DNA of 64,000 bases from NCBI GenBank assembly GCA_016342685.1, contig JAEINU010000004.1, positions 310,001 through 374,000 of the forward strand, written 5' to 3'. Below the pieces are notes generated by a model that worked only from the letters and a program-made list of their open reading frames with translations, did no database searches and had not been told where the DNA came from. The translations under genes were made by a program, and so were the position numbers. This DNA comes from Bacteroidales bacterium (lineage in GTDB: Bacteria; Bacteroidota; Bacteroidia; Bacteroidales; UBA12077). Shown here piece after piece: positions 1-64,000 of this stretch (positions are counted from its first letter, which is position 1; every line of letters begins with the position of its first letter).

Positions 1-21
1 AATAAACTCAAAATATATTCT

Positions 22-50
22 AAAGCCCGAAGCAATTTGCTTCGGGCTTT
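22..50. terminator. Rho-independent terminator hairpin, probably bidirectional
   Basis: A 12-bp stem (AAAGCCCGAAGC pairing with GCTTCGGGCTTT) closes a short A/T loop. On the plus strand it is followed by a T-rich tract (TTTTTGTTTTT), so it would end a plus-strand gene lying left of the window. The minus-strand kinase gene stops at 57, just before the hairpin, so the same structure may also end that transcript, although the T-run on that side is weak. Confidence 0.8.
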
Positions 51-56
51 TTGTTT

Positions 57-1412
57 TTAATTTGTAAACTCCAAACAAAATTCAGTAGAAATATTCGGAC
101 TTGATGAAACCGATATAGTTCCATTGTGCATTTGCATTATTTGCTTTGATAAGCTTAAGCCAATTCCCGAGCCAGTTTCATTCGTTGTATAAAATGGAAT
201 AAAAATATCTTCAAGAATATCAGGTTGAATACCTTTTCCATTATCGACAATACTTAATTGAATTTTACCGTCTTTTTCAATTGCTTTTAGCGCTATTTTA
301 CCATTTTCTATACCCTTAAGTGCAATTAGGCTATTCTTTATTAAATTGATAAGAACCTGTGTTATTTGATCTTTATCAGCCATCAAACATAAATCATTGG
401 GATTGATTTCGATTTTTAGTTCAACTTTAACAGCAGTAAGTTCTTCTAGAAATAGTTCTTTAATTTGGGCAAAGAACACACATAAATTGATGCTTGTTTT
501 TTGTGGCTTTGGCAAAGAGCTTAGCTTTCTATAGTTACTAACAAAATTGAGTAAGCCAAGTCCGCGCTCTTCAATTATACTGAGTCCTTCTAGCGCTCTA
601 TTAATTGTTGTGGGGTGAATGTTTTCAGGATTAATAACAGACTCGCCGTCGGAGAAATATTTCTTAATTGTTTTTGTTAATGATGTAATGGGTGTGATGG
701 AATTCATTATTTCATGATTCAATATTCGAATAAGTTTATTCCAAGATTCAATCTCATTTATATAGAGATGCTTGTCGATATCATGAAAAGAAATTAATTT
801 AATTTGAGTGTTGCGTAAATTTAGCAATCCACAATTTATCGAGAGTTTTTGGTTTGTAGATTTGCTTCTGATTTCAATAATTTCCGATTGTCCGGGCTGA
901 ATGTGCCTTAGAAATTCTGCGAATGATTTATTTAAAAATGTTAGATCGGTAATATTAAACAAGGTATTTACTCCGAGAATTCTCTTAGCTTCGGGATTAA
1001 CAAATTGGATTTTTCCATTTTCATCGAACGAAAACAAACCAATATTTATATGGTTTACAAGGTGATTTAGATAATTAGTTTGCACCTCTTTCTCAATTCT
1101 AATGTCTTGAATGATTTGGTTGGTTTCGTTAAATTGCTTTCTAAGTCGAGAAAAACTGTTCTTTCTTTCGGCATCTTTTAATCTAGATCCCGATTCTTTA
1201 TTTTTAATAAGATCAAAATACTCAATAATATCAAGATTCAACCTTCTGATATATCGAATCAAAAAGAACACTTGCAAAACTAAAAGCACCGCAAGATTTA
1301 TAATTGTGAATACATAATTTTTGGCTATATATTCTGATATTAGAAAAAAGCAGTTTGCCGTTATTAGTAATACCCTAAGGATAATGTTTATTGAGAATTT
1401 GTTATAGCCCAT
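57..1412 (-). CDS. NtrB-like sensor histidine kinase
   Basis: Membrane-bound histidine kinase of 451 aa. Two hydrophobic segments (about residues 8-28 and 32-53) with almost no periplasmic loop suggest it senses inside the membrane or cytoplasm. A PAS domain (about 118-215) follows, then a HisKA-type dimerisation helix with the phospho-acceptor His233 in LNHEIMNSITP, and a HATPase_c domain (about 345-450) with N-box INLIKNS, G1 box DNGKGI and G2 box GSGIGLSLSKQ. Its start overlaps the end of the upstream response regulator gene by 11 bp, so the two are translationally coupled and should form one two-component system. The HisKA helix with HEIMNSITP is the form common in Bacteroidota kinases paired with sigma-54 activators. 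The signal sensed is unknown; the divergent permeases suggest envelope stress or antimicrobial peptides. Confidence 0.9.
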   Translation of the reverse strand: MGYNKFSINIILRVLLITANCFFLISEYIAKNYVFTIINLAVLLVLQVFFLIRYIRRLNLDIIEYFDLIKNKESGSRLKDAERKNSFSRLRKQFNETNQIIQDIRIEKEVQTNYLNHLVNHINIGLFSFDENGKIQFVNPEAKRILGVNTLFNITDLTFLNKSFAEFLRHIQPGQSEIIEIRSKSTNQKLSINCGLLNLRNTQIKLISFHDIDKHLYINEIESWNKLIRILNHEIMNSITPITSLTKTIKKYFSDGESVINPENIHPTTINRALEGLSIIEERGLGLLNFVSNYRKLSSLPKPQKTSINLCVFFAQIKELFLEELTAVKVELKIEINPNDLCLMADKDQITQVLINLIKNSLIALKGIENGKIALKAIEKDGKIQLSIVDNGKGIQPDILEDIFIPFYTTNETGSGIGLSLSKQIMQMHNGTISVSSSPNISTEFCLEFTN

Positions 1413-2769
1413 ACTTTTTCATTTTATTGTACATGGTTTGGCGAGCTATACCGAGCTCCTTTGCTGCAAATGTTAGTATCCCATTGTTGTTATTAAGGGC
1501 ATTGATTATTGCTTTCTTTTCGATATCGTTAAGTTTTTGAGGTTCTTTTGTGCTTGAGAACGTTTCTTTAGGCTTAAGCATTAAATCAGCAGGTGTAATC
1601 GCCTCATTGTCACACATTATAACAGCTTTTTCAACAGTGTGTTGTAATTCTCGAACATTTCCTGGCCAATTATAATTTAGAAATTGTGCATAGGTATTCT
1701 TGTCAAATTTCAGATTTGGTTTTTCGTACTTTTTCGAAAAAAAGTGCAAGAAATGTTCTGCAAATTTGATTACATCGTCACCTCTATCTCGTAAAGGTGG
1801 AAGTTCAACTATGATTGTATTTATTCGATAATATAAATCTTCGCGGAAAAGATTCTCCTCAATCATAGTTTCAATTGATTTGTTTGTTGCACTTATTATT
1901 CTAACATCAATTTCTGCTGGTTTATTTGAACCTAATGGAATAACTTCTTTGTTTTGAATTGAAGTAAGTAATTTCGATTGAAGAGGAAGTGGAATATTTC
2001 CTATTTCGTCAAGGAAAAGAGTTCCTCCTTTTGCCATTTCAAATCTTCCTGTCCTATCTTCTTTAGCATCAGTAAAAGATCCTTTTAAGTGCCCAAAGAT
2101 CTCACTTTCAAAAAGATTATGGCTTATTGCTCCTAAATCAACAGGAATAAATGATTCATTCAAGCGAGCAGATAATCGATGAATTTCTCGAGCAATGACC
2201 TCTTTACCTGTTCCGTTCTCACCAAGAATTAAAATATTTGCGTCGGTCTTTGCCACTTTCTTAATAGTGGTATATATTTTCTCCATAGCAGGAGAAGTTC
2301 CTTTTATTAATAAATGCTGTTTCTCAATATCCTTTACAATTATTTTTTGAGTTTGCTCTAATTTCTTGATTTTAATTTTTGATTTGCGAAGTTCAAGAGC
2401 ACTATTTATTGTGGCTAACAACTTGTCATTGTCAAATGGTTTAAGAATAAAGTCTGTAGCCCCATCTTGAATTGCACGAACCGCTAATTGAACATCACCA
2501 TAAGCAGTAATTAAAATAATAATAGCATCAGGGTCTGATTTTAGAATGCGATTTAGCCAATAAAATCCCTCATTTCCAGTATTCTGACCTTTGCTAAAAT
2601 TCATATCCAACAGAATCACATCGTATTTTTCAGAACGTAATTCTGATGAAATTAGGTTTGGGCTATTTAATGTAGTAACCTGTTCATATTCTGTTTCAAG
2701 TAAAAACTCTAGGGTTTTTAGAACTTGCTTATCATCATCAACAACTAGTATTTTATTCTTTTTTATCAT
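1402..2769 (-). CDS. Sigma-54-dependent response regulator (NtrC family)
   Basis: 455-aa enhancer-binding protein with three domains. The receiver domain (1-125) has acidic pocket DDD near residue 11 and phospho-acceptor Asp55 in VILLD. The AAA+ domain (about 150-385) has Walker A GENGTGKE, the sigma-54 contact loop as GSFTDA instead of the usual GAFTGA, and Walker B TLFLDEIG. The C-terminal Fis-type helix-turn-helix (about 412-455) contains ELGIARQTMYNKMKKYGL. When phosphorylated it should use ATP to open sigma-54 promoters. It is the first gene of the kinase operon and is divergent from the FtsX-type permease genes, whose upstream region carries a sigma-54 promoter and a palindrome suited to a dimeric Fis-type DNA binder. 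The start is fixed because KNKILVVDDD, the first strand of the receiver fold, follows it at once. Confidence 0.93.
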   Translation of the reverse strand: MIKKNKILVVDDDKQVLKTLEFLLETEYEQVTTLNSPNLISSELRSEKYDVILLDMNFSKGQNTGNEGFYWLNRILKSDPDAIIILITAYGDVQLAVRAIQDGATDFILKPFDNDKLLATINSALELRKSKIKIKKLEQTQKIIVKDIEKQHLLIKGTSPAMEKIYTTIKKVAKTDANILILGENGTGKEVIAREIHRLSARLNESFIPVDLGAISHNLFESEIFGHLKGSFTDAKEDRTGRFEMAKGGTLFLDEIGNIPLPLQSKLLTSIQNKEVIPLGSNKPAEIDVRIISATNKSIETMIEENLFREDLYYRINTIIVELPPLRDRGDDVIKFAEHFLHFFSKKYEKPNLKFDKNTYAQFLNYNWPGNVRELQHTVEKAVIMCDNEAITPADLMLKPKETFSSTKEPQKLNDIEKKAIINALNNNNGILTFAAKELGIARQTMYNKMKKYGL

Positions 2770-2776
2770 AACATTT

Positions 2777-2784
2777 CAAAGATA
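2777..2784 (-). promoter_or_regulatory. Candidate -7 element for the two-component operon
   Basis: Read on the minus strand this is TATCTTTG, an exact match to the Bacteroidota -7 consensus TAnnTTTG. No clear -33 TTTG is seen at the usual spacing. Transcription would start about 1-2 nt before the ATG at 2769, so the message would be nearly leaderless. Confidence 0.4.
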
Positions 2785-2832
2785 CGCCTAAAATATATAC
2801 GTATCACGTCTAATAATTAGGCGCGAAAACAG

Positions 2833-2851
2833 TTTTGCTAAGTTAGCAAAA
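2833..2851. promoter_or_regulatory. Perfect palindrome, candidate upstream activator site
   Basis: TTTTGCTAAGTTAGCAAAA is a perfect 9-bp inverted repeat around one central base. It lies about 65-80 bp before the predicted transcription start of the sigma-54 promoter at 2889-2903, a typical place for an enhancer-binding protein site. A second, looser inverted repeat (CGCCTAA at 2785-2791, TTAGGCG at 2817-2823) flanks it. I infer binding by the neighbouring NtrC-type regulator; the sequence shows only the symmetry and position. Confidence 0.55.
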
Positions 2852-2888
2852 TTAATTAAGTGCCACAAAATAAGATAGATAGCGTTTT

Positions 2889-2903
2889 TGGCAAATATCT
2901 TGT
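2889..2903 (+). promoter_or_regulatory. Sigma-54 (-24/-12) promoter
   Basis: TGGCAAATATCTTGT fits the sigma-54 consensus TGGCAC-N5-TTGC at eight of ten fixed positions, including the invariant GG at -24 and the G of the -12 element, with exact spacing. Transcription would begin near 2915, about 30 nt before the ATG at 2946. The divergent gene encodes a sigma-54 activator, so the pairing of promoter and regulator makes sense. Confidence 0.7.
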
Positions 2904-2945
2904 TTTATTTATAAATGTAAAACAAAAATTAATTACTTTAGAACT

Positions 2946-5324
2946 ATGTTAAGATATTTTTTTAAACTGGCATTTCGTAACATTAGAAAATATAAGGCAA
3001 ATACCTTCATCAGTCTTTTAGGTTTAACAGTTGGATTAACATCATTTATTCTTATAAGCTCATATATTAATCATGAATTAAGCTTTAATAAATTCAATGA
3101 TAATTTCGATAGAACATATGTTGCAAACATTGATTTTTATCATCCAAATGGAATAGAACCTGGTCTTAGTATGCCTTATCCTTTGGTGGAAGGGCTAGTT
3201 TCTGAATTTCCAGAAATAGAATGTGGAGTGCGGGTTAACAGAATTTTTGCTCAACTAGCAAATGGAGATACAGAGTTCTTTGAGAATACAGGATATTTTG
3301 CAGATGATGAGTTTTTTAACATTTTTACGGTTAAGGTTTTAAATGGTAAACGAGAAAATCCTTTGAACGAACCTAATACCATTGTGCTTACAAAGAGCTA
3401 TGCAAAAAAGTATTTTAAAGACGAAAATCCAATTGGGAAAAGTATTCTTTATGAAGGAAATCGCAACTTAAAAATTACTGCTGTTATTGATGATTTCCCG
3501 ATAAACTCAGATTTTAGATATGATTTTCTAGTTTCCTTTAAAACATATTTGGCTATTAACTCCTATCGTGATTATACAGAAAGGTGGAACAATCATGCGT
3601 TTCTGACAATTTTCTTAGTTGATAAAGCTTGTAATTATGAGAAATTAAATGAAAAGATATCTGGATTTTTAGATAACCGGGAAAATCTAGTTGAACGCGT
3701 TTTGTATTTTAGACCACTTTCAATGTTTCATTTAAGTAAGCATAAAAATGATGAAGGCTATATGTTACTTGTCATTTTAGCTGTAATTGCATTTTTTATT
3801 ATAATAATTGCAAGTATAAATTTCATTAATTTATCAATTGCTAATGCTTCTAACAGAATCAAGGAAACAAGCATCCGACGGATTGTTGGAAGTAAAAAAT
3901 CATCATTAATTTTACAACAAATAGGAGAGTCAGTATTACTTTCATTTATTGCATTAGATATTGCTTTATTAATAGCAGAAAGAAGTTTAAATAGCTTTAA
4001 TGCTATTCTTCATACACAGATTCCTTCAAGTTTAATTTTAAATTTCTCGTTTATTGCAGCTGCATTATTTACTGCAATATTCTTGGGTGCTGTTTCGGGA
4101 TTATTTCCTGCAATTAGGATTAGTAAAATAGAACCTTTAACCGCACTATCTGGAAAGGAATCTGGCATAGATAAAACAGGACTTGCTAAAAAAGGACTTA
4201 TAGTTTTTCAATATGCAATTTCCATTGTGCTATTAATATCAACGATATTCTTATCGCAACAGTTTAGTTTTATTAAAGAAAAGGATCTTGGATTTGATGA
4301 AGAGTTTTTACTAAGCTGTTATGTGGGAAAAGAAAATAATGAAAGTAATCCTAATCTTAAGAATTTCAGCGAAGAAATGCTTCGTCAATCAGGAGTTGAA
4401 AATGTCTCGCTTGCCAGAGGATTACCGTTTTATGGTAGTAGTGGTATTTACATTAGAAAGGATAATTCACCAGAAGAAGAAGTTTTCCAAGTGAATGTAA
4501 GTATTGCAAGTATCTCTTTTTTCGAAACCTTTAATGTTGATATTTTACAAAAAAGTGAGGCTTCAATAAACTGTACAGAATCTGAGTTAGAGTATTGTTA
4601 TATAAATGAAACTACAGCCAACAAATTAGGATTTAAGAATCCTGTTGGTGAATATATTATTTATGATGATGAAAAATATGAGATTATTGGAGTATATAAT
4701 GATTTTCATTTATATACCGTTGAAAGTAAAATACCGGCACAAATTATTTTTCCGATAGGTAAGAATCAGGAATATGATGGGTTTAATTGGATGATAATAA
4801 AATGTAACGGACACAACTTAGATAAAGTCAAAGAAATAGCAAACCTTAAACTAAAAGAATTTCTTCCTGACAATCCGAATGGATTTTTTAAATATGGTGA
4901 TACAGATTTTAAAGATGGGATTTTGAATGAAGTAAAAGGGATTGAAAAAACATTTGGATTTTTTACAATTATTGCTATTGTTATAGCATGTATGGGGATT
5001 TTTGGTTTGGTTGCCTTAACCGTTAAACACAAAACTAAGGAAATAGGAATTAGAAAAGTTCTCGGTTCATCTGCTTCAGAAATTTTTAGATTAATTGCAC
5101 GAGAATATCTTATTCTGGCAATTTTAGGGAATGTTTTAGCATGGTTTCCTGCTTGGTATTTTAGCAAAAAAATGATTCAGGATTTTGCTTACCATATAGA
5201 GATTAGTATTTGGGTATTTGTATTTGCCTTTGCTGCTTCAATAATTTTAACAATTATAACCATTGCTTTTCATACTATTAAAGCAGCAAGAACAAATCCT
5301 GTTGAGGCTTTGAGGTATGAATAG
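2946..5324 (+). CDS. FtsX/MacB-type ABC transporter permease (first paralogue)
   Basis: 792-aa inner membrane protein with the double-unit layout of Bacteroidota FtsX-like permeases. It has an N-terminal transmembrane helix after LAFRNIRKYKANT, a MacB_PCD periplasmic domain (about 45-260), three helices (about 275-400) with the FtsX motif around ETSIRRIVGSKKSSL, a fourth helix near 425, a second periplasmic domain, and three C-terminal helices with KTKEIGIRKVLGSS. It ends in the family signature ARTNPVEALRYE. Such permeases usually work with a LolD/MacB-type ATPase and a periplasmic adaptor in efflux or mechanotransmission. Neither partner is in the window, so the ATPase must be encoded elsewhere. 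It follows the sigma-54 promoter and lies 53 bp before a full-length paralogue. Confidence 0.9.
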   Translation: MLRYFFKLAFRNIRKYKANTFISLLGLTVGLTSFILISSYINHELSFNKFNDNFDRTYVANIDFYHPNGIEPGLSMPYPLVEGLVSEFPEIECGVRVNRIFAQLANGDTEFFENTGYFADDEFFNIFTVKVLNGKRENPLNEPNTIVLTKSYAKKYFKDENPIGKSILYEGNRNLKITAVIDDFPINSDFRYDFLVSFKTYLAINSYRDYTERWNNHAFLTIFLVDKACNYEKLNEKISGFLDNRENLVERVLYFRPLSMFHLSKHKNDEGYMLLVILAVIAFFIIIIASINFINLSIANASNRIKETSIRRIVGSKKSSLILQQIGESVLLSFIALDIALLIAERSLNSFNAILHTQIPSSLILNFSFIAAALFTAIFLGAVSGLFPAIRISKIEPLTALSGKESGIDKTGLAKKGLIVFQYAISIVLLISTIFLSQQFSFIKEKDLGFDEEFLLSCYVGKENNESNPNLKNFSEEMLRQSGVENVSLARGLPFYGSSGIYIRKDNSPEEEVFQVNVSIASISFFETFNVDILQKSEASINCTESELEYCYINETTANKLGFKNPVGEYIIYDDEKYEIIGVYNDFHLYTVESKIPAQIIFPIGKNQEYDGFNWMIIKCNGHNLDKVKEIANLKLKEFLPDNPNGFFKYGDTDFKDGILNEVKGIEKTFGFFTIIAIVIACMGIFGLVALTVKHKTKEIGIRKVLGSSASEIFRLIAREYLILAILGNVLAWFPAWYFSKKMIQDFAYHIEISIWVFVFAFAASIILTIITIAFHTIKAARTNPVEALRYE

Positions 5325-5377
5325 TGTAATCACTGAAAAGTAAACATTAAGACAGTCAAATTTAAATATTCAGAACT

Positions 5378-7756
5378 ATGATTAAATATTTTTTCAAACT
5401 GGCATTTCGTAACATAAGAAAATATAAGGTTAACACTACAATAAGTCTTCTGGGCTTAATTGTTGGACTAACGTCATTTATTTTAATTGCTTCGTATATA
5501 AAATATGAACTAAGCTTTAATAAGGACAATGAGAACTATAATAGAATTTATGTTGCGAAAATAAACGCTTTTAGACCTAGTGGAATGATTCAAGGAACGA
5601 ACTTTCCTTATCCTTTAGTGGAAGCACTTATAGCCGATTTTCCTGATGTGGAATATGGAGTTCGTTTAGACAGAATATACAGTCAATTCGCGGTTGGCGA
5701 TATTTCTTTTTTCGAGAATACTGGTAGCTATGCAGATAATTCTTTTTTTAAAATATTTACGGTTAAATTTTTAAGTGGCGATAGAAAAAATCCATTAAGT
5801 GAACCATATACTATAGTTTTAAATGAAACAGCAGCAAAAAAGTACTTTGGTTCCGAAAATCCTATAGGTAAAAGCCTTTTAATGGAAGGTAAACATGATC
5901 TGAAAGTGACAGCAGTAATTGAAGATTTACCTATAAATTCTGATTTTAACTATGATTTCTTTGTTTCAATGAAAACGAAAGTTGCTATCGATGCAGAAAG
6001 AGATTATTCACAAGACTGGGACGCTTATAGATTTCGTACAATATTCATGTTAGATAAGAATTGTGATATTGAAAAATTAAATGAAAAAATAGAAGGATTT
6101 TTTAATAAACAGATAGATGATGAAAAGACAGAATTTTTCTTAAGTCCATTATCGACATTTCATTTAAAACCGCACATAGATGCTAACACGTATAGGGTTT
6201 TAGCAATATATGGATTAGTTGCAATTTTTATTTTAATTATCGCGTCTATAAATTTCATTAATTTATCTATAGCGAATGCAGCCAATCGTGTAAAAGAAAT
6301 AAGTATCCGAAGAATTGTTGGAAGTAAAAAATCATCATTAATATTTCAACAAATTGGGGAATCTGTTTTATTAGCCTTTATTTCATTTGACCTTGCTTAT
6401 TTGCTGGCAGAAAGATTATTTCCAAACTTTAATGCGATTCTTGGCACTCAAATACCGTCTACTGAAATTTTAAGTTTACCATTTATTTCAGGAATGTTTG
6501 CGACAGCAATTTTGTTAGGTGTAATATCCGGAATTTTTCCAGCAATTAGAATTAGTAGAATTCAACCCTTAAGTGCTTTAACAGGGAAAAGAACAAACTT
6601 AGATCGGATTGGAATTGGGAAAAAAGCACTCATTGTAATTCAATATGCTGTTTCTGTGATGCTTATTATATCAACAATAATGTTATATCAGCAATTTAAT
6701 CATATAAAAAACATTGATTTGGGTTTTGATAAAGAAGCTTTAATTTCTCTGCATGTTGGAAATGAAGGCAACGAAAGCAGTCCTAAATTAAAAAGTTTTA
6801 AAGATATTGTATCTAATTTTGCAGGAGTTCAGAATGTTGCATTATCTACGGGTATGCCATTTTATGGAAGCAATGGTACTTCTATGAGAAAGGAAAATGC
6901 ACCTAAAGAAGAAATTTTTTCTGTTGATTATAATAGGATTGAAACATCCTTTTTTGACACTTATGGTATTGAGATTATGAGTAAAAAAGATATTTCAGAA
7001 AGTAGCATTTCATCTGAAACAAGGTATTGCTATATAAATCAGACCGCAGCAAAAGAGTTGGATTTTACAAATCCTATTGGAGAAAGAATAGTAATGTGGG
7101 AAGAGAAATATGAAATTATTGGAGTTTATAAAGATTTTCATAATTATTCGGTGCAAATGCAAATCCCATCTCAGGTACTTATTTTAACAGCTGATGCCGA
7201 TAAATTTTCTTTTTATACCTGGATGGTTGTGAAGTGCAACCCGAATAACTTAAAAAGCATTAAGGAGCAGGCAACAAAAACTCTCAGAGAACATATTCCA
7301 GATAATCCTTTTTCTTTTTTTAGTTATGGAAGCATCAACTTCAAGCAAGGAACTTTAGATAAGGTAAAAGGAATAGAAAAAACATTCGGAATTTTTACTT
7401 TTATTGCCATTGTTATTGCTGCCATGGGAATATTTGGTTTAGTAGCTTTATCGGTAAAGCATAAAACAAAAGAAATTGGTATTCGAAAAGCTTTAGGTTC
7501 ATCGGTATTTGAGATATATAAATTAATTGCCCGTGAATATGTTCTTTTAGCTGTTTTGGGAAATGTTTTAGCATGGGTACCTGCATGGCATATTACTAAT
7601 AGAATCCTTCAAGTTTTTGCTTATCGGATTGATATCAGTGTTTTTGTTTTCTTAATTGGATTTATTTTATCTCTTGTATTAACATTTATTACAATTGCTT
7701 TTCATACAATTAAAGCAGCAAGAACAAATCCGGTTGAGGCATTAAGATATGAGTAA
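5378..7756 (+). CDS. FtsX/MacB-type ABC transporter permease (second paralogue)
   Basis: 792 aa, the same length and domain plan as the preceding gene: N-terminal helix after KLAFRNIRKYKVNT, MacB_PCD domain, FtsX helices with EISIRRIVGSKKSSLIFQQ, a second extracytoplasmic domain, and terminal helices with KTKEIGIRKALGSS, ending ARTNPVEALRYE. The two proteins are similar over their whole length, which indicates tandem duplication. Helices and FtsX motifs are the best conserved parts and the periplasmic domains differ most, as expected if the pair forms a heterodimer or recognises different substrates. No separate promoter was seen in the 53-bp gap, so it is probably read from the sigma-54 promoter. 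A hairpin 10 bp after the stop ends the unit. Confidence 0.9.
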   Translation: MIKYFFKLAFRNIRKYKVNTTISLLGLIVGLTSFILIASYIKYELSFNKDNENYNRIYVAKINAFRPSGMIQGTNFPYPLVEALIADFPDVEYGVRLDRIYSQFAVGDISFFENTGSYADNSFFKIFTVKFLSGDRKNPLSEPYTIVLNETAAKKYFGSENPIGKSLLMEGKHDLKVTAVIEDLPINSDFNYDFFVSMKTKVAIDAERDYSQDWDAYRFRTIFMLDKNCDIEKLNEKIEGFFNKQIDDEKTEFFLSPLSTFHLKPHIDANTYRVLAIYGLVAIFILIIASINFINLSIANAANRVKEISIRRIVGSKKSSLIFQQIGESVLLAFISFDLAYLLAERLFPNFNAILGTQIPSTEILSLPFISGMFATAILLGVISGIFPAIRISRIQPLSALTGKRTNLDRIGIGKKALIVIQYAVSVMLIISTIMLYQQFNHIKNIDLGFDKEALISLHVGNEGNESSPKLKSFKDIVSNFAGVQNVALSTGMPFYGSNGTSMRKENAPKEEIFSVDYNRIETSFFDTYGIEIMSKKDISESSISSETRYCYINQTAAKELDFTNPIGERIVMWEEKYEIIGVYKDFHNYSVQMQIPSQVLILTADADKFSFYTWMVVKCNPNNLKSIKEQATKTLREHIPDNPFSFFSYGSINFKQGTLDKVKGIEKTFGIFTFIAIVIAAMGIFGLVALSVKHKTKEIGIRKALGSSVFEIYKLIAREYVLLAVLGNVLAWVPAWHITNRILQVFAYRIDISVFVFLIGFILSLVLTFITIAFHTIKAARTNPVEALRYE

Positions 7757-7766
7757 TTGGGTGACT

Positions 7767-7797
7767 TGAAAGCTGGTGATTATATCTTCAGCTTTCA
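7767..7797 (+). terminator. Rho-independent terminator after the permease pair
   Basis: TGAAAGCTG and CAGCTTTCA form a 9-bp stem with a 13-nt loop, followed on the plus strand by a T-rich run (TTTATTTTATATT). It sits between the convergent permease and mnmH genes. No T-run follows on the minus strand. Confidence 0.6.
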
Positions 7798-7798
7798 T

Positions 7799-8830
7799 TT
7801 ATTTTATATTCTTCTCGGCAAACTCAATTAAAATTTCAGCATTTTTTTCAGGATCATCGGAATCTAGATTAACTGGGTAAACGGTATTGTTTGTTCGTTG
7901 CTCTAATCCAAAACTATAGCTTTTATCGTAGTAAACAAGTGTTATGTCGGCAACAGTGTCTAATTGCCCATTTTTAAGCGATTCTAAAGCCGCCTTTACG
8001 TTCTGACCACCCAAACGCTTCCCAATGCGCAAGATGCAATTTTCGAGATATTCTGCATCAAATCCAGCATATTCTTTTACAAGTCTTTTTATCCTATGTT
8101 CTTTACCAATTTCAATTTTAAGAACGGTTGCGCAGCGCATTAAATTAAAAAGCTCACTTGGAATCCAATTTGATCCAATAGAATGACTCTCATCTTCTAA
8201 CCAAATTGGTTTTGTTGAATCAAGTTTTAACCATTCATATATTAGATTATTCTCGAACTGTTCGTTAGGTTCTTGATGTTCTTGTCCAAGTGCTCCAAAA
8301 ACAGATCCTTTATGATGGGCCAATCCTTCTAAATCAATTACCTGACTTCCTTTTGCTCTAATGTTTGTGAGGATTTCTGTTTTTCCGCTACCGGTAAGTC
8401 CACCCAAAACAATTAGCTTTTTAGCTTTGGTAAATTCGTTTTTACCATAATTTCGAAATGCTTTATATCCACCTGTTAGTAGAATACACTTAATTCCAAC
8501 TGTTTCAAACAGCCAGGCCATACTTTCACTTCTCATTCCACCACGCCAACAATGCACTAATAATGTATTGTTAACAGATAGTTTTCGGGCAGTGTCAGCA
8601 AATAGTCGAAGCTTATTTCCAACAATCTCGAGACCTTGTAAAACGGCAGGTTCTTTGCCTAATCTTTTATAGGTTGTTCCAACTCTTGCTCTTTCTTCGT
8701 TTGTAAAAATAGGAATGTTATGAGCTCCTGGAATATGACCTGTTTCATATTCTCCGGGTGAACGTACATCAACAATTGGGATATCTTGAGATAATTTGTA
8801 GAATTCTTCTACACTTACTTTTTGTGCCAT
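7799..8830 (-). CDS. mnmH: tRNA 2-selenouridine synthase MnmH (SelU)
   Basis: MnmH replaces sulfur by selenium in 2-thiouridine at the wobble position of certain tRNAs, using selenophosphate and a geranylated intermediate. The protein is 343 aa from the start chosen here. A rhodanese domain (about 1-125) contains PIVDVRSPGEYETGHIPGA and catalytic Cys94 in VHCWRGGMRSE. A P-loop domain (from about 135) contains LGGLTGSGKTEIL. An upstream ATG at 8887 would add 19 hydrophobic residues unlike the family, so the ATG at 8830 (MAQKVSVEEF) is preferred. The selenophosphate synthetase SelD that it needs is not in the window. The gene is convergent with the permease pair and separated from the upstream AIM24 gene by a terminator. 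Confidence 0.93.
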   Translation of the reverse strand: MAQKVSVEEFYKLSQDIPIVDVRSPGEYETGHIPGAHNIPIFTNEERARVGTTYKRLGKEPAVLQGLEIVGNKLRLFADTARKLSVNNTLLVHCWRGGMRSESMAWLFETVGIKCILLTGGYKAFRNYGKNEFTKAKKLIVLGGLTGSGKTEILTNIRAKGSQVIDLEGLAHHKGSVFGALGQEHQEPNEQFENNLIYEWLKLDSTKPIWLEDESHSIGSNWIPSELFNLMRCATVLKIEIGKEHRIKRLVKEYAGFDAEYLENCILRIGKRLGGQNVKAALESLKNGQLDTVADITLVYYDKSYSFGLEQRTNNTVYPVNLDSDDPEKNAEILIEFAEKNIK

Positions 8831-8868
8831 AAGGAAATTGTATGCTGCGAAAATACACAAAAAAGCAC

Positions 8869-8903
8869 AAAAGCTCGAAAATTTCAAGAATCTTCGAGCT
8901 TTT
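8869..8903 (-). terminator. Terminator hairpin after the AIM24 gene
   Basis: AAAAGCTCGAA and TTCGAGCTTTT form an 11-bp stem with a 13-nt loop. Read on the minus strand it lies 18 bp after the AIM24-family stop and is followed by a T-rich stretch (gtgcttttttg). It should end the hybrid kinase/AIM24 transcript before mnmH, so mnmH needs its own promoter in the roughly 40 bp before its start. Confidence 0.6.
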
Positions 8904-8921
8904 ATTTATATCAAACTGTGT

Positions 8922-9689
8922 TTAACCTTCTAAAAAACTACCAAGAATTGAACTGCTTCCTTTTCTTGCATTACCTCCAACCGGCGAAAGTCTTTGAATC
9001 AATTTTCTTATTGGCATGGATTGCAACCACACTTTTCCGGTTCCTCTTAAAGTAGCTAGGAATAATCCTTCGCCACCAAACACCATAGATTTTAAACTAC
9101 CCGATGACTCGATGTTAAAATCAATTTGTGGTTCGTATGCTACAATACATCCAGTATCAATTCTTAGGGTTTCATTATTTAAGGTTCTTTCAATTACAGT
9201 TCCTCCGGCATGTACAAAAGCTTTTCCGTCTCCTTCTAGTTTCTGCAAAATAAAACCTTCGCCTCCAACTAGCCCGGCACCTAATTTTCTATTTAGTTCA
9301 ATAGACACTTTTGTTCCCATTGCGGCGCATAAGAATCCATCTTTTTGAACAATAATTTTACCACCACTCGTATTTAAATCAATAGGAATAATTTTACCAG
9401 GATAGGGTGCTGCAAAAGATACTTTTCGCTTACCCAAACCCTGATTTGTAAAATGGGTCATAAAGATTGATTCGCCAGTGAGCACTCTACTGCCGGCAGA
9501 AAGCAACTTTCCCATAATACCCTGATTTGGAGTAGAGCCATCACCCATTTTGGTGTCGAACTGAATACCTTCTTCCATATAAAGCATAGCACCTGCTTCG
9601 GCAATTACTGTTTCTTGTGGATCTAATTCAATTTCTACAAGCTGAATATCATCACCAATAATTTTATAATCAATTTCGTGTGAGTTCAT
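8922..9689 (-). CDS. AIM24/TIGR00266 family protein
   Basis: 255 aa with no signal peptide or membrane segment. It shows the repetitive glycine-rich beta pattern of the TIGR00266/AIM24 family: [15 protein letters not shown] near the N-terminus, a central [13 protein letters not shown], then [34 protein letters not shown] and [22 protein letters not shown]. These proteins fold as a trimeric beta-helix-like structure. The yeast homologue Aim24 supports inner mitochondrial membrane organisation, but the bacterial role is not established. The C-terminus ([18 protein letters not shown]) is low complexity, as is common in the family. The stop of the upstream hybrid kinase lies only 6 bp before this start, so the two are probably co-transcribed. 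Confidence 0.85.
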
Positions 9690-9695
9690 AGTTTT

Positions 9696-12539
9696 TTATA
9701 TTGTGTTTTCAGAAAACCAACGGATTAATACTTCTTTTATTTCTTCAATTCGCACTGGTTTTGCTAAATAATAATTCATTCCGCTGTTGAAAGCTTTGGT
9801 TTTATCTTCTTCGCGAGCATTTGCTGTCATTGCAACTATCGGAATGGTATAACCTAAACTTCGGATTTCTGCTGTAGCTTCCAAGCCGTCTTTCTCGGGC
9901 ATCATAATATCCATGAAAACAATATCGTAATTACCTTCTTTTACTTTATCGACACAATCTCTTCCATTTTGAGCGATTCCTATTTCATAACCTAAATTTT
10001 TGAATATTGTTTGTGCAACTCGTTGATTAATAATATTATCTTCGGCAACAAGGATTTTTATTGACTTTTTAATTTTATTTAATTCAGGCAACTTCTTTTT
10101 CATTGCCTTAAGATTTATAAAATTATCTTGAAGTATTTCGAAAAGTTCGGTTGCTTCGTAAGGTTTAATTAAATAGTAATCGACCCCATTCATTTTGCAT
10201 TTTACATAGTTTCCTGCTTGGTCGTTCGAGCTAATAATTGCAACAATAAAATGATCGGATAATCCTTTTTCAGATAATTTTCGTGCAAAGCCCATTCCAT
10301 CGAAATCGACATTGTCTTTTATCATCACCATATGAAATTTCTCATTATTATCATTTAAATTGTTTTCAATAATAGAAATAGGATTGTCCTTTGGTGAAAC
10401 TTCTGTATTGTTTGTTTCAAAACTTGAAAAAGAGTGTAATAGTGCTTTTTCTTCTTTGGGATTGTTATTAAGTATTAGAACGTTTATTTGATTGTATTCC
10501 TTAATATGTGTAAGATCTATTTGTTTATCTAACTTTTCGTTTGAGAAAACTTGAATAGAGAAAGAAAATTTGGAACCGCTATATTGTGGATCAACCGAAA
10601 TTGAAGAAGGACTTTCTACCCACATTTCGCCTCCCATTAGTTCAACTAATTGTTTAGAAATGGTAATACCTAATCCAGTTCCTCCATATTTTCTTGTTGT
10701 AGAACCATCTGCTTGAGAAAAAGAGGCAAATATGTCTTTCAATTTTTCTTTTGGAATACCAATTCCTGTATCTTCTATCGAAAAGAGAATCGATAAATAA
10801 CCATTGTGTTTTTTTATTAAATCAACCGAAATTAAGATTTTACCCTCGTAAGTAAATTTAATTGCATTTCCGATTAGGTTTGCTATAACTTGTTTTAAAC
10901 GGAATGGATCACCAATTAACTTATCGGGAACTGTTTTTTGCACATCGGCAATTAACTGAATATTTTTTTCTTGCGCAATTGGATTAAATAATGAAACAAT
11001 TGAATCAACTTCTTCGCGAAGCTTGAAAGGTGTTTCTTCAATAATCATTTTACCAGCTTCAATTTTAGAAAAATCTAAAATATCATTGATAATTGATAAT
11101 AATAAGTCGGCAGATTTTAGTATGATATGAACAGCATCTGTTTGTTTTGTGTTTAAATTAAGTGTTTCAAGGGTATTAGCCATTCCAATAATTCCATTCA
11201 ATGGAGTTCTTATTTCGTGACTCATTTTTGCTAGAAACTCTGATTTTGCTTTATTTGCAGCAACTTCTCTTTTTCTAGTAATTTCAATTGGTGTTATATC
11301 GATAAAGGCTTCTAGAGAAACTTCTTCATTTTCTATTACAAAAGGGATTTCTTTTTTATAAATAATCACTTCATTATCATGATCATCGTAGTATACATAT
11401 TGGTTTAAATTATCGGTGTAAGCAAAAGAGTCGCTATCTTGAAAATTTCTCGATATAAGAAATTGATCTCCAATATTTTTACCTTTTAGCTCATTTTCAT
11501 TTTTAAGACCAAATATATCTAGTGCTGTTTTATTAACACTTTTAACTTCTTTGTTGTGATTTAAAATCATTATACCAATCGGAAGCGATTCTAATATTTT
11601 TTGCATAGCTGTTTCCGATTGTATAATAACGGCTTGCTCCCTGTTCTTTTTGCGTATAAAAAATAGGAACAATACAATTATTAAGACTAATATAATTACT
11701 GTAGAAGCACCAACAATTAAGGAATTTGTAATTATCGAGTTTATTATGATTTTAGTTTCTAAAGAAAAAGCAATTCCAATATCTTTTGTAAAAATACGTA
11801 CAGGATAATAGGCCGATAAATAGGTGTTTGATGTTTTCTTATAAGAGGCCTTATGCATTACAGATCCTTTAAGACCATTGTTTATGTCTGATGTTATTTT
11901 ATCGAGTTTGGTAAATTGAATGGAATCTTTTGTTAAGTTATTTGATAATATATTTCCTTCGGAATCAAACATCCATTGCCACAATGTATTGCCAAGGTGA
12001 TAGTTCTCGTAAACTGAATTAATATAATTTTCAATATCTGTTTTAACAAGAATGTTTATTACGGGTTGGTTATTGCTAAAAACGGGTAGAATATAGGTGT
12101 AAGTACCGTCAGAATTTTCTTCAATGCGTTCTCGGTTCACCAATGGCTTCTGTCGTTGAGAAACATAGTAATCACTAATAAAATGGTTTGTTTTATCCTT
12201 AAAGAGACTATAAACATTCTTATTATTATCGATTAACTGAATATTTTTAATAAGATTTTGATATTTGAAGTAGAATAATTCTAATTTTTTCACTTTTAAA
12301 TCAATATTATCCATATTGTCGAAAAAATTAGCGAGGTCGGAAGAAAACACTATGTAATTAATCTCGTTTTCAAATTCGTAGCCGGATTGTTCTATTTCCC
12401 AACCACAAATTTGAGATTGATTCATTAACATATCTGTATGAAAACCAACTTGTTGGTTGTAAATACGGAACGCATAATATGCATTTACACACAGAATAGT
12501 TACTAATACAATAGATACCAAATAATAAAACTTCTTCAT
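9696..12539 (-). CDS. Hybrid sensor histidine kinase with two receiver domains
   Basis: 947 aa. Order: transmembrane helix (about 5-25); periplasmic sensor region resembling a Cache domain (about 30-265); second helix (about 272-295); PAS domain (about 310-420); HisKA with His441 in MSHEIRTPLNGI; HATPase_c (about 540-680) with IANLIGNAIKF, DTGIGIP and GTGLGITISKQL; a degenerate receiver (about 705-815); and an intact receiver (about 826-945) with phospho-acceptor Asp877 in IVFMDIMMPEKDG and Lys in LAKPV. The first receiver has NNN where the acidic pair should be and Lys where the Asp should be, so it cannot be phosphorylated normally. No DNA-binding output is present; signalling probably continues through a separate phosphotransfer protein or by protein contacts. 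A Cache-like lipoprotein gene precedes it by 17 bp. Confidence 0.92.
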   Translation of the reverse strand: MKKFYYLVSIVLVTILCVNAYYAFRIYNQQVGFHTDMLMNQSQICGWEIEQSGYEFENEINYIVFSSDLANFFDNMDNIDLKVKKLELFYFKYQNLIKNIQLIDNNKNVYSLFKDKTNHFISDYYVSQRQKPLVNRERIEENSDGTYTYILPVFSNNQPVINILVKTDIENYINSVYENYHLGNTLWQWMFDSEGNILSNNLTKDSIQFTKLDKITSDINNGLKGSVMHKASYKKTSNTYLSAYYPVRIFTKDIGIAFSLETKIIINSIITNSLIVGASTVIILVLIIVLFLFFIRKKNREQAVIIQSETAMQKILESLPIGIMILNHNKEVKSVNKTALDIFGLKNENELKGKNIGDQFLISRNFQDSDSFAYTDNLNQYVYYDDHDNEVIIYKKEIPFVIENEEVSLEAFIDITPIEITRKREVAANKAKSEFLAKMSHEIRTPLNGIIGMANTLETLNLNTKQTDAVHIILKSADLLLSIINDILDFSKIEAGKMIIEETPFKLREEVDSIVSLFNPIAQEKNIQLIADVQKTVPDKLIGDPFRLKQVIANLIGNAIKFTYEGKILISVDLIKKHNGYLSILFSIEDTGIGIPKEKLKDIFASFSQADGSTTRKYGGTGLGITISKQLVELMGGEMWVESPSSISVDPQYSGSKFSFSIQVFSNEKLDKQIDLTHIKEYNQINVLILNNNPKEEKALLHSFSSFETNNTEVSPKDNPISIIENNLNDNNEKFHMVMIKDNVDFDGMGFARKLSEKGLSDHFIVAIISSNDQAGNYVKCKMNGVDYYLIKPYEATELFEILQDNFINLKAMKKKLPELNKIKKSIKILVAEDNIINQRVAQTIFKNLGYEIGIAQNGRDCVDKVKEGNYDIVFMDIMMPEKDGLEATAEIRSLGYTIPIVAMTANAREEDKTKAFNSGMNYYLAKPVRIEEIKEVLIRWFSENTI

Positions 12540-12556
12540 ATATTGATGTGGGTGTT

Positions 12557-13543
12557 TCAGTTAGTAATCTTTAATAAATACCAATTTGGTTCTTCAATGT
12601 GCGAAATATAGATTGAATATTTTTTATTCTCAAAGATAAAATCGGTATTCGTTTCGCCTTCGATTAATTTTTTAACAGCATTTTTAAAGTTTTTGTTTTT
12701 ATATTCTAACAAAATAGGGGTTTTATATAAATAAAGATCTGTTTCTACAGGTTTATAATATTGGAACTCCCGATATTGTGGAATATTCAGAAATTTAGTG
12801 CCTTCTTTAGTACTCGTAATTAGTTCGCAGTCTTTATTTATTAATAATAAAATCTCGGTATTCGACGACAAGTATTTTTTTTGGAGATTATCAATACTAA
12901 TATCCCCTGAGAGAATCCCAATAAATTTATTTCTGTAATTAATAGGTTCTACGCATGAAACAATCCAACCTCTTCCGAATGGATCGGCAAAAGGTTTGCT
13001 CATCCAATAGGCTTTATCATCAACAAAAGGCTTATTGTTTATTGTTTTGTAAGGATTCAGATTTAATAAATTTATATTGGAATTTAGATGCTTTGCAATA
13101 TCAACAAATGGAAATATTCTTAAGAAAGAATTTGTATTAAGAAAATATAATTGAGATAGGATGGCGTTTCTCCGAATTGTATTATCAAAAACAGAATCAA
13201 GTATTTCGCTATTTACAATTATTTTTTTTAACGATAAGTCTAACTTTTTATTGGAAGGTAAGTAAATAGCGGATTGATTTTCGGCAAAATCAGAAATCAG
13301 AAATTTATTATTGTGATATTTATACTTTTTGGTTGATTCCCAACTAATTGTATTATTAAAAGGAACTTTATATTGTATATGGTTTGAAAGGCTTACTATG
13401 TCTTCTCTTAATGAGATAAGATCATAATTAATTTTTTCGGCAATTGAGTTTATTTGGTTTAGATTCGAATCGCAAGAGTTTTTTTTATTGCACGATACGC
13501 ACAATATGCTGATTAACATTACTGTAAGTGCAAAATTTTTCAT
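12557..13543 (-). CDS. Cache-like sensor lipoprotein
   Basis: 328-aa predicted lipoprotein with signal peptide and lipobox ending at Cys18 (ISILCVSC). A helical region (about 25-60) precedes a domain that resembles the membrane-distal and proximal parts of a double Cache sensor: SKPFADPFGRGWIVSCVEPI, then NKFIGILSGDISIDNLQKKY near residues 205-225, a hallmark of the dCache_1 fold. It has no transmembrane helix, kinase or other output domain. It lies 17 bp before a hybrid kinase with a periplasmic sensor region of its own, so I infer an accessory ligand-binding partner for that kinase. The family call rests on motif resemblance only. Confidence 0.6.
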   Translation of the reverse strand: MKNFALTVMLISILCVSCNKKNSCDSNLNQINSIAEKINYDLISLREDIVSLSNHIQYKVPFNNTISWESTKKYKYHNNKFLISDFAENQSAIYLPSNKKLDLSLKKIIVNSEILDSVFDNTIRRNAILSQLYFLNTNSFLRIFPFVDIAKHLNSNINLLNLNPYKTINNKPFVDDKAYWMSKPFADPFGRGWIVSCVEPINYRNKFIGILSGDISIDNLQKKYLSSNTEILLLINKDCELITSTKEGTKFLNIPQYREFQYYKPVETDLYLYKTPILLEYKNKNFKNAVKKLIEGETNTDFIFENKKYSIYISHIEEPNWYLLKITN

Positions 13544-13660
13544 TGTAGTAACAGTGTAAATCGATTCTAAGTTTAAACATACAAGTTATAAAAAAAAACA
13601 AGACCTATAAAAGATTTATGATAAAAGGAAGTGAATTGTATTCAAATGAATCTATTGTGT

Positions 13661-14596
13661 TTATAAACGATGTTTGGATTCATCGTCAAAAAGAATACTT
13701 AGATAGTTTTTATATCTTAATTCGCTAATAATTCCATCGGATGTAGCTTCCATTACTGCGCAACCAGGTTCATGTACATGAGTGCAGTTATGATACTTGC
13801 AATTTTCGGAAACCTTAAAAATTTCTGGAAAATAATGAAATAGTTCTTCTTTCTTTATATCGTATAGTCCAAACCCTCTAATTCCAGGAGTATCAATAAT
13901 AAATCCTCCTATTGATAATTCAAACATTTCGGCAAAGGTAGTTGTGTGTTTTCCTGATTTATTTGCCTCGGAGATTTCAGATGTTTTTAAGTTCAAATTG
14001 GAGTCGATCAAGTTAATTAGAGAGGATTTACCTACGCCAGAATTTCCCGAAATAACAGATACTTTATTTGCCAGTAGATTCTTTACCTTATCGATATTTA
14101 CTTTGTCTTTAACTGATGCAGTTATGCATTCGTAGCCGACATTTTGATAAATCTCTATTAATGAGTTTAAATATTGAGTTTGTTTTTCGTTGTATAAATC
14201 CGTTTTGTTAAATATTAACTTTGCAGGAATGCTATATGCTTCAGCAGAAATCAAGAAACGATCAATAAAAATAGGATAAGTTTCTGGAAAGACAATTGTT
14301 ACCATTAATATTGCTTGATCAATATTAGCAGCAAGAATATGAGATTGTTTAGAAAGATTTGTCGATTTTCTAATAATATAATTTTTTCGGTCGAGCACGT
14401 TTTTTATTACACCGATTTCGGAATTCTCAGGAATGTAATACTCAACCTGATCGCCAACAGCAACTGGATTTGTACTTTTTATACCTTTAATTCTTAATTT
14501 ACCGCGAATATTACAAGTAACATGCTCGTTTGTGTCTATATTCTTAATAGAATATAGACTTCCTGTCGATTTAATAACGATGCCTTTATAAAACAT
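13661..14596 (-). CDS. rsgA: Ribosome small subunit biogenesis GTPase RsgA
   Basis: RsgA is a circularly permuted GTPase that helps late 30S subunit maturation. The 311-aa protein has an N-terminal OB fold (about 1-75) and a permuted GTPase domain: G4 FNKTD first, then G1 GNSGVGKSSL, G2 region GKHTTTF and G3 DTPGIRGF. A C-terminal zinc-binding module has Cys/His ligands in CKYHNCTHVHEPGC. Length and order are normal for the family. It lies 29 bp after the end of the long DUF4249 operon on the same strand, so it may be read partly from that transcript. The gap of about 115 bp after it, before the Cache lipoprotein gene, shows no strong terminator. Confidence 0.96.
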   Translation of the reverse strand: MFYKGIVIKSTGSLYSIKNIDTNEHVTCNIRGKLRIKGIKSTNPVAVGDQVEYYIPENSEIGVIKNVLDRKNYIIRKSTNLSKQSHILAANIDQAILMVTIVFPETYPIFIDRFLISAEAYSIPAKLIFNKTDLYNEKQTQYLNSLIEIYQNVGYECITASVKDKVNIDKVKNLLANKVSVISGNSGVGKSSLINLIDSNLNLKTSEISEANKSGKHTTTFAEMFELSIGGFIIDTPGIRGFGLYDIKKEELFHYFPEIFKVSENCKYHNCTHVHEPGCAVMEATSDGIISELRYKNYLSILFDDESKHRL

Positions 14597-14625
14597 TAGG
14601 CAAATTTACGGAATAAAAACAAAGC

Positions 14626-16962
14626 TTATTTTATATTTATTTGCTTTTTCCCATAATAAATTTGTCCATCTGGAGAATAGGCCTTAACCACAATATTATA
14701 AACTCCTTTATTGTCGGAGGAATAAAAACGAATACTCTTTTTCTCGTTCGTTAATTTGAATTTACTATTCCAATACAGAGATGTTTTTAAATTAGGAGAT
14801 GTTTTAGAAAGAGAATTTGGATTTTTACTTGACATTATATCATTTTCTTCTTTTGCGAGAGTTTCATACTTTAAAAATGTCCCAGATTGTGCAAATTCAA
14901 TATTCCCAAAGTCACCTTTTTTTGTAGAAATTATTATTACTCCATGAAATGTATTAGAACCTAAATAATAGGTTTTGTAAATTATATCAACCTTTTCAAT
15001 TTTATCAATATCTAGACCTATTACCTTAAGAGGATCAAAAACTGGAATATGATCAATAATAACTAGCGGAGTTCCTGCTAAAGCAAAGCCTTTCTCATTA
15101 AGTACGGTAAACGAATACTGATCTTTTATTGTATTTATTTTTGCATTAGGAACCAATTCAAAAAAGAGTTCTTCAACGTTCTTTAATTGAACATAGTTGG
15201 ACAATATCGTAGTTTTTTTATGGTCTTCATCAATGTTAAAGACTTTAAGTTTTGTGACTTCTTTAGTGTTATTTAATTTATTTTGTGGAACTCTTCGCTC
15301 AACTTGAGAATTAATATAAATATCTTCTATAAGCTCTTTGTGTTGGTCATTTATAAACATTGGGGTAGGACCAATTTCTGGAATATTATTAGAAAAAGAG
15401 CTTTTAATTAATATTTCATAATTGTTTTCATTGTTATTCTCTGCGCACAAATAGATATCATTTTTGCCATATATGTTATTTAATGAAAAAATAAATTCTC
15501 CATTTTCTCTTGTTTTGTATAAATGTATTTGTGGATTTTCAAATAATACCGACAAATAGATATTATGATTTGATATAGGTTCTCGTGTTTCTTTGTTAAT
15601 TAAAACTCCACTAATTGTAAGATCTCTTATTTCAGGGATATATTTTAAAGTTGTGCTATTGATACTAATTATTTCCTTTTTAAGAAGAGTGTTATCTACT
15701 TTGCTATCATAAAGAATCATAATTTGTTTTAATTCCTCATCGCTATATTCTGTATTGTTTTGTAAATAGTTTTGTAAGAGTAAAGGGTTTTTTAAATATA
15801 CAGAACCAAAAAAACCATAATCTTCTTTTTTTGCACCTTGTTTGCAAACAGAAATGGATGTATATGATAAATCTTTAGTGTTGCCTTTTGTAGATATTTC
15901 TGCTAAAACTTCTTCTCTAGTGTTAAAGTTTTCTTTAACAATATTAATTTCAATATTATTTTGAATTTTAGACTTATAGTAGCTATTAATGCTTTTTATA
16001 TTTCCGTCTTTATCAGATAAAACAATATGATTTATACCATAACTAAGATTGTCTGAAGGTATGATTTCTACCACTTCTGAATCGGTTAAAATAATATCGC
16101 TGTTATAATTTGATTTATAGTCAAATGAGTATACTGTAACATTAACTTTTGGTGAGTTTTTAAAGAGTTTTTGTGAGTGGATTTTAAGAAGTAGATTGTT
16201 TGCCGATAATTGTATACTTGTTTTGATTCCTGACTTTACAACTTTTGGCATTGCTTTTATAAGAGTATCGCCGTTACTTTTTAATAATTGCAGCTTATAT
16301 TCTATTGATGCTAGTGGTTTAAAATCTTTAATACTAATAAATTCCGAAGACAAATCCTCTATTTTAATTATTGCATTGGCTTGATTATCAACTATTGAAA
16401 GTGTGGTAGCTGTTTTGAGAATGTGTTTTGGAATATGAATAGCAATGTTATTATTAACATTTTCAACAAGCTTATTTCCCTCGGCTGCAATAGAGATTTG
16501 ATCAGATTCTTCCTTAAATTCGATTGGTTGAGAATTATTATCAGGATTAATAATAGAAATGAAATTGTAGCTGTAATGATACGATGAGAAATTTCTTTGA
16601 TATTTAGTATACATTCTAAACATATACAAACCCGTAGCAACATCAGTTGGAATTTCAATTGTTCCTGATATATTATTTTCTAATACTTTATATTTCTTTT
16701 GACTAATTGCCTCGTTATCATAACAACTAATAAGTTCTGCATATATTACATTGCTAATTTTGGTTTTAGGAACTTCATTGTTAATAAAGTAATTGGCTGT
16801 AAACACAATGGTTTCACCACTAAAGTATAAATCTCTATCGGTGGTTAAACCAATGCTTTCAGTTACATCTTGTATTTGAAAGTTACTATTATCTTGTGCA
16901 TTTGTGTATGTTGACAAACTTATTAATATCGATAATACCAGAAAGAATGTTTTATATTTCAT
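14626..16962 (-). CDS. Exported MG2-like / TonB-plug-like protein
   Basis: 778 aa with a signal peptide (cleavage likely after TYTNA, about residue 22). The N-terminal part (about 35-130) resembles the MG2 domain of alpha-2-macroglobulins: LTTDRDLYFSGETIVFTANYF and IPTDVATGLYMFRMYTKY. A stretch beginning ISGVLINKETREPISNHNIYL resembles a carboxypeptidase-regulatory beta-sandwich. A region near 600-700 resembles a TonB plug (PLVIIDHIPV, DKIEKVDIIYKTYYLGSNTF, GVIIISTKKGD). No beta-barrel follows. Bacteroidota encode many such barrel-less proteins and their function is not known. Here it is the last gene of the TonB receptor/DUF4249 cluster, 27 bp after the previous stop, so a periplasmic or cell-surface role with that receptor is likely but inferred. 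Confidence 0.65.
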   Translation of the reverse strand: MKYKTFFLVLSILISLSTYTNAQDNSNFQIQDVTESIGLTTDRDLYFSGETIVFTANYFINNEVPKTKISNVIYAELISCYDNEAISQKKYKVLENNISGTIEIPTDVATGLYMFRMYTKYQRNFSSYHYSYNFISIINPDNNSQPIEFKEESDQISIAAEGNKLVENVNNNIAIHIPKHILKTATTLSIVDNQANAIIKIEDLSSEFISIKDFKPLASIEYKLQLLKSNGDTLIKAMPKVVKSGIKTSIQLSANNLLLKIHSQKLFKNSPKVNVTVYSFDYKSNYNSDIILTDSEVVEIIPSDNLSYGINHIVLSDKDGNIKSINSYYKSKIQNNIEINIVKENFNTREEVLAEISTKGNTKDLSYTSISVCKQGAKKEDYGFFGSVYLKNPLLLQNYLQNNTEYSDEELKQIMILYDSKVDNTLLKKEIISINSTTLKYIPEIRDLTISGVLINKETREPISNHNIYLSVLFENPQIHLYKTRENGEFIFSLNNIYGKNDIYLCAENNNENNYEILIKSSFSNNIPEIGPTPMFINDQHKELIEDIYINSQVERRVPQNKLNNTKEVTKLKVFNIDEDHKKTTILSNYVQLKNVEELFFELVPNAKINTIKDQYSFTVLNEKGFALAGTPLVIIDHIPVFDPLKVIGLDIDKIEKVDIIYKTYYLGSNTFHGVIIISTKKGDFGNIEFAQSGTFLKYETLAKEENDIMSSKNPNSLSKTSPNLKTSLYWNSKFKLTNEKKSIRFYSSDNKGVYNIVVKAYSPDGQIYYGKKQINIK

Positions 16963-16989
16963 ATCTATTTATTTTAATCGGGTTTATAT

Positions 16990-18135
16990 TTAAAATGTCC
17001 AAAAATATGGTTTGGTTGTTTCTCCACCATCTTTTCTGCAATCGAAAGCACTTCGTTGAACTTCACCTAATATACCATCTTCAGTTTTTACAAAGTACCT
17101 TGGTATAGGTCTTCTAGGATCGTAGATAACTGTAGGGTCAGTTATAACAAAACTTTTTTCATAGCTAAATTGGGAAAACTCATTATCGACATAGATACGT
17201 TGTTTTGATACAGATGCAACCGTAAAAAATCCTAGAACAACTTCTTCTGGCTTGTTTATATTTGTAATATTGCTTCTAATGTTATGCGGTTGCGAAGAAT
17301 ATAAATAATTATCTTCAGACATTTGATCTTCAACCCCTTTCCAAAACCCATATGTTTCTTCATTAATAGAGTATTGATTCACCAATACAGAATATTTTAT
17401 TGTTAATCGTTTTGAATCGGTACCAACAAAGTGAAGCTTCTTTTTGCTAATTTCAGGGTAAGATAAGTTGGCCATATTCGCTGTAAATATGTTTTTAATA
17501 TCTTGGGTGTTCCAACAGCGATAAGTATCATTAAAGTTAAACAATGTGTCTTGGTTTACCACATATAAACTTCCGTTCCAAATCCCATAAAGCTTATAGT
17601 CCACTACATATTCATAAGATTCTGTTAATTTCCATAATAAATATGAGTTAGTCGAACTGGCTACTTTTGTATCAATTAAAAATTGATATCCACTTAGTCC
17701 ATCGGGATTATCATTTGATTCAATTGTATCAACATCAATATATAAAGAACTAATTTCAATCGGTTCTTTCATTTCCTGAAATTCGGTTTCGTATATTTCA
17801 TTCTCTTTTGTTGATACCGAAAGTTTATATTTATGTCCAACCTCTCCTTTTATCCCATCTTTATCTGAAACATATTTTCCGGGTTCTATTTCTGTTAGAA
17901 CTTCCTCTACGCCATTATCTGTTTTTAAGATTACCTGACAACCTGTAATTTGATTTAATTCAGGTTCGTCTAGTTGAGACGATCTAGAAACATTTATTGT
18001 ATAAGGTCCAGGTTCATTAGAAACAAATCCTTCTATAACAATTAAACTTTGATTGTTTGAGGAATCTAATTGAAATTCCTCTTTACATGCAAAGCACATT
18101 ATAGCAGCAAACAGTATTAAATATTTAATCTTCAT
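16990..18135 (-). CDS. DUF4249 lipoprotein 9 of 9 (distal)
   Basis: 381 aa; lipoprotein signal peptide with acyl-Cys17 in CFACKEEF. It shows the array's shared plan: LIVIEGFVSNEPGPYTINVS strand pair, GHKYKLSV, a central YLLWKLTESYEY block, CWNTQDIKNIFTAN, KLHFVGTDSKRL, YSVLVNQYSI, FWKGVEDQMS, and GFFTVASVSKQRIYV. Its closest relative in the array is the gene at 19294, with which it shares DPxxIY...RPIPRYFV in the C-terminal part. The terminal motif reads AFDCRKDGGETTKPYFW: the first Cys of the CxxCR...GG motif kept by most siblings is replaced by Ala. DUF4249 proteins are found beside TonB-dependent receptors in Bacteroidota; their ligand is unknown. Confidence 0.88.
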   Translation of the reverse strand: MKIKYLILFAAIMCFACKEEFQLDSSNNQSLIVIEGFVSNEPGPYTINVSRSSQLDEPELNQITGCQVILKTDNGVEEVLTEIEPGKYVSDKDGIKGEVGHKYKLSVSTKENEIYETEFQEMKEPIEISSLYIDVDTIESNDNPDGLSGYQFLIDTKVASSTNSYLLWKLTESYEYVVDYKLYGIWNGSLYVVNQDTLFNFNDTYRCWNTQDIKNIFTANMANLSYPEISKKKLHFVGTDSKRLTIKYSVLVNQYSINEETYGFWKGVEDQMSEDNYLYSSQPHNIRSNITNINKPEEVVLGFFTVASVSKQRIYVDNEFSQFSYEKSFVITDPTVIYDPRRPIPRYFVKTEDGILGEVQRSAFDCRKDGGETTKPYFWTF

Positions 18136-18149
18136 TTTATATAGTTTTA

Positions 18150-19289
18150 TTATTTATCAATCCAAAAATCTGGTTTTACCGTTGCTCCACCTTTTGATCT
18201 GCAATCAATACATGATTCTGTTGTTCTTGTTAATGAATTTCCATCATAAATCCCCATAATAACAGGAGGAGGTCCTTTTATGCAGCCAATACAGCAAGTT
18301 TCATAATAAAAAGGAGCGCGAGGTTTATCCACAAATATTCTTTTTTGATTTATTGATGCAACAGTAAAAAAACCACAAACAGTCTCGTCTGGATCATTTA
18401 CGTTTATAACATTTCCAGGAATATTATAAGGTTGGGATACAGCAAGAGAATTTTTCTCTGAGATCTGTTTTTCTATTTCTCTCCAATAAAAGAAGGCATC
18501 TTCTTCAATTGTATATTGATTAAGCAGAACGCTATACCTTTCCATTAATTTTTTCGTATCTGTGCCAACAAAATGTAAAGCTTGCCTTGTTATTTTATTA
18601 GAGTTAAGAGTATTTGTTTCTCCGGTATAAATATAATGAACATTTTCAGTCTTCCAACACCTATAAAGGTTATCATATTGAGGTAATTCATTTAAATTCG
18701 TATAAAGTGTAACGAATCCATCGAAAATACTATAAAGCTCAAAATCTGCAGTATATTGATAACTTTCTACCATTTCCCACAAAAAATAATTATCAGCGTT
18801 AGGAGAATCTTTAGTATCTGCATAAAATTGATGTCCTGGAAGTCCGTTAGGAGTAAAATTTAAGTTTTCTAAATATATAAGTTCAGAATAAAAAGATTGA
18901 ATCTCAATTGGCTCTAATAATTCCTGATAATCAGAAACGTATTCTTTACCTTCTGGTGATATTATGGAAATACTGTATTTATTTCCTATTTCACTCTGCA
19001 TGCCGTCTTCCTTAGTTATATAAATTCCTGGTTTAATTTCTATAAGATCTTCTGATATTCCAGAACTTTCATGTATTGTTACAATACAATTCTGATAAGG
19101 GATTTCGCCGTAATCATCCAATGGTCTTGATTGTGTTATTTTTATTATGTATGGACCCGGTTCGTTGGTGATCTTTCCTTCAACAATAAGTATTGGATTA
19201 TAATCATTCTTAAGAGCAATCTCTTCTTTACAATTTACTGTTAAAAGCAAAATTGAAAATAAAACAATATGTAAGTTCCTTAATTTCAT
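18150..19289 (-). CDS. DUF4249 lipoprotein 8 of 9
   Basis: 379 aa; lipobox Cys20 in LTVNCKEEI. It has the family blocks ILIVEGKITNEPGPYIIKIT, YFLWEMVESYQYTADFELY, CWKTENVHYIYTGET, ALHFVGTDTKKLMERYSVLL, YWREIEKQISEKNSLAVSQP and GFFTVASINQKRIFV. It is the most divergent member near the C-terminus, where an extra cysteine cluster (ETCCIGCIKGP) stands where siblings have YEKCYVI. It then ends with the usual CIDCRSKGGATVKPDFW. The six cysteines in the last 60 residues could form disulfides or bind metal after export; that is inference. It is separated by 4 bp from the gene before it in transcription and 14 bp from the next, so tight co-transcription is expected. Confidence 0.87.
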   Translation of the reverse strand: MKLRNLHIVLFSILLLTVNCKEEIALKNDYNPILIVEGKITNEPGPYIIKITQSRPLDDYGEIPYQNCIVTIHESSGISEDLIEIKPGIYITKEDGMQSEIGNKYSISIISPEGKEYVSDYQELLEPIEIQSFYSELIYLENLNFTPNGLPGHQFYADTKDSPNADNYFLWEMVESYQYTADFELYSIFDGFVTLYTNLNELPQYDNLYRCWKTENVHYIYTGETNTLNSNKITRQALHFVGTDTKKLMERYSVLLNQYTIEEDAFFYWREIEKQISEKNSLAVSQPYNIPGNVINVNDPDETVCGFFTVASINQKRIFVDKPRAPFYYETCCIGCIKGPPPVIMGIYDGNSLTRTTESCIDCRSKGGATVKPDFWIDK

Positions 19290-19293
19290 ATTA

Positions 19294-20442
19294 TTATTTA
19301 TTAATCCAAAAATCAGGTTTAGTTAATTCACCACCATTATTGGTACAATCAAAACAACTTAGTTTTACTTCACCAATATCACCATCATCGTTTATTACAA
19401 AATAACGAGGTATAGGTCTTAACATGGAGTAAATTATTAGAGGATCGGTTATTGTAAAGCATTTTTCATAATTAAAAGAAGAAAATTGATTGTCAACAAA
19501 TAAACGCTTTTGGGAAATAGATGCTACAGTAAAATATCCCAATACTATGTCTTCTGGATTGTCTATATTTTTAATATTGCTAACAATATTAGAGGGTTGT
19601 GATGTATACAAGAAATTATCTGCTGATATTTGATCTTCAATTGCTTTCCAAAAACAATAAGTATCTTCATCAATTGTAAATTGATTAACAAGAATACTGT
19701 ATTTTATCATTAATTTTTTTGAGTCAGTACCAACAAAGTGGAGTTTTTTATTTGAAATCTCTGGATATGTTAAACTTGCCATTTCTGCGGTAAAAATTTT
19801 ATTAATTCGTTCTGTTTCCCAGCATCTATAAGTATCATCAAAATTCAAATTTGTATCTTGATTAACCACATGTGTTATGCCATCAAAGACTGCATATAAT
19901 TTATAGTCTACCGTGTATTCATACGATTCAGTAATGTTCCATAACAAATATGTTTCTAATGAAGGTGCAAGTTCTGTATTTACAAAAAATTCGTAACCTT
20001 TCAATCTTTCGGGATCATTTAATACTTCAATACTAGTTGTATCGGCATATATTAATTTTATTCCGATAGGTTCGATTAGTTCATGATAATTACTTTCGTA
20101 TTTGACATTATTCTTTGTAGTAACAGAAAGTTTATACTTATTCCCGATTATTCCTTTTATGCCATCCTTGCTAGATTTATAAACACCAGGTTCTGTCTCA
20201 GATAGAATCTCTTCTAATCCTTGATTATCTGATATGGCTACCTGACATTCACTAACAGGATATACTTTTGGATCGTCTAAATTAGATGATGTTGATACTT
20301 TAATAGTATAAGGACCTGCCTCATTTGAAAGAAAACCTTCTATAACAATCAAATTTTTATTATTTGATGGATCAAGAGGAATATTTTCTTTACATCCAAG
20401 GAACAATAGAATTAATACTATGAGAAATCTAACTTTCATCAC
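19294..20442 (-). CDS. DUF4249 lipoprotein 7 of 9
   Basis: 382 aa; signal peptide with acyl-Cys17 (LILLFLGCKENI). Conserved blocks include LIVIEGFLSNEAGPYTIKVS, YLLWNITESYEYTVDYKLY, CWETERINKIFTAEMASLTY, KLHFVGTDSKKLMIKYSILV, FWKAIEDQISADNFLYTSQP and GYFTVASISQKRLFV. It is the nearest paralogue of the gene at 16990 and shares the VNQDTxxNFxDTYRCW insertion and the RPIPRYF segment, which points to duplication of one from the other with the gene at 18150 lying between them. It ends CFDCTNNGGELTKPDFW, keeping both cysteines but with Thr for the usual Arg. The first codons read MMK; either Met could be used. Confidence 0.87.
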   Translation of the reverse strand: MMKVRFLIVLILLFLGCKENIPLDPSNNKNLIVIEGFLSNEAGPYTIKVSTSSNLDDPKVYPVSECQVAISDNQGLEEILSETEPGVYKSSKDGIKGIIGNKYKLSVTTKNNVKYESNYHELIEPIGIKLIYADTTSIEVLNDPERLKGYEFFVNTELAPSLETYLLWNITESYEYTVDYKLYAVFDGITHVVNQDTNLNFDDTYRCWETERINKIFTAEMASLTYPEISNKKLHFVGTDSKKLMIKYSILVNQFTIDEDTYCFWKAIEDQISADNFLYTSQPSNIVSNIKNIDNPEDIVLGYFTVASISQKRLFVDNQFSSFNYEKCFTITDPLIIYSMLRPIPRYFVINDDGDIGEVKLSCFDCTNNGGELTKPDFWINK

Positions 20443-20450
20443 CTTTAAAT

Positions 20451-21587
20451 TTAGTCAATCCAAAAATCAGGTTTGTTTAATTCTCCACCATGCATTCTGC
20501 AGTCTAAGCATTCTTTTTTAACACTTCCAATCCATCCATCGTCCTTCATTACCATATATATTATTCCATACTCATCTCTATTGGTTTCCCAAAAATCTTC
20601 ATTAAGAATAACATAACACTTATTATAATTAATTGGTAAATAGGGTCTGTTCACGAATATTCTTTTTTGTGATAGGGATGCAACTGTGAAATGACCTAGA
20701 ACACTTTCTTCTGGTTTGCTGATATTTTTAATGTTTCCTTTAATATTATATGATTGTGAAATAGAAAGGACATTGCTAGAGGTCATTTGATCTTCAATAT
20801 CTTTCCAAAAAGAATATGATTTTTCATCAATAGTATATTGATTTATAAGTAAGCTATATCTTATTGATAATCGTCGGGAATTTGCACTAACAAAATGTAA
20901 TCTTTTTCCATTAATCTGCGAGCTAGTTAAACTGCCGGTTTCGCCTGTAAAAACTTTCTTCACATTATCGGTTAGCCAACAAGTATAAAGAGTATCAAAA
21001 TTGGGAGCAAGATCACTCGCATTATTTAATATCTGATATGGTTCAAAATCGGCGTTGTATTCATAAGTTTCAACCATTGTCCAGAGAAAATATTTTGATT
21101 GTTCTTCGGCCTGTTTTGTATTTATAAAAAACTGATAACCAGGAACACCATATGGTTCTTCTTCAGACTCTTGATATTCTATTTCTTCATAAGCGGAATC
21201 GATTCCAGTGGGGGCTAACATTTCCTGAAATTCTGTTTCGTATTCTTCCTCATTAGGTGTGATAATTGAAAGTTTATAACTTTCTCCAATTTTACCTTGA
21301 ATCCCTGTTTTACTTGTTGTGTATAATCCTGGTTCAATTTCAGATAGTTTTTCCGAGTATCCCTGATCATCGAATATAGTAACTGTACAATTCGTTTTTG
21401 GATAGATAGCTGGATTATCAACTTGTGCCGAAGTCGATAATTTTATTCTGTACGGACCGGGATTATTTGTAATAAATCCTTCGACAACTAATGAATTATC
21501 AAACTGAATAGAGTCAATGTTAAATTCTTCTTTACAGCTTAAACCAAAGAGAACAAGAAATAGTAATGTGTTAGTTAATTTTTTCAT
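20451..21587 (-). CDS. DUF4249 lipoprotein 6 of 9
   Basis: 378 aa; lipobox Cys18 in LFGLSCKEEF. Blocks: LVVEGFITNNPGPYRIKLS, YFLWTMVETYEYNADFEPY, CWLTDNVKKVFTGETGSLT, RLHFVSANSRRLSIRYSLLI, FWKDIEDQMTSSNVLSISQS and GHFTVASLSQKRIFV. It pairs with the gene at 21605: both carry a DEYGxxYxV segment before the terminal CLDCR motif (here CLDCRMHGGELNKPDFW). The acidic run EEIEYQESEEEPYG in the middle marks a variable loop between two conserved halves, which differs in each paralogue and could be a recognition surface. No catalytic motif is visible. Confidence 0.87.
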   Translation of the reverse strand: MKKLTNTLLFLVLFGLSCKEEFNIDSIQFDNSLVVEGFITNNPGPYRIKLSTSAQVDNPAIYPKTNCTVTIFDDQGYSEKLSEIEPGLYTTSKTGIQGKIGESYKLSIITPNEEEYETEFQEMLAPTGIDSAYEEIEYQESEEEPYGVPGYQFFINTKQAEEQSKYFLWTMVETYEYNADFEPYQILNNASDLAPNFDTLYTCWLTDNVKKVFTGETGSLTSSQINGKRLHFVSANSRRLSIRYSLLINQYTIDEKSYSFWKDIEDQMTSSNVLSISQSYNIKGNIKNISKPEESVLGHFTVASLSQKRIFVNRPYLPINYNKCYVILNEDFWETNRDEYGIIYMVMKDDGWIGSVKKECLDCRMHGGELNKPDFWID

Positions 21588-21604
21588 ATTTTTTTATTTG
21601 ATTT

Positions 21605-22747
21605 TTAATCAATCCAATAATCAGGTTTTTTTATTTCTCCACCGTCGAATCTACAATCTAAACAATGGGGTTTGATGCTTCCAACTAAATCATTATGTGT
21701 TTTTACAAGGTATACGAGGCCATATTCGTCTGCAGCATTACCCCAATCATTCTTGGGAAGAATCACCCAACATATTTCATAACTGAAAGATACTTCTGGT
21801 CTATCAACAAAAATTCTTTTTTCGTTAACCGAAGCAACTGTGAAATGTCCTAACACAATTTCTGTTGAATCGTTAACATTTACAATTCCTCCTTTAATAT
21901 TATAAGGTTGAGTTAAAAACAAGAAATTTTCTCCAGAAAGCTGATCCTCAATTCCTTTCCAAAAAGTGTAGGAGGTTTTATCTATTGTATATTGTTTAAC
22001 TAATAGACTATATCTATGCGTTAATTTCTTGGTATTAGTATTAACAAAGTGCAATGCTTTATTTGATATTAGAGGGTTTGTTAAGCTTGCTGTTTCTGCA
22101 GTATAAATTTGTTTAATATCATTCGTTTTCCAACATCGATATAGTGGTGTATAATCTCTAATAAACTCTTCGTTTCTATCGTCAACTTGCGTCACATCAA
22201 AAACCGTAAAGTCTACTGTATATTCATATGTTTCATTTAATGTCCACAAGAAATAACTTTCAGAAATATCAGATTGCTTTGTATTGATATAAAATTGATA
22301 TCCTGGATTTTGAAATGAACTTCCATCAGATTCGTGATATTCAATTTCTGCATAAATTGAATCAATTTCTCCAGGCTCAATCATTTTTTGGAATTCCGAC
22401 ACATACTCCTTATCATCTGGTGTGGTAATCGAAATTTTATAGCTGTTGCCAACTTTGCCAAGTATTTGGTCAGTTATATATATTCCTGGTTCTTGCTCGG
22501 TTAGTTGTTCGTAAAACCCTGTGTTATCATATATTGTAATATTACAGTTGGTTATAGGATAAATTTGAGGGTCGTCGACATGTGAGGATTTTGAAATCTT
22601 GATTGTATATGGACCAGATTCATTTGTAATAAATCCTTCAACGACAAAAAGACTTGATGTATCTGTGTGTGAAAGTTGAAATTCTTCTTTACAACCAGAG
22701 CTTAGAATGTTAAGTAGGATTAGTATTTCCCAAATAAGTTTTTTCAT
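21605..22747 (-). CDS. DUF4249 lipoprotein 5 of 9
   Basis: 380 aa from the ATG at 22747 (MKKLIWEILILL), chosen over an ATG 18 bp upstream because it gives a standard signal peptide and avoids overlap with the preceding gene. The acyl-Cys is residue 19 (ILSSGCKEEF). Blocks: LFVVEGFITNESGPYTIKIS, YFLWTLNETYEYTVDFTVF, CWKTNDIKQIYTAETASLT, ALHFVNTNTKKLTHRYSLLV, FWKGIEDQLSGENFLFLTQP and GHFTVASVNEKRIFV. It ends CLDCRFDGGEIKKPDYW. The central variable loop is different from its nearest sibling at 20451 although the flanking halves are close, which fits diversification of a binding loop after duplication. Confidence 0.87.
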   Translation of the reverse strand: MKKLIWEILILLNILSSGCKEEFQLSHTDTSSLFVVEGFITNESGPYTIKISKSSHVDDPQIYPITNCNITIYDNTGFYEQLTEQEPGIYITDQILGKVGNSYKISITTPDDKEYVSEFQKMIEPGEIDSIYAEIEYHESDGSSFQNPGYQFYINTKQSDISESYFLWTLNETYEYTVDFTVFDVTQVDDRNEEFIRDYTPLYRCWKTNDIKQIYTAETASLTNPLISNKALHFVNTNTKKLTHRYSLLVKQYTIDKTSYTFWKGIEDQLSGENFLFLTQPYNIKGGIVNVNDSTEIVLGHFTVASVNEKRIFVDRPEVSFSYEICWVILPKNDWGNAADEYGLVYLVKTHNDLVGSIKPHCLDCRFDGGEIKKPDYWID

Positions 22748-22752
22748 AGCTT

Positions 22753-23901
22753 TTAATTTATCCAAAAATCAGGTTTTTCTAATTTTCCACCATGTGATCT
22801 ACAATCTAAGCAATCATATTCTATAATACCCATAGTACCATCATCATTTAATACAAAATACCATGGTAGGGGTCTATGTAAATCCTTCCATTCAAGTAAT
22901 ACATAGCATTTTTCATATGATATATCTTCGTGAGGATTTGCTGCAAAGATTCTTTTTGTGCGAACAGAAGCAACTGTGAAATAACCAAAGATTGTTTCAT
23001 CTGGGTTATCAGGGTTCGTTATATTACTCTTTATATTACTAGGCTGAGTTACAAAAAGCACATTTTCATCTGAAATTTGATCTTCGAAAGCTTTCCAGAA
23101 TAAGTGTGCCTCTTTATTAATAGTGTATTGCTTTAACAGTAAACTATACATTACAGAAAGACGTCTTGAGTTTGTTCCAATAAAATTTAATTTTTTATTT
23201 TTTATTTTAGGAATAGTTAAAGTTGCTGTTTCTGCGGTAAAAACATTTTTCACGGGGGCTGTTCTCCAACAAGTATAGTACGGCGAAAAATCTGGGCAAC
23301 CTATGGTGTCAGTTGCGCAGTATATCGTTCCATATTGAGTAAGCATAGCAAACAAAGTAAAATCTGCAGTATATTCATAGGTTTCCGTGAGGTCCCATAA
23401 GAAATAGGAGCTGTCCTTTTGAGCTGTTTCTGTGCTGATATAGAATTGATAGCCTGGCAAGTCTACAGGATCATTAACAATCTCATGATATTCAAGATTT
23501 GCATATAAGGAGTCAATTCCAACAGGTTCCAGCATTTCTTGAAATTCGGTTTCATATTTATTATTCTCAGGAGTTAATATTGATATTTTATATTTATTTC
23601 CTACAGTCCCTTGAATACCATTCTCTTTGGTAATATAAGATCCGGGTTCTTTTTCTGTTAAGACTTCTGAATAACCTTTATCGTCGTAAATAATAACCTC
23701 ACAATTAGTAAATGGGATTTTTGTTGGTTTATTAATAGTACTCGTTTTTGAAACTTTAATAGAATAAGGTCCTGAATCATTTGTAATAAAACCTTCAAAC
23801 ACCATTAATTCCTGATAGTCTTTTGTTTCAAGATTAAATTCTTCTTTGCAACTGAGGCTAAAGAGAATAATAAGTATTAATATGTTTCTAATTTTGAACA
23901 T
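22753..23901 (-). CDS. DUF4249 lipoprotein 4 of 9
   Basis: 382 aa; lipobox Cys18 in LFSLSCKEEF. It is the nearest relative of the gene at 23913: both share KDYQELMVFEGFITN, EIVNDxVDLPGYQFY, the CPDxSPYYTCWRTAPVK segment and RPLPWYF...GTMGxxEYDCLDCRSHGG. This is the most recent-looking duplication in the array. Other blocks: YFLWDLTETYEYTADFTLF, KLNFIGTNSRRLSVMYSLLL, FWKAFEDQISDENVLFVTQP and GYFTVASVRTKRIFA. An extra cysteine pair (YCATDTIGC) sits in the central loop and has a counterpart in the sibling. It begins 11 bp after the stop of that sibling. Confidence 0.88.
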   Translation of the reverse strand: MFKIRNILILIILFSLSCKEEFNLETKDYQELMVFEGFITNDSGPYSIKVSKTSTINKPTKIPFTNCEVIIYDDKGYSEVLTEKEPGSYITKENGIQGTVGNKYKISILTPENNKYETEFQEMLEPVGIDSLYANLEYHEIVNDPVDLPGYQFYISTETAQKDSSYFLWDLTETYEYTADFTLFAMLTQYGTIYCATDTIGCPDFSPYYTCWRTAPVKNVFTAETATLTIPKIKNKKLNFIGTNSRRLSVMYSLLLKQYTINKEAHLFWKAFEDQISDENVLFVTQPSNIKSNITNPDNPDETIFGYFTVASVRTKRIFAANPHEDISYEKCYVLLEWKDLHRPLPWYFVLNDDGTMGIIEYDCLDCRSHGGKLEKPDFWIN

Positions 23902-23912
23902 TTGGCTATTTT

Positions 23913-25061
23913 TTAATTAATCCAATAATCAGGTTTTTCCAATACACCGCCATGTGATCTGCAATCAAGACAGTCATATTCTACAACTCCCATTGTACCT
24001 TCATCTAGGGTAAAATACCAAGGCAGAGGTCTTCTTAACTCGCTCCAATCAGTAATTACATAGCATTTTTCATAGCTAAATCCTTCTCTGGGATTTTCAA
24101 CAAAGATCCTTTTTTGGGTTCGTGAGCCAACAGTAAAGTAGCCTAGAATAGTTTCATCAGGATTATTAATATTTTTAATATTGCTTTTAATATTACTTGG
24201 CTGTGTTGAAAAAAGGAAATTATCTTCTGAAATCTGATTTTCGAATGCTTTCCAAAATGTATAGGCATCCTTATCAATATGATATTGACCAACTAATATG
24301 CTATAGATTTCAGTAAGCCTTTTTGAATCTGTTCCAACAAAATGTAATTTTTTATTTTTTATTTTTGGAAAAGTTAAACTAGCGGTTTCAGCAGTATACA
24401 TTTTCTTTACAGGAGCTGTTCTCCAACAAGTATAATATGGAGAAAGATCTGGGCAACCTGTATCGTTATTGCAATATGTCATTCCATAGACCGTTCGTAT
24501 AGCAAAAAGTGTGAAATCTGCATTATATTCATATGTTTCCGTAAGATCCCATAAAAAATATGAGCTGTCCTTTTGAGCTGTTTCTGTGTTAACATAAAAC
24601 TGGTATCCAGGTAAATCTACAAGATCATTTACAATCTCATGATACTCTAGCTTTGCATATAGTGAGTCAATTTCGACGGGTTCTTGCATTTCTTGAAATA
24701 CAGTTTCATATTTATTATTGTCTGGTGTAGTTACACTTATTCTATATTTATTCCCTACTGTTCCTTTAATACCTTCTTTTTTTGTAATATAGGATCCAGG
24801 TTCAGTTTCTATTAAAACTTCAGAATACCCTTTATCGTCGTATATAATAACTTCACAATCCCTTAATGGGATTTCTAAGGGTTTATTTATTGTCGCTGAT
24901 TTTGAAACCTTTATAGTATAAGGACCAGGTTCATTTGTAATAAAACCTTCAAATACCATTAATTCTTGATAATCTTTACTTTCAAGTTGAAATTCTTCTT
25001 TACAAGCAAGAGAAAAAATGACAAAAAGAATTAAAATAATATTTAAACTAATTTTTCTCAT
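23913..25061 (-). CDS. DUF4249 lipoprotein 3 of 9
   Basis: 382 aa; lipobox Cys20 in VIFSLACKEEF. Blocks: LMVFEGFITNEPGPYTIKVS, YFLWDLTETYEYNADFTLF, CWRTAPVKKMYTAETASLT, KLHFVGTDSKRLTEIYSILV, FWKAFENQISEDNFLFSTQP and GYFTVGSRTQKRIFV. It ends CLDCRSHGGVLEKPDYW. The central loop has the cysteine pair YCNNDTGC like its sibling at 22753. Translation starts 12 bp after the end of the frameshifted pseudogene reading frame, so the spacing typical of the array is retained on that side. Confidence 0.88.
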   Translation of the reverse strand: MRKISLNIILILFVIFSLACKEEFQLESKDYQELMVFEGFITNEPGPYTIKVSKSATINKPLEIPLRDCEVIIYDDKGYSEVLIETEPGSYITKKEGIKGTVGNKYRISVTTPDNNKYETVFQEMQEPVEIDSLYAKLEYHEIVNDLVDLPGYQFYVNTETAQKDSSYFLWDLTETYEYNADFTLFAIRTVYGMTYCNNDTGCPDLSPYYTCWRTAPVKKMYTAETASLTFPKIKNKKLHFVGTDSKRLTEIYSILVGQYHIDKDAYTFWKAFENQISEDNFLFSTQPSNIKSNIKNINNPDETILGYFTVGSRTQKRIFVENPREGFSYEKCYVITDWSELRRPLPWYFTLDEGTMGVVEYDCLDCRSHGGVLEKPDYWIN

Positions 25062-25073
25062 AATGTTACAATA

Positions 25074-26011
25074 TTAGTAATATGTCCAAAAAATGGGTTT
25101 TTCAATTTCTCTTCCCCAATCTAAACAACGCTTTTCAATACTTCCCATAATGTCATCCTCTGTAATAAAATTATGAATTACTCCATTCTCGTCAGCTAAT
25201 TTTTTCATGCTTGAAGGATCTGTTTTATGCAGTAGACTTCATAACTTGTTGTTACAATTGATCTATCTACAAAGATTCTTTTTTGCTGCACTGATCCCAC
25301 GGTAAAATATCCGAAGATCTTTTCGTTAGGATTGTTTTTATTATAGACATTTCCCTCAACATTATATGGTTGAGATGCGTAAAGGACGTTATCCAAAGAA
25401 ATTTGATTTTCAATATTATTCCAAAACAGATAGGCTTCTTCATTAATCATATATTGCCTTACAAGGGTACTATATCTTATATTTAATCTTCTTGAATTGT
25501 TATCAACAAAATGCAATTTTCGTTGAGTTTCAGACTCTTTAGTGTCGATGAAAAATTGGTATCCTGAGAGTTCATAGGAATCATCAACCAGTTCTTTGTT
25601 TTCGTATGATGCATATAAGGAGTCAATTTCAATAATTTGAGGAATTTTTTGAAAATAAGTTTCGTATTCTGTTCCAGTATGAGATTTGTTTAGAAGTTTG
25701 TAGCTTAATCCTATCTTGCCTTGCAATCCATTCATATCAGTATTGTATACGTCTGGTGAAGTTTCTTTTAAAGATTCAGCGTTTCCCAGATCATCAATAA
25801 TTTTTACAGAATAACCGCTTAAGGGAATAGTATTATTTAGATTTACCTGTGATGAAAGTGATAACTTAACCGTGTATGGATCCGCCTCATTTGTAATAAC
25901 TCCATCAACAACTAAATGGGTTTCATTTGTATTAATGTCCAAAAGAAATTCTTCTTTACAAGCAAAGCCTAAAAGAACAATTACAATTAGAATGTATTTT
26001 ATTAGGAACAT
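25074..26011 (-). pseudogene. DUF4249 lipoprotein 2 of 9, deleted and frameshifted
   Basis: The open frame from 26011 begins normally (signal peptide, acyl-Cys18 in LLGFACKEEF, HLVVDGVITNEADPYTVKLS) but lacks about 70-80 residues in the middle. TKESETQ runs straight into RKLHFVDNNSRRL, so the whole YFLWQ...ESYEY to CW...FTGE block is gone by an in-frame deletion. The frame then stops at 25205 shortly after SYEVYCIK. Reading on in another frame recovers DPSSMKKLADENGVIHN and DIMGSIEKRCLD, matching the gene at 26026 (DPVTMDELTDENGVVHY, GIMGSIKKSCFD), and reaches a stop at 25074. One missing base in an A-run near 25220 explains this. The recovered tail also lacks the second Cys and GG of the terminal motif, so decay is real even if the frameshift were a sequencing error. 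Confidence 0.85.
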
Positions 26012-26025
26012 GATTATATATTAGT

Positions 26026-27177
26026 TTAATCAATCCAAAAAATAGGTTTTGTTAATTTTCCTCCCAAATTCCTACAATCAAAACAACTTTTTTTAATACT
26101 TCCCATAATACCATCTCGATTTAAAACATAATGCACGACCCCATTTTCATCAGTGAGTTCGTCCATTGTCACTGGATCAACATTTACAAAGCAAACTTCA
26201 AAATTAAAGTTGGCGTTTAATGGTCTGTTTACAAAAATTCTTTTTTCTTTAACTGAAGCAACAGTAAAATAACCAAAGGTTGTTTCTTCAGAATTTTTGA
26301 TGTTGTGCAAATTACCTTCAATATTAACTGGTTGTGAGGCATACAGTGGATTTTCCTCTGAAATTTGCGCTTCAATTTTATTCCAAAATAAATATGCATC
26401 TTCTGTTATTGAATATTGCTCAACGTTTGCTGCATACCTAACACTAAGCCTTCTGGAGTTTGTCCCTACAAAGTTGAGCTTTTGTTGAGATATAAGGGGT
26501 TGGGTTAAACTTGATGTTTCACCAGTAAATATTGTATTTACATTTTCGGTTTCCCAACAAGTAGCTGTCTGATCAAAAAGAGCTGATGTATCCTGCAGAA
26601 CAATTTTGAATCCTAAATAATCTCGAATAGCATACAAATCAAAGTCAACAGAATATTCATATGATTCAGTAATTTGCCATAAAAAATAGTTTTCCTTTTG
26701 AGTAGATTCCTTTGTATTTAAATAGAACTGATAACCATTTAAACCTTCTGAGTCATTCACTATTTCTTTGTTTTCGAACAAGGCATACAAAGAATCAATA
26801 TCAACAGGTTCTTGCATTTCTTGAAAGTTAGTTTCATACTCTTTGCCACTAGAGGACACAACAGATAGTTTATAACTCATACCAACTTCGCCTCTAATAC
26901 CATTGACATCTGTTACGTACTTCCCTGGTTTTTTTTCAATTAATAATTCGTTGTTACCATTATTATCAATTATTCTTACAGCACAACCCGTATAGGGTTC
27001 TATAGCAGAATTTGCAACTTTTGAAGATAACGAAAGATTAATTGTGTAAGGGCCAGTTTCATTTGTTATAGAACCATCAATAACCAATATTTCTTCATTG
27101 TCTCCAAAGTCGAGAATAAACTCCTCTCTGCAGCCAATAAAAAGAATTCCAATAATAAATAATAAATATCTAATCAT
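26026..27177 (-). CDS. DUF4249 lipoprotein 1 of 9 (next to the TonB receptor)
   Basis: 383 aa from the ATG at 27177 (MIRYLLFIIGILFIGC, acyl-Cys16); an ATG 12 bp upstream is possible but extends past the natural signal peptide. Blocks: LVIDGSITNETGPYTINLS, YFLWQITESYEYSVDFDLY, CWETENVNTIFTGETSSLT, KLNFVGTNSRRLSVRYAANV, FWNKIEAQISEENPLYASQP and GYFTVASVKEKRIFV, ending CFDCRNLGGKLTKPIFW. The start overlaps the end of the TonB-dependent receptor gene by 8 bp, so the two are translationally coupled. This member is therefore the best candidate for the receptor's own surface lipoprotein partner, by analogy with SusD-SusC pairs, although DUF4249 is not a SusD homologue. Confidence 0.9.
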   Translation of the reverse strand: MIRYLLFIIGILFIGCREEFILDFGDNEEILVIDGSITNETGPYTINLSLSSKVANSAIEPYTGCAVRIIDNNGNNELLIEKKPGKYVTDVNGIRGEVGMSYKLSVVSSSGKEYETNFQEMQEPVDIDSLYALFENKEIVNDSEGLNGYQFYLNTKESTQKENYFLWQITESYEYSVDFDLYAIRDYLGFKIVLQDTSALFDQTATCWETENVNTIFTGETSSLTQPLISQQKLNFVGTNSRRLSVRYAANVEQYSITEDAYLFWNKIEAQISEENPLYASQPVNIEGNLHNIKNSEETTFGYFTVASVKEKRIFVNRPLNANFNFEVCFVNVDPVTMDELTDENGVVHYVLNRDGIMGSIKKSCFDCRNLGGKLTKPIFWID

Positions 27178-29947
27178 TGAAGTTTCCAAATTTTATGTTA
27201 TAATTTATTGATGGAATAATTGTTCCTAAAATAGAGATTTCATAACCTTTTATTTTACCATCTTCATTTTGGAAAACAATAGAGTATGGGTTTTTTCTTC
27301 CTGTTAAATTGTAAACAGAGAAAGACCATGAGCCATGAACAAATTTCTTTTTCTTTAAGTCACCTTCAATATTTATTGATAAATCTGTTCTGAAATAATC
27401 AGGAATTCTATATTCATTTCTTTTTGAGAATCCAATAATTTCTATGCCATTTTGGTAATATATTGATGTTGGATAAGTAACAGGTCTACCTGTAGAATAC
27501 ACAACATTAGCTGAAATACTGATTCGTTTTGAGGCTTTATAATTAAGAGTTAAATTGAAAGCATGGGGTTTATCGTAGTTTGCATCGTAAGCAAAGCCTT
27601 TATTATTCATTTCTCCGGTTTCTTTGTTTACAGCAGTTACTTCTGATTTTGAATAAGTATAGTTAAACCAGCCGTTAAGTTTTCCGGCTTTTTTCTTAAT
27701 CATAAACTCAATACCATAAGCATTTAAATCACCTTGAATAATATTTGTTTCAGGTAATCTATTTGTTATGAAATTTGATCCATCTTTATATTCTACAAGG
27801 TTTTCAACATTTTTTTGGTAAACCTCAATAGAAGTTTCATATTTGTCGTTTAACCAGTTCTTATATAATCCAAATGAGTATTGTTCGCCCATCATTGGTT
27901 TTAAATGGGGATCGCTTAACTTCCACTTACTAGTTGGCGATACAGAAACAGTATTTGATAACATAAATATATACTGATGAAGTTTGTTATAACTCGCCTT
28001 TACCGATAGGGTCTTGCTTATTTCATATTTACCAGCAACTCTAAAATCAAAACTATTGTAATTTTGTATAAAATCACCACTGCCATAAGTTGTTGAATCA
28101 ACGATATTATATACTTCCCGAGGAGCATTTTCAGCATAATCATATACTGTTTTGGATCCCAAATAAGAATATAGTGTAAAACGTACTCCTCCTTCTACGG
28201 TTAATCGGTTCGTAATATCCCATTTTTCTCCTAAAAATAAACTATTACTTAGGGCATTTTCACCTTCAAATTCAATAGGTTTAATTATTGATTCGCTGTT
28301 AAGGGGCTGAAGATCACCATAGTTTAGATCGTAGTATTTTGAATTTAATCCAAACTGAATAGCGTGGTTGCTGTTAGGGTAATAATGAAAGATTAGTTTT
28401 AACTCAGAGTGATTTAAATCGAAATTGTGTTTGTTGGCAAGATAATCAACTTCGTAGTTTTCTTCACTATAGGCATATTGGCTATGAATAATACTTAAAT
28501 CGCTTGTGATTTTCTTGTTGAACTGATGAGACCACTGAAATGATCCTCCAAGATTTGTATATGTATTCTTAATCCCGAATGCTAAATCTGATTTATCGCC
28601 ACTACCATACAAGAAAAGTCCTATTGAGTTTTTCTCATTAAGCTGAAAGCTAAGATTCATTAAAGCATCATTAAAAGAAGCAGAACTATTCTGAATATCT
28701 AGATTGTTAACTTGATTTAAAATCCAATCAGAATACGTTGAGCGAACGCTTATTAAGTAACTGCTACTATCCTTCTTAATAGGACCTTCTGCCATTATCC
28801 TTGCTGCAGTTGGACCGACACCTCCTCTAGCAGAAAAATGTTCTTTATTCCCATTTTTAGTATCAATTTCAAAGATGGAAGATAATTGTCCTCCATGTTC
28901 GATAGGAATGTTACTCTTATAGAAATTAAACTCACTAATTGCATCAGAATTAAAGGTGGTAAATAAGCCAAAAATATGCGACGAATTATAAATAGGTAAA
29001 TCATTAATATAAAAAAGATTTTGATCGGCAGGGCTGCCGCGAACATTAAATCCGGCAGAAGCTTCACCTACAGTTTGTACCCCAGGAAGTAATAATGCAA
29101 CTTTAACAATATCTGGCTCTCCTAATACCACAGGCAACTGTTTTATTGATTTAGCTGTTATTTTTTCAAAACCCATGGTTGTGCTTCTAACATTGTGATG
29201 ATAGTTTGCAGATACAACAGCTTCATTAAGCATGAATGATTTTGTATTAAGAGGAATATCTAATTTCCCATTCGACAAAAGATTTAGTTTAAACTTTTTC
29301 TCGTGCATCCCAAGACTATTTACTTCAACTGTATATGTTCCTGGTTTAAGGGTAAGTTCATAGAATCCAGAATAGTTTGTTACAATATTCATGTTTAATT
29401 CTACGATTTTTATTCTTGCTTGTGGAATAATATCGCCATCTCCTGCGTTGGTTACATAGCCCGTAAATTTTACTAATTTGCTTGTTGTTTTTCCACTTGT
29501 CCCAATCGTTACGTTGTCTGAAATAAAGTCTTGATATGTTTTAATAAAATCTCCCTTGGTTCCTGACGATGTTTCAGAGTCATCCTTATCACGTTTGTTT
29601 TGTACATATAACTTGTTAAAAGCTTCGCTTAAGTCGGTGTTTAGAGTATAACCTTTAAATAGAAAATAATTCCCGTGTTTATCTTTAGATACCTTTACTC
29701 CAGTCTTTAAAAATCTTGCATTTAAAAAGGATAAAAGGTTAATACTATCTTTTTTAATTGAAAAAGTAATATTAGGAATACTATCCGTATTGTAGTAAAA
29801 ACGTATATTGTTTTTTTCTTGAATTTCTTCTGAGAATTCTTCCCAATTAGTTTCTTTTTGATCTACAAATATTTTTTCTTCTTCTTGTCCGAACAAAACA
29901 TTTGTAAGCGCTAAAAAAATAAAGCAAACTGTAAATAGATGTCTCAT
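27170..29947 (-). CDS. TonB-dependent outer membrane receptor
   Basis: 925 aa. A signal peptide (cleavage near LTNVLFGQ, about residue 20) is followed by a region resembling an STN domain (about 25-100; SEEIQEKNNIRFYYNTDSIP), which in regulated transducers contacts an anti-sigma factor. A carboxypeptidase-regulatory-like beta-sandwich (about 150-240; FTGYVTNAGDGDIIPQARI), a plug domain (about 255-370; GFEKITAKSIKQLPVVLGEPD and ADQNLFYINDLPIY) and a long beta-barrel to the C-terminus complete it. The plug motif AGFNVRGSPADQNLFYIND matches Bacteroidota receptors that neighbour DUF4249 proteins. It imports an unknown substrate using TonB energy. No FecR/ECF sigma pair is nearby despite the STN-like domain. 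The coupling to nine lipoproteins downstream is the unusual feature. Confidence 0.92.
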   Translation of the reverse strand: MRHLFTVCFIFLALTNVLFGQEEEKIFVDQKETNWEEFSEEIQEKNNIRFYYNTDSIPNITFSIKKDSINLLSFLNARFLKTGVKVSKDKHGNYFLFKGYTLNTDLSEAFNKLYVQNKRDKDDSETSSGTKGDFIKTYQDFISDNVTIGTSGKTTSKLVKFTGYVTNAGDGDIIPQARIKIVELNMNIVTNYSGFYELTLKPGTYTVEVNSLGMHEKKFKLNLLSNGKLDIPLNTKSFMLNEAVVSANYHHNVRSTTMGFEKITAKSIKQLPVVLGEPDIVKVALLLPGVQTVGEASAGFNVRGSPADQNLFYINDLPIYNSSHIFGLFTTFNSDAISEFNFYKSNIPIEHGGQLSSIFEIDTKNGNKEHFSARGGVGPTAARIMAEGPIKKDSSSYLISVRSTYSDWILNQVNNLDIQNSSASFNDALMNLSFQLNEKNSIGLFLYGSGDKSDLAFGIKNTYTNLGGSFQWSHQFNKKITSDLSIIHSQYAYSEENYEVDYLANKHNFDLNHSELKLIFHYYPNSNHAIQFGLNSKYYDLNYGDLQPLNSESIIKPIEFEGENALSNSLFLGEKWDITNRLTVEGGVRFTLYSYLGSKTVYDYAENAPREVYNIVDSTTYGSGDFIQNYNSFDFRVAGKYEISKTLSVKASYNKLHQYIFMLSNTVSVSPTSKWKLSDPHLKPMMGEQYSFGLYKNWLNDKYETSIEVYQKNVENLVEYKDGSNFITNRLPETNIIQGDLNAYGIEFMIKKKAGKLNGWFNYTYSKSEVTAVNKETGEMNNKGFAYDANYDKPHAFNLTLNYKASKRISISANVVYSTGRPVTYPTSIYYQNGIEIIGFSKRNEYRIPDYFRTDLSINIEGDLKKKKFVHGSWSFSVYNLTGRKNPYSIVFQNEDGKIKGYEISILGTIIPSINYNIKFGNFND

Positions 29948-29948
29948 A

Positions 29949-30710
29949 TTAGTTAGAAATAATTAGATTAGAACAGAAATTCATTAATTCATTAATTTGA
30001 TTATATGAAGCACTCTTGTAATTAATACTATTTGTCTTCATAAATTGCTTGATGGATTTGCGTTGCTCTTTTTGAAAATATTTCAGAAAAGAATTTAAAG
30101 TACTGATTTCGATTAATTGTTTGTTGTCAAAAAGATATAGTTTGCTTTTTAAACTTGAGAATTTTCCATATGGCGACATATCGCTGTACATATCAATAAA
30201 CCTTTTAGAATGACTTTTTACAACTAAAAAACTACTATTGTAAATTAACTCGTAATAATAATGAGAGTTATCTTGGTCTATAGAAAATGTATTAGATTTT
30301 ATAAAGATTGAATTATTTATTTTAAATGAATCAACTAATGTTTTGTTAAGTTTTAATAATCTTTCAGTTCCATCTCCTACTTTTGCTTTAATAATTATAT
30401 CATCAATAATTACATCGTATTTAATTTGAAGATTTGAATGGGCATTACCATTTATAAAAACAGTTCCTGTATTCCAATTATCATTATTATAGAAAGGATT
30501 CCCTACAATTCGTGAATTCGACAATGGATATGCACAACCATTAATAATTTCGTCGTTTATAGAATAGAACTCTAAACTTTGATTATAAAGTTTTTCAAGG
30601 TTCTTTCGCGAATTAATATTCTGATTCTGAGCTAGAACAAGGCTTTGGTTTAAACTAAGAGAAAAGATTATACTTACCAGTAATATCTTTAACAGATAGG
30701 CTTTTTTCAT
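29949..30710 (-). CDS. Exported protein of unknown function at the head of the receptor operon
   Basis: I do not recognise this 253-aa protein. It has a signal peptide (KILLVSIIFSLSLNQSLVLAQ, cleavage about residue 28) and no lipobox or later membrane helix. The mature part begins with a charged helix (NSRKNLEKLYNQSLEFY) and then a beta-rich stretch with WNTGTVFINGNAHSNLQIKY, DVIIDDIIIKAKVGDG and KSNTFSIDQDNSHYYYELIY. The C-terminal third (from LNSFLKYFQKEQRKSIKQFM) is basic and helical. It stops 1 bp before the receptor start and so should be its co-translated first partner. A periplasmic or surface accessory role for the receptor is likely from position only. Confidence 0.6.
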   Translation of the reverse strand: MKKAYLLKILLVSIIFSLSLNQSLVLAQNQNINSRKNLEKLYNQSLEFYSINDEIINGCAYPLSNSRIVGNPFYNNDNWNTGTVFINGNAHSNLQIKYDVIIDDIIIKAKVGDGTERLLKLNKTLVDSFKINNSIFIKSNTFSIDQDNSHYYYELIYNSSFLVVKSHSKRFIDMYSDMSPYGKFSSLKSKLYLFDNKQLIEISTLNSFLKYFQKEQRKSIKQFMKTNSINYKSASYNQINELMNFCSNLIISN

Positions 30711-30849
30711 TTTTTAGGTTATATAAATTACATAAATATTATTACAACAATCCCCACAAATTACTATGACTAAAAATACTATCTGTGGTTTAATATAAGT
30801 ACTAAAATTCCGATATTAATGTAAATTATTAAATCTATAATGAAATTAG

Positions 30850-30869
30850 TTTGAAGTTGTGACTTCAAA
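30850..30869. promoter_or_regulatory. Perfect inverted repeat, possible operator
   Basis: TTTGAAGT-tgtg-ACTTCAAA is an 8-bp perfect inverted repeat with a 4-nt centre, 140 bp before the first gene of the receptor/DUF4249 operon and about 200 bp before xth. It could be a dimeric regulator site or a hairpin in a long leader. Its regulator is unknown. Confidence 0.4.
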
Positions 30870-31036
30870 AATTGATTATTTTTTACTATAAAACAAGTGT
30901 TTGAATGAAAAATTCGACGAAATAAACCTTTTTTTCGTTAAAATAGTTTTGTAGAATCAATGAAATTATTCTTTGATTTAGGATTCAATTCTTTGTATTT
31001 TGCAATCACTTTTGGTTTGACTATTAAGTAAACAGT

Positions 31037-31044
31037 TATTTTTG
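31037..31044 (+). promoter_or_regulatory. Promoter -7 element for xth
   Basis: TATTTTTG matches TAnnTTTG exactly. TTTG sequences at 31011-31014 and 31016-31019 lie 22 and 17 bp upstream and could be the -33 element. Transcription would start near 31051, about 16 nt before the ATG. Confidence 0.55.
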
Positions 31045-31066
31045 TAAAAAATAAACTACGTAAACT

Positions 31067-31837
31067 ATGATAAAGAAAATATGCTCATACAATGTTAATG
31101 GGATTAGGGCTGCAATTAATAAGGGTTTTATTAATTGGTTAAAAGAAGAAAACCCTGATGTGGTTTTAATACAAGAAACAAAAGCACATCAAGAGCAAGT
31201 TGAAACAGGTTTGTTTGAAGAGGTTGGCTATAAACATTTCTGGTTTTCGGCAGTAAAGAAAGGCTATAGCAGTTTAGCTATTTTATGCAAGGAAGAGCCA
31301 GACTCTGTTCAGAAGGGAATAGGAATAGAAAAATATGATGTAGAAGGAAGAACTATGCGTGTTGATTTTGGAGATGTTACAATTGTGAATTCATATTTCC
31401 CATCGGGAACGACAGGTACAGTCCGTCAGGATTATAAAATGGAATATTTAGAAGATTTTAAAAAGTATATTGATAAATTAAAACAGGAACGACCAAAGAT
31501 TATTGCTTGTGGTGATTATAATATTTGTCATAAACCAATTGATATAAACCATCCGGAAAGGCATAAGAAAACATCTGGGTTTTTACCCGAAGAACGTGAA
31601 TGGGTAGATCAATTTATTGAAAGTGGATTTACAGATTCGTTTCGAGAGTATAATACCAAATCAGAAGAATATAGCTGGTGGAGTTACCGAGCAGGAGCAC
31701 GAGCTAAGAACTTAGGTTGGAGAATCGATTATCATATGATATCTGATGCTTTGAAACCTCAATTAAAGAATGCAACGATACTTCAAGATGTTCATCATTC
31801 AGATCATTGTCCAGTGGTTGTTGAAATCGACTTTTAA
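31067..31837 (+). CDS. xth: Exodeoxyribonuclease III (AP endonuclease)
   Basis: 256-aa member of the ExoIII/ExoA family of the EEP superfamily, which cuts DNA 5' of abasic sites and degrades 3' ends in base excision repair. The family motifs are in order: CSYNVNGIRA with metal-site Asn near residue 9, the metal-binding Glu in VVLIQETKAH, the SYFPSGT segment, GDYNICH with catalytic Asp and Asn, WWSYRAGARAKNLGWRIDYH, and terminal HHSDHCPVVVEI with the Asp-His pair. Length is normal. It is a single-gene unit between its own promoter and a bidirectional terminator. Confidence 0.96.
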   Translation: MIKKICSYNVNGIRAAINKGFINWLKEENPDVVLIQETKAHQEQVETGLFEEVGYKHFWFSAVKKGYSSLAILCKEEPDSVQKGIGIEKYDVEGRTMRVDFGDVTIVNSYFPSGTTGTVRQDYKMEYLEDFKKYIDKLKQERPKIIACGDYNICHKPIDINHPERHKKTSGFLPEEREWVDQFIESGFTDSFREYNTKSEEYSWWSYRAGARAKNLGWRIDYHMISDALKPQLKNATILQDVHHSDHCPVVVEIDF

Positions 31838-31860
31838 TCCAACAAACGTCTAAAAATAAA

Positions 31861-31893
31861 AAACCCTGTTAGTGCCTTAAACTAACAGGGTTT
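31861..31893. terminator. Bidirectional terminator between xth and typA
   Basis: AAACCCTGTTAG and CTAACAGGGTTT form a perfect 12-bp stem with a 9-nt loop between the converging xth and typA genes. The A-rich run before and T/A-rich run after suit termination in both directions. Confidence 0.85.
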
Positions 31894-31935
31894 ATATAAA
31901 CTAATCAATTAAAATATATAAAGGAATATATATTA

Positions 31936-33735
31936 CTACTTATTTTGAGCGCGTTTTCGCTCAAACTCTTTCAAGAAAATTTTTCTTAGTCTAATATGCT
32001 TAGGAGTTACCTCAACATATTCATCTCCTTGAATGTATTCCAAAGCTTCTTCAAGAGAAAATTTAATTGGTGGTGGTAATTTTACTTTATCATCGGTTCC
32101 TGAAGCACGTACGTTTGATTGCTTTTTGGCTTTTGTAATATTTACACCGATATCACCTGCTTTATTATTTTCTCCAACTACTTGACCTTCGTATATTTCT
32201 TCATTGTGAGCAACAAAAAACTTTCCCCTGTCTTGTAATTTATCTAATGAGTAAGCAATAGCTGTACCTGTTTCAATTGCATTTAAAGATCCTACTTGTC
32301 GTTTTATAAAATCACCTTTGTAAGGTTCAAAACTTTTAAATCGATGCGCCATTACTGCTTCTCCTGCAGTAGCTGTCATCATTATATTTTTTAATCCGAT
32401 AATTCCTCGTGATGGCATATGGAATTCAAGTAAAATACGATCGTTTTTACGTTCCATATTTATCATTTCACCTTTTCTCTGTTGAACAATCTCAATTGCT
32501 TTACCTGAAACATCTTCTGGTAAGTCGATTGTCAAATATTCAATAGGCTCGCATTTTTCGCCATCAATTTCTTTAATAATTACCTTAGGTTGTCCAACCT
32601 GAAGTTCGTAACCTTCACGACGCATGGTTTCAATTAAAACCGACAAGTGTAAAACGCCACGGCCATAAACAGTATGAGCATCGGCAGAATCAGTAGGTTC
32701 AACTTTTAACGCTAAGTTTTTTTCAAGTTCTTTATATAAACGATCTTTTATGTGGCGTGATGTTACATATTTACCATCTTTTCCAAAAAATGGAGAGTTG
32801 TTAATAGTAAATAACATACTCATTGTTGGTTCATCAATTGCAATTGGATCCAGAGCTTCTGGATTTTCAATGTCAGCAATAGTATCTCCAATAGAGAATC
32901 CTTCAATACCAACTAAAGCACAAATATCTCCAGACTGAACAGATTCAACTTTTCTTTTACCAAGGCCTTCGTATGTAAGTAATTCTTTTATTTTTGTTTT
33001 TTTAATAGAGCCATCTCTTTGTGCAAGAGATACGCGCATTCCTGTTTTTAATGTTCCTCTTAAAAGTTTTCCAATAGCAATTCTTCCAACATATGAAGAA
33101 TAGTCTAGGGATGTGATTAACATTTGAGGAGTTCCTTCGTAAGATTTTGAATCTGGAATGTGTTCAATTATAGCATCCATTAATGGATTAATATCAGTTG
33201 TTGGCTTTTGCCAATCATCAGACATCCATCCGTTTTTTGCTGAACCGTAAACAGTCGGAAAATCTAATTGATCTTCGTTAGCTTCAAGATTAAACATTAA
33301 ATCAAAAACTTGTTCTTGTACTTCTTCTGGTCTGCAGTTTGCTTTGTCAACTTTATTTACAACAACAATTGGCTTTAAACCAAGCGTTAGCGCTTTTTGT
33401 AATACGAATCGTGTTTGAGGCATTGTACCTTCAAATGCGTCAACTAATAATAAAACACCATCAGCCATGTTTAACACACGCTCCACTTCACCACCAAAGT
33501 CGGCGTGACCAGGAGTGTCAATAATATTTATTTTGTAATCTTTATAAGTAACGGAAACGTTTTTAGAAAGGATTGTAATTCCACGCTCTCTTTCTAAATC
33601 ATTACTATCGAGGATCAGGTCACCTGGGTTTTCGTTTTCACGAAATAACTTACCCAGTAAAAGCATTTTATCAACCAGAGTTGTCTTTCCATGATCGACG
33701 TGAGCAATAATTGCTATGTTTTTGATTTTTTGCAT
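31936..33735 (-). CDS. typA: Translational GTPase TypA/BipA
   Basis: 599-aa ribosome-associated GTPase needed for efficient ribosome assembly and stress or cold growth. The G domain (about 1-200) has G1 AHVDHGKTT, G2 RERGITI, G3 DTPGHADFGGEVERV and G4 NKVDK. An EF-Tu-like domain II (about 205-290) and two alpha/beta domains follow, including FHMPSRGIIGLKNIM and MAHRFKSFEPYKGD. The BipA-specific C-terminal domain has KLPPPIKFSLEEALEYI and ends HIRLRKIFLKEFERKRAQNK. Length and motifs are those of an intact TypA. It is a single-gene unit with a promoter element 23 bp before the ATG. Confidence 0.97.
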   Translation of the reverse strand: MQKIKNIAIIAHVDHGKTTLVDKMLLLGKLFRENENPGDLILDSNDLERERGITILSKNVSVTYKDYKINIIDTPGHADFGGEVERVLNMADGVLLLVDAFEGTMPQTRFVLQKALTLGLKPIVVVNKVDKANCRPEEVQEQVFDLMFNLEANEDQLDFPTVYGSAKNGWMSDDWQKPTTDINPLMDAIIEHIPDSKSYEGTPQMLITSLDYSSYVGRIAIGKLLRGTLKTGMRVSLAQRDGSIKKTKIKELLTYEGLGKRKVESVQSGDICALVGIEGFSIGDTIADIENPEALDPIAIDEPTMSMLFTINNSPFFGKDGKYVTSRHIKDRLYKELEKNLALKVEPTDSADAHTVYGRGVLHLSVLIETMRREGYELQVGQPKVIIKEIDGEKCEPIEYLTIDLPEDVSGKAIEIVQQRKGEMINMERKNDRILLEFHMPSRGIIGLKNIMMTATAGEAVMAHRFKSFEPYKGDFIKRQVGSLNAIETGTAIAYSLDKLQDRGKFFVAHNEEIYEGQVVGENNKAGDIGVNITKAKKQSNVRASGTDDKVKLPPPIKFSLEEALEYIQGDEYVEVTPKHIRLRKIFLKEFERKRAQNK

Positions 33736-33757
33736 TTTTCCCTAAAATTTGAGCGTG

Positions 33758-33765
33758 CAAAGGTA
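33758..33765 (-). promoter_or_regulatory. Promoter -7 element for typA
   Basis: On the minus strand this reads TACCTTTG, an exact TAnnTTTG match 23 bp before the typA start codon. The -33 region is only weakly TTTG-like (TTTATG about 22 bp upstream). Confidence 0.5.
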
Positions 33766-33853
33766 TGTGATTTTAATTAATATAAATCATAAACACATGA
33801 AATTATGATTATGTTTTTTAAACTACAGAAAATTATGAGTATTGGAATTAAAA

Positions 33854-33878
33854 AATCCCATCGAATTTCGATGGGATT
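33854..33878 (-). terminator. Terminator of the DUF2723 gene
   Basis: AATCCCATCGA and TCGATGGGATT form an 11-bp stem with a 3-nt loop, 21 bp after the DUF2723 stop. On the minus strand a TTTTTT run follows directly. It separates that gene from typA. Confidence 0.85.
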
Positions 33879-33899
33879 ATCTAATTTATGAGGTTTTAT

Positions 33900-36800
33900 T
33901 TACTGATGTCGATTTACATTTTCGATAGCTGTTGTAAGTACATTTTCTGTTCTCTCAGCTAATTCAATATTTCCACTTCTTCGTGCCATATCCGACAATC
34001 TCTGCATATAGTGGAAAGCTAATCGTTGTTCATAATCTAAGCTAGCTAAAAACTCCGAAGGCATTGAGAATAAATAATTTATTTCTTGCTCGGTAGTTTT
34101 TGCAAATTCTTCTACAATTGTATTTGCCTTATCGTTTGCTTTTAGGCTATAATAAGTTTCAATCATATCGAGGGTGAATAAATCATAAGGAAAATTATAT
34201 GATGGCATTATTTCCATACATCTATCTAAAACAGCAACAGCTTTTTCATTTTTACCTTCAAGCATTAATTGTTTTGCTAAACGATTAAATTTATTTCTGA
34301 TTTTTATTACCGATGTTGTTCTGTCGGTTGTATGATCAATCCATACATCTGGATCATTCATATTACCCCATTTGTATTTTTCCATTAGTTTTTCATACAT
34401 AATATCCGAATCAATTCGTCCAATATCGAGATAGCCTTTAGAAGTTGTTTTAATTGGAACCAATCTATAGGCAAATCCTTCTTCTTGCAAGTAATCGTTT
34501 AATCCAATATTTCCATCTCCGGCAGAGGATACAAAATATATTGGACGTTTCCAGTTATTGTTTGCTAATAAATCTAACATCATCCATTCGTTCTTCATAA
34601 TTCTACTTTTGTTAATTACAAAAGGAATTTCTTTAACGATTTTATCAGCATCTTCTGGTTTTACAGTCCCATTATTTACAACAGTTGCAGAGTCTACTTT
34701 TAGTAGGAATTTATTGGTTGGCAAATAGTCCATCCATTCGTCCTGACTTACCTGAATTCTTGTGCGTTGATTGGTTGAAGCTACAAAATCAACTGCTTGT
34801 CCTACTTCAACATAATCATCAATTCGTGGTTGAATATATATAACATCTCGGAGTCCGTTAACATATTCTTCGTGGGTTAATCCAAAAGGAACAGGCTCAG
34901 AATCGTAAGCTTTGCGTTTCATTTGATCAATGTACCAATGAGTATTTAAGAGAGATAAGTTAACAACGCGTACATCGGTTCGAATCCCTTCAACTTCCTG
35001 AGCATACCACAAAGGGAAAGTATCATTATCTCCATGTGTGAATAATATACCGTTTTGAGCACAGGAGTTTAAATAATTATATGCAAAATCACGAGCAATA
35101 TATCTGTTCGATCTATCATGATCGTCCCAATTTTCACTAGCCATAATTCCTGGAACAAAAATTAAACAGATCGATGATGCAAGTCCAGCGCTAACAACAG
35201 CAGGAAGTTTTTTATGTAAAAAGTTATAAACTCCTAAAACACCAAGTCCGATCCAAATGGAAAAAGCATAAAAGGAACCGGCATAGGCATAATCTCGTTC
35301 GCGCGGCTGCAGTGGATATTGATTCAGGTAAACTACAATTGCAATTCCTGTTAATACAAATAGGAAAAGAACAACAATGAAATCATTAAAATGGCGTCGT
35401 AAATGGAAAAAGAAACCAATAATTCCTAAAATCAAAGGGAGTAAGTAATATACATTTCTCGATTTTTCGTTTTTAATTGAATCGGGCAAGTTATCTTGTG
35501 GTCCAATAATTTTTGAATCAATAACATCAAAACCTGTAATCCAGTTACCATTCATTAATTCACCATGACTTTGAGTGTCGTTTTGTCGTCCAGAGAAGTT
35601 CCACATAAAATATCGCCAATACAAATGCCCCAGTTGATAACGGAAAAAGAACTTTAGGTTTTCTCCAAATGTTGGTACAGTTTTAACTTCTGTTTCTCCA
35701 TTATAGTTTTTAATGGTAATTTTCTTTCCTTTTATATCAGCCCATTTTTTATATTCATCAATATGTGCAGGGTTCGACTGACTATACATTCTTGGGAAGA
35801 AAGTTGTAAATCTTTCATCGAACTCGTAAATATCATTCAATGAATATAACTTCTCATATTTACCATCTTTTTTCTGATAGGTAAATGGTTCTGTACTTCC
35901 AGTAACAGGGGCATTATAATATTGACCTGTAACTAATGGTCTATTTCCATATTGCTCTCTATTCAAATAATGTAATAAGTTAAAAACAGTTTCAGGATTG
36001 TTTTCGTCCATAGGAGTATCTGCTAAAGACCGAATTACAATCATTGAAAAGCTAGAATATCCAATAACAATAACTGTACAAGCAACTGCAATTAGATTAT
36101 ATACTTTATTAAAACTTAATAATAATTTGTTACTATCTTTTTCTGAAAGGAAAAATTGCCAGATTATCCAACCAGGAATTATTCCAAGAACATAAATGAA
36201 AATTGCTTTAAAAATATCTTTTTTACCAACAAAGTATATTACAAGAAACACAACACTAAGTATAACTCCTATTATCACACCGAAAATCCATAAGTTTAAG
36301 GCTATGATACTTACTAAGTAAAATAATTTTGAGAGATTTAAATCCTTTTTTGTTGTTGCAATTATGCTTGTAATTAAAAATGTGAAAAGTAAAATTAAGG
36401 AAGCAAACATTCCTGAATTGAATGGCAAACCAAATTTATTTACAAATTCTAATTCCATGTTGGAAGCAAGTTTTACTATTCCAGGTATTATTAAGTACAT
36501 AATTGTACTAAGAATAACAACTGAGATTGTAAGAGATAATATAATACCTCTTCCAGTAACTTTATATTTTTTGAAATAATATACTAGTACAATTGCAGGT
36601 ATTGCTAATAAATTCAATAAGTGGACACCAATAGATAAGCCCATTAGATAGGCAATTAATACAATCCATCTGTCAGAATGTTTTTCATGTGCAACATTTT
36701 CCCATTTTAGAATGGCCCAGAAAACGATTGCTGTAAAAAGGGAAGAAAGGGCGTAAACCTCTCCTTCAACTGCCGAAAACCAAAAGGTATCGGAAAAAGT

Positions 36801-37193
36801 ATAAGCTAAAGCTCCAACTACTCCACTTCCTATTATTGCAATTAGCTGACCTGTTTTTAGTTCTCCATTATTAGGAAACATCTTTTTTGCAAGGTGAGTA
36901 ATCGACCAAAACAAAAATAGAATGGTAAATGCACTTGCTAATCCCGACATTGCATTTATCATCATTGCAACTTTGCTGACATCTCCACCCGCAAACAATG
37001 CAAAAAATCGTGCAATAATCATGAATAAAGGAGCTCCCGGAGGATGTCCAACCTCTAATTTAAAAGCTGTTGCGATAAACTCTCCACAATCCCAAAAACT
37101 ACTTGTGGGTTCTATTGTCAATAAATATACCGTGGCAGCAATTAAAAAAATTATCCAACCAGTTATGCGATTTACAATTTTAAAACTTTTCAT
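33900..37193 (-). CDS. DUF2723 (GT117-type) multi-spanning membrane protein
   Basis: 1097 aa. The N-terminal half has about a dozen hydrophobic helices and begins with the family signature: [20 protein letters not shown] and [20 protein letters not shown], the DUF2723 hallmark. This resembles the C-type fold of protein O-mannosyltransferases, with acidic residues in the first extracytoplasmic loop. A long soluble part follows with [19 protein letters not shown] and [12 protein letters not shown]-like [20 protein letters not shown]. The last 150 residues look helical and TPR-like ([20 protein letters not shown]). DUF2723 proteins are placed in glycosyltransferase family 117 and are widespread in Bacteroidota, where a role in protein O-glycosylation has been proposed. 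The gene stands alone between its terminator and a divergent SUI1-family gene. Confidence 0.88.
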   Translation of the reverse strand: [1097 protein letters not shown]

Positions 37194-37219
37194 CTATTTG
37201 TACTCTTTTAATTCGTTTC

Positions 37220-37227
37220 CAAAACTA
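37220..37227 (-). promoter_or_regulatory. Promoter -7 element for the DUF2723 gene
   Basis: On the minus strand this reads TAGTTTTG, an exact TAnnTTTG match 27 bp before the start codon. No clear -33 TTTG at 19-22 bp. Confidence 0.4.
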
Positions 37228-37382
37228 ATTTAAATTATGATTATTAATGATATTTTTAATCAGATTATTGTGTTTCAAACCCAAAAAAAAGGTTTATAAC
37301 AAACTTATTGCTTCGAAATTACGTATTTTAGCCAAATTCTAAAAATAATATTTTATTGTTGATTTAATAGGCTAAACACAAG

Positions 37383-37730
37383 ATGGCTAAGAAAAGCAGA
37401 AAAGATAGAACGGATATAGTATACTCAACAAATCCCAATTTTGAGTATAATTACGATGATGATAATGAAGGTCAAGAAACTCTAGACCCATCTAAACAGA
37501 AATTGAGTGTTTATTTTGATACTAAAGCTAAAAAGAAAGGAAAACAAGCAACACTAATTAGTGGATTTGTTGGTTCCGAAGGTGATTTAAAAGATTTGGC
37601 TAAAACACTTAAAACAAAATGTGCGGTTGGAGGATCTGTAAAAGACGGCGATATTATTATTCAGGGAGATTTTAGGGATAAAATCGTGCAACTTTTGACA
37701 AATCAAGGATATATCGCTCGAAAATTATAG
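37383..37730 (+). CDS. SUI1/eIF1-family translation factor (YciH-like)
   Basis: 115 aa. The C-terminal 65 residues match the SUI1/eIF1 fold: KGKQATLISGFVGSEGDLKDL, KTLKTKCAVGGSVKDGDIII and QGDFRDKIVQLLTNQGY. The N-terminus is charged and probably flexible (KKSRKDRTDIVYSTNPNFEY). Bacterial SUI1 proteins resemble eIF1, which checks start-codon choice; in E. coli YciH can influence initiation fidelity, but the Bacteroidota role is not settled. It is followed after 11 bp by a secreted nuclease-fold gene, apparently in the same transcript but without obvious functional connection. Confidence 0.92.
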   Translation: MAKKSRKDRTDIVYSTNPNFEYNYDDDNEGQETLDPSKQKLSVYFDTKAKKKGKQATLISGFVGSEGDLKDLAKTLKTKCAVGGSVKDGDIIIQGDFRDKIVQLLTNQGYIARKL

Positions 37731-37741
37731 AATTAGAAAAA

Positions 37742-39058
37742 ATGCGAAATTTTAAGGTTTTATTATTAGTTGTGTTACTAGTTTGTTTCAAGAATAATTT
37801 GCAAGCACAGGAGACAATAAAAGTAATGCATTATAATTTATTGTATTACGGCAAAAAAACGGATTTTTGTACAACAACAAACAATAACATTGACAAAAAA
37901 AATGGGTATTTAAAGACCATTATTCAGTATGTACAACCCGACATCTTTTCGGTTAATGAATTAGACGGAGATGCATCTTACCCTGTTTCTGACGACGCAA
38001 AATACCTTTTAGATAATGCTTTGAATGTTGATGGGGTCGACTATTACAGAAAAACAGAAAGCCCATCGGTTTATTTGGCCAATATCATTTTCTACAATTC
38101 CAATAAATTGATCTTAAAGGAAAGTAACCCAATAAGTTTTATGGTTAGTGGAAATCTAAAAGCATTTAATGCCTTCAAATTCTATTTTAATTCGGATGAT
38201 TTGCAAACCACAAATGACACTGCCTTTTTGTATTGTGTTGTTGCTCATTTAAAAGCTGGCAATGACGATTATGATTTAACACAAAAAGTATATGAATCAA
38301 GTTTAATAATGGATTATTTTGAAGGCATCGGTGAAAAAGGAAATTATATGATTATGGGCGATTTTAATGTCTATACACCTACAGAAGAATGTTTTCAATC
38401 ATTTATAAACCCAGATAATTCTAATTATACCTTTAACGATCCTGCAAATCAAATTGGAGAATGGTCAAAAAACTATGATTATCGGTATTATCATACGCAA
38501 TCAACGCATCAAGATGGTGATTGTTTTTCTGGAGGAGGAATGGACGATCGATTCGATTTTATTTTAGCCTCAGATAATATTATGGACGGAATTGATCATT
38601 ACACTTATATTAATAATTCTTATAAAATAATTGGTCAAGATGGAAGCAGATATAATGGATCTCTAAATACGAGTTCAAATACGGCGGTTCCTAATGTTAT
38701 TGCTCAGGCATTATACAATATGTCGGATCATTTACCTGTTTATATGGAAATGCAAGTCGATCAGAATTTAGGTGCCCCTTTAAGTATAGAAGATTTGCAA
38801 AAAGAACAATTAGAAATAAACTATGAGAATCCAGTCACTGAATATTTAAAATTGGAATCTCATAACATCAGAAATACACAGGTTGAAGTTGATCTTGTTT
38901 CTATAAATGGGACAAAAGTTCTTAATAAAACATATAGAATTTATAATGATTTTAATGTGAGTATACCTTTAAATGGAATACCTTCTGGGATTTACATCTT
39001 AAAAGTAACATCGAACGAGGGGCTTACATATTCAAGTAAAGTAATAGTGAAAAAATAA
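37742..39058 (+). CDS. Secreted endonuclease/exonuclease/phosphatase-fold protein with T9SS tail
   Basis: 438 aa. A signal peptide (LLVVLLVCFKNNLQAQ, cleavage about residue 22) is followed by an EEP-superfamily domain (about 25-345): KVMHYNLLYYG, the acidic metal site in FSVNELDGD, VVAHLKAGN, MIMGDFNVYTP with the Asp-Asn pair, DDRFDFILAS and terminal MSDHLPVYMEM with the catalytic Asp-His. The last 80 residues form a beta-sandwich of the T9SS type A sorting tail: NPVTEYLKLES, VDLVSINGTKVL and PSGIYILKVTSNEGLTYSSKVIVKK. So the protein is exported by Sec, then moved to the surface or medium by type IX secretion. It may cut DNA, RNA or phosphoesters; the substrate is unclear. It overlaps closely (3 bp gap) with the following gene. 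Confidence 0.9.
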   Translation: MRNFKVLLLVVLLVCFKNNLQAQETIKVMHYNLLYYGKKTDFCTTTNNNIDKKNGYLKTIIQYVQPDIFSVNELDGDASYPVSDDAKYLLDNALNVDGVDYYRKTESPSVYLANIIFYNSNKLILKESNPISFMVSGNLKAFNAFKFYFNSDDLQTTNDTAFLYCVVAHLKAGNDDYDLTQKVYESSLIMDYFEGIGEKGNYMIMGDFNVYTPTEECFQSFINPDNSNYTFNDPANQIGEWSKNYDYRYYHTQSTHQDGDCFSGGGMDDRFDFILASDNIMDGIDHYTYINNSYKIIGQDGSRYNGSLNTSSNTAVPNVIAQALYNMSDHLPVYMEMQVDQNLGAPLSIEDLQKEQLEINYENPVTEYLKLESHNIRNTQVEVDLVSINGTKVLNKTYRIYNDFNVSIPLNGIPSGIYILKVTSNEGLTYSSKVIVKK

Positions 39059-39061
39059 CAA

Positions 39062-41974
39062 ATGAATCGATTAAAGAAAATAGCAGGTATTCTTTTATTA
39101 AGTATACTATTCTTTAATATTCAATCACAAGCACAATTTTACTCAACTGGGCAAGATCCGGCCTCGGCAAAATGGGAGCAGATAAACACGATTAATTTCC
39201 AAATAATTTTTCAAACTACGTTTTCGGATAAAGCGCAAAAAGTTGCTAATATCTTAGAATATTATTACAATAAAGTAGGAGTATCGTTAGGTCATGAGCC
39301 TAAAAAGATTTCAGTTGTACTACATAACCAAACGATATCATCAAACGGATATGTTGGATGGGCGCCCAAAAGAATGGAGTTGTATGTTACACCCTCTCAA
39401 GATTTATATCCCGATCCTTGGTTTAATCATTTATGTATTCACGAACTTCGACATGTGGTTCAGATCGATAAATTAAATCAAGGAATTACAAAGATTCTTT
39501 CAATCGTTTTTGGACAGCAGGCGACAGGTTTAGTTGCAGGACAAATGCCCTTTTGGTACTTAGAAGGAGATGCGGTTTGCACAGAAACTGCTTTTTCTGA
39601 ATATGGTAGGGGACGCTTACCAAGTTTTAATCAGGCTATTAAAACACATTTGCTAAGCGACGAGGAAAGATTTTCTTACGACAAGATGCTATTCGGATCA
39701 TATCAAGAATATGTTCCAAACCGATATGAGTTGGGGTATCAATTAACAGCTTTTGCCAGAAGCAAGTATGGAAGTTCAGTTTGGTCTAATGTTCAAAATC
39801 ATGTTGCTAAGAATTCATATACATTATTACCTACAAGCTTTGCTTTTTATCGCGGACTAAAAAAGAATATTGGTCAATCGCAGAAGGAGCTTTATACTGA
39901 AACAATGAACTTTTTGGATAGTTTGTGGACAATTGAGCAAATTGAAAATAAAACAATTGAGCCTCGTTTTTTTCAAACCACTCAAACAAACGATTATGAA
40001 GATTATTTAAATCCGATTTTTATTGATAGTGAGCAGATAATAGCATTAAAGAAAGGCTATTCACATATTCCACAGTTTGTTTTGATTTCTCAGGATGGTG
40101 AACAAGTTATTCATGAACCAGGTGTCCTAGTTAGTAACGATTTTACTTATACCAAAAATATTTTAGTTTGGGCAGAATATAAGCCCGACATTCGATGGCA
40201 GAATAGAGAATACAATAGCATTAAGTTATTGAATGTTAAAACCGGAATTGATTTTACCTTAGTACAGAAAAGTAGGTATTTTAGTCCGGCTATTTCAAAA
40301 CATGGAGATAAAATAGCAGTCGTAGAGATTGATGAAGGAAATCAGTCAAGCATTGTTATCTTAAATTCTCTAAATGGAAAGGTCGAAAATAAAATCTTAT
40401 CAAGAGACTCAAACTATTTGCAGCGTCCACAATGGTCATACGATGGGAAAAGCATTTTTGTAATTGAGCAAACCGATGAAGGGAAACAGGTTTCCAGTTA
40501 TAATTTTGAAGATCAGGAATGGTATACGGAGTTTAAGATAGATAAGGCCGATATACAAAGAATTGTTCCTACTAAAAGCAAGGTGTATTTTCATTCTACC
40601 CTAAATGGAATCGATAATATTTATGTTTTTGATCAAATTAACGATGAGATATATCAAATATCAAATTCAAAATACGGTATTTCACAATTCGATATTGCTG
40701 CGAATAATAACACCATTGTTACAAATGAAAAAACTTCGCAGGGATTTCGACTAGCATCAATCCCCTTAGAAAGGGCTTTGTGGAAAAAAATACGACTAAC
40801 AGACCATTATAATTATAAATTGGCTGATGTTCTTTCTGAACAAGAAAAGGAAATAAACCTACAAGATTCTAGCAAGCTAAACCATTTTGAAGTTAAACCA
40901 TATAGAAAAGCACTAAATGTGTTTAACTTTCATAGTTGGATACCTTTTTATTTCGATTATAACAATCTTAGTTTAGGAAGTATTGTGGAATTGCCTTCCG
41001 AAATGTATGAAAATTTACATCCAGGATTAATGTTGTTGTCACAGAATAAGTTAAGTTCAGTTGAATCAATTTTAAGTTATGGATATAAAAATGGCGATCA
41101 TTTTTTATCATCTTCAGTAATTATAAAAGGGCAATACCCAGTTGTTAAACTTAGTGCTGAGTATGGAAATGAACAATTAATTGTAACAAGTCCCGATGCA
41201 ACATGGAAACCAGTCACAAATGTTGGATATACTTATGGCATTGACCTATATGTGCCATTAAGTTTTTCAAGAGGTAAATTCATTAGTGGATTTATACCAC
41301 AACTTTCGATCGACTATAAAGATAATTTGTATTACAATAGTGATCAAGATTATTATATTAAGGGAAATGAATTTGTGCAAACACAATTGCTATATTACTC
41401 CTACAAAAGACCTTCTAAAAAAGATATTATTCCTCAACTTGGAGCAATATTTCGATTAAATTTATACAATACACCATTTGAATCAAAACTATTTGGTTAT
41501 TTATACAATGCAAACTCAATTTTTTATTTGCCGGGAGGAAAAAACAAGGCATTTAAAATAGATTTTGGATATCAGTATCAAGAACCAGACTTGTATTTAT
41601 ACAATAGCGATTTTAATTTTCCAAGAGGTATTGAGCAAAAGAGAACAGAAAAAATGTTAAAACTTTATACAGACTATGTTTTTCCTATTGCATATCCGGA
41701 ATGGAATCTTGGGTCATTTATATATTTAAAAAGATTAAGAGGAAACATCTTTGCCGATTATGCATATAACTCGTACCGGAAAGCAAGTGAAAACGGATCG
41801 TTTTTTATTTGGCCTCACGAACATAATTTAAGTTGTGGGGTAGAGTTAAAAGCCGATTACCATTTATTAAGAACAATATTCCCATTAACAACAGGAGTGC
41901 GTTTGGGATATTCACCAACCGAAGAATATATAATCTTTGATGTATTATTTAGTGTTGATTTAAATGGATTATAG
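39062..41974 (+). CDS. Outer membrane protein with gluzincin-like, beta-propeller and beta-barrel parts
   Basis: 970 aa with a signal peptide (ILLLSILFFNIQSQAQ). Region 1 (about 30-290) looks like a gluzincin metalloprotease of the peptidase MA type: HELRH at 127-131 fits HExxH, and WYLEGDAVCTE about 45 residues later fits the downstream glutamate helix. Region 2 (about 310-610) has repeated short beta blades typical of a TolB-like propeller: KHGDKIAVVEIDEGNQSSIV, WSYDGKSIFVIEQTDEGKQV and DIAANNNTIVTNEKTSQG. Region 3 (about 640-970) alternates polar and hydrophobic residues with many Tyr, like an outer membrane beta-barrel (LSFSRGKFISGFIPQLSIDY, EYIIFDVLFSVDLNGL). The three-part layout suggests a cell-surface or periplasm-facing protease anchored in the outer membrane. 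Activity is inferred; I do not recognise a named family for the whole chain. Confidence 0.6.
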   Translation: MNRLKKIAGILLLSILFFNIQSQAQFYSTGQDPASAKWEQINTINFQIIFQTTFSDKAQKVANILEYYYNKVGVSLGHEPKKISVVLHNQTISSNGYVGWAPKRMELYVTPSQDLYPDPWFNHLCIHELRHVVQIDKLNQGITKILSIVFGQQATGLVAGQMPFWYLEGDAVCTETAFSEYGRGRLPSFNQAIKTHLLSDEERFSYDKMLFGSYQEYVPNRYELGYQLTAFARSKYGSSVWSNVQNHVAKNSYTLLPTSFAFYRGLKKNIGQSQKELYTETMNFLDSLWTIEQIENKTIEPRFFQTTQTNDYEDYLNPIFIDSEQIIALKKGYSHIPQFVLISQDGEQVIHEPGVLVSNDFTYTKNILVWAEYKPDIRWQNREYNSIKLLNVKTGIDFTLVQKSRYFSPAISKHGDKIAVVEIDEGNQSSIVILNSLNGKVENKILSRDSNYLQRPQWSYDGKSIFVIEQTDEGKQVSSYNFEDQEWYTEFKIDKADIQRIVPTKSKVYFHSTLNGIDNIYVFDQINDEIYQISNSKYGISQFDIAANNNTIVTNEKTSQGFRLASIPLERALWKKIRLTDHYNYKLADVLSEQEKEINLQDSSKLNHFEVKPYRKALNVFNFHSWIPFYFDYNNLSLGSIVELPSEMYENLHPGLMLLSQNKLSSVESILSYGYKNGDHFLSSSVIIKGQYPVVKLSAEYGNEQLIVTSPDATWKPVTNVGYTYGIDLYVPLSFSRGKFISGFIPQLSIDYKDNLYYNSDQDYYIKGNEFVQTQLLYYSYKRPSKKDIIPQLGAIFRLNLYNTPFESKLFGYLYNANSIFYLPGGKNKAFKIDFGYQYQEPDLYLYNSDFNFPRGIEQKRTEKMLKLYTDYVFPIAYPEWNLGSFIYLKRLRGNIFADYAYNSYRKASENGSFFIWPHEHNLSCGVELKADYHLLRTIFPLTTGVRLGYSPTEEYIIFDVLFSVDLNGL

Positions 41975-42079
41975 GAAAATAAATGAGGATTTACACAATA
42001 ATTGGACACATAGAAAGGTTTACAAATTATTCGGCTTATATTTTGATTAAATGTTTAAAACGTTAGGAAAAAAAATATC

Positions 42080-42087
42080 TATATTTG
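42080..42087 (+). promoter_or_regulatory. Promoter -7 element for the bactofilin-atpZ operon
   Basis: TATATTTG matches TAnnTTTG exactly, 53 bp before the bactofilin start. The -33 region is a weak match (GTTTA about 22 bp upstream). Transcription would start near 42094. Confidence 0.55.
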
Positions 42088-42139
42088 CCGAGTAAAGTTT
42101 TATCAAAGGTGAGTTAAATTTTAAAAACAAGTTTCAATA

Positions 42140-42547
42140 ATGGCAAAGTATAACGAAACAGAAACAACAACAGCAGTTAACCTAATAGTTGCAGGTACTG
42201 AGATAACGGGAGATGTAAATTCAAATAGCGATATTCGAATTGATGGATCAATGACAGGAAACTTAAAGACTACAGGTAAAATTGTAATTGGTGAAACAGG
42301 CAAAGTGAATGGTGAGATAGACTGTAAAAACTCAGAAGTTTTAGGAGAAGTTCATGGAAAGATTAAAGTTGGCGAATTACTTTCCTTAAAAGCTACTGCT
42401 AAAATATTTGGTGATATAATTACTAAAAAGTTAGCTATTGAACCAGGCTCTAAATTTACAGGAAACTGCAAAATGGGCAATGAATCACTAAAAGATGTCG
42501 GAGCAGACGGATCAAAATTCGGAAACAAAGAACAAAAAAGCGCATAG
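42140..42547 (+). CDS. Bactofilin-family polymer-forming protein
   Basis: 135 aa. After a short flexible N-terminus a bactofilin beta-helix spans about residues 15-115, with the typical repeats NLIVAGTEITGDVNSNSDIR, IDGSMTGNLKTTGKIVIGET and GEVHGKIKVGELLSLKATAK. Bactofilins polymerise without nucleotide into filaments that scaffold cell-wall or envelope machinery. In Bacteroidota a bactofilin gene commonly begins the F-type ATP synthase cluster, and that order is kept here. Its last 53 bp overlap the start of atpZ in another frame, which couples the two translationally. The tail (DGSKFGNKEQKSA) is shaped by that overlap. Confidence 0.93.
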   Translation: MAKYNETETTTAVNLIVAGTEITGDVNSNSDIRIDGSMTGNLKTTGKIVIGETGKVNGEIDCKNSEVLGEVHGKIKVGELLSLKATAKIFGDIITKKLAIEPGSKFTGNCKMGNESLKDVGADGSKFGNKEQKSA

Positions 42548-42740
42548 CGATTTAGCCAAATACTCAGCAATCGGATTTCAGATGATTGCAATAATAGTAA
42601 TTGGTGTTCTAGGTGGAATAAAACTCGACAAATGGATGTCAGGAGTTGAATTCCCTGTTTTTACAATGGTGTTATCAATTTCTAGTGTGATATTTGCAAT
42701 ATATTACGCAATTAAGGATTTTCTAAAGCCAAATAAATAA
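42495..42740 (+). CDS. atpZ: AtpZ/AtpI-family F-ATPase accessory protein
   Basis: 81 aa with a charged N-terminus and two transmembrane helices (about 24-46 and 52-75). The motif FQMIAIIVIGVLGGIKLDKW matches AtpZ/AtpI proteins: a small-residue helix then Gly-Lys/Arg-x-Leu-Asp. Family members are encoded at the head of F-type ATP synthase operons and help c-ring assembly or Mg2+ uptake. The start lies inside the bactofilin gene (53-bp overlap); a later Met is not available before the helix except in SAIGFQM, so the overlap appears real. The stop overlaps the next start (TAATG). Confidence 0.85.
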   Translation: MSEQTDQNSETKNKKAHSDLAKYSAIGFQMIAIIVIGVLGGIKLDKWMSGVEFPVFTMVLSISSVIFAIYYAIKDFLKPNK

Positions 42741-43132
42741 TGCAAACATTTAAAAAATTTATTATAAAGGAGCTAGTTTTTACTAGCTCTATTGCTATTA
42801 TTGCATATATCTTATTTCAAACAAAACTTAGCGAAGATTATTTGCCCGTATTTTGGTTATTGTTAGGATTAATAGCTGTATTAACGGGAATAATGCATTT
42901 TTCTTTACTTCAGATTAGTGATAAAAACGCAGCGAAGTTTTCAATAAAATTCATGACTTTTTCCGGAGTTAAAATGATGATTTATTTAGTTACGATAACT
43001 AGTTATGTGTTTTTGTATTCAGCATCAGCCAAATTTTTCTTGATTTCATTTTTCATTCTTTATTTTTTATACACTGCTTTTGAAGTTTTTCAAATAGTGA
43101 AATATTTAAAAGCTAATAAAAGTCATAAATAA
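42740..43132 (+). CDS. Four-helix membrane protein at the AtpI position
   Basis: 130 aa with four predicted transmembrane helices (about 12-28, 35-57, 72-93, 97-118) and short loops, ending in a basic tail. No clear family motif is visible. In Bacteroidota F-type clusters a similar small four-helix protein stands between atpZ and atpB, so it is probably the local ATP synthase subunit I-like accessory. Start overlaps the atpZ stop by one base, which indicates coupled translation. In this genome the next gene is not atpB but the first gene of a V-type ATPase operon, 382 bp away. Confidence 0.65.
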   Translation: MQTFKKFIIKELVFTSSIAIIAYILFQTKLSEDYLPVFWLLLGLIAVLTGIMHFSLLQISDKNAAKFSIKFMTFSGVKMMIYLVTITSYVFLYSASAKFFLISFFILYFLYTAFEVFQIVKYLKANKSHK

Positions 43133-43301
43133 AAAGAATATAAGTCATTATTTTTGAAATCTTGAAATTAATTATTCAATAATTCCATCCACCACAAACC
43201 GCTTTTTGAGAGAATACTCGATTGTATATATTTGCAATTGAAAGCCTTACCTAGAATGTGTTTTTAAACAGAGCCCGTTGTTAATAATTTAACACTAACT
43301 G

Positions 43302-43333
43302 TTTGGACATTATTATCTACTAATTTACATTTG
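43302..43333 (+). promoter_or_regulatory. Promoter P1 of the V-type ATPase operon
   Basis: TTTG at 43302-43305 and TACATTTG at 43326-43333 match both Bacteroidota promoter elements exactly with a 20-bp spacer. Transcription would begin near 43340, giving a leader of about 175 nt. Confidence 0.65.
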
Positions 43334-43444
43334 TCGTCACCGAACATTTTTTTAAGTAATGTGTTCGTGTAATTAAATGATAAAAAGATATAGATAGTTT
43401 AAAATCAGATTAATGAATTTAATTATCTAATAATGTAAATATTT

Positions 43445-43475
43445 GTTGGTAACTTAATTTAAGTTATTAGATTTG
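43445..43475 (+). promoter_or_regulatory. Promoter P2 of the V-type ATPase operon
   Basis: GTTG at 43445-43448 and TAGATTTG at 43468-43475 fit the -33/-7 pattern with a 19-bp spacer. Start would be near 43482, giving a leader of about 33 nt before the subunit E gene. Confidence 0.6.
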
Positions 43476-43514
43476 TAACGCATTTTTATATAAAAACAAT
43501 AAGATCATTTAGAT

Positions 43515-44132
43515 ATGGAAAATAAACTTCAGGAATTAACTCAGAAGCTTTACAACGAAGGGGTCGAAAAAGCGAATGTTGAGGCAGAAAAAATTCTCGC
43601 TGAAGCAAAATCTGATGCTGAAAAATTAAAGCAAAATGCAGAAAAAGATGCTCAAAAAATCATAGCTGATGCTAAGCAAAAATCTGCGGAGATTAAAAAG
43701 AACGTTGATGCAGAATTAGCCCTTGCTTCAAAGCAATCGATAAGAACTGTAAAGCAGCAAGTTACAGATATGATCGTTAGCAAAGTTATTGATGAGCCGA
43801 TAAAAAAAGCATTCGATGACGTTAAGTTTGTTAAGGAAATTATCGAAGCTGTAGTAAAAAACTGGAATCCACAGAAAAATGAAGCAATTGATCTTTCTGT
43901 TCTACTTCCTGCAGATCTTGAAAAAGAATTTGCAAAGTTCTTTACAGCAAAATCCGGACAAGAATTAAATGCAAACCTCGAATTAAGTTTCAGTGATTCT
44001 TTAAAAGGAGGATTCAAAGTTGGCCCAGTTGATGGGTCTTATAAAATTAGTTTTAGCGAAGAAGATTTCGAAAACTTTTTCAAATCTTACTTACGTCCAA
44101 AAACAATTGAAATGTTATACCCAGGAGAATAG
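43515..44132 (+). CDS. ntpE: V/A-type ATPase subunit E (peripheral stalk)
   Basis: 205 aa. The first 85 residues form a long charged helix rich in Ala, Glu and Lys (EKANVEAEKILAEAKSDAEK, KDAQKIIADAKQKSAEIKKN), the coiled-coil arm of the peripheral stalk. The C-terminal globular part (about 95-205) includes KGGFKVGPVDGSYKISFSEE, a typical E-subunit end that binds the A3B3 head. It opens the seven-gene operon E-DUF2764-A-B-D-I-K and begins 40 bp after promoter P2. No separate subunit G/H gene, the usual stalk partner of E, is present in the operon. Confidence 0.9.
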   Translation: MENKLQELTQKLYNEGVEKANVEAEKILAEAKSDAEKLKQNAEKDAQKIIADAKQKSAEIKKNVDAELALASKQSIRTVKQQVTDMIVSKVIDEPIKKAFDDVKFVKEIIEAVVKNWNPQKNEAIDLSVLLPADLEKEFAKFFTAKSGQELNANLELSFSDSLKGGFKVGPVDGSYKISFSEEDFENFFKSYLRPKTIEMLYPGE

Positions 44133-44134
44133 TT

Positions 44135-44986
44135 ATGCCGCGTAATTATTATCATTATTTCGTAGCAGGTTTGCAGGATATCTTTCTGGATGACACAGAG
44201 GTTCATTTTCCAATGCTTGATTTTAAGCAGGAGTTAAAGGATCATCTTAAACCAGAAGATTATAAACTAGTAGAACTGTTATTTTTACCTTACGATAACC
44301 AAAATCTTCTTAAGTTCTTGAACGAAGATTACGAGAATCACAATGATTTAGGTGCATTTTCATTTCAGGAATTTGAAGTAGAATTTTCCGACGAACGACT
44401 TGGTATTCTTCCATCATATATGTACAAATTTGTTGAATTGTATAAAGATGAAGAAGAATCAAAAGGTCTTGTTAATAGTTGGGAAAACCTACTTACAGAG
44501 ATGTATTTTGATTATGTTTTAAAAACAAAAAACGCGTTTTTAAAACAATGGTTCGAGTTTAGCCAAAATCTTAACAACATACTTATTGGACATAATTGTC
44601 GCAAATATAATCTTGAAGTAGAAAAACAGCTGATAGGTGATAATTTCGTGTCGAATGCTATACTTAATAGTAATGCTAAAGATTTTGGTTTAGAAGTAGA
44701 ACTTCCATATGTATCAGATATCATAACGCTTGCTGATAATGAAAATTTATTAGCTCGTGAAAAAGGTATCGATCAACTAAAGTGGGATAAGGTAGAAGAG
44801 ATTACTCTATTCGATTATTTTACAATTGAAGTTGTATTAACGTATACAATAAAACTTGATATAGCATACCGTTGGTTAGAACTCGATGAAGAAACCGGTC
44901 GTGAAATGTTTGCTAAAATTATTGATAATTTAAAATCTGGTTTTGAATTTCCTAAAGAATTTGCAATAAATGGAAAAAACAAATAA
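44135..44986 (+). CDS. DUF2764-family V-ATPase protein (subunit C position)
   Basis: 283 aa, soluble and mostly helical, beginning MPRNYYHYFVAGLQDIFLDD, the DUF2764 hallmark. It is rich in acidic residues, with long helices around EMYFDYVLKTKNAFLKQWFE and TLFDYFTIEVVLTYTIKLDI. In Chlamydia and spirochetes a comparable unnamed gene sits between E and A in the same seven-gene V-type operon. Since no subunit C (AC39) gene is present, I infer it fills that collar role joining rotor and membrane ring; this has not been shown. It lies 2 bp after the E stop and its end abuts the A start. Confidence 0.82.
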   Translation: MPRNYYHYFVAGLQDIFLDDTEVHFPMLDFKQELKDHLKPEDYKLVELLFLPYDNQNLLKFLNEDYENHNDLGAFSFQEFEVEFSDERLGILPSYMYKFVELYKDEEESKGLVNSWENLLTEMYFDYVLKTKNAFLKQWFEFSQNLNNILIGHNCRKYNLEVEKQLIGDNFVSNAILNSNAKDFGLEVELPYVSDIITLADNENLLAREKGIDQLKWDKVEEITLFDYFTIEVVLTYTIKLDIAYRWLELDEETGREMFAKIIDNLKSGFEFPKEFAINGKNK

Positions 44987-44987
44987 A

Positions 44988-46742
44988 ATGACAAAAGGAT
45001 ACGTAGCGGGGATCATAGCAAACCTTGTGTTTGTGGAGGTTGATGGACCTGTTCAACAAAACGAAATTTGTTACATTGATTTAGAAGGAACTAAATTGAT
45101 GGCTGAGGTTATCAAGATTAATGGAACTCAGGCATATGTTCAGGTTTTCGAAAGTACTCGTGGACTTAAAGTAAATCACACCGTTGAATTTACCGGACAT
45201 ATGTTAGAAGTAACACTTGGTCCTGGAATCTTATCGAAAAACTACGACGGTCTACAAAACGACCTTGATAAAATGGATGGTGTTTTCTTAAAACGCGGAG
45301 AACATACAAATCCATTAGAAGATGATAAAAAATGGGAATTTAAACCATTAGCTAAAGCAGGTGATGTTTTAGAAGCTGGTGGTTGGTTAGGCGAAGTGAA
45401 AGAAAACTGGATGCCTCACAAAATTATGGTTCCATTTAAATTCGAAGGTAAATACACTGTTAAAAGTGTTGTTGAAGCTGGAGAATATACAATTCTGGAT
45501 AATATTGCAGTTGTTACTGATGAAAAAGGTAAAGATATTGATCTTACTATGACTCAGAAATGGCCTGTTAAGTTAGCTATTAAAGCATACAAAGAAAAAC
45601 CACGTCCATTTAAAATGTTGGAAACAGGTGTTCGAGTTATCGATACATTAAATCCAATTGCTGAAGGTGGTACAGGATTTATCCCTGGTCCATTTGGAAC
45701 TGGTAAAACAGTATTGCAACATGCCTTAGCTAAACAAGCTGAAGCTGATTTGATTATTGTTGCTGCTTGTGGTGAACGCGCAAATGAGGTTGTAGAGATA
45801 TTTGCAGAATTCCCTGAGTTAGATGATCCTCGCACAGGACGTAAACTTATGGAACGTACAACGATTATAGCAAATACATCGAATATGCCGGTTGCTGCGC
45901 GTGAAGCATCAGTTTATACTGCAATGACTTTAGGAGAGTATTACCGAGCAATGGGATTAAAAGTATTATTACTTGCCGATTCAACTTCTCGTTGGGCTCA
46001 GGCTCTTCGTGAAATGTCGAACAGAATGGAAGAATTACCAGGTCAGGATGCATTCCCAATGGATTTACCTGCAATTATTTCTAACTTTTATTCTCGTGCA
46101 GGATTTACTTATTTAAATAACGATGCAACAGGTTCAATTACATTTATCGGAACGGTATCACCTGCAGGTGGTAATTTAAAAGAGCCGGTAACTGAATCTA
46201 CTAAAAAAGCAGCTCGTTGTTTTTATGCACTTTCTCAGGATCGCGCCGATAGCAAGCGTTATCCAGCGATTGATCCTTTAGATTCTTATTCTAAGTACGC
46301 TGAATATCCAGAATTAGAAGAATATTTTAGAGCAAATATAGATCCAGAATGGCCAGAGAAAATCCAATTAGCAAGAGACATTCTTATTCGAAGTAGAGAA
46401 GTTGCTGAACAGATTAATATTTTGGGTGATGATGGTGTTCCTGTTGAATATCATGACAGATTCTGGAAAGGTGAAATAATCGACTTCGTAATCTTACAGC
46501 AAGATGCATTTGATAAAATTGATTGTTCTGCTTCGTTAGAGCGTCAAAAATATATGTTAAACTGGGTTCTTGATATTTATCACACTAAATTCTCATATGA
46601 ATCATTTGAAGATGTTGGTTCTTATTTCAAAAAGATGATCAACATAATGAGACAAATGAATTATGCGATATTTGAATCAGATGATTTCAAAGGTGGAGAA
46701 AAAGAACTTAATTCATTAATCGAAGAAAGAAAGACAGCATAA
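44988..46742 (+). CDS. ntpA: V/A-type ATPase catalytic subunit A
   Basis: 584 aa from the ATG at 44988 (MTKGYVAGIIANLVFVEVDG), preferred to an ATG at 44970 because it gives the family's usual N-terminus and avoids overlap with the DUF2764 gene. The catalytic Walker A is GPFGTGKT (about 234-241). The non-homologous insertion that marks A subunits against F-type beta is present (about 115-195). CGERANEVVEIFAEFPEL carries the catalytic Glu region and LLLADSTSRWAQALREMSNR the Walker B and stator-facing part. A3B3 forms the head that couples ATP to rotation of D and the K ring. The stop overlaps the B start (TAATG). Confidence 0.97.
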   Translation: MTKGYVAGIIANLVFVEVDGPVQQNEICYIDLEGTKLMAEVIKINGTQAYVQVFESTRGLKVNHTVEFTGHMLEVTLGPGILSKNYDGLQNDLDKMDGVFLKRGEHTNPLEDDKKWEFKPLAKAGDVLEAGGWLGEVKENWMPHKIMVPFKFEGKYTVKSVVEAGEYTILDNIAVVTDEKGKDIDLTMTQKWPVKLAIKAYKEKPRPFKMLETGVRVIDTLNPIAEGGTGFIPGPFGTGKTVLQHALAKQAEADLIIVAACGERANEVVEIFAEFPELDDPRTGRKLMERTTIIANTSNMPVAAREASVYTAMTLGEYYRAMGLKVLLLADSTSRWAQALREMSNRMEELPGQDAFPMDLPAIISNFYSRAGFTYLNNDATGSITFIGTVSPAGGNLKEPVTESTKKAARCFYALSQDRADSKRYPAIDPLDSYSKYAEYPELEEYFRANIDPEWPEKIQLARDILIRSREVAEQINILGDDGVPVEYHDRFWKGEIIDFVILQQDAFDKIDCSASLERQKYMLNWVLDIYHTKFSYESFEDVGSYFKKMINIMRQMNYAIFESDDFKGGEKELNSLIEERKTA

Positions 46743-48067
46743 TGGAAACAAAAGCATTTCAAAAAATCTATACTAAACTCACCCAGGTTACAAAAGCGAC
46801 ATGTTCTTTAAAAGCCACTGGAATTGGTTATGAAGAAATGGCAATTGTGCACGGCAGATTAGCACAGGTAGTTAAAATTATTGGTGATAATGTAACGCTT
46901 CAGATTTTCTCTGGAACAGAAGGTATTCCAACAAATGCAGAGGTTGTATTCTTAGGTCGTCCTCCTGTATTAAAAGTGGGCGAAGAATTATCAGGTAGAT
47001 TCTTCGATGCATATGGTGATCCAATTGATGGAAGACCAGCTATTGAAGGTGAAGAGCGTCAGATTGGTGGACCATCGGTAAATCCTGTTCGTAGAAAGCA
47101 ACCATCGGAATTTATTCCAACTGGTATTGCTGGTATCGACTTAAACAACGCATTAGTAACAGGTCAAAAAATTCCATTCTTTGCCGATCCTGATCAGCCA
47201 TATAACCAAGTAATGGCAAACGTAGCACTTCGTGCCGAAGCCGATAAGATTATTCTTGGTGGTATGGGATTAACAAACGATGATTATTTATATTATAAGA
47301 ATGTATTCGAAAATGCAGGTGCGTTAGATCGTATTATCAGTTTTGTAAATACAACTGAAAATCCACCAGTAGAACGTATTCTTGTTCCAGATATGGCTTT
47401 GACAGCTGCTGAATACTTTGCAGTAGATAAACATCAAAAGGTATTGGTTCTTTTAACAGATATGACACTTTATGCAGATGCTTTAAGTATTGTGTCTAAC
47501 CGTATGGATCAGATTCCATCGAAAGATAGTATGCCGGGATCACTTTATAGTGATTTAGCTAAGATTTACGAGAAAGCAGTTCAGTTTCCAGATGGTGGTT
47601 CAATTACCATTATTGCGGTAACAACCTTATCGGGTGGTGATATTACTCACGCTATTCCCGATAATACGGGTTATATTACTGAAGGACAGTTATTCTTGCG
47701 TAAAGATACAGATATAGGTAAAGTTATTGTTGATCCATTCCGTTCATTATCTCGTCTGAAGCAGTTAGTTATTGGTGAGAAAACTCGTTCGGATCATCCA
47801 CAAGTGATGAATGCTGCGATTCGTTTATATGCCGATGCTGCAAATGCTAAAACAAAACAGGAAAATGGTTTCGACCTTACTGATTACGATGAGCGTTCTT
47901 TAAAATTTGCAAAGGAGTATTCTAATAAGCTATTGGCTATTGATGTAAATATCGAGGTTGACCAAATGCTTGATACAACTTGGGGCTTATTTAATGAGCA
48001 CTTCGAACCTGCTGAGGTAGGTATCAAGAAAGAATTTGTTGATCAGTATTGGCCAAAAGAAGACTAG
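46742..48067 (+). CDS. ntpB: V/A-type ATPase regulatory subunit B
   Basis: 441 aa. It resembles subunit A but has lost the P-loop: the equivalent position reads TGQKIPFFADPDQPYNQ, as expected for the non-catalytic B subunit. Family motifs include ATGIGYEEMAIVHGRLAQVV near the N-terminus, GRFFDAYGDPIDGRPAIEGE, LLTDMTLYADALSIVSNRMD, PGSLYSDLAKIYEKA and GSITIIAVTTLSGGDITHAI. The Arg finger region lies in LFLRKDTDIGKVIVDPFRSL SRL (conserved PSLSRL-like). Start overlaps the stop of A, so equal amounts of A and B are favoured. An 84-bp gap with an imperfect hairpin follows, the only long gap before the D gene. Confidence 0.96.
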   Translation: METKAFQKIYTKLTQVTKATCSLKATGIGYEEMAIVHGRLAQVVKIIGDNVTLQIFSGTEGIPTNAEVVFLGRPPVLKVGEELSGRFFDAYGDPIDGRPAIEGEERQIGGPSVNPVRRKQPSEFIPTGIAGIDLNNALVTGQKIPFFADPDQPYNQVMANVALRAEADKIILGGMGLTNDDYLYYKNVFENAGALDRIISFVNTTENPPVERILVPDMALTAAEYFAVDKHQKVLVLLTDMTLYADALSIVSNRMDQIPSKDSMPGSLYSDLAKIYEKAVQFPDGGSITIIAVTTLSGGDITHAIPDNTGYITEGQLFLRKDTDIGKVIVDPFRSLSRLKQLVIGEKTRSDHPQVMNAAIRLYADAANAKTKQENGFDLTDYDERSLKFAKEYSNKLLAIDVNIEVDQMLDTTWGLFNEHFEPAEVGIKKEFVDQYWPKED

Positions 48068-48145
48068 TTTAAAGTTTAAAGTTTCGAGTTGGAAAGAAAT
48101 GAATTGTTCTTGAAGCCAAAACCTTTAACTTTTAACCTTTAACTA
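48065..48145. repeat. Imperfect long inverted repeat between subunits B and D
   Basis: The arms at 48065-48084 and 48126-48145 can pair at about 16 of 20 positions. They are made of repeated TTTAAAG/CTTTAAC words (AAGTTTAAAGTTTAAAGTTT and TTTAACTTTTAACCTTTAAC). Such low-complexity stem-loops between genes occur as dispersed repeats in Bacteroidota chromosomes. Here it splits the V-type operon into E-A-B and D-I-K parts and may affect message stability. It has no long T-run, so it is not a typical terminator. Confidence 0.5.
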
Positions 48146-48151
48146 AATATT

Positions 48152-48754
48152 ATGGCGATAAAATTCCAATATAATAAAACATCATTACAGCAGTTAAATA
48201 AGCAACTTAAAGCTCGTTTAAGAGCTCTTCCTACACTGCAAAGTAAGGAAGCAGCCTTAAGAATGGAAGTTAAGCGTGCGAAAAATCAATCCGAAGAATT
48301 ACTCGAAAAGTTGGATGCTCGTATGAAAGAATACGATGCAATGGTTCGACTTTGGGGAGAGTTCGAGAGTGATTTAATTTCTGTGAAAGATGTGAAAATG
48401 ATCGTTAAGAAAATTGCTGGTGTAAATACACCCATCTTAGAAGATGTAATTTTCGAGATCAAGGAATTTAGCCTTTTCAATAAACCTAGTTGGTTTTTAA
48501 GTGGAGTACAAATCATAGAATCATTAGTTAAGATTTCTATTGAGAGTGAATTTTTCTTAAGGAAAATGGAGCTTTTAGATTTTGCACGTAAGAAAACAAC
48601 GCAAAAGGTTAATTTATACGAGAAGGTACAAATTCCAGGATACGAAGAAGCAATTTCGAAAGTAAAACGATTTCTTGAAGATGAGGAAAATCTTTCCAAA
48701 TCATCTCAAAAAATTGTTAAGAAACGACAAGAAAATAATAAGGAGGCTGCATAA
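48152..48754 (+). CDS. ntpD: V/A-type ATPase subunit D (central rotor)
   Basis: 200 aa. The two long terminal helices that form the rotor coiled coil are seen at about 5-70 (YNKTSLQQLNKQLKARLRAL, LRMEVKRAKNQSEELLEKLD) and 125-195 (LVKISIESEFFLRKMELLDF, KTTQKVNLYEKVQIPGYEEA). Between them is a short hydrophobic hairpin. The protein transmits rotation from the A3B3 head to the membrane ring. No subunit F gene, its usual small partner, is found in the operon, which is also the case for the short V-type operons of Chlamydia and Borrelia. The stop overlaps the start of subunit I. Confidence 0.93.
   Translation: MAIKFQYNKTSLQQLNKQLKARLRALPTLQSKEAALRMEVKRAKNQSEELLEKLDARMKEYDAMVRLWGEFESDLISVKDVKMIVKKIAGVNTPILEDVIFEIKEFSLFNKPSWFLSGVQIIESLVKISIESEFFLRKMELLDFARKKTTQKVNLYEKVQIPGYEEAISKVKRFLEDEENLSKSSQKIVKKRQENNKEAA
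48740..48746 (+). promoter_or_regulatory. Strong Shine-Dalgarno sequence before subunit I
   Basis: AAGGAGG lies 7 bp before the ATG at 48754, inside the end of the subunit D gene. Full Shine-Dalgarno matches are uncommon in Bacteroidota, where initiation depends little on them, so this one stands out. It supports the ATG at 48754. Confidence 0.6.
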
Positions 48755-50739
48755 TGATTACTCCAATGATGAAATATTCTTTCCTAATCTATCACAAGGA
48801 GTATATAACTTTTCTTGAGAAGCTTCAAGAATTGGGAGTACTTCATATTATAGAGAAAAAGAAAGATGTAGACGAAAATATCAAATTTTCGTTGCAGCAA
48901 ATCAGTGAAATAAATAAAGCTTTAAAATTCTTGGTAAGTAGAAATCAGGAGGAGAATCCAGAAACCTTAGAAATGAGTGGAATGGAATTGGTTGAAAAAA
49001 TCAAGACTCTGAACGATGAAATATCTTCAATAGAACAAGAGCAGCTTAGTCTGAATAAAGAAATTCAAAAAGCTGAGCCTTGGGGCGATTTTACTGATGA
49101 TATGCATGAGAAATTTGCGAATCTTCATATTAAACTAAAATTCTTTGTTTGTAGCGAAAAAAGATTTGATCCTGAATGGAAAGAAAAGTTCCCTCTTGAA
49201 ATAGTTAATGTAAAAGATGGACTTGCTTATATAGTAGCTTTCCAACACGGAGCCAATCCTATTGATATTGATGCAGAAGAAGTAAAACTTCCTGAGCATA
49301 CAATTTCTGAGTTGCTTAAGAAAAACGAAGAAAATAAAATTCGTTCTGAAGAGATTACTACAAATTTTGATGATTTTGCTAAGAAATATCAAGATGTATT
49401 AAAAGAAACTCGTCAGAAACTGCAAGCAAAAGCAGACTTTGATTTAGCATTAAATCATACTGAAAAAGAAGCAGAAGAGAAAGTAATGCTTTTGGAAGGT
49501 TGGATTCCAACAGAGAAAAAAGAAGAGCTTGAAAAAGTACTTGAAGAGCAAAATGTATATTATGTTTCTGTTCAGCCAAATACAGAAGATAAAGTGCCAA
49601 TAAAGCTTAAGAATAGTAAGTATTCAAAATTATTCGAACCAATTAGTGAATTATTTGATCTGCCCGATTATCAGGAGTTTGACTTAACACCATTTTTTGC
49701 ACCATTTTTCATGCTTTTCTTTGGTTTTTGTGTTGGTGATGCCGGGTATGGAATTCTATTTTTGGTTGGAGCTACTATTTTTAAATTTAGGGCGAAGAAA
49801 AATATGAAGCCAATATTGTCTTTGCTTCAGATATTAGGAGTTTCAACAATAATACTAGGAGCTGTTTCGGGCACTGTATTTGGAATCAATTTAATTGATA
49901 CTGGATATGTTCTAAACGAAGTTTCTATATCTGGATTAAAAGCTTTGTTACCTTCAGATGTTTTGGCAAATATTCAACCAATAATTGGAGAACATTTTGC
50001 AACTAAAGATGCGTATGTTAAAGCTTTAACTGCAATGCTTGGTGAAGAAAACTTTTTGCTTTATAAAACGGATTTATTAAAGAATGCAATTTCTGATTTT
50101 AATTTTCTAAACAAGTTTAGATATTTATTATTAGATGCAAATAGCATGTTTAATTTTGCTCTTATACTTGGTGTAATTCAAATTCTTTTTGGAATATGTG
50201 TTAGAGCAGCAAATAAAATTAAGCAATTTGGATTCCTTCATGGCTTATCAAGTATTGGTTGGGCGATGGTATTTATTGTTCTTATAGTTTTTATGGGAGG
50301 CGATAGTGCAGGAATATTAAGTTTAGAAGAATATAAAATTCTTTTTTATGCTTTATTAGGTCTAAGTGGAGTCTTTATTATATTCTTTAATAATCCATCG
50401 GCAAGTATTTTTGCAAGTTTTGGTGGAGGATTATATGATATTTATGGTACGGCAACAGGAGTGTTTGGTGATTTATTATCTTATATTCGTTTATTTGCTT
50501 TAGGAATTTCAAGTGCAATTTTAGGTTTAGTTTTTAATCAAATTGCAGTACAGTTTTTAGAGATCAAATATATAGGTTGGTTGCCATTTGTATTATTATT
50601 AGTATTTGGACACGGAATAAATATATTTTTAGCATCGCTTGGGGCGTTTATACATCCAATGCGATTAACATTTGTAGAATTTTATAAAAATGCCGGCTTC
50701 GTAGGAGGCGGTAAACAGTATAAACCTTTTTCAAAATAA
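48754..50739 (+). CDS. ntpI: V/A-type ATPase subunit I (membrane stator, subunit a)
   Basis: 661 aa. The N-terminal half (1-305) is soluble and helical with coiled-coil segments (LNDEISSIEQEQLSLNKEIQ) and binds the peripheral stalk. The C-terminal half (about 310-655) has about eight transmembrane helices starting with DLTPFFAPFFMLFFGFCVGD AGYG, a family signature. Near the end, GDLLSYIRLFALGISSAILG contains the essential Arg that faces the K-ring glutamate, and FGHGINIFLASLGAFIHPMR LTFVEFYKNAGF is the usual C-terminal signature. Together with the K ring it forms the ion channel. Translation is coupled to D (TAATG overlap). Confidence 0.95.
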   Translation: MITPMMKYSFLIYHKEYITFLEKLQELGVLHIIEKKKDVDENIKFSLQQISEINKALKFLVSRNQEENPETLEMSGMELVEKIKTLNDEISSIEQEQLSLNKEIQKAEPWGDFTDDMHEKFANLHIKLKFFVCSEKRFDPEWKEKFPLEIVNVKDGLAYIVAFQHGANPIDIDAEEVKLPEHTISELLKKNEENKIRSEEITTNFDDFAKKYQDVLKETRQKLQAKADFDLALNHTEKEAEEKVMLLEGWIPTEKKEELEKVLEEQNVYYVSVQPNTEDKVPIKLKNSKYSKLFEPISELFDLPDYQEFDLTPFFAPFFMLFFGFCVGDAGYGILFLVGATIFKFRAKKNMKPILSLLQILGVSTIILGAVSGTVFGINLIDTGYVLNEVSISGLKALLPSDVLANIQPIIGEHFATKDAYVKALTAMLGEENFLLYKTDLLKNAISDFNFLNKFRYLLLDANSMFNFALILGVIQILFGICVRAANKIKQFGFLHGLSSIGWAMVFIVLIVFMGGDSAGILSLEEYKILFYALLGLSGVFIIFFNNPSASIFASFGGGLYDIYGTATGVFGDLLSYIRLFALGISSAILGLVFNQIAVQFLEIKYIGWLPFVLLLVFGHGINIFLASLGAFIHPMRLTFVEFYKNAGFVGGGKQYKPFSK

Positions 50740-51231
<492 letters not shown>

Positions 51232-51261
51232 GAAACTATAATAAAATAATTTCGTATGAAG

Positions 51262-51293
51262 AGACAGTGCAATTAAATGCACTGTCTTTTTTT
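51262..51293 (+). terminator. Terminator of the V-type ATPase operon
   Basis: AGACAGTGCA and TGCACTGTCT form a perfect 10-bp stem with a 6-nt loop, followed by an unbroken T-run. It lies 30 bp after the K stop and isolates the V-type operon from atpB. Confidence 0.9.
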
Positions 51294-51327
51294 GTACGAT
51301 CAATAAGCATTTTAACTATTTATTGTA

Positions 51328-51335
51328 TAAATTTG
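51328..51335 (+). promoter_or_regulatory. Promoter -7 element for atpB
   Basis: TAAATTTG matches TAnnTTTG exactly, 21 bp before the atpB ATG. No good -33 match lies at 19-22 bp. A promoter is needed here because a strong terminator lies just upstream. Confidence 0.5.
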
Positions 51336-51356
51336 TAAGTATTCAAAATACACGTT

Positions 51357-52457
51357 ATGTATAAAATCCTTTTAAATATTTCAATTGCATTATTCTTAAT
51401 TCTTTCAATCCAAGAAAATAATTTCGCAAGCGAAAATCCAACAGAAAAGGACCCTGAACATTCAGAAACACACAAAGAAAAGGAAAAATTTAATCCTGGC
51501 ACTTTTATTTTCGACCACATAAAAGATGCTTATAGTTGGCATTTATTTACCTATAAAGGTCATCATGTTTCCATTCCACTTCCGATTATTGTTTACAGTA
51601 AAACTTCTGGATTATCTATGTTTTGGTCATCTAAACTAGGACATGGTCATACTTATAAGGATTTTAAAATTGCACTCGAAGGTGATAATAAAGATAAGAT
51701 TGTAGAAGTAGACTATCATGGAGAATTTGTTGATCGGCCATTTGACATTTCTATTACTAAGAATGTTCTAGCAATTATGTTAAGCGGTGCATTAATGATG
51801 CTCATATTTATTTCAATCGCAAAATCATATACTAGAAGAGAAAATCTACCACCTAAAGGATTGCAATCTTTACTTGAACCCCTTATTCTTTTTGTACGAG
51901 ACGATATTGCAAAAAACAGTATTGGGGAAAAACATTACGAAAAATATACTCCTTTTCTGCTCACTATATTCTTTTTTATTTTATTAAATAATTTACTGGG
52001 GTTAGTTCCACTTTTCCCAGGGGGAGCCAATGTAACTGGAAACATAACTGTTACAATGGCATTAGCATTATTTACTTTTATTATAACAACCATAACAGGT
52101 AATAAAAATTACTGGAAAGACATATTTAATACGCCTGGAGTACCTTGGTGGTTAAAATTACCAATACCATTAATACCATTTATTGAACTTGTAGGTGTTA
52201 TCATAAAACCATTTGTTTTAATGATCCGATTATTTGCTAATATTTCAGCGGGTCATATTATCGTATTAGGTTTTTTTAGTTTAATATTCATATTCGGAAA
52301 TATGGATCCTATATTAGGGTACGTAGTTTCTCCTGTATCTATTGCATTTACAATTTTTATGTCAATTTTGGAACTATTGGTGGCATTTATACAGGCTTAC
52401 GTATTTACAATATTATCAGCCATTTATTTTGGAATGGCATCAGAAGAAGGACATTAA
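51357..52457 (+). CDS. atpB: F-type ATP synthase subunit a
   Basis: 366 aa. An N-terminal signal-like helix (LLNISIALFLILSIQENNFA) and a soluble His-rich extension (about 25-130) precede the five-helix core; this long form is normal in Bacteroidota. The core has LLNNLLGLVPLFPGGANVTG, and the essential stator Arg lies in KPFVLMIRLFANISAGHI, facing the c-ring Glu. The last helices contain LVAFIQAYVFTILSAIYFG, the usual subunit a ending. It forms the proton half-channels. In related genomes it directly follows the small AtpI-position gene, which here lies 8 kb upstream across the V-type operon. Confidence 0.95.
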   Translation: MYKILLNISIALFLILSIQENNFASENPTEKDPEHSETHKEKEKFNPGTFIFDHIKDAYSWHLFTYKGHHVSIPLPIIVYSKTSGLSMFWSSKLGHGHTYKDFKIALEGDNKDKIVEVDYHGEFVDRPFDISITKNVLAIMLSGALMMLIFISIAKSYTRRENLPPKGLQSLLEPLILFVRDDIAKNSIGEKHYEKYTPFLLTIFFFILLNNLLGLVPLFPGGANVTGNITVTMALALFTFIITTITGNKNYWKDIFNTPGVPWWLKLPIPLIPFIELVGVIIKPFVLMIRLFANISAGHIIVLGFFSLIFIFGNMDPILGYVVSPVSIAFTIFMSILELLVAFIQAYVFTILSAIYFGMASEEGH

Positions 52458-52487
52458 TAAGTTTATATTCACTTTAAAGTTAACATT

Positions 52488-52745
52488 ATGTTTACATTAG
52501 GTATTATTTTACAAGTAGCTGCAAACTTTGCAATTGCTGAACTGGGAGCTGCAATTGGTGCAAGTATAGCGGCTGTAGCTGCTGCTTTTGGTATCGGAAA
52601 AATTGGTAGTAGTGCTATGGAATCTATAGCACGTCAACCAGAAGCTGCTGGCGACATTAGATCAAACATGATTGTTGCTGCTGCTCTTATTGAAGGAGTT
52701 GCATTCTTTGCAATTGTTGTATGTTTCCTTATTTTATTTATTTAA
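52488..52745 (+). CDS. atpE: F-type ATP synthase subunit c
   Basis: 85 aa, two transmembrane helices joined by the polar loop SIARQPEA that contacts gamma and epsilon. The ion-binding Glu69 lies in AAALIEGVAFFAIVV. The first helix is glycine/alanine rich (AAIGASIAAVAAAFGIGKIG) and lacks the Gln at the ion site, and Glu69 is followed by Gly rather than Ser or Thr, so the Na+ signature of Ilyobacter-type c subunits is absent and H+ coupling is expected. A strong hairpin begins 8 bp after the stop. Confidence 0.95.
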   Translation: MFTLGIILQVAANFAIAELGAAIGASIAAVAAAFGIGKIGSSAMESIARQPEAAGDIRSNMIVAAALIEGVAFFAIVVCFLILFI

Positions 52746-52753
52746 GGAATTTG

Positions 52754-52785
52754 CTTTACAGAGCAGCGGTTGGCTGCCTGTAAAG
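52754..52785 (+). promoter_or_regulatory. Strong stem-loop after atpE (attenuator or mRNA stabiliser)
   Basis: CTTTACAG-A-GCAGC pairs with GCTGC-CTGTAAAG around a GGTTG loop (13 bp with one bulged A), followed by TTTTATTAATT. The structure looks like a terminator but lies inside the operon between atpE and atpF. A leaky terminator or 3'-end stabiliser here would raise atpB-atpE message over downstream genes, matching the need for many c subunits per enzyme. Function is inferred. Confidence 0.6.
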
Positions 52786-52809
52786 TTTTATTAATTAAAG
52801 TGTTTTGTT

Positions 52810-53304
52810 ATGGAACTTATAAAACCAGACCTTGGATTATTAATTTGGATGTTACTTTCTTTTAGTATCGTGCTTTTTGTGCTGATTAAATTTGCATGGA
52901 AACCAATCTTAAAAGCCTTAAAAGATCGTGAAAAATCAATAAGCCACAGTCTTATGGCTGCGAAAAGGGCAAAAGAAGAGATGGCTAAAATAGAATTCGG
53001 TAATGAGAAAATTACTGCTTTAGCCAAAATAGAAAGGGATAATCTTTTAAAAGAAGCTAAAGAAATAAAGAATAAAATTATCGAAGAGGCTAAGGAAGAT
53101 GCAAAGATTGAAGCGTCTAAAATTATCGAGAAAGCTGTTCAAAGTGTTGAGCAGGAAAAGAACCTAGCAATAAACGAAATAAAAAATCAGATAGCTTCTT
53201 TATCAATTGATATAGCAGAGAACATTTTAAAACAGAAACTTGGAGATCAATCAAATCAAAAAGAATTAATTGATGATTTAGTGAAAAACATCGATCTAAA
53301 TTAG
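52810..53304 (+). CDS. atpF: F-type ATP synthase subunit b
   Basis: 164 aa. One N-terminal transmembrane helix (about 8-28, LLIWMLLSFSIVLFVLIKFA) with the family motif KFAWKPILKALKDREKSI, then a continuous charged helix to the end that forms the peripheral stalk dimer (KIERDNLLKEAKEIKNKIIE, ASKIIEKAVQSVEQEKNLAI). The C-terminus DLVKNIDLN meets delta. Only one b gene is present, so a homodimer is expected. It follows the atpE hairpin by 25 bp and precedes atpH by 13 bp. Confidence 0.95.
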   Translation: MELIKPDLGLLIWMLLSFSIVLFVLIKFAWKPILKALKDREKSISHSLMAAKRAKEEMAKIEFGNEKITALAKIERDNLLKEAKEIKNKIIEEAKEDAKIEASKIIEKAVQSVEQEKNLAINEIKNQIASLSIDIAENILKQKLGDQSNQKELIDDLVKNIDLN

Positions 53305-53317
53305 TCGGAGAGAATTT

Positions 53318-53884
53318 ATGTATCAAAGTCAAATAAATGTTCGTTACGCAAAGTCTCTATTTCTTGTAGCTAAGGAAAACAAGAAATTAGATGAGATAAC
53401 AAATGATATAAGTTTGTTATTAAATTTTTTTCAGGAGGTCGACGATTTTAAAATGCTGGTTGAGCATCCGACAATTAAGCCGTCCGAAAAATCAACGATA
53501 TTAAAAGCGTTGTTTGAAGATAAATTTGAAAAGCACACAATGTCCTTTCTGCTTCTTGCTGTTAAAAACAAACGCGAAAACCACCTTAAAAACATATGTT
53601 TAAATTTCCTTGAGATGTATCGAAAAGACCAAGGAATAAAACAGGCTGTTTTAACAACGGCATTTGAGTTATCAGAAAAAGAAAGAATAAATATAAAAGA
53701 ATCAATACAAAAAAAATTTAGTGCAACTGTTGAATTAACAGAGAAAGTGAATCAAGATTTAATAGGGGGAATGATTATTCAAGTTGATGATAAACAACTT
53801 GATCTGAGTGTTGCCAAACAAATTCAAAATCTAAGAAACGATTTTCTTAAAATTGATTTCAACAATAAAAAAAGATTTAAATAA
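53318..53884 (+). CDS. atpH: F-type ATP synthase subunit delta
   Basis: 188 aa. The N-terminal six-helix domain (about 1-110) begins INVRYAKSLFLVAKENKKLD and includes MLVEHPTIKPSEKSTILKAL. The C-terminal part carries the family signature around VNQDLIGGMIIQVDDKQLDL SVAKQIQNLR. Delta caps the F1 head and holds the b stalk. Spacing to atpF (13 bp) and atpA (16 bp) shows a continuous operon. Confidence 0.95.
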   Translation: MYQSQINVRYAKSLFLVAKENKKLDEITNDISLLLNFFQEVDDFKMLVEHPTIKPSEKSTILKALFEDKFEKHTMSFLLLAVKNKRENHLKNICLNFLEMYRKDQGIKQAVLTTAFELSEKERINIKESIQKKFSATVELTEKVNQDLIGGMIIQVDDKQLDLSVAKQIQNLRNDFLKIDFNNKKRFK

Positions 53885-53900
53885 TTTTAAAATATAAACT

Positions 53901-55484
53901 ATGGCTGGAATTAAACCCGGAGAAGTTTCTCAAATTTTAAAACAAGAATTAGAAGGCTTTACAACAAATTCCGAACTTGAAGAAGTTGGTAGTGTTTTAC
54001 AAGTGGGTGATGGAATTGCAAGAATTTACGGTTTAAGCAATGTGCAGTCCAATGAATTAATCGAATTCGAAAGCGGTGAACGGGGTATTGTATTAAATTT
54101 GGAAGAAGATAATGTTGGTGCGGTACTTTTAGGATCATCTGAAGAAATTAAAGAAGGCGATAAAGTAAAGAGGACAGGAAAAATTGCTTCAATTAATGTT
54201 GGTGATAGCCTGTTAGGGCGTGTTATTAACACATTGGGTGAGCCGATCGATGGTAAAGGAGCTTTGAACGGTGATCTTTATGAAATGCCATTAGAGCGTA
54301 AGGCCCCAGGAGTAATTTATCGTCAACCCGTTACTGAACCAATTCAAACAGGTTTAAAATCAATTGATGCTATGATTCCTATTGGACGAGGTCAGCGCGA
54401 GTTGATTATTGGCGATCGTCAAACTGGGAAAACAGCCATTGCAATTGATACTATTATTAATCAGAAAGAATTTTACGATAAAGGAGAACCTGTATATTGT
54501 ATTTATGTTGCTATTGGACAAAAAGGTTCAACAGTAGCAAATATTGTAGAGACATTAAAAAAATATGGAGCACTTGATTATACTGTAATAGTTATGGCAA
54601 CAGCCGCAGATCCTGCCGCTTTGCAGTTTTATGCTCCTTTTGCTGGAGCTTGTATAGGGGAATATTTTAGAGATACAGGTCGCTCAGCTTTAATTATTTA
54701 CGATGATTTATCTAAACAAGCAGTTGCTTATCGTGAAGTTTCATTATTACTTCGTCGTCCACCAGGTCGTGAAGCATATCCTGGTGATGTATTTTATTTG
54801 CACTCAAGATTACTAGAGCGTGCTGCCAAAATTATCCAATCGGATAAGATTGCAGCAGAAATGAATGATCTTCCAGAATCGTTAAAAGGAAAAGTAAAAG
54901 GAGGAGGATCTTTAACAGCTCTTCCAATTATTGAAACGCAAGCTGGAGATGTTTCCGCATATATTCCTACCAATGTAATTTCTATTACTGATGGACAAAT
55001 TTTCTTAGAATCGGATTTATTTAATGCTGGTGTTAAACCTGCAATTAACGTTGGTATTTCTGTATCTCGTGTTGGAGGTAATGCACAAATTAAATCGATG
55101 AAGAAAGTAGCCGGTACGCTAAAACTTGATCAGGCACAATATCGAGAATTAGAAGCATTTTCCAAGTTCGGTTCTGATTTAGATGCTGCAACGATGGCTG
55201 TATTAGATAAAGGAGCTAAAAATGTTGAGATATTAAAGCAAGGCCAGTATACACCATTATCGGTTGAAAAGCAGATTGCAATAATTTATTGTGGAACACA
55301 AGGTTTATTGGAAGACGTTCCTGTTGAGAAGGTAAATGAATTTGAAGTTGATTTCCTTGATGTTATGGAAATGCAGCATTTAAGTATTCTTGAAACATTA
55401 AAATCGGGAGTATTAACTGAAGAGGTTACGGATACTTTAAAGATGGTAGCGAAAGAAGTGTCGGTTAAGTATAAGGTTGATTAG
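53901..55484 (+). CDS. atpA: F-type ATP synthase subunit alpha
   Basis: 527 aa, slightly longer than the E. coli protein. It has an N-terminal helix that binds delta, a beta-barrel (about 25-95), Walker A GDRQTGKT at 171-178 (Gln, as in non-catalytic alpha), [20 protein letters not shown] with Walker B, and the Arg finger region [15 protein letters not shown]. The C-terminal helical domain is complete. The alpha3beta3 head needs subunit beta (atpD), which is not in this window; in Bacteroidota atpD and atpC commonly lie at another place in the chromosome. Confidence 0.97.
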
Positions 55485-55500
55485 GTAAGTTAAAGGCATT

Positions 55501-56379
55501 ATGGGTAATTTAAAAGAAATACGTACGCGGATTACATCTGTTAAATCTACAAAGCAAATTACAAGTGCTATGAAGATGGTTTCTGCTGCAAAATTGAAAA
55601 AAGCACAGGATGCAGTTATTAATTTAAGACCATATGCAGGAAAACTTCATCAAATATTATTTCACATAAACCAAAGCATAGAGCAGGAGGAAGAGAGCCT
55701 ATATTCGAGAGATGGGATTCCTGAAAAGATTTTGATTGTATCGGTAACTTCTAATAAAGGGCTTTGTGGCGCGTTTAATGCAAACGTAATTAAACAGGTT
55801 GCTAAATTGGTTAATGAGGATTTTGTTGGGGAAAATAAAGCTGGAAATGTTTCAGTTTATTCAGTTGGAAAGAGGGGGACAGAGTTTTATCAATCAAAAG
55901 GATTTAAAATGCTTGGATTTAATAATGAAATCCTTGACGATTTGAATTTCTCAAATTCAATCCCCATTATTGAAGATGTGATGAATCGTTATGTTGAAAA
56001 AGAATTCGACAAGGTTGTTTTAGTTTACAATAGGTTTAAAAATGCTGGGGTTCAAATTCTAACATCCGAACAATATTTGCCAATTCAATTGCCTAACGAT
56101 ATTGAGTCTGAAGAGAGCTTCGATTATATATTTGAGCCTACTAAAGAATGTATTGTGCAAGAGTTGATTCCAAAATCATTGAAAATACAATTTTACGAAG
56201 CAATGTTAGAGTCTTTGGCGGCAGAGCATGGTGCAAGGATGACGGCTATGCACAAAGCAACTGATAATGCGACAGGATTAATACGAGATTTACAGTTAAC
56301 ATATAATAAAGCAAGACAGTCAGCTATAACAAACGAAATTCTTGAAATCGTTGGGGGTGCCGAAGCTTTAAGTAAGTAA
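55501..56379 (+). CDS. atpG: F-type ATP synthase subunit gamma
   Basis: 292 aa. The N-terminal rotor helix starts with GNLKEIRTRITSVKSTKQIT SAMKMVSAAKLKKAQ, the family hallmark. The central Rossmann-like part includes VTSNKGLCGAFNANVIKQVA, and the C-terminal helix contains AAEHGARMTAMHKATDNATG and YNKARQSAITNEILEIVGGA. Gamma rotates inside the alpha3beta3 head and docks on the c ring. It is the last gene of the cluster and is followed by a bidirectional terminator. Confidence 0.96.
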   Translation: MGNLKEIRTRITSVKSTKQITSAMKMVSAAKLKKAQDAVINLRPYAGKLHQILFHINQSIEQEEESLYSRDGIPEKILIVSVTSNKGLCGAFNANVIKQVAKLVNEDFVGENKAGNVSVYSVGKRGTEFYQSKGFKMLGFNNEILDDLNFSNSIPIIEDVMNRYVEKEFDKVVLVYNRFKNAGVQILTSEQYLPIQLPNDIESEESFDYIFEPTKECIVQELIPKSLKIQFYEAMLESLAAEHGARMTAMHKATDNATGLIRDLQLTYNKARQSAITNEILEIVGGAEALSK

Positions 56380-56406
56380 AAGCAAAGAAAGTATTTTATA
56401 AATAGA

Positions 56407-56434
56407 AAAGGCGATCTGTATTGATCGCCTTTTT
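56407..56434. terminator. Bidirectional terminator after atpG
   Basis: AAAGGCGATC and GATCGCCTTT form a perfect 10-bp stem with a 6-nt loop and T-runs on both strands. It lies between atpG and the convergent papain-family gene. Confidence 0.88.
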
Positions 56435-56448
56435 ATTATTAGAATAAA

Positions 56449-57300
56449 TTACTCGTAAACTACGTAAGCTTCTCTCCAGTATTTAGCAATGATTGCATAA
56501 TCAATCCATCCAAAACCGTCAGTTGCCCAGCTTGTTCCCCATGAGTTCATGAATTTAAATGCATTTTTAGCATCATCATAACCAACACATGCATAGCAAT
56601 GTCCACCATAAACACGACCTTTTGCAGTTGTAATAACTTGGTCGTAACCTAGGTTCATGTATGCACCATAAACAGAACCAGCAACAACTAGAATTTTACC
56701 AGCAGCTAATTGTGCTTTAATAGCATCAACAGTAACAGGAACGGTTGCATAAGAGCTAATTTTATAATTAGCAGCAGCAGCAGTTTGAGTTGCATTTGGC
56801 ATTACGTCACAATCAGTATCAGTATAAGGCATGTCATTCCAAAGACAAACACCTTGGTTAACTAATAAATTTAAACCTGTAGTTGTGTAAGATCCAGAAT
56901 TACAGTCGCTTGAAGCCTTAACTTGATTGTAAACATATTCAGGACTAAAGATGTTAGTACTTGTACTATATGTTCCACCATTTGTGTTTTGATAACTTGT
57001 ACTGCGGGTTGCATAAGTTGTACCCCAAGCAACGCAAGAACCTTCACCACCTTGATTTCCTACTGGAGGAACCACCAAATTAACTGACGTTGGCAATGTT
57101 TTTACACTTTCATATTTTGCAACCGGTATCTTAGCATACTCTGCCTCAGGAAGCAAATTACAACCAAAACTGTAAGGAATAACTTCCTCTGTTTGAATAG
57201 GTGTAACAGTATCATTGTCTTTTTGACAAGAATTAACAACAAGCATAGTTACTAATGCGATCGATAAAATTATCGATGCACGAAATAAATTTTTCTTCAT
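56449..57300 (-). CDS. Papain-family (C1) cysteine protease lipoprotein
   Basis: 283 aa. Lipoprotein signal peptide with acyl-Cys25 (MLVVNSCQKD), then a short linker and a C1-type peptidase domain. The catalytic set is complete: Gln83 and Cys89 in GNQGGEGSCVAWG, His234 in YGGHCYACVGYDD, and Asn252 in FMNSWGTSWATDGFGWIDY. The usual pro-region is missing or reduced to about 50 residues, so it may not be made as a classical zymogen. Extra cysteines (Cys47, Cys in SDCNSG, CLW, DCDV) could form disulfides. As a lipoprotein it should act in the periplasm or at the cell surface. It is a single-gene unit that converges on atpG. Confidence 0.88.
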   Translation of the reverse strand: MKKNLFRASIILSIALVTMLVVNSCQKDNDTVTPIQTEEVIPYSFGCNLLPEAEYAKIPVAKYESVKTLPTSVNLVVPPVGNQGGEGSCVAWGTTYATRSTSYQNTNGGTYSTSTNIFSPEYVYNQVKASSDCNSGSYTTTGLNLLVNQGVCLWNDMPYTDTDCDVMPNATQTAAAANYKISSYATVPVTVDAIKAQLAAGKILVVAGSVYGAYMNLGYDQVITTAKGRVYGGHCYACVGYDDAKNAFKFMNSWGTSWATDGFGWIDYAIIAKYWREAYVVYE

Positions 57301-57645
57301 AATAAAATGATTTTTTGGTTAATAATAAATTGGGTTAATAACGGTGCAATAGTAAAATAAAAATATAAATGTTCAAAATGGGAATAATAAAAATAAACAA
57401 AAAGAAGAATGATTTATAGTTGAATTGTCGATTTGATAAAGGATTTAAAAATAGTTTAAAAGCTTTATAAATAAGATTGTTATCGATTATCAATAACAAT
57501 ATACTTTAACTTAATGAATTTGTAAACAAAAGAATTATTGTTTAACGATAAGAGAGTAAAAATAAGCAATAAAATAATCAGTATTTTTTACAATCTATAA
57601 ATGCGGAAGAAAAAAAAGATATAATTTAGCACGTTAGATAGAAAG
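57301..57645. other. Divergent intergenic region, 345 bp
   Basis: This AT-rich region lies between the papain-family gene (minus) and the AlbA_2 gene (plus). It contains no open frame of note and no exact TAnnTTTG element toward either gene was found. The notable content is an inverted repeat at 57476-57500. Confidence 0.5.
57476..57500. promoter_or_regulatory. Inverted repeat, possible operator
   Basis: ATTGTTAT at 57476-57483 and ATAACAAT at 57493-57500 form a perfect 8-bp inverted repeat spaced by 9 bp, the geometry of a dimeric helix-turn-helix site. It lies about 150 bp before the AlbA_2 gene and 176 bp before the papain-family gene. Confidence 0.35.
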
Positions 57646-58287
57646 ATGAGCATATATATATTAAATTTAATTAAGCAAGGAGAGCATCACAAGCTCGATT
57701 TTAAACACTCCATTACCGACTCTAAAAAAATTGCCAGATCCTTGTCGGCTTTTGCCAATACAAATGGAGGTACTTTGTTGGTTGGCGTAAGGGATAATGG
57801 GACAATTGCAGGCGTGAAAAGCGAAGAGGAATTTTACATGGTTCAGGCGGCTGCAGATATGTATTGTGAACCTGCAATTAAATTTGAAACAAAGAATTGG
57901 ATTGTTGATGGGAAAACGGTCTTAGAAATCATTATACCGAGTTTGGATATTGATAAATTAGTTTCAGCACCAAATAAAGATGGCATATATCGCGTTTATG
58001 TTAGGGTAAATGATCAGAACTTTATCGTAAATAATATATATTTAAAAGCTTGGAATCTGAAAAAATTCGGGAAAGGAGTTTTAATAAGATATAGTAAAGA
58101 AGAAAGACTCCTTTTTGAATATCTGGAGAACAATGAGAGTATAACTTTTTCTAAATTTCTTAAACTGGCATCTTTAAATAAATATAAGGCTGAAAAAATA
58201 TTGGTTAATTTAGTGGTGTTGAATTTAATAAAGATTGAATTTACTGAAAACCAAACGATCTATAAACTTGTTTTAACAGGTAAATAA
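57646..58287 (+). CDS. AlbA_2 (Schlafen-like) domain protein
   Basis: 213 aa. The N-terminal 125 residues match the AlbA_2/divergent AAA_4 domain: EHHKLDFKHSITDSKKIARS, LSAFANTNGGTLLVGVRDNG and VLEIIIPSLDIDKLVSAPNK with YRVYVRVNDQNFIVN. The C-terminal 80 residues look like a winged helix (KFLKLASLNKYKAEKILVNL VVLNLIK). Such proteins are thought to bind nucleic acids, often as regulators, and some relate to Schlafen-type nucleases. It is short, with no helicase or ATPase part. It stands alone, divergent from the papain-family gene, and its target is unknown. Confidence 0.82.
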   Translation: MSIYILNLIKQGEHHKLDFKHSITDSKKIARSLSAFANTNGGTLLVGVRDNGTIAGVKSEEEFYMVQAAADMYCEPAIKFETKNWIVDGKTVLEIIIPSLDIDKLVSAPNKDGIYRVYVRVNDQNFIVNNIYLKAWNLKKFGKGVLIRYSKEERLLFEYLENNESITFSKFLKLASLNKYKAEKILVNLVVLNLIKIEFTENQTIYKLVLTGK

Positions 58288-58443
58288 AGCACTTTAAAAA
58301 CAAAAGACGTAACATATTGTTATTAATTGATATATGCAGCAAATTATATCTAAAAATAGTTTTATTATTACTTACGTTTTTATATTTTAGAGCCGAAAAA
58401 TAACTTGAAAAATATCTAATCCTAAAACTAAAATTTTTTAACC

Positions 58444-59424
58444 ATGAAATTAAAATTAATGAGTAAGTTAACTGCAATGATTATTTTATTGGGTTGTGCA
58501 GTTATGGTAAATGCACAAGATGCGACTGAGGCTGTTGATGCATTGAAAGATGGTGTTGCTAAGAAAGAAGCTAAAGATTATGTTGGAGCAATAGAATCTT
58601 TTAAAAAATGTATTTCCATTTATGAAGAGATAGAGGAAGAGGATAATGACAACGCAGTTACTGCTGCTAATCAAATCCCTAGTACGCAATACAAATATGC
58701 AATGTCTTTTTACAAAGTAAAAAAATACGACGAAACATTAACTGCATTGGAAACTTTAAAAGAGTATTCTAACACTTATAATGATGCCAAATATCTTAAA
58801 AAAGCTGAAAAAACAATTCCAAAAGTATATTATGCGAAGGGAGCAGGTTTATTAAAGGCTAAAGATTATGCTGGAGCAATAACAGCTCTTGATAAGTCGT
58901 TGGAATTAGATCCTAAATACTCTATGTCTTATGTTAGAAAAGCACAAGTGTATAAAGCACAAAAAGATGAAACGAATTTTAAAACATCTGTTGATGCAGC
59001 TATTTCTACTGCAACTGCAAAGAATGATGCAAAAACGCTTGGGGCAGCAAAAAAGTTGGCTAGTGGTTATTACCTAAAAGCTGGTGCTACTGCTGTTAAA
59101 TCAGAAAAATATGCCGATGCAGAGAAGCATTTTAATACTTTAATGGAATATAAAGCTGCTGATTCTGATGTTTATTATCAGTTAGCTGTTATATATAACA
59201 AACAGTTGAAATGGGATGCTGGAATCGAAGCGGGAAATAAAGCTCTTGAGTTATTTAAAGATGCAGGAACTACTAAAGATGCTAAGATATTTTATGAGCT
59301 AGGAAATTCATATTATGGTAAAGGCGATAAAGCTGGAGCTTGCGATGCTTACACAAAAGCAAACAAAGGCGATTATGCTGAAGCTGCTGCTTATCAAATG
59401 AAGCATGTTGTTAAATGTCTATAA
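58444..59424 (+). CDS. Exported TPR-repeat protein
   Basis: 326 aa with a signal peptide (KLTAMIILLGCAVMVNAQ, cleavage about residue 24; a Cys is present but the context is not a lipobox). The mature chain consists of TPR-like helical pairs: DGVAKKEAKDYVGAIESFKK, KYAMSFYKVKKYDETLTALE, GAGLLKAKDYAGAITALDKS LELDPKY, AGATAVKSEKYADAEKHFNT and GNSYYGKGDKAGACDAYTKA. It is lysine- and alanine-rich and should be a periplasmic scaffold or binding protein. There is no catalytic domain. Its partners are not evident from the neighbours. A terminator follows directly. Confidence 0.85.
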   Translation: MKLKLMSKLTAMIILLGCAVMVNAQDATEAVDALKDGVAKKEAKDYVGAIESFKKCISIYEEIEEEDNDNAVTAANQIPSTQYKYAMSFYKVKKYDETLTALETLKEYSNTYNDAKYLKKAEKTIPKVYYAKGAGLLKAKDYAGAITALDKSLELDPKYSMSYVRKAQVYKAQKDETNFKTSVDAAISTATAKNDAKTLGAAKKLASGYYLKAGATAVKSEKYADAEKHFNTLMEYKAADSDVYYQLAVIYNKQLKWDAGIEAGNKALELFKDAGTTKDAKIFYELGNSYYGKGDKAGACDAYTKANKGDYAEAAAYQMKHVVKCL

Positions 59425-59446
59425 AAGACTAATCAAATAGAACATA

Positions 59447-59476
59447 AAAAAAGGAGATCATTTGATCTCCTTTTTT
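59447..59476. terminator. Bidirectional terminator after the TPR gene
   Basis: AAAAAAGGAGATCA and TGATCTCCTTTTTT form a long stem with a very short loop, with A and T runs that act as T-tracts on either strand. It lies between the TPR gene and the convergent sensor gene. Confidence 0.85.
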
Positions 59477-59505
59477 ATTATATCATGTTTAAGAAATTTC
59501 GATAT

Positions 59506-61617
59506 TTATTTCATTTTTAATTTTTTCTCAAGTTCCTTAATTTTTTCATTTGCAGATTTTAATTTTACATCCCATACTACTTCTCGTTCCTCAAATTCTA
59601 TCATTTTGTTTTCAATCAATTCTGCTTGTTGCTGCGATTGTTTAAGCAGTTCCTCTACTTCGGTATTTTTTCTTGTTGATTCTTCTTGTGTTGCTTCAAG
59701 CTCTTCCATATTTTGTCTCATTTCTTCTTCTTGTGCAGCCATTTCTTCAGCTTGCTGCTGAGAACGCTCCAGAAGTTCGGTTGTTTGAATGCTTATTTTT
59801 ACCGATGACATTGTTGAAGCAATGCTTTCGGCTAGTTTCTCAACAAACTCTATCTCATGTTTCTCAAAAATATTAAAAGATGCAATTTCAAGAACCCCAA
59901 GTACGGTATCTTCAATTTTCATTGGAACAATCAGTAAACTAGAAGGGTTTGAACTTCCAAGACCGGATGTTATTTCGATATAATCTTTAGGAATATCCGT
60001 CATGAAAATCGTTTTTTGTTCAACGGCACATGTACCAACTAATCCTTCGCCGAATACAACCTGTTTATGTAAATACTTTCTTCTATCGTATGCAAAAGCC
60101 GAGATTAGATTAAAATGAACATTCTCTTTATCTTCATCATTTAATATGAATAATCCACCTTGATTTGCTTTTAAATAATCTACAAGTTTCATGATTATCT
60201 CAGTGGCAAGGTTCTCTAAATTATCGTTATTTTGCCGTAAAACATCAGCAAATTTAGCGAGCCCTTCATTTGCCCACCTTCTCTTTTCCTCTTCTTTTTT
60301 GCGCTCCTGATCATCCTGATCTGCCTTAACCAAACTGTTTCTCATCTCAATTAAAGATTTACCCAGAACATCATCATCACTTAATAAATCGAAAGAATGG
60401 TTTAGGTCTCCTTGTCCAATATGATTTGCAAAATCAACTTTTTTACTTATTCCTTCAATCGATCCATTTAAGGCTTTAGCCATTTCTTCAATTTCATCAC
60501 CTGTATTAATTTTAATTTTCATTTTATCGTCCAGATGTCCATTAGTGAGTTGTTTAAGCAGGGCTGTTATTTTTGTAATAGGATTAGAAATATTACGACC
60601 AATAATTGTTATTACAAATGCCATAATTAATATCCCTAAAACACCTACAGCTAGAGAAATAATAAAATTTTTATTTGCTGTTGCCATGATTGTTTCCATT
60701 GGAACAGAAATGGCAATTGACCAGGGTGTGTTTGTATCTTTTATTATTATAGGAGCATATGAATAGTATATTTTTACTCCATCACTATTTTTAGTTGTGT
60801 AACTAAAAGCTTTACCTTCTTTAATCTTTTCTTGAATTTTGTATGTTTTAAAATCTTCTGGGAAAATATTTTCAAGATTTTCATGCAATAATTCTTGATT
60901 AGGATGCCCGGCGATGAGTCCACCATTTGATATCATATATGCATAACTGCCATTGAAAGGGCTGATTTGCTTAACTATTTGCTGAAAGTTGTCTAATGTT
61001 ATATCAATAGCAACTATTCCAATATAACTACCGTTTTTTATGATAGGTGAATTTAATGTGGTCATAAGACTTCTGGTATTTTCACCGGCAGTATAATTAT
61101 CTAAATAGGGTTCCCAAATAGAAGGAATTCTTCTTTTTTTAATGATCTTATCATATATCTGAGATTCCACTTCCATGCTTCGGTAACTTGAATCTGAAAA
61201 CACCTTCCCGTCTGGATTTTTTGATACAACCATAGAATACCTTCCAAAATCTTTTTCCCAATTAGGATCAATGGCTTTAAGCTCCCAACTATCCCAAAGA
61301 GCATAAAAATGAGGATTCTTCGGAAAGACTTCCAGATACATGTCTTTGAAAAGACGTTTCCATTGAGGTGTTGGCAATGAATCATAGATTAGATACGAGT
61401 ACGACAATGTTTTAACAATACTCAAGTCGGAGTTTAATTGCTCTGAAATTTCTTTTGCATAGTTTTGCACGATTTGATTTGTAACAAGAGTTGCATTTTC
61501 AAGAGCTTCTTTTCTGTCGTTAAGACTTATGTAACCAATTGCAGCTAAGTATATTATTATGGATGTAGAAATAATAAATAGCTGTATCTTTTGCTGTATT
61601 TTCAACTTAATTTTCAT
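59506..61617 (-). CDS. Cache-HAMP-GAF sensor protein, shorter paralogue
   Basis: 703 aa. Transmembrane helix (about 12-31), periplasmic double Cache domain (about 35-295; SWELKAIDPNWEKDFGRYS, YIGIVAIDITLDNFQQIVKQ and FSYTTKNSDGVKIYYSYAPI), second helix (about 315-337), HAMP (about 338-392), linker, GAF domain (about 458-603; FGEGLVGTCAVEQKTIFMTD and GVLEIASFNIFEKHEIEFVE) and a C-terminal coiled coil (about 610-703; RSQQQAEEMAAQEEEMRQNM) that ends in a Lys/Glu-rich helix. No histidine kinase, cyclase, phosphatase or chemotaxis signalling domain is visible, so output must pass through a partner. It follows its longer paralogue by 26 bp and was probably produced by tandem duplication with loss of the terminal PAS domain. 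Confidence 0.88.
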   Translation of the reverse strand: MKIKLKIQQKIQLFIISTSIIIYLAAIGYISLNDRKEALENATLVTNQIVQNYAKEISEQLNSDLSIVKTLSYSYLIYDSLPTPQWKRLFKDMYLEVFPKNPHFYALWDSWELKAIDPNWEKDFGRYSMVVSKNPDGKVFSDSSYRSMEVESQIYDKIIKKRRIPSIWEPYLDNYTAGENTRSLMTTLNSPIIKNGSYIGIVAIDITLDNFQQIVKQISPFNGSYAYMISNGGLIAGHPNQELLHENLENIFPEDFKTYKIQEKIKEGKAFSYTTKNSDGVKIYYSYAPIIIKDTNTPWSIAISVPMETIMATANKNFIISLAVGVLGILIMAFVITIIGRNISNPITKITALLKQLTNGHLDDKMKIKINTGDEIEEMAKALNGSIEGISKKVDFANHIGQGDLNHSFDLLSDDDVLGKSLIEMRNSLVKADQDDQERKKEEEKRRWANEGLAKFADVLRQNNDNLENLATEIIMKLVDYLKANQGGLFILNDEDKENVHFNLISAFAYDRRKYLHKQVVFGEGLVGTCAVEQKTIFMTDIPKDYIEITSGLGSSNPSSLLIVPMKIEDTVLGVLEIASFNIFEKHEIEFVEKLAESIASTMSSVKISIQTTELLERSQQQAEEMAAQEEEMRQNMEELEATQEESTRKNTEVEELLKQSQQQAELIENKMIEFEEREVVWDVKLKSANEKIKELEKKLKMK

Positions 61618-61643
61618 GATTGTTAAATGGAATTAAAATTGTT

Positions 61644-63956
61644 CTATTCTTTTTTATGAAAATCTGTAATGTTATTTGATATTTTAAGCACTTTGTAAAT
61701 TTCTCCTTCAGCATTTCTAATCGGAGTATATGTCTCTGCAAAAACAAATTCTTTATTGTGAATTTTAATTTTAGAGGTTTCTTTCATTATCTTTCCAAAC
61801 ATTAATTCGCGCCAAAATTTATCATATTTAGTTTTTTGTTCGTCGGTGAATTCCATGTTGCCAGAATGATGAGTTCCTACAACTTCTTCTCTAGATAATT
61901 GCAATAAAGTTAAGTAATTATCATTTACTTTTTGAATATAACCTTCTAAATCATATTCAATTACGTAGCTTGATGTATTAAGGGCTTCAACTAATCCTTC
62001 CATTTCTGCTGTTTTTCTGGTCGATTCTTCCTGTGTTGCTTGAAGCTCTTCCATGTTTTGGCGCATTTCTTCTTCTTGAGCGGCCATTTCTTCAGCTTGT
62101 TGTTGCGATCTTTCAAGAAGTTCATTTGTCTGAATATTAACTCTTACCGACGACATAGTTGAAGCAATACTTTCAGCTAATTTCTCAATAAATTCAATCT
62201 CATGTTTTTCAAAAACATTAAATGATGCAATTTCAAGAACACCTAATACGTCATCTTCCAATTTCATCGGAACAATTAACAAACAAGAAGGACTAGCACC
62301 TCCAAGACCAGATGTAATTTCGATGTAATCTGGTGGAATATCGGTCATAAAGATGGTTTTCTTTTCAACGGCACAGGTTCCTATTAAACCTTCGCCTAGC
62401 TGAATGTGTCTTTCTAGATACTTTCTCCGGTCGTATGCAAAAGCCGAAAGTAAATTGAAATAAATCTTGTCTTTATCTTCATCATTTAATATAAATAAAC
62501 CACCCTGATTTGCTTTTAGATAGTCAACTAAGCTCATAATAATTTCAGTAGCTAAGTTTTCTAGGTTGTCGTTATTTTGGCGAAGAATATCTGCAAATTG
62601 GGCTAAACCTTCATTTAACCAACGTCGTTTTTCATCTTCCTGTTTTCTTAAGTTATTTTCTTTGTCCGCTTTTATTAAACTGTCACGCATTTCGAGAAGC
62701 GATTGACCCAATACATCTTCTGTACTCAAGAGTTCAAATTCATGATCGAGATCCCCTTTTCCTATATTATTGGCAAAGTCAACTTTATTATTTAATCCCT
62801 CAATAGAACTATTAAGAGCATCTGCCATTTCCTCAATCTCATCACCCGATTCTATTTTTATTCTCATCTTTTCGTCGATGTGTCCATTGGCAAGATGTTT
62901 TAAAAGAGATGTTATTTTGGTTAATGGATTTGTAATGCTTTTACCAATAATTGCAATAACTACTGCCATTAGTAAGATTCCAATTATTCCTACAAGCAAT
63001 GAAATTCTAAAGTTCTTGTTTGCGGTAGCCATTATAGTATCAACGGGAACCGAAATAGCAATCGACCAAGGAGTGTTTGTTTCTCCTATAAAAATTGGCG
63101 AATATGTATAGTAGGTTTCCGTTCCATTTTCGTCTTTGCTGGTATAGCTAAAACTTTCACCAGAATTAACTTTTTCGCTGATTTTCTGAGTTTTGTTGTC
63201 TTCAGGAAAGATTTCCTCAATTTTTTGATTCAAGAGATCTTTATTAGGGTGGCCAGCAATTAATCCTCCATTCGATATAATAAATGCATTACTTCCTTCA
63301 TAAGGCTTTATTTTTTCAACTAACTCCTGAAACTGCAATAGTGTTATATCAAAAGCAACAACGGCTATAAATTCACCCTTATTTACAACAACAGATTTTA
63401 AGCTTGTCATTAAAAGTGATTCTCTACTTCCGTTCGATACAACATCCATATATGGCTCATTAATAGATGGATTTAATACTTTCTTTGTTGAGGCATAAAT
63501 CGGAGAATCGCCATCTAAACTTCTTAATTCTGTTTGTTCTTTTATAATATTATTTTCTCTCCAAAAAGTATGTGAAATTCTTCCGTAAGGTAATGTCCAC
63601 TCAGGATCAACTTTACTTAATTCCCAACTTGACCATAGGGCATAAATACCTTCATTTTCTTTAAATACATTGGAGTACATTTTATGAACAAGCTCTTGCC
63701 ACTCATCTTTCCCAAAATTTTCATAAACTTTCAGTGCATCTGTTAATGCAATTACCGCATATAAGTTTGCATCAAGCTGTGCTTTTATATCTTTTGCCGT
63801 TTCCTTTACGTGTTGGTTTGTTATCTTAATAGCATCATCGTATGCCATTTTCCTGGCATTAAAGCTAATGTAACCTACAGCCACAATGTATATTATGATT
63901 GATGCAGAGATAATAAAGAGTTGTATTTTTTGTTGAATCTTTAATTTGATTTTCAT
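61644..63956 (-). CDS. Cache-HAMP-GAF-PAS sensor protein, longer paralogue
   Basis: 770 aa with the same plan: helix 12-31, double Cache domain 35-300 (WSSWELSKVDPEW, EFIAVVAFDITLLQFQELVE), helix 317-338, HAMP 339-392, GAF about 460-605 (LGEGLIGTCAVEKKTIFMTD IPP), coiled coil about 606-655 (RSQQQAEEMAAQEEEMRQNM, like its neighbour). A terminal PAS domain follows at about 657-768 (SSYVIEYDLEGYIQKVNDNY, KEFVFAETYTPIRNAEGEIY). No kinase or other output domain follows the PAS. The ligand of the Cache domain is unknown; such domains bind small organic molecules. It starts 44 bp from the window edge, so an upstream partner gene, if any, is out of view. Confidence 0.88.
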   Translation of the reverse strand: MKIKLKIQQKIQLFIISASIIIYIVAVGYISFNARKMAYDDAIKITNQHVKETAKDIKAQLDANLYAVIALTDALKVYENFGKDEWQELVHKMYSNVFKENEGIYALWSSWELSKVDPEWTLPYGRISHTFWRENNIIKEQTELRSLDGDSPIYASTKKVLNPSINEPYMDVVSNGSRESLLMTSLKSVVVNKGEFIAVVAFDITLLQFQELVEKIKPYEGSNAFIISNGGLIAGHPNKDLLNQKIEEIFPEDNKTQKISEKVNSGESFSYTSKDENGTETYYTYSPIFIGETNTPWSIAISVPVDTIMATANKNFRISLLVGIIGILLMAVVIAIIGKSITNPLTKITSLLKHLANGHIDEKMRIKIESGDEIEEMADALNSSIEGLNNKVDFANNIGKGDLDHEFELLSTEDVLGQSLLEMRDSLIKADKENNLRKQEDEKRRWLNEGLAQFADILRQNNDNLENLATEIIMSLVDYLKANQGGLFILNDEDKDKIYFNLLSAFAYDRRKYLERHIQLGEGLIGTCAVEKKTIFMTDIPPDYIEITSGLGGASPSCLLIVPMKLEDDVLGVLEIASFNVFEKHEIEFIEKLAESIASTMSSVRVNIQTNELLERSQQQAEEMAAQEEEMRQNMEELQATQEESTRKTAEMEGLVEALNTSSYVIEYDLEGYIQKVNDNYLTLLQLSREEVVGTHHSGNMEFTDEQKTKYDKFWRELMFGKIMKETSKIKIHNKEFVFAETYTPIRNAEGEIYKVLKISNNITDFHKKE

Positions 63957-64000
63957 TATGCACGAATTAAATTAGGAATCAAAATCGGTTACTATGTTTG

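Follow-up and report, generated by a model that had tools for sequence, protein, structure and literature searches.

A V-type ATPase operon nested within the F-type ATP synthase gene cluster of a Bacteroidales family

Many Bacteroidales carry both an F-type ATP synthase and a V-type ATPase. In Bacteroides fragilis, the available part of one report describes mutants in the V-type operon (PTOS_002482-88) as nearly undetectable after growth in deoxycholate, places them among the strongest bile-acid fitness defects and calls the function of the V enzyme unknown (PMC10197588). Genomes with several rotary ATPases are common according to the accessible sections on ProAD, with an H+ and a Na+ type together in 1,137 of 1,388 such genera (PMC11738941), and a 2008 table in the available part of another paper includes Bacteroides species that possess the F and the V enzyme together (PMC2359735). 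Here we analyse a 64,000-nt stretch of DNA from a Bacteroidales bacterium (the window), in which a V-type operon lies inside the F-type cluster. Coexistence of the two enzymes is known already; our searches of the literature turned up no account of F and V operons lying one inside the other or side by side.

The V-type operon comprises seven genes in the order E, DUF2764, A, B, D, I and K (43515–51231), flanked 5′ by bactofilin, atpZ and atpI and 3′ by atpB-E-F-H-A-G, all on the plus strand. The split upstream block of F-linked genes starts with bactofilin (42140–42547; PF04519, 98.8 bits), continues with atpZ (ATPase_gene1), which overlaps it (42495–42740; PF09527, 48.3 bits), and ends with a membrane protein at the AtpI position (42740–43132), which has no family match and was assigned by HMM mapping across 110 loci and the window; in outgroups its homologues lie immediately 5′ of atpB. 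The V-type genes encode subunit E (vE, 43515–44132; NF002424, 99.8 bits, below the cut-off of 241), a DUF2764 protein (44135–44986; PF10962, 219 bits), the catalytic subunit A (44970–46742; NF003220, 752 bits, cut-off 470), the non-catalytic subunit B (vB, 46742–48067; NF002555, 692 bits, cut-off 431), the central shaft subunit D (48152–48754; NF002565, 212 bits, cut-off 189), the a-type stator subunit I (48754–50739; PF01496, 62.9 bits, cut-off 30.7; NF004429, 253 bits, short of the cut-off of 799) and the rotor-ring subunit K (vK, 50773–51231; phmmer match to 2bl2, E = 1.1e-21; NF005124, 112.5 bits, short of the cut-off of 127). Subunit K is of the duplicated form, matching PF00137 in two stretches and aligning to 2bl2 over residues 5–148 of 152. 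The F-type genes that follow all score above their cut-offs: subunit a (atpB, 51357–52457; TIGR01131, 136.7 against 102.6 bits), c (atpE, 52488–52745; TIGR01260, 56.3 against 43.95), b (atpF, 52810–53304; TIGR01144, 101.9 against 65.5), delta (atpH, 53318–53884; TIGR01145, 125 against 57.5), alpha (atpA, 53901–55484; TIGR00962, 782 against 484) and gamma (atpG, 55501–56379; TIGR01146, 299.8 against 194). Every gene lies where an earlier note on this DNA had placed it. A generic pattern scan places a hairpin 3′ of atpG (56406–56433) that is terminator-like on the minus strand. The atpD-atpC pair is absent from the cluster and lies about 78 kb upstream on the same contig (about G000:C4:272045-273931), so that the genome holds all eight F-type subunit genes, six here and those for beta and epsilon elsewhere on the contig. 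Across three comparisons, in which some dS values were saturated, dN was below dS in 13 of 13 genes.

Whether the V operon is complete, as the earlier note had it, depends on the form taken as reference: it is complete as the short seven-gene form found in Bacteroidota and incomplete by the general form, as DUF2764 stands second and V-type subunit F (PF01990) has no match in the whole genome, a profile that matched in 6 of 14 control genomes. An ordinary AC39 subunit (PF01992) likewise has no match anywhere in the genome. The DUF2764 protein has the look of a stalk subunit C (AC39/d) that has diverged: 7 of 20 of its relatives match PF01992 at E values of up to 5, one of them (L101, from the same family) above the cut-off, and the protein of the window matches DUF2764 alone. 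Sequence searches with DUF2764 against the PDB found nothing, and an AlphaFold2 model built from six sequences had a mean pLDDT of 40. We found no link between DUF2764 and AC39 in the literature searched, and we propose stalk subunit C as the identity of this protein.

The earlier note had read the layout as an insertion or rearrangement that split an ancestral F-type operon, and had suggested comparing gene order and building trees of both enzymes. The vK–atpB junction lies on a single contig in 23 of 25 genomes of the window's family (f1), spanning two genera, with contig ends hiding the other two; the atpI–vE junction is present in 16 of 25, with other genes 5′ of vE in two (G011 and G015) and the region cut in seven. 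Wherever a family genome matches subunit A at all (23 genomes), it does so once. Outgroup families, by contrast, include loci with uninterrupted bactofilin-atpZ-atpI-atpB (for example, L113, L114, L116, L138, L183, L184, L195, L198 and L200) and the V operon elsewhere. Because the junction is kept across the family while many other families of the order have the uninterrupted run and a V operon elsewhere, we conclude that the nesting is a derived state that dates back to the origin of the family and has been passed down since, which supports the proposed insertion. That this block usually leads straight into atpB, as the earlier note had it for Bacteroidota, is true of many families in the order and not of all, since in six outgroup loci (L110, L115, L123, L140, L142 and L144) atpD-atpC precede atpI/atpB instead. 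In L116, what looked like a vB gene next to bactofilin was rejected, as we take its sequence to be Rho. Misassembly at 43.1–43.5 or 51.2–51.4 kb was also rejected and has a negligible probability, as besides the window the atpI–vE junction recurs in 15 genomes and the vK–atpB junction in 22.

An origin of the nested order in the ancestor of the whole order, with loss elsewhere, would fit the presence of the vK–atpB junction in all testable family members. The nesting is absent, however, from the 31 outgroup V loci whose sequence continues for at least 1.9 kb 3′ of vK (7 of 38 end before or too near vK for this comparison) and from 47 outgroup F loci; none of these 47 atpB loci, all from outside f1, f132, f153 and f19 (G623), shows a V gene within its fetched flank, several of these flanks being short. 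Two further families with V genes at F genes, f132 and f153, use slots that differ from that of f1, and approximately unbiased (AU) tests reject a clade that joins f1 and f132 (p = 1.2e-9 for V and p = 0.0014 for F). On outgroup order, slots and trees together we ruled this history out as highly improbable.

Family f1 forms a single clade in both the V tree (42 rows, after ten had been set aside; SH-aLRT 100) and the F tree (51 rows; SH-aLRT 100), which supports the earlier note's insertion reading, and the trees also agree on the split between the two genera. This concordance indicates no odd donor and counts against the view that the family ancestor gained its V operon at the F cluster by horizontal transfer out of a different Bacteroidales lineage. 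Such a gain would suit the patchy distribution of V genes, found in at least 153 of 393 genomes of the order and, across the phylum sample, in 8 of 392 (the window's own genome counted), and in the deep backbone of the V tree a move within the genome and a transfer from another Bacteroidales look alike; we regard it as unlikely. A repeat search over 43000–51450 for the footprint of a mobile element at the f1 junctions gave weak pairs only (71–88% alike) and no clear flanking pair.

The V unit appears to carry its own signals for starting and stopping transcription. Upstream of vE lie two −7-like elements on the plus strand, a distal one (TACATTTG, 43326–43333) and a proximal one (TAGATTTG, 43468–43475) 47 nt 5′ of vE; at the proximal place, TAnnTTTG is found in 15 of 15 aligned family members. 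Downstream, a predicted intrinsic terminator (51259–51293, plus strand) is conserved as a hairpin followed by T5 in 23 of 23 family members, its 9-bp helix being 95.6% paired with two-sided changes in 7 of 9 pairs, and in one locus (L088) the hairpin scan chose a hairpin other than the conserved one. Beyond it, the −7-like element of a predicted atpB promoter (TAAATTTG, 51328–51335, plus strand) reads TAnnTTTG in 23 of 23; in shuffled vK–atpB gaps, hairpins arise in 5% and TAnnTTTG in 14%. A generic sigma-70 and terminator scan performed at chance level (64 promoter-like sites against 65.6 expected; 8 terminator-like against 6.7), and the V terminator is missing from its listing. The earlier note's assignment of separate promoters and a terminator to the V unit is supported by family-wide conservation and covariation. 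Near outgroup atpB, TAnnTTTG occurs within 40 nt in 8 of 23 loci and within 150 nt in 10 of 23, and it is plausible, judging from these motifs, that the V operon landed just 5′ of a pre-existing atpB promoter.

A further element, the operator-like palindrome GTTA-N6-TAAC (43280–43293), is centred 39 nt 5′ of the distal TAnnTTTG. Of the 18 family members whose V control region could be examined, 8 carry such a palindrome there (the other three of the 21, L087, L096 and L104, offer hardly any sequence 5′ of vE, or none), as against none of 18 family atpB upstreams. The form TGTTA-N6-TAACA is seen in some family members and also precedes some V operons elsewhere, making it a candidate operator of V operons in several families. 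With one mismatch allowed the palindrome is uninformative (f1 vE, 12/21; outgroup vE, 15/36; f1 atpB, 6/18; bactofilin, 6/15; outgroup atpB, 13/44). The earlier note's suggestion that adjacency would let the cell co-regulate its two motors is not supported: the conserved predicted terminator and fresh promoter part V from F, and the palindrome sits on the V side. A single F/V operon would have no stop between V and F, and the gap instead holds a predicted hairpin with T run and a new promoter element in 23 of 23 members. With start and stop signals of its own, the V operon looks like a self-contained neighbour of F and not like one component of a jointly controlled unit.

The two rotor rings differ at ion-binding positions. 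Aligned to Enterococcus hirae NtpK (2bl2), subunit K of the window keeps L61, T64, Q65, Q110 and E139, which we take to be the Na+ ligands of NtpK in 2bl2 numbering, and LTQQE occupies the five positions in 54 of 60 K sequences. The F-type subunit c has the ring carboxylate but lacks both Na+ ligands of the reference 1yce, Q32 and S66, with I and G in their places, as in 71 of 71 c sequences, some of them from the same genome. From these few residues, the V ring is predicted to be probably of the Na+ type and the F ring of the H+ type. The genome also encodes a clear NqrF (641 bits, cut-off 295), and a Na+-pumping NQR is therefore probable.

We consider it likely that a self-contained V operon relocated a single time, leaving two rotary machines encoded as separate tandem units. 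The whole operon would have moved in the family ancestor into the short atpI–atpB gap and been inherited in place since. The cell encodes a predicted H+ F-type enzyme and a predicted Na+ V-type enzyme, the latter, depending on its direction of rotation, making ATP from a Na+ gradient or expelling Na+ at the expense of ATP. Transcription of V would start at the proximal promoter, in some members also at a distal one linked to the operator and its presumed regulator, and end at the intrinsic terminator, after which F would restart from its own promoter.

Why the V operon came to lie at F genes is less clear-cut, as it does so in three families in three arrangements: between atpI and atpB in f1, between atpB and atpE in f132 and beside atpD in f153. 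In f132 (two genomes, G489 and G801) V lies inside the F operon with a Ca2+/Na+ antiporter, and the three junction gaps of G489 showed no hairpin with a T run; in f153 (one genome, G597) V stands head to head with atpD across one GNAT-domain gene. Such recurrence is what functional linkage predicts, with adjacency to F itself selected and a dual-ion power cassette inherited and expressed together. It gains from the AU rejection of a joint f1 and f132 clade, from a CitMHS_2 transporter, presumably NhaD-like, that occupies the atpI–atpB gap of G662, and from a rough Poisson estimate of 1e-4 to 3e-3 for three V landings at F genes. That estimate was made after the cases were seen and assumes 30–100 relocations and 10 slots in 3500 genes; it rises to 0.003 to 0.03 when the given case is left out and the other two alone are counted. 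Against linkage, V and F lie within 20 kb on one contig in 4 of 95 listed non-f1 genomes with both (G489, G597, G724 and G623) and on different contigs in 87 of 95, where contig ends could hide some adjacency. (The count left out G526 and G679, whose V places were not listed; from a set of 80, we also removed five genomes whose V matches were partial and fifteen whose V loci had been fetched already.) Within f153 itself V and F are several genes apart in G724 and about 235 kb apart in G668, and the f1 units are parted by the conserved terminator and separate promoters; in G489, TAATTTTG lies 36 nt 5′ of vE. A 56-nt, 98% inverted repeat flanking the G489 insert was not taken as its cause, the atpB–antiporter junction of its sister G801 being about 10 nt.

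F operons of the order also hold unrelated inserts, which likewise speaks against linkage: L117 has a PDDEXK_3-type ORF (typed by clustering with an L162 ORF) and L219 a DUF6591 protein, each placed between a and c, and L217 has a T9SS-tailed protein before alpha. They suggest insert-tolerant F junctions at which an often-moving V operon landed by chance three times and was kept as harmless, and the neighbours of V operons, mostly common only within families, together with the promoter and terminator signals that bound the f1 insert, fit this neutral account. Against it, three independent landings are more than the rough estimate allows by chance, and the f1 order persists through both genera; we hold neutral landing to be about evenly balanced between true and false, and selected linkage to be unlikely. 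Bolder still, and doubtful, is the proposal that Bacteroidales repeatedly build a two-ion power locus, drawing a Na+ V operon into or against H+ F genes as in the three arrangements of the three families, that of f132 including a Ca2+/Na+ antiporter within the F operon. Were it true, linked inheritance and neighbouring expression of both motors would be useful where the proton gradient is unreliable, with V in some lineages under its own TGTTA-N6-TAACA switch.

Compared with known systems, the V enzyme resembles the V-type Na+-ATPase of E. hirae, whose NtpK aligns nearly full length with ligands kept, and differs in that genes for V-type subunit F and an ordinary AC39 subunit were not found in the window's genome. 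We know of no nesting of V genes within F genes in E. hirae. With the insert set aside, the F cluster matches those of other Bacteroidales families in gene content and order (bactofilin-atpZ-atpI-atpBEFHAG), and it differs in that seven V genes interrupt atpI–atpB. For coexisting rotary ATPases elsewhere, the available portions of two papers describe no operon within an operon (PMC11738941, PMC2359735). Also close is B. fragilis, whose V operon, in the available part of its report, likewise has seven genes, DUF2764 second, a duplicated K with conserved Na+-coordinating residues and an F-type operon in the same genome; there the distant locus numbers (F, PTOS_001821-29; V, PTOS_002482-88) contrast with the V operon inside the F cluster here (PMC10197588). 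The locus offers a natural series of V and F arrangements, from separate to nested, for asking whether linkage alters expression.

The cluster (window G000:C4:310001-374000, from a 4.77-Mb genome in 54 contigs) lies on the forward strand in three blocks: bactofilin, atpZ and the AtpI-position gene; V-type E, DUF2764, A, B, D, I and K (43515-51231); and, after V-type K, F-type a, c, b, delta, alpha and gamma. The F-type beta and epsilon genes are absent from the cluster; they map to about C4:272045-273931 of the same contig. Downstream, a terminator-like hairpin (56406-56433) separates atpG from a convergent papain-family cysteine peptidase gene (56449-57300, minus strand). Upstream, 39062-41974 encodes a 970-aa protein with no Pfam family and a weak TolB-propeller match, and several genomes of the window's genus have relatives of it ahead of bactofilin.

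The earlier note had read this arrangement as a V-type operon inside the F-type cluster, an insertion or rearrangement having split an ancestral F-type operon. The nesting is confirmed across the window's family (25 sampled genomes from two genera, the window genome included): the vK-atpB junction lies on a single contig in 23 of 25, a contig end coming first in G017 and G021. Sixteen genomes have the atpI-vE junction, two (G011 and G015) have other genes in its place, and seven are cut off there. By shared coordinates, two family contigs correspond to named records: G004:C177 to Marinilabiliales bacterium BM718 (PKTC01000412) and G016:C4 to Bacteroidetes bacterium MAG82 (JAHLLG010000006). Insertion is likewise supported, as many other families of the order keep bactofilin-atpZ-atpI-atpB unbroken, with the V operon, if any, located elsewhere; the nested order is therefore derived and goes back to the family ancestor. 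The family forms one clade in both the V and the F tree, dividing into the same two genera, and the 23 family genomes with any V-A match hold exactly one copy each. All 13 V and F genes show dN < dS (three relatives compared, some dS values being saturated). V-A was detected in 153 of 393 genomes of the order and in 8 of 392 in the phylum sample, and the neighbours of the V operon are mostly common only within single families. F-type alpha was not found at E 1e-100 in 30 of 80 V-bearing genomes (for example, G713 and G719), some of them single-contig; these are apparently V-only Bacteroidales.

Profile searches of the whole window genome found neither a V-type subunit F gene nor an ordinary AC39 subunit C gene; the DUF2764 gene sits in a V operon with no other subunit C. 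PF01992 (AC39) is matched by 7 of 20 DUF2764 relatives at E up to 5 (best 2.9e-7), and by five of ten relatives searched singly (E 3e-7 to 0.008); residues 49-245 of the sister-genus protein at locus L101 give 30.5 bits, above the cut-off of 29. The window protein itself has no PF01992 match, and a literature search found no paper naming DUF2764 together with AC39. We propose that DUF2764 is a diverged subunit C. Within 44970-51231, A and B are nearer to G010 and I and K nearer to G012 (compared with L092 and L094; the trees disagree there), which suggests recombination inside the V operon. Five family members (L091, L092, L095, L097 and L160) have a 23S_rRNA_IVP-type ORF between vB and vD, assigned by Pfam in L092 and by clustering in the other four.

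Side-by-side placement had also been thought to allow co-regulation of the two ion motors, a reading that the regulatory sequences do not support. The element TAnnTTTG, which we take to be the Bacteroidota -7 element, occurs 43-50 nt upstream of the vE start in 15/15 aligned family members. An operator-like palindrome (TGTTA-N6-TAACA type; window 43280-43293) precedes vE here and in 13 other loci. Of 21 family loci, 18 of them testable, eight have its exact core, GTTA-N6-TAAC, ahead of vE, mostly inside TGTTA-N6-TAACA, and ten of the testable ones lack it; in five of the eight, the exact core occurs twice, at a distance of 17 nt. Among V operons from other families, 6 of 36 are preceded by it. 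Exact copies were absent upstream of atpB (0/18 family, 0/44 outgroup) and of bactofilin (0/15). The fetched loci (1.56 Mb, with overlaps and V sites counted in) give a background of 0.027 per kb, and 200 shuffles placed the palindrome in 0.32 family loci on average (maximum 2); allowing one mismatch drowned the signal in noise. The palindrome centre lies 37-40 nt upstream of the distal TAnnTTTG in 7 of 8 family loci, and L098, the remaining one, regains this spacing through a degenerate second copy; V operons outside the family have other spacings. We infer that this layout resembles a CRP-type activator site. At the other end, in the vK-atpB gap, 23/23 testable family members carry both a TAnnTTTG element (14% in mononucleotide shuffles) and a hairpin plus T run (5% in the shuffles, for stems of at least 7). 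Aligning the 23 hairpins, which were preselected as such, gave a 9-bp helix with 95.6% pairing, against no more than 59.5% for slid versions, and 7 of its 9 pairs show changes on both sides. Because the V operon carries its own control region, a self-contained cassette is more likely than co-regulation with F.

Nesting recurs in family f132, where both sampled genomes (G489, on two contigs, L203:2971-14601 and L162:8870-20000 with L202; G801, L210) carry a V operon and a calcium/sodium antiporter gene (TIGR00367, 208 bits; cut-off 179.65) within the F operon, in the order atpD-atpC ... atpB-antiporter-V-atpE-F-H-A; the G801 contig stops after vA. A 56-nt inverted repeat (98%) borders the G489 insert on both sides, TAATTTTG lies 36 nt upstream of its vE, and no hairpin with a T run was found in its atpB-antiporter, antiporter-vE or vK-atpE gaps. 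The vB-vD gap of G489 contains a PDDEXK_3 ORF (L162:16331-16714). The two nestings look like separate events, because a single clade of both families was rejected (V, p 1.2e-9; F, p 0.0014) and relatives of f132 on the V tree show no nesting: the V flanks fetched from G577 hold no F genes, and the F operons of G720 and G522 are unbroken as far as the sequence reaches. In family f153, V stands head to head with atpD in G597 (L217:2027-19204), divergent and with one GNAT-domain gene intervening; V and F are several genes apart in G724 and about 235 kb apart in G668. A T9SS-tailed protein gene breaks the F operon of G597 ahead of alpha. In G662, from another family, a CitMHS_2-family transporter, presumably NhaD-like, occupies the atpI-atpB gap (L187:5408-7006).

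Such recurrence could reflect selected linkage or landings that were simply tolerated. Among 95 genomes outside the window's family with both enzymes present and both positions among the matches listed, V and F lie within 20 kb in four (G489, G597, G724 and G623), far apart on a single contig in four and on different contigs in 87. A rough Poisson estimate for three close landings is 1e-4 to 3e-3, the slots, the number of events and the definition of 'close' all having been fixed once the cases were seen; F operons are also broken by unrelated genes. We lean towards tolerated landings.

The two motors are predicted to differ in their ions. Aligned to the Enterococcus hirae Na+ ring (2bl2), K keeps L61, T64, Q65, Q110 and E139, as do 54 of 60 K sequences, every complete family one included; of the exceptions, L162 is cut off and five others, all outside the family, deviate at one or two positions. 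In 71/71 F-type c-ring sequences, I and G take the places of Q32 and S66 of the 1yce Na+ ring (for both rings, the ligand numbering is the one we assume), and NqrF, the sole NQR subunit searched, scores 641 bits in the window genome against a cut-off of 295. Together, these residues and NqrF suggest that the F-type enzyme would run on protons and the V-type on sodium, with a primary Na+ pump likely. For Bacteroides fragilis, the authors of PMC10197588 suggest that Na+ drives ATP synthesis when bile harms the proton gradient. They also describe a seven-gene V-type form in which DUF2764 comes second and accessory subunits are fewer than in other bacterial V-types; the V operon of the window has this same form.
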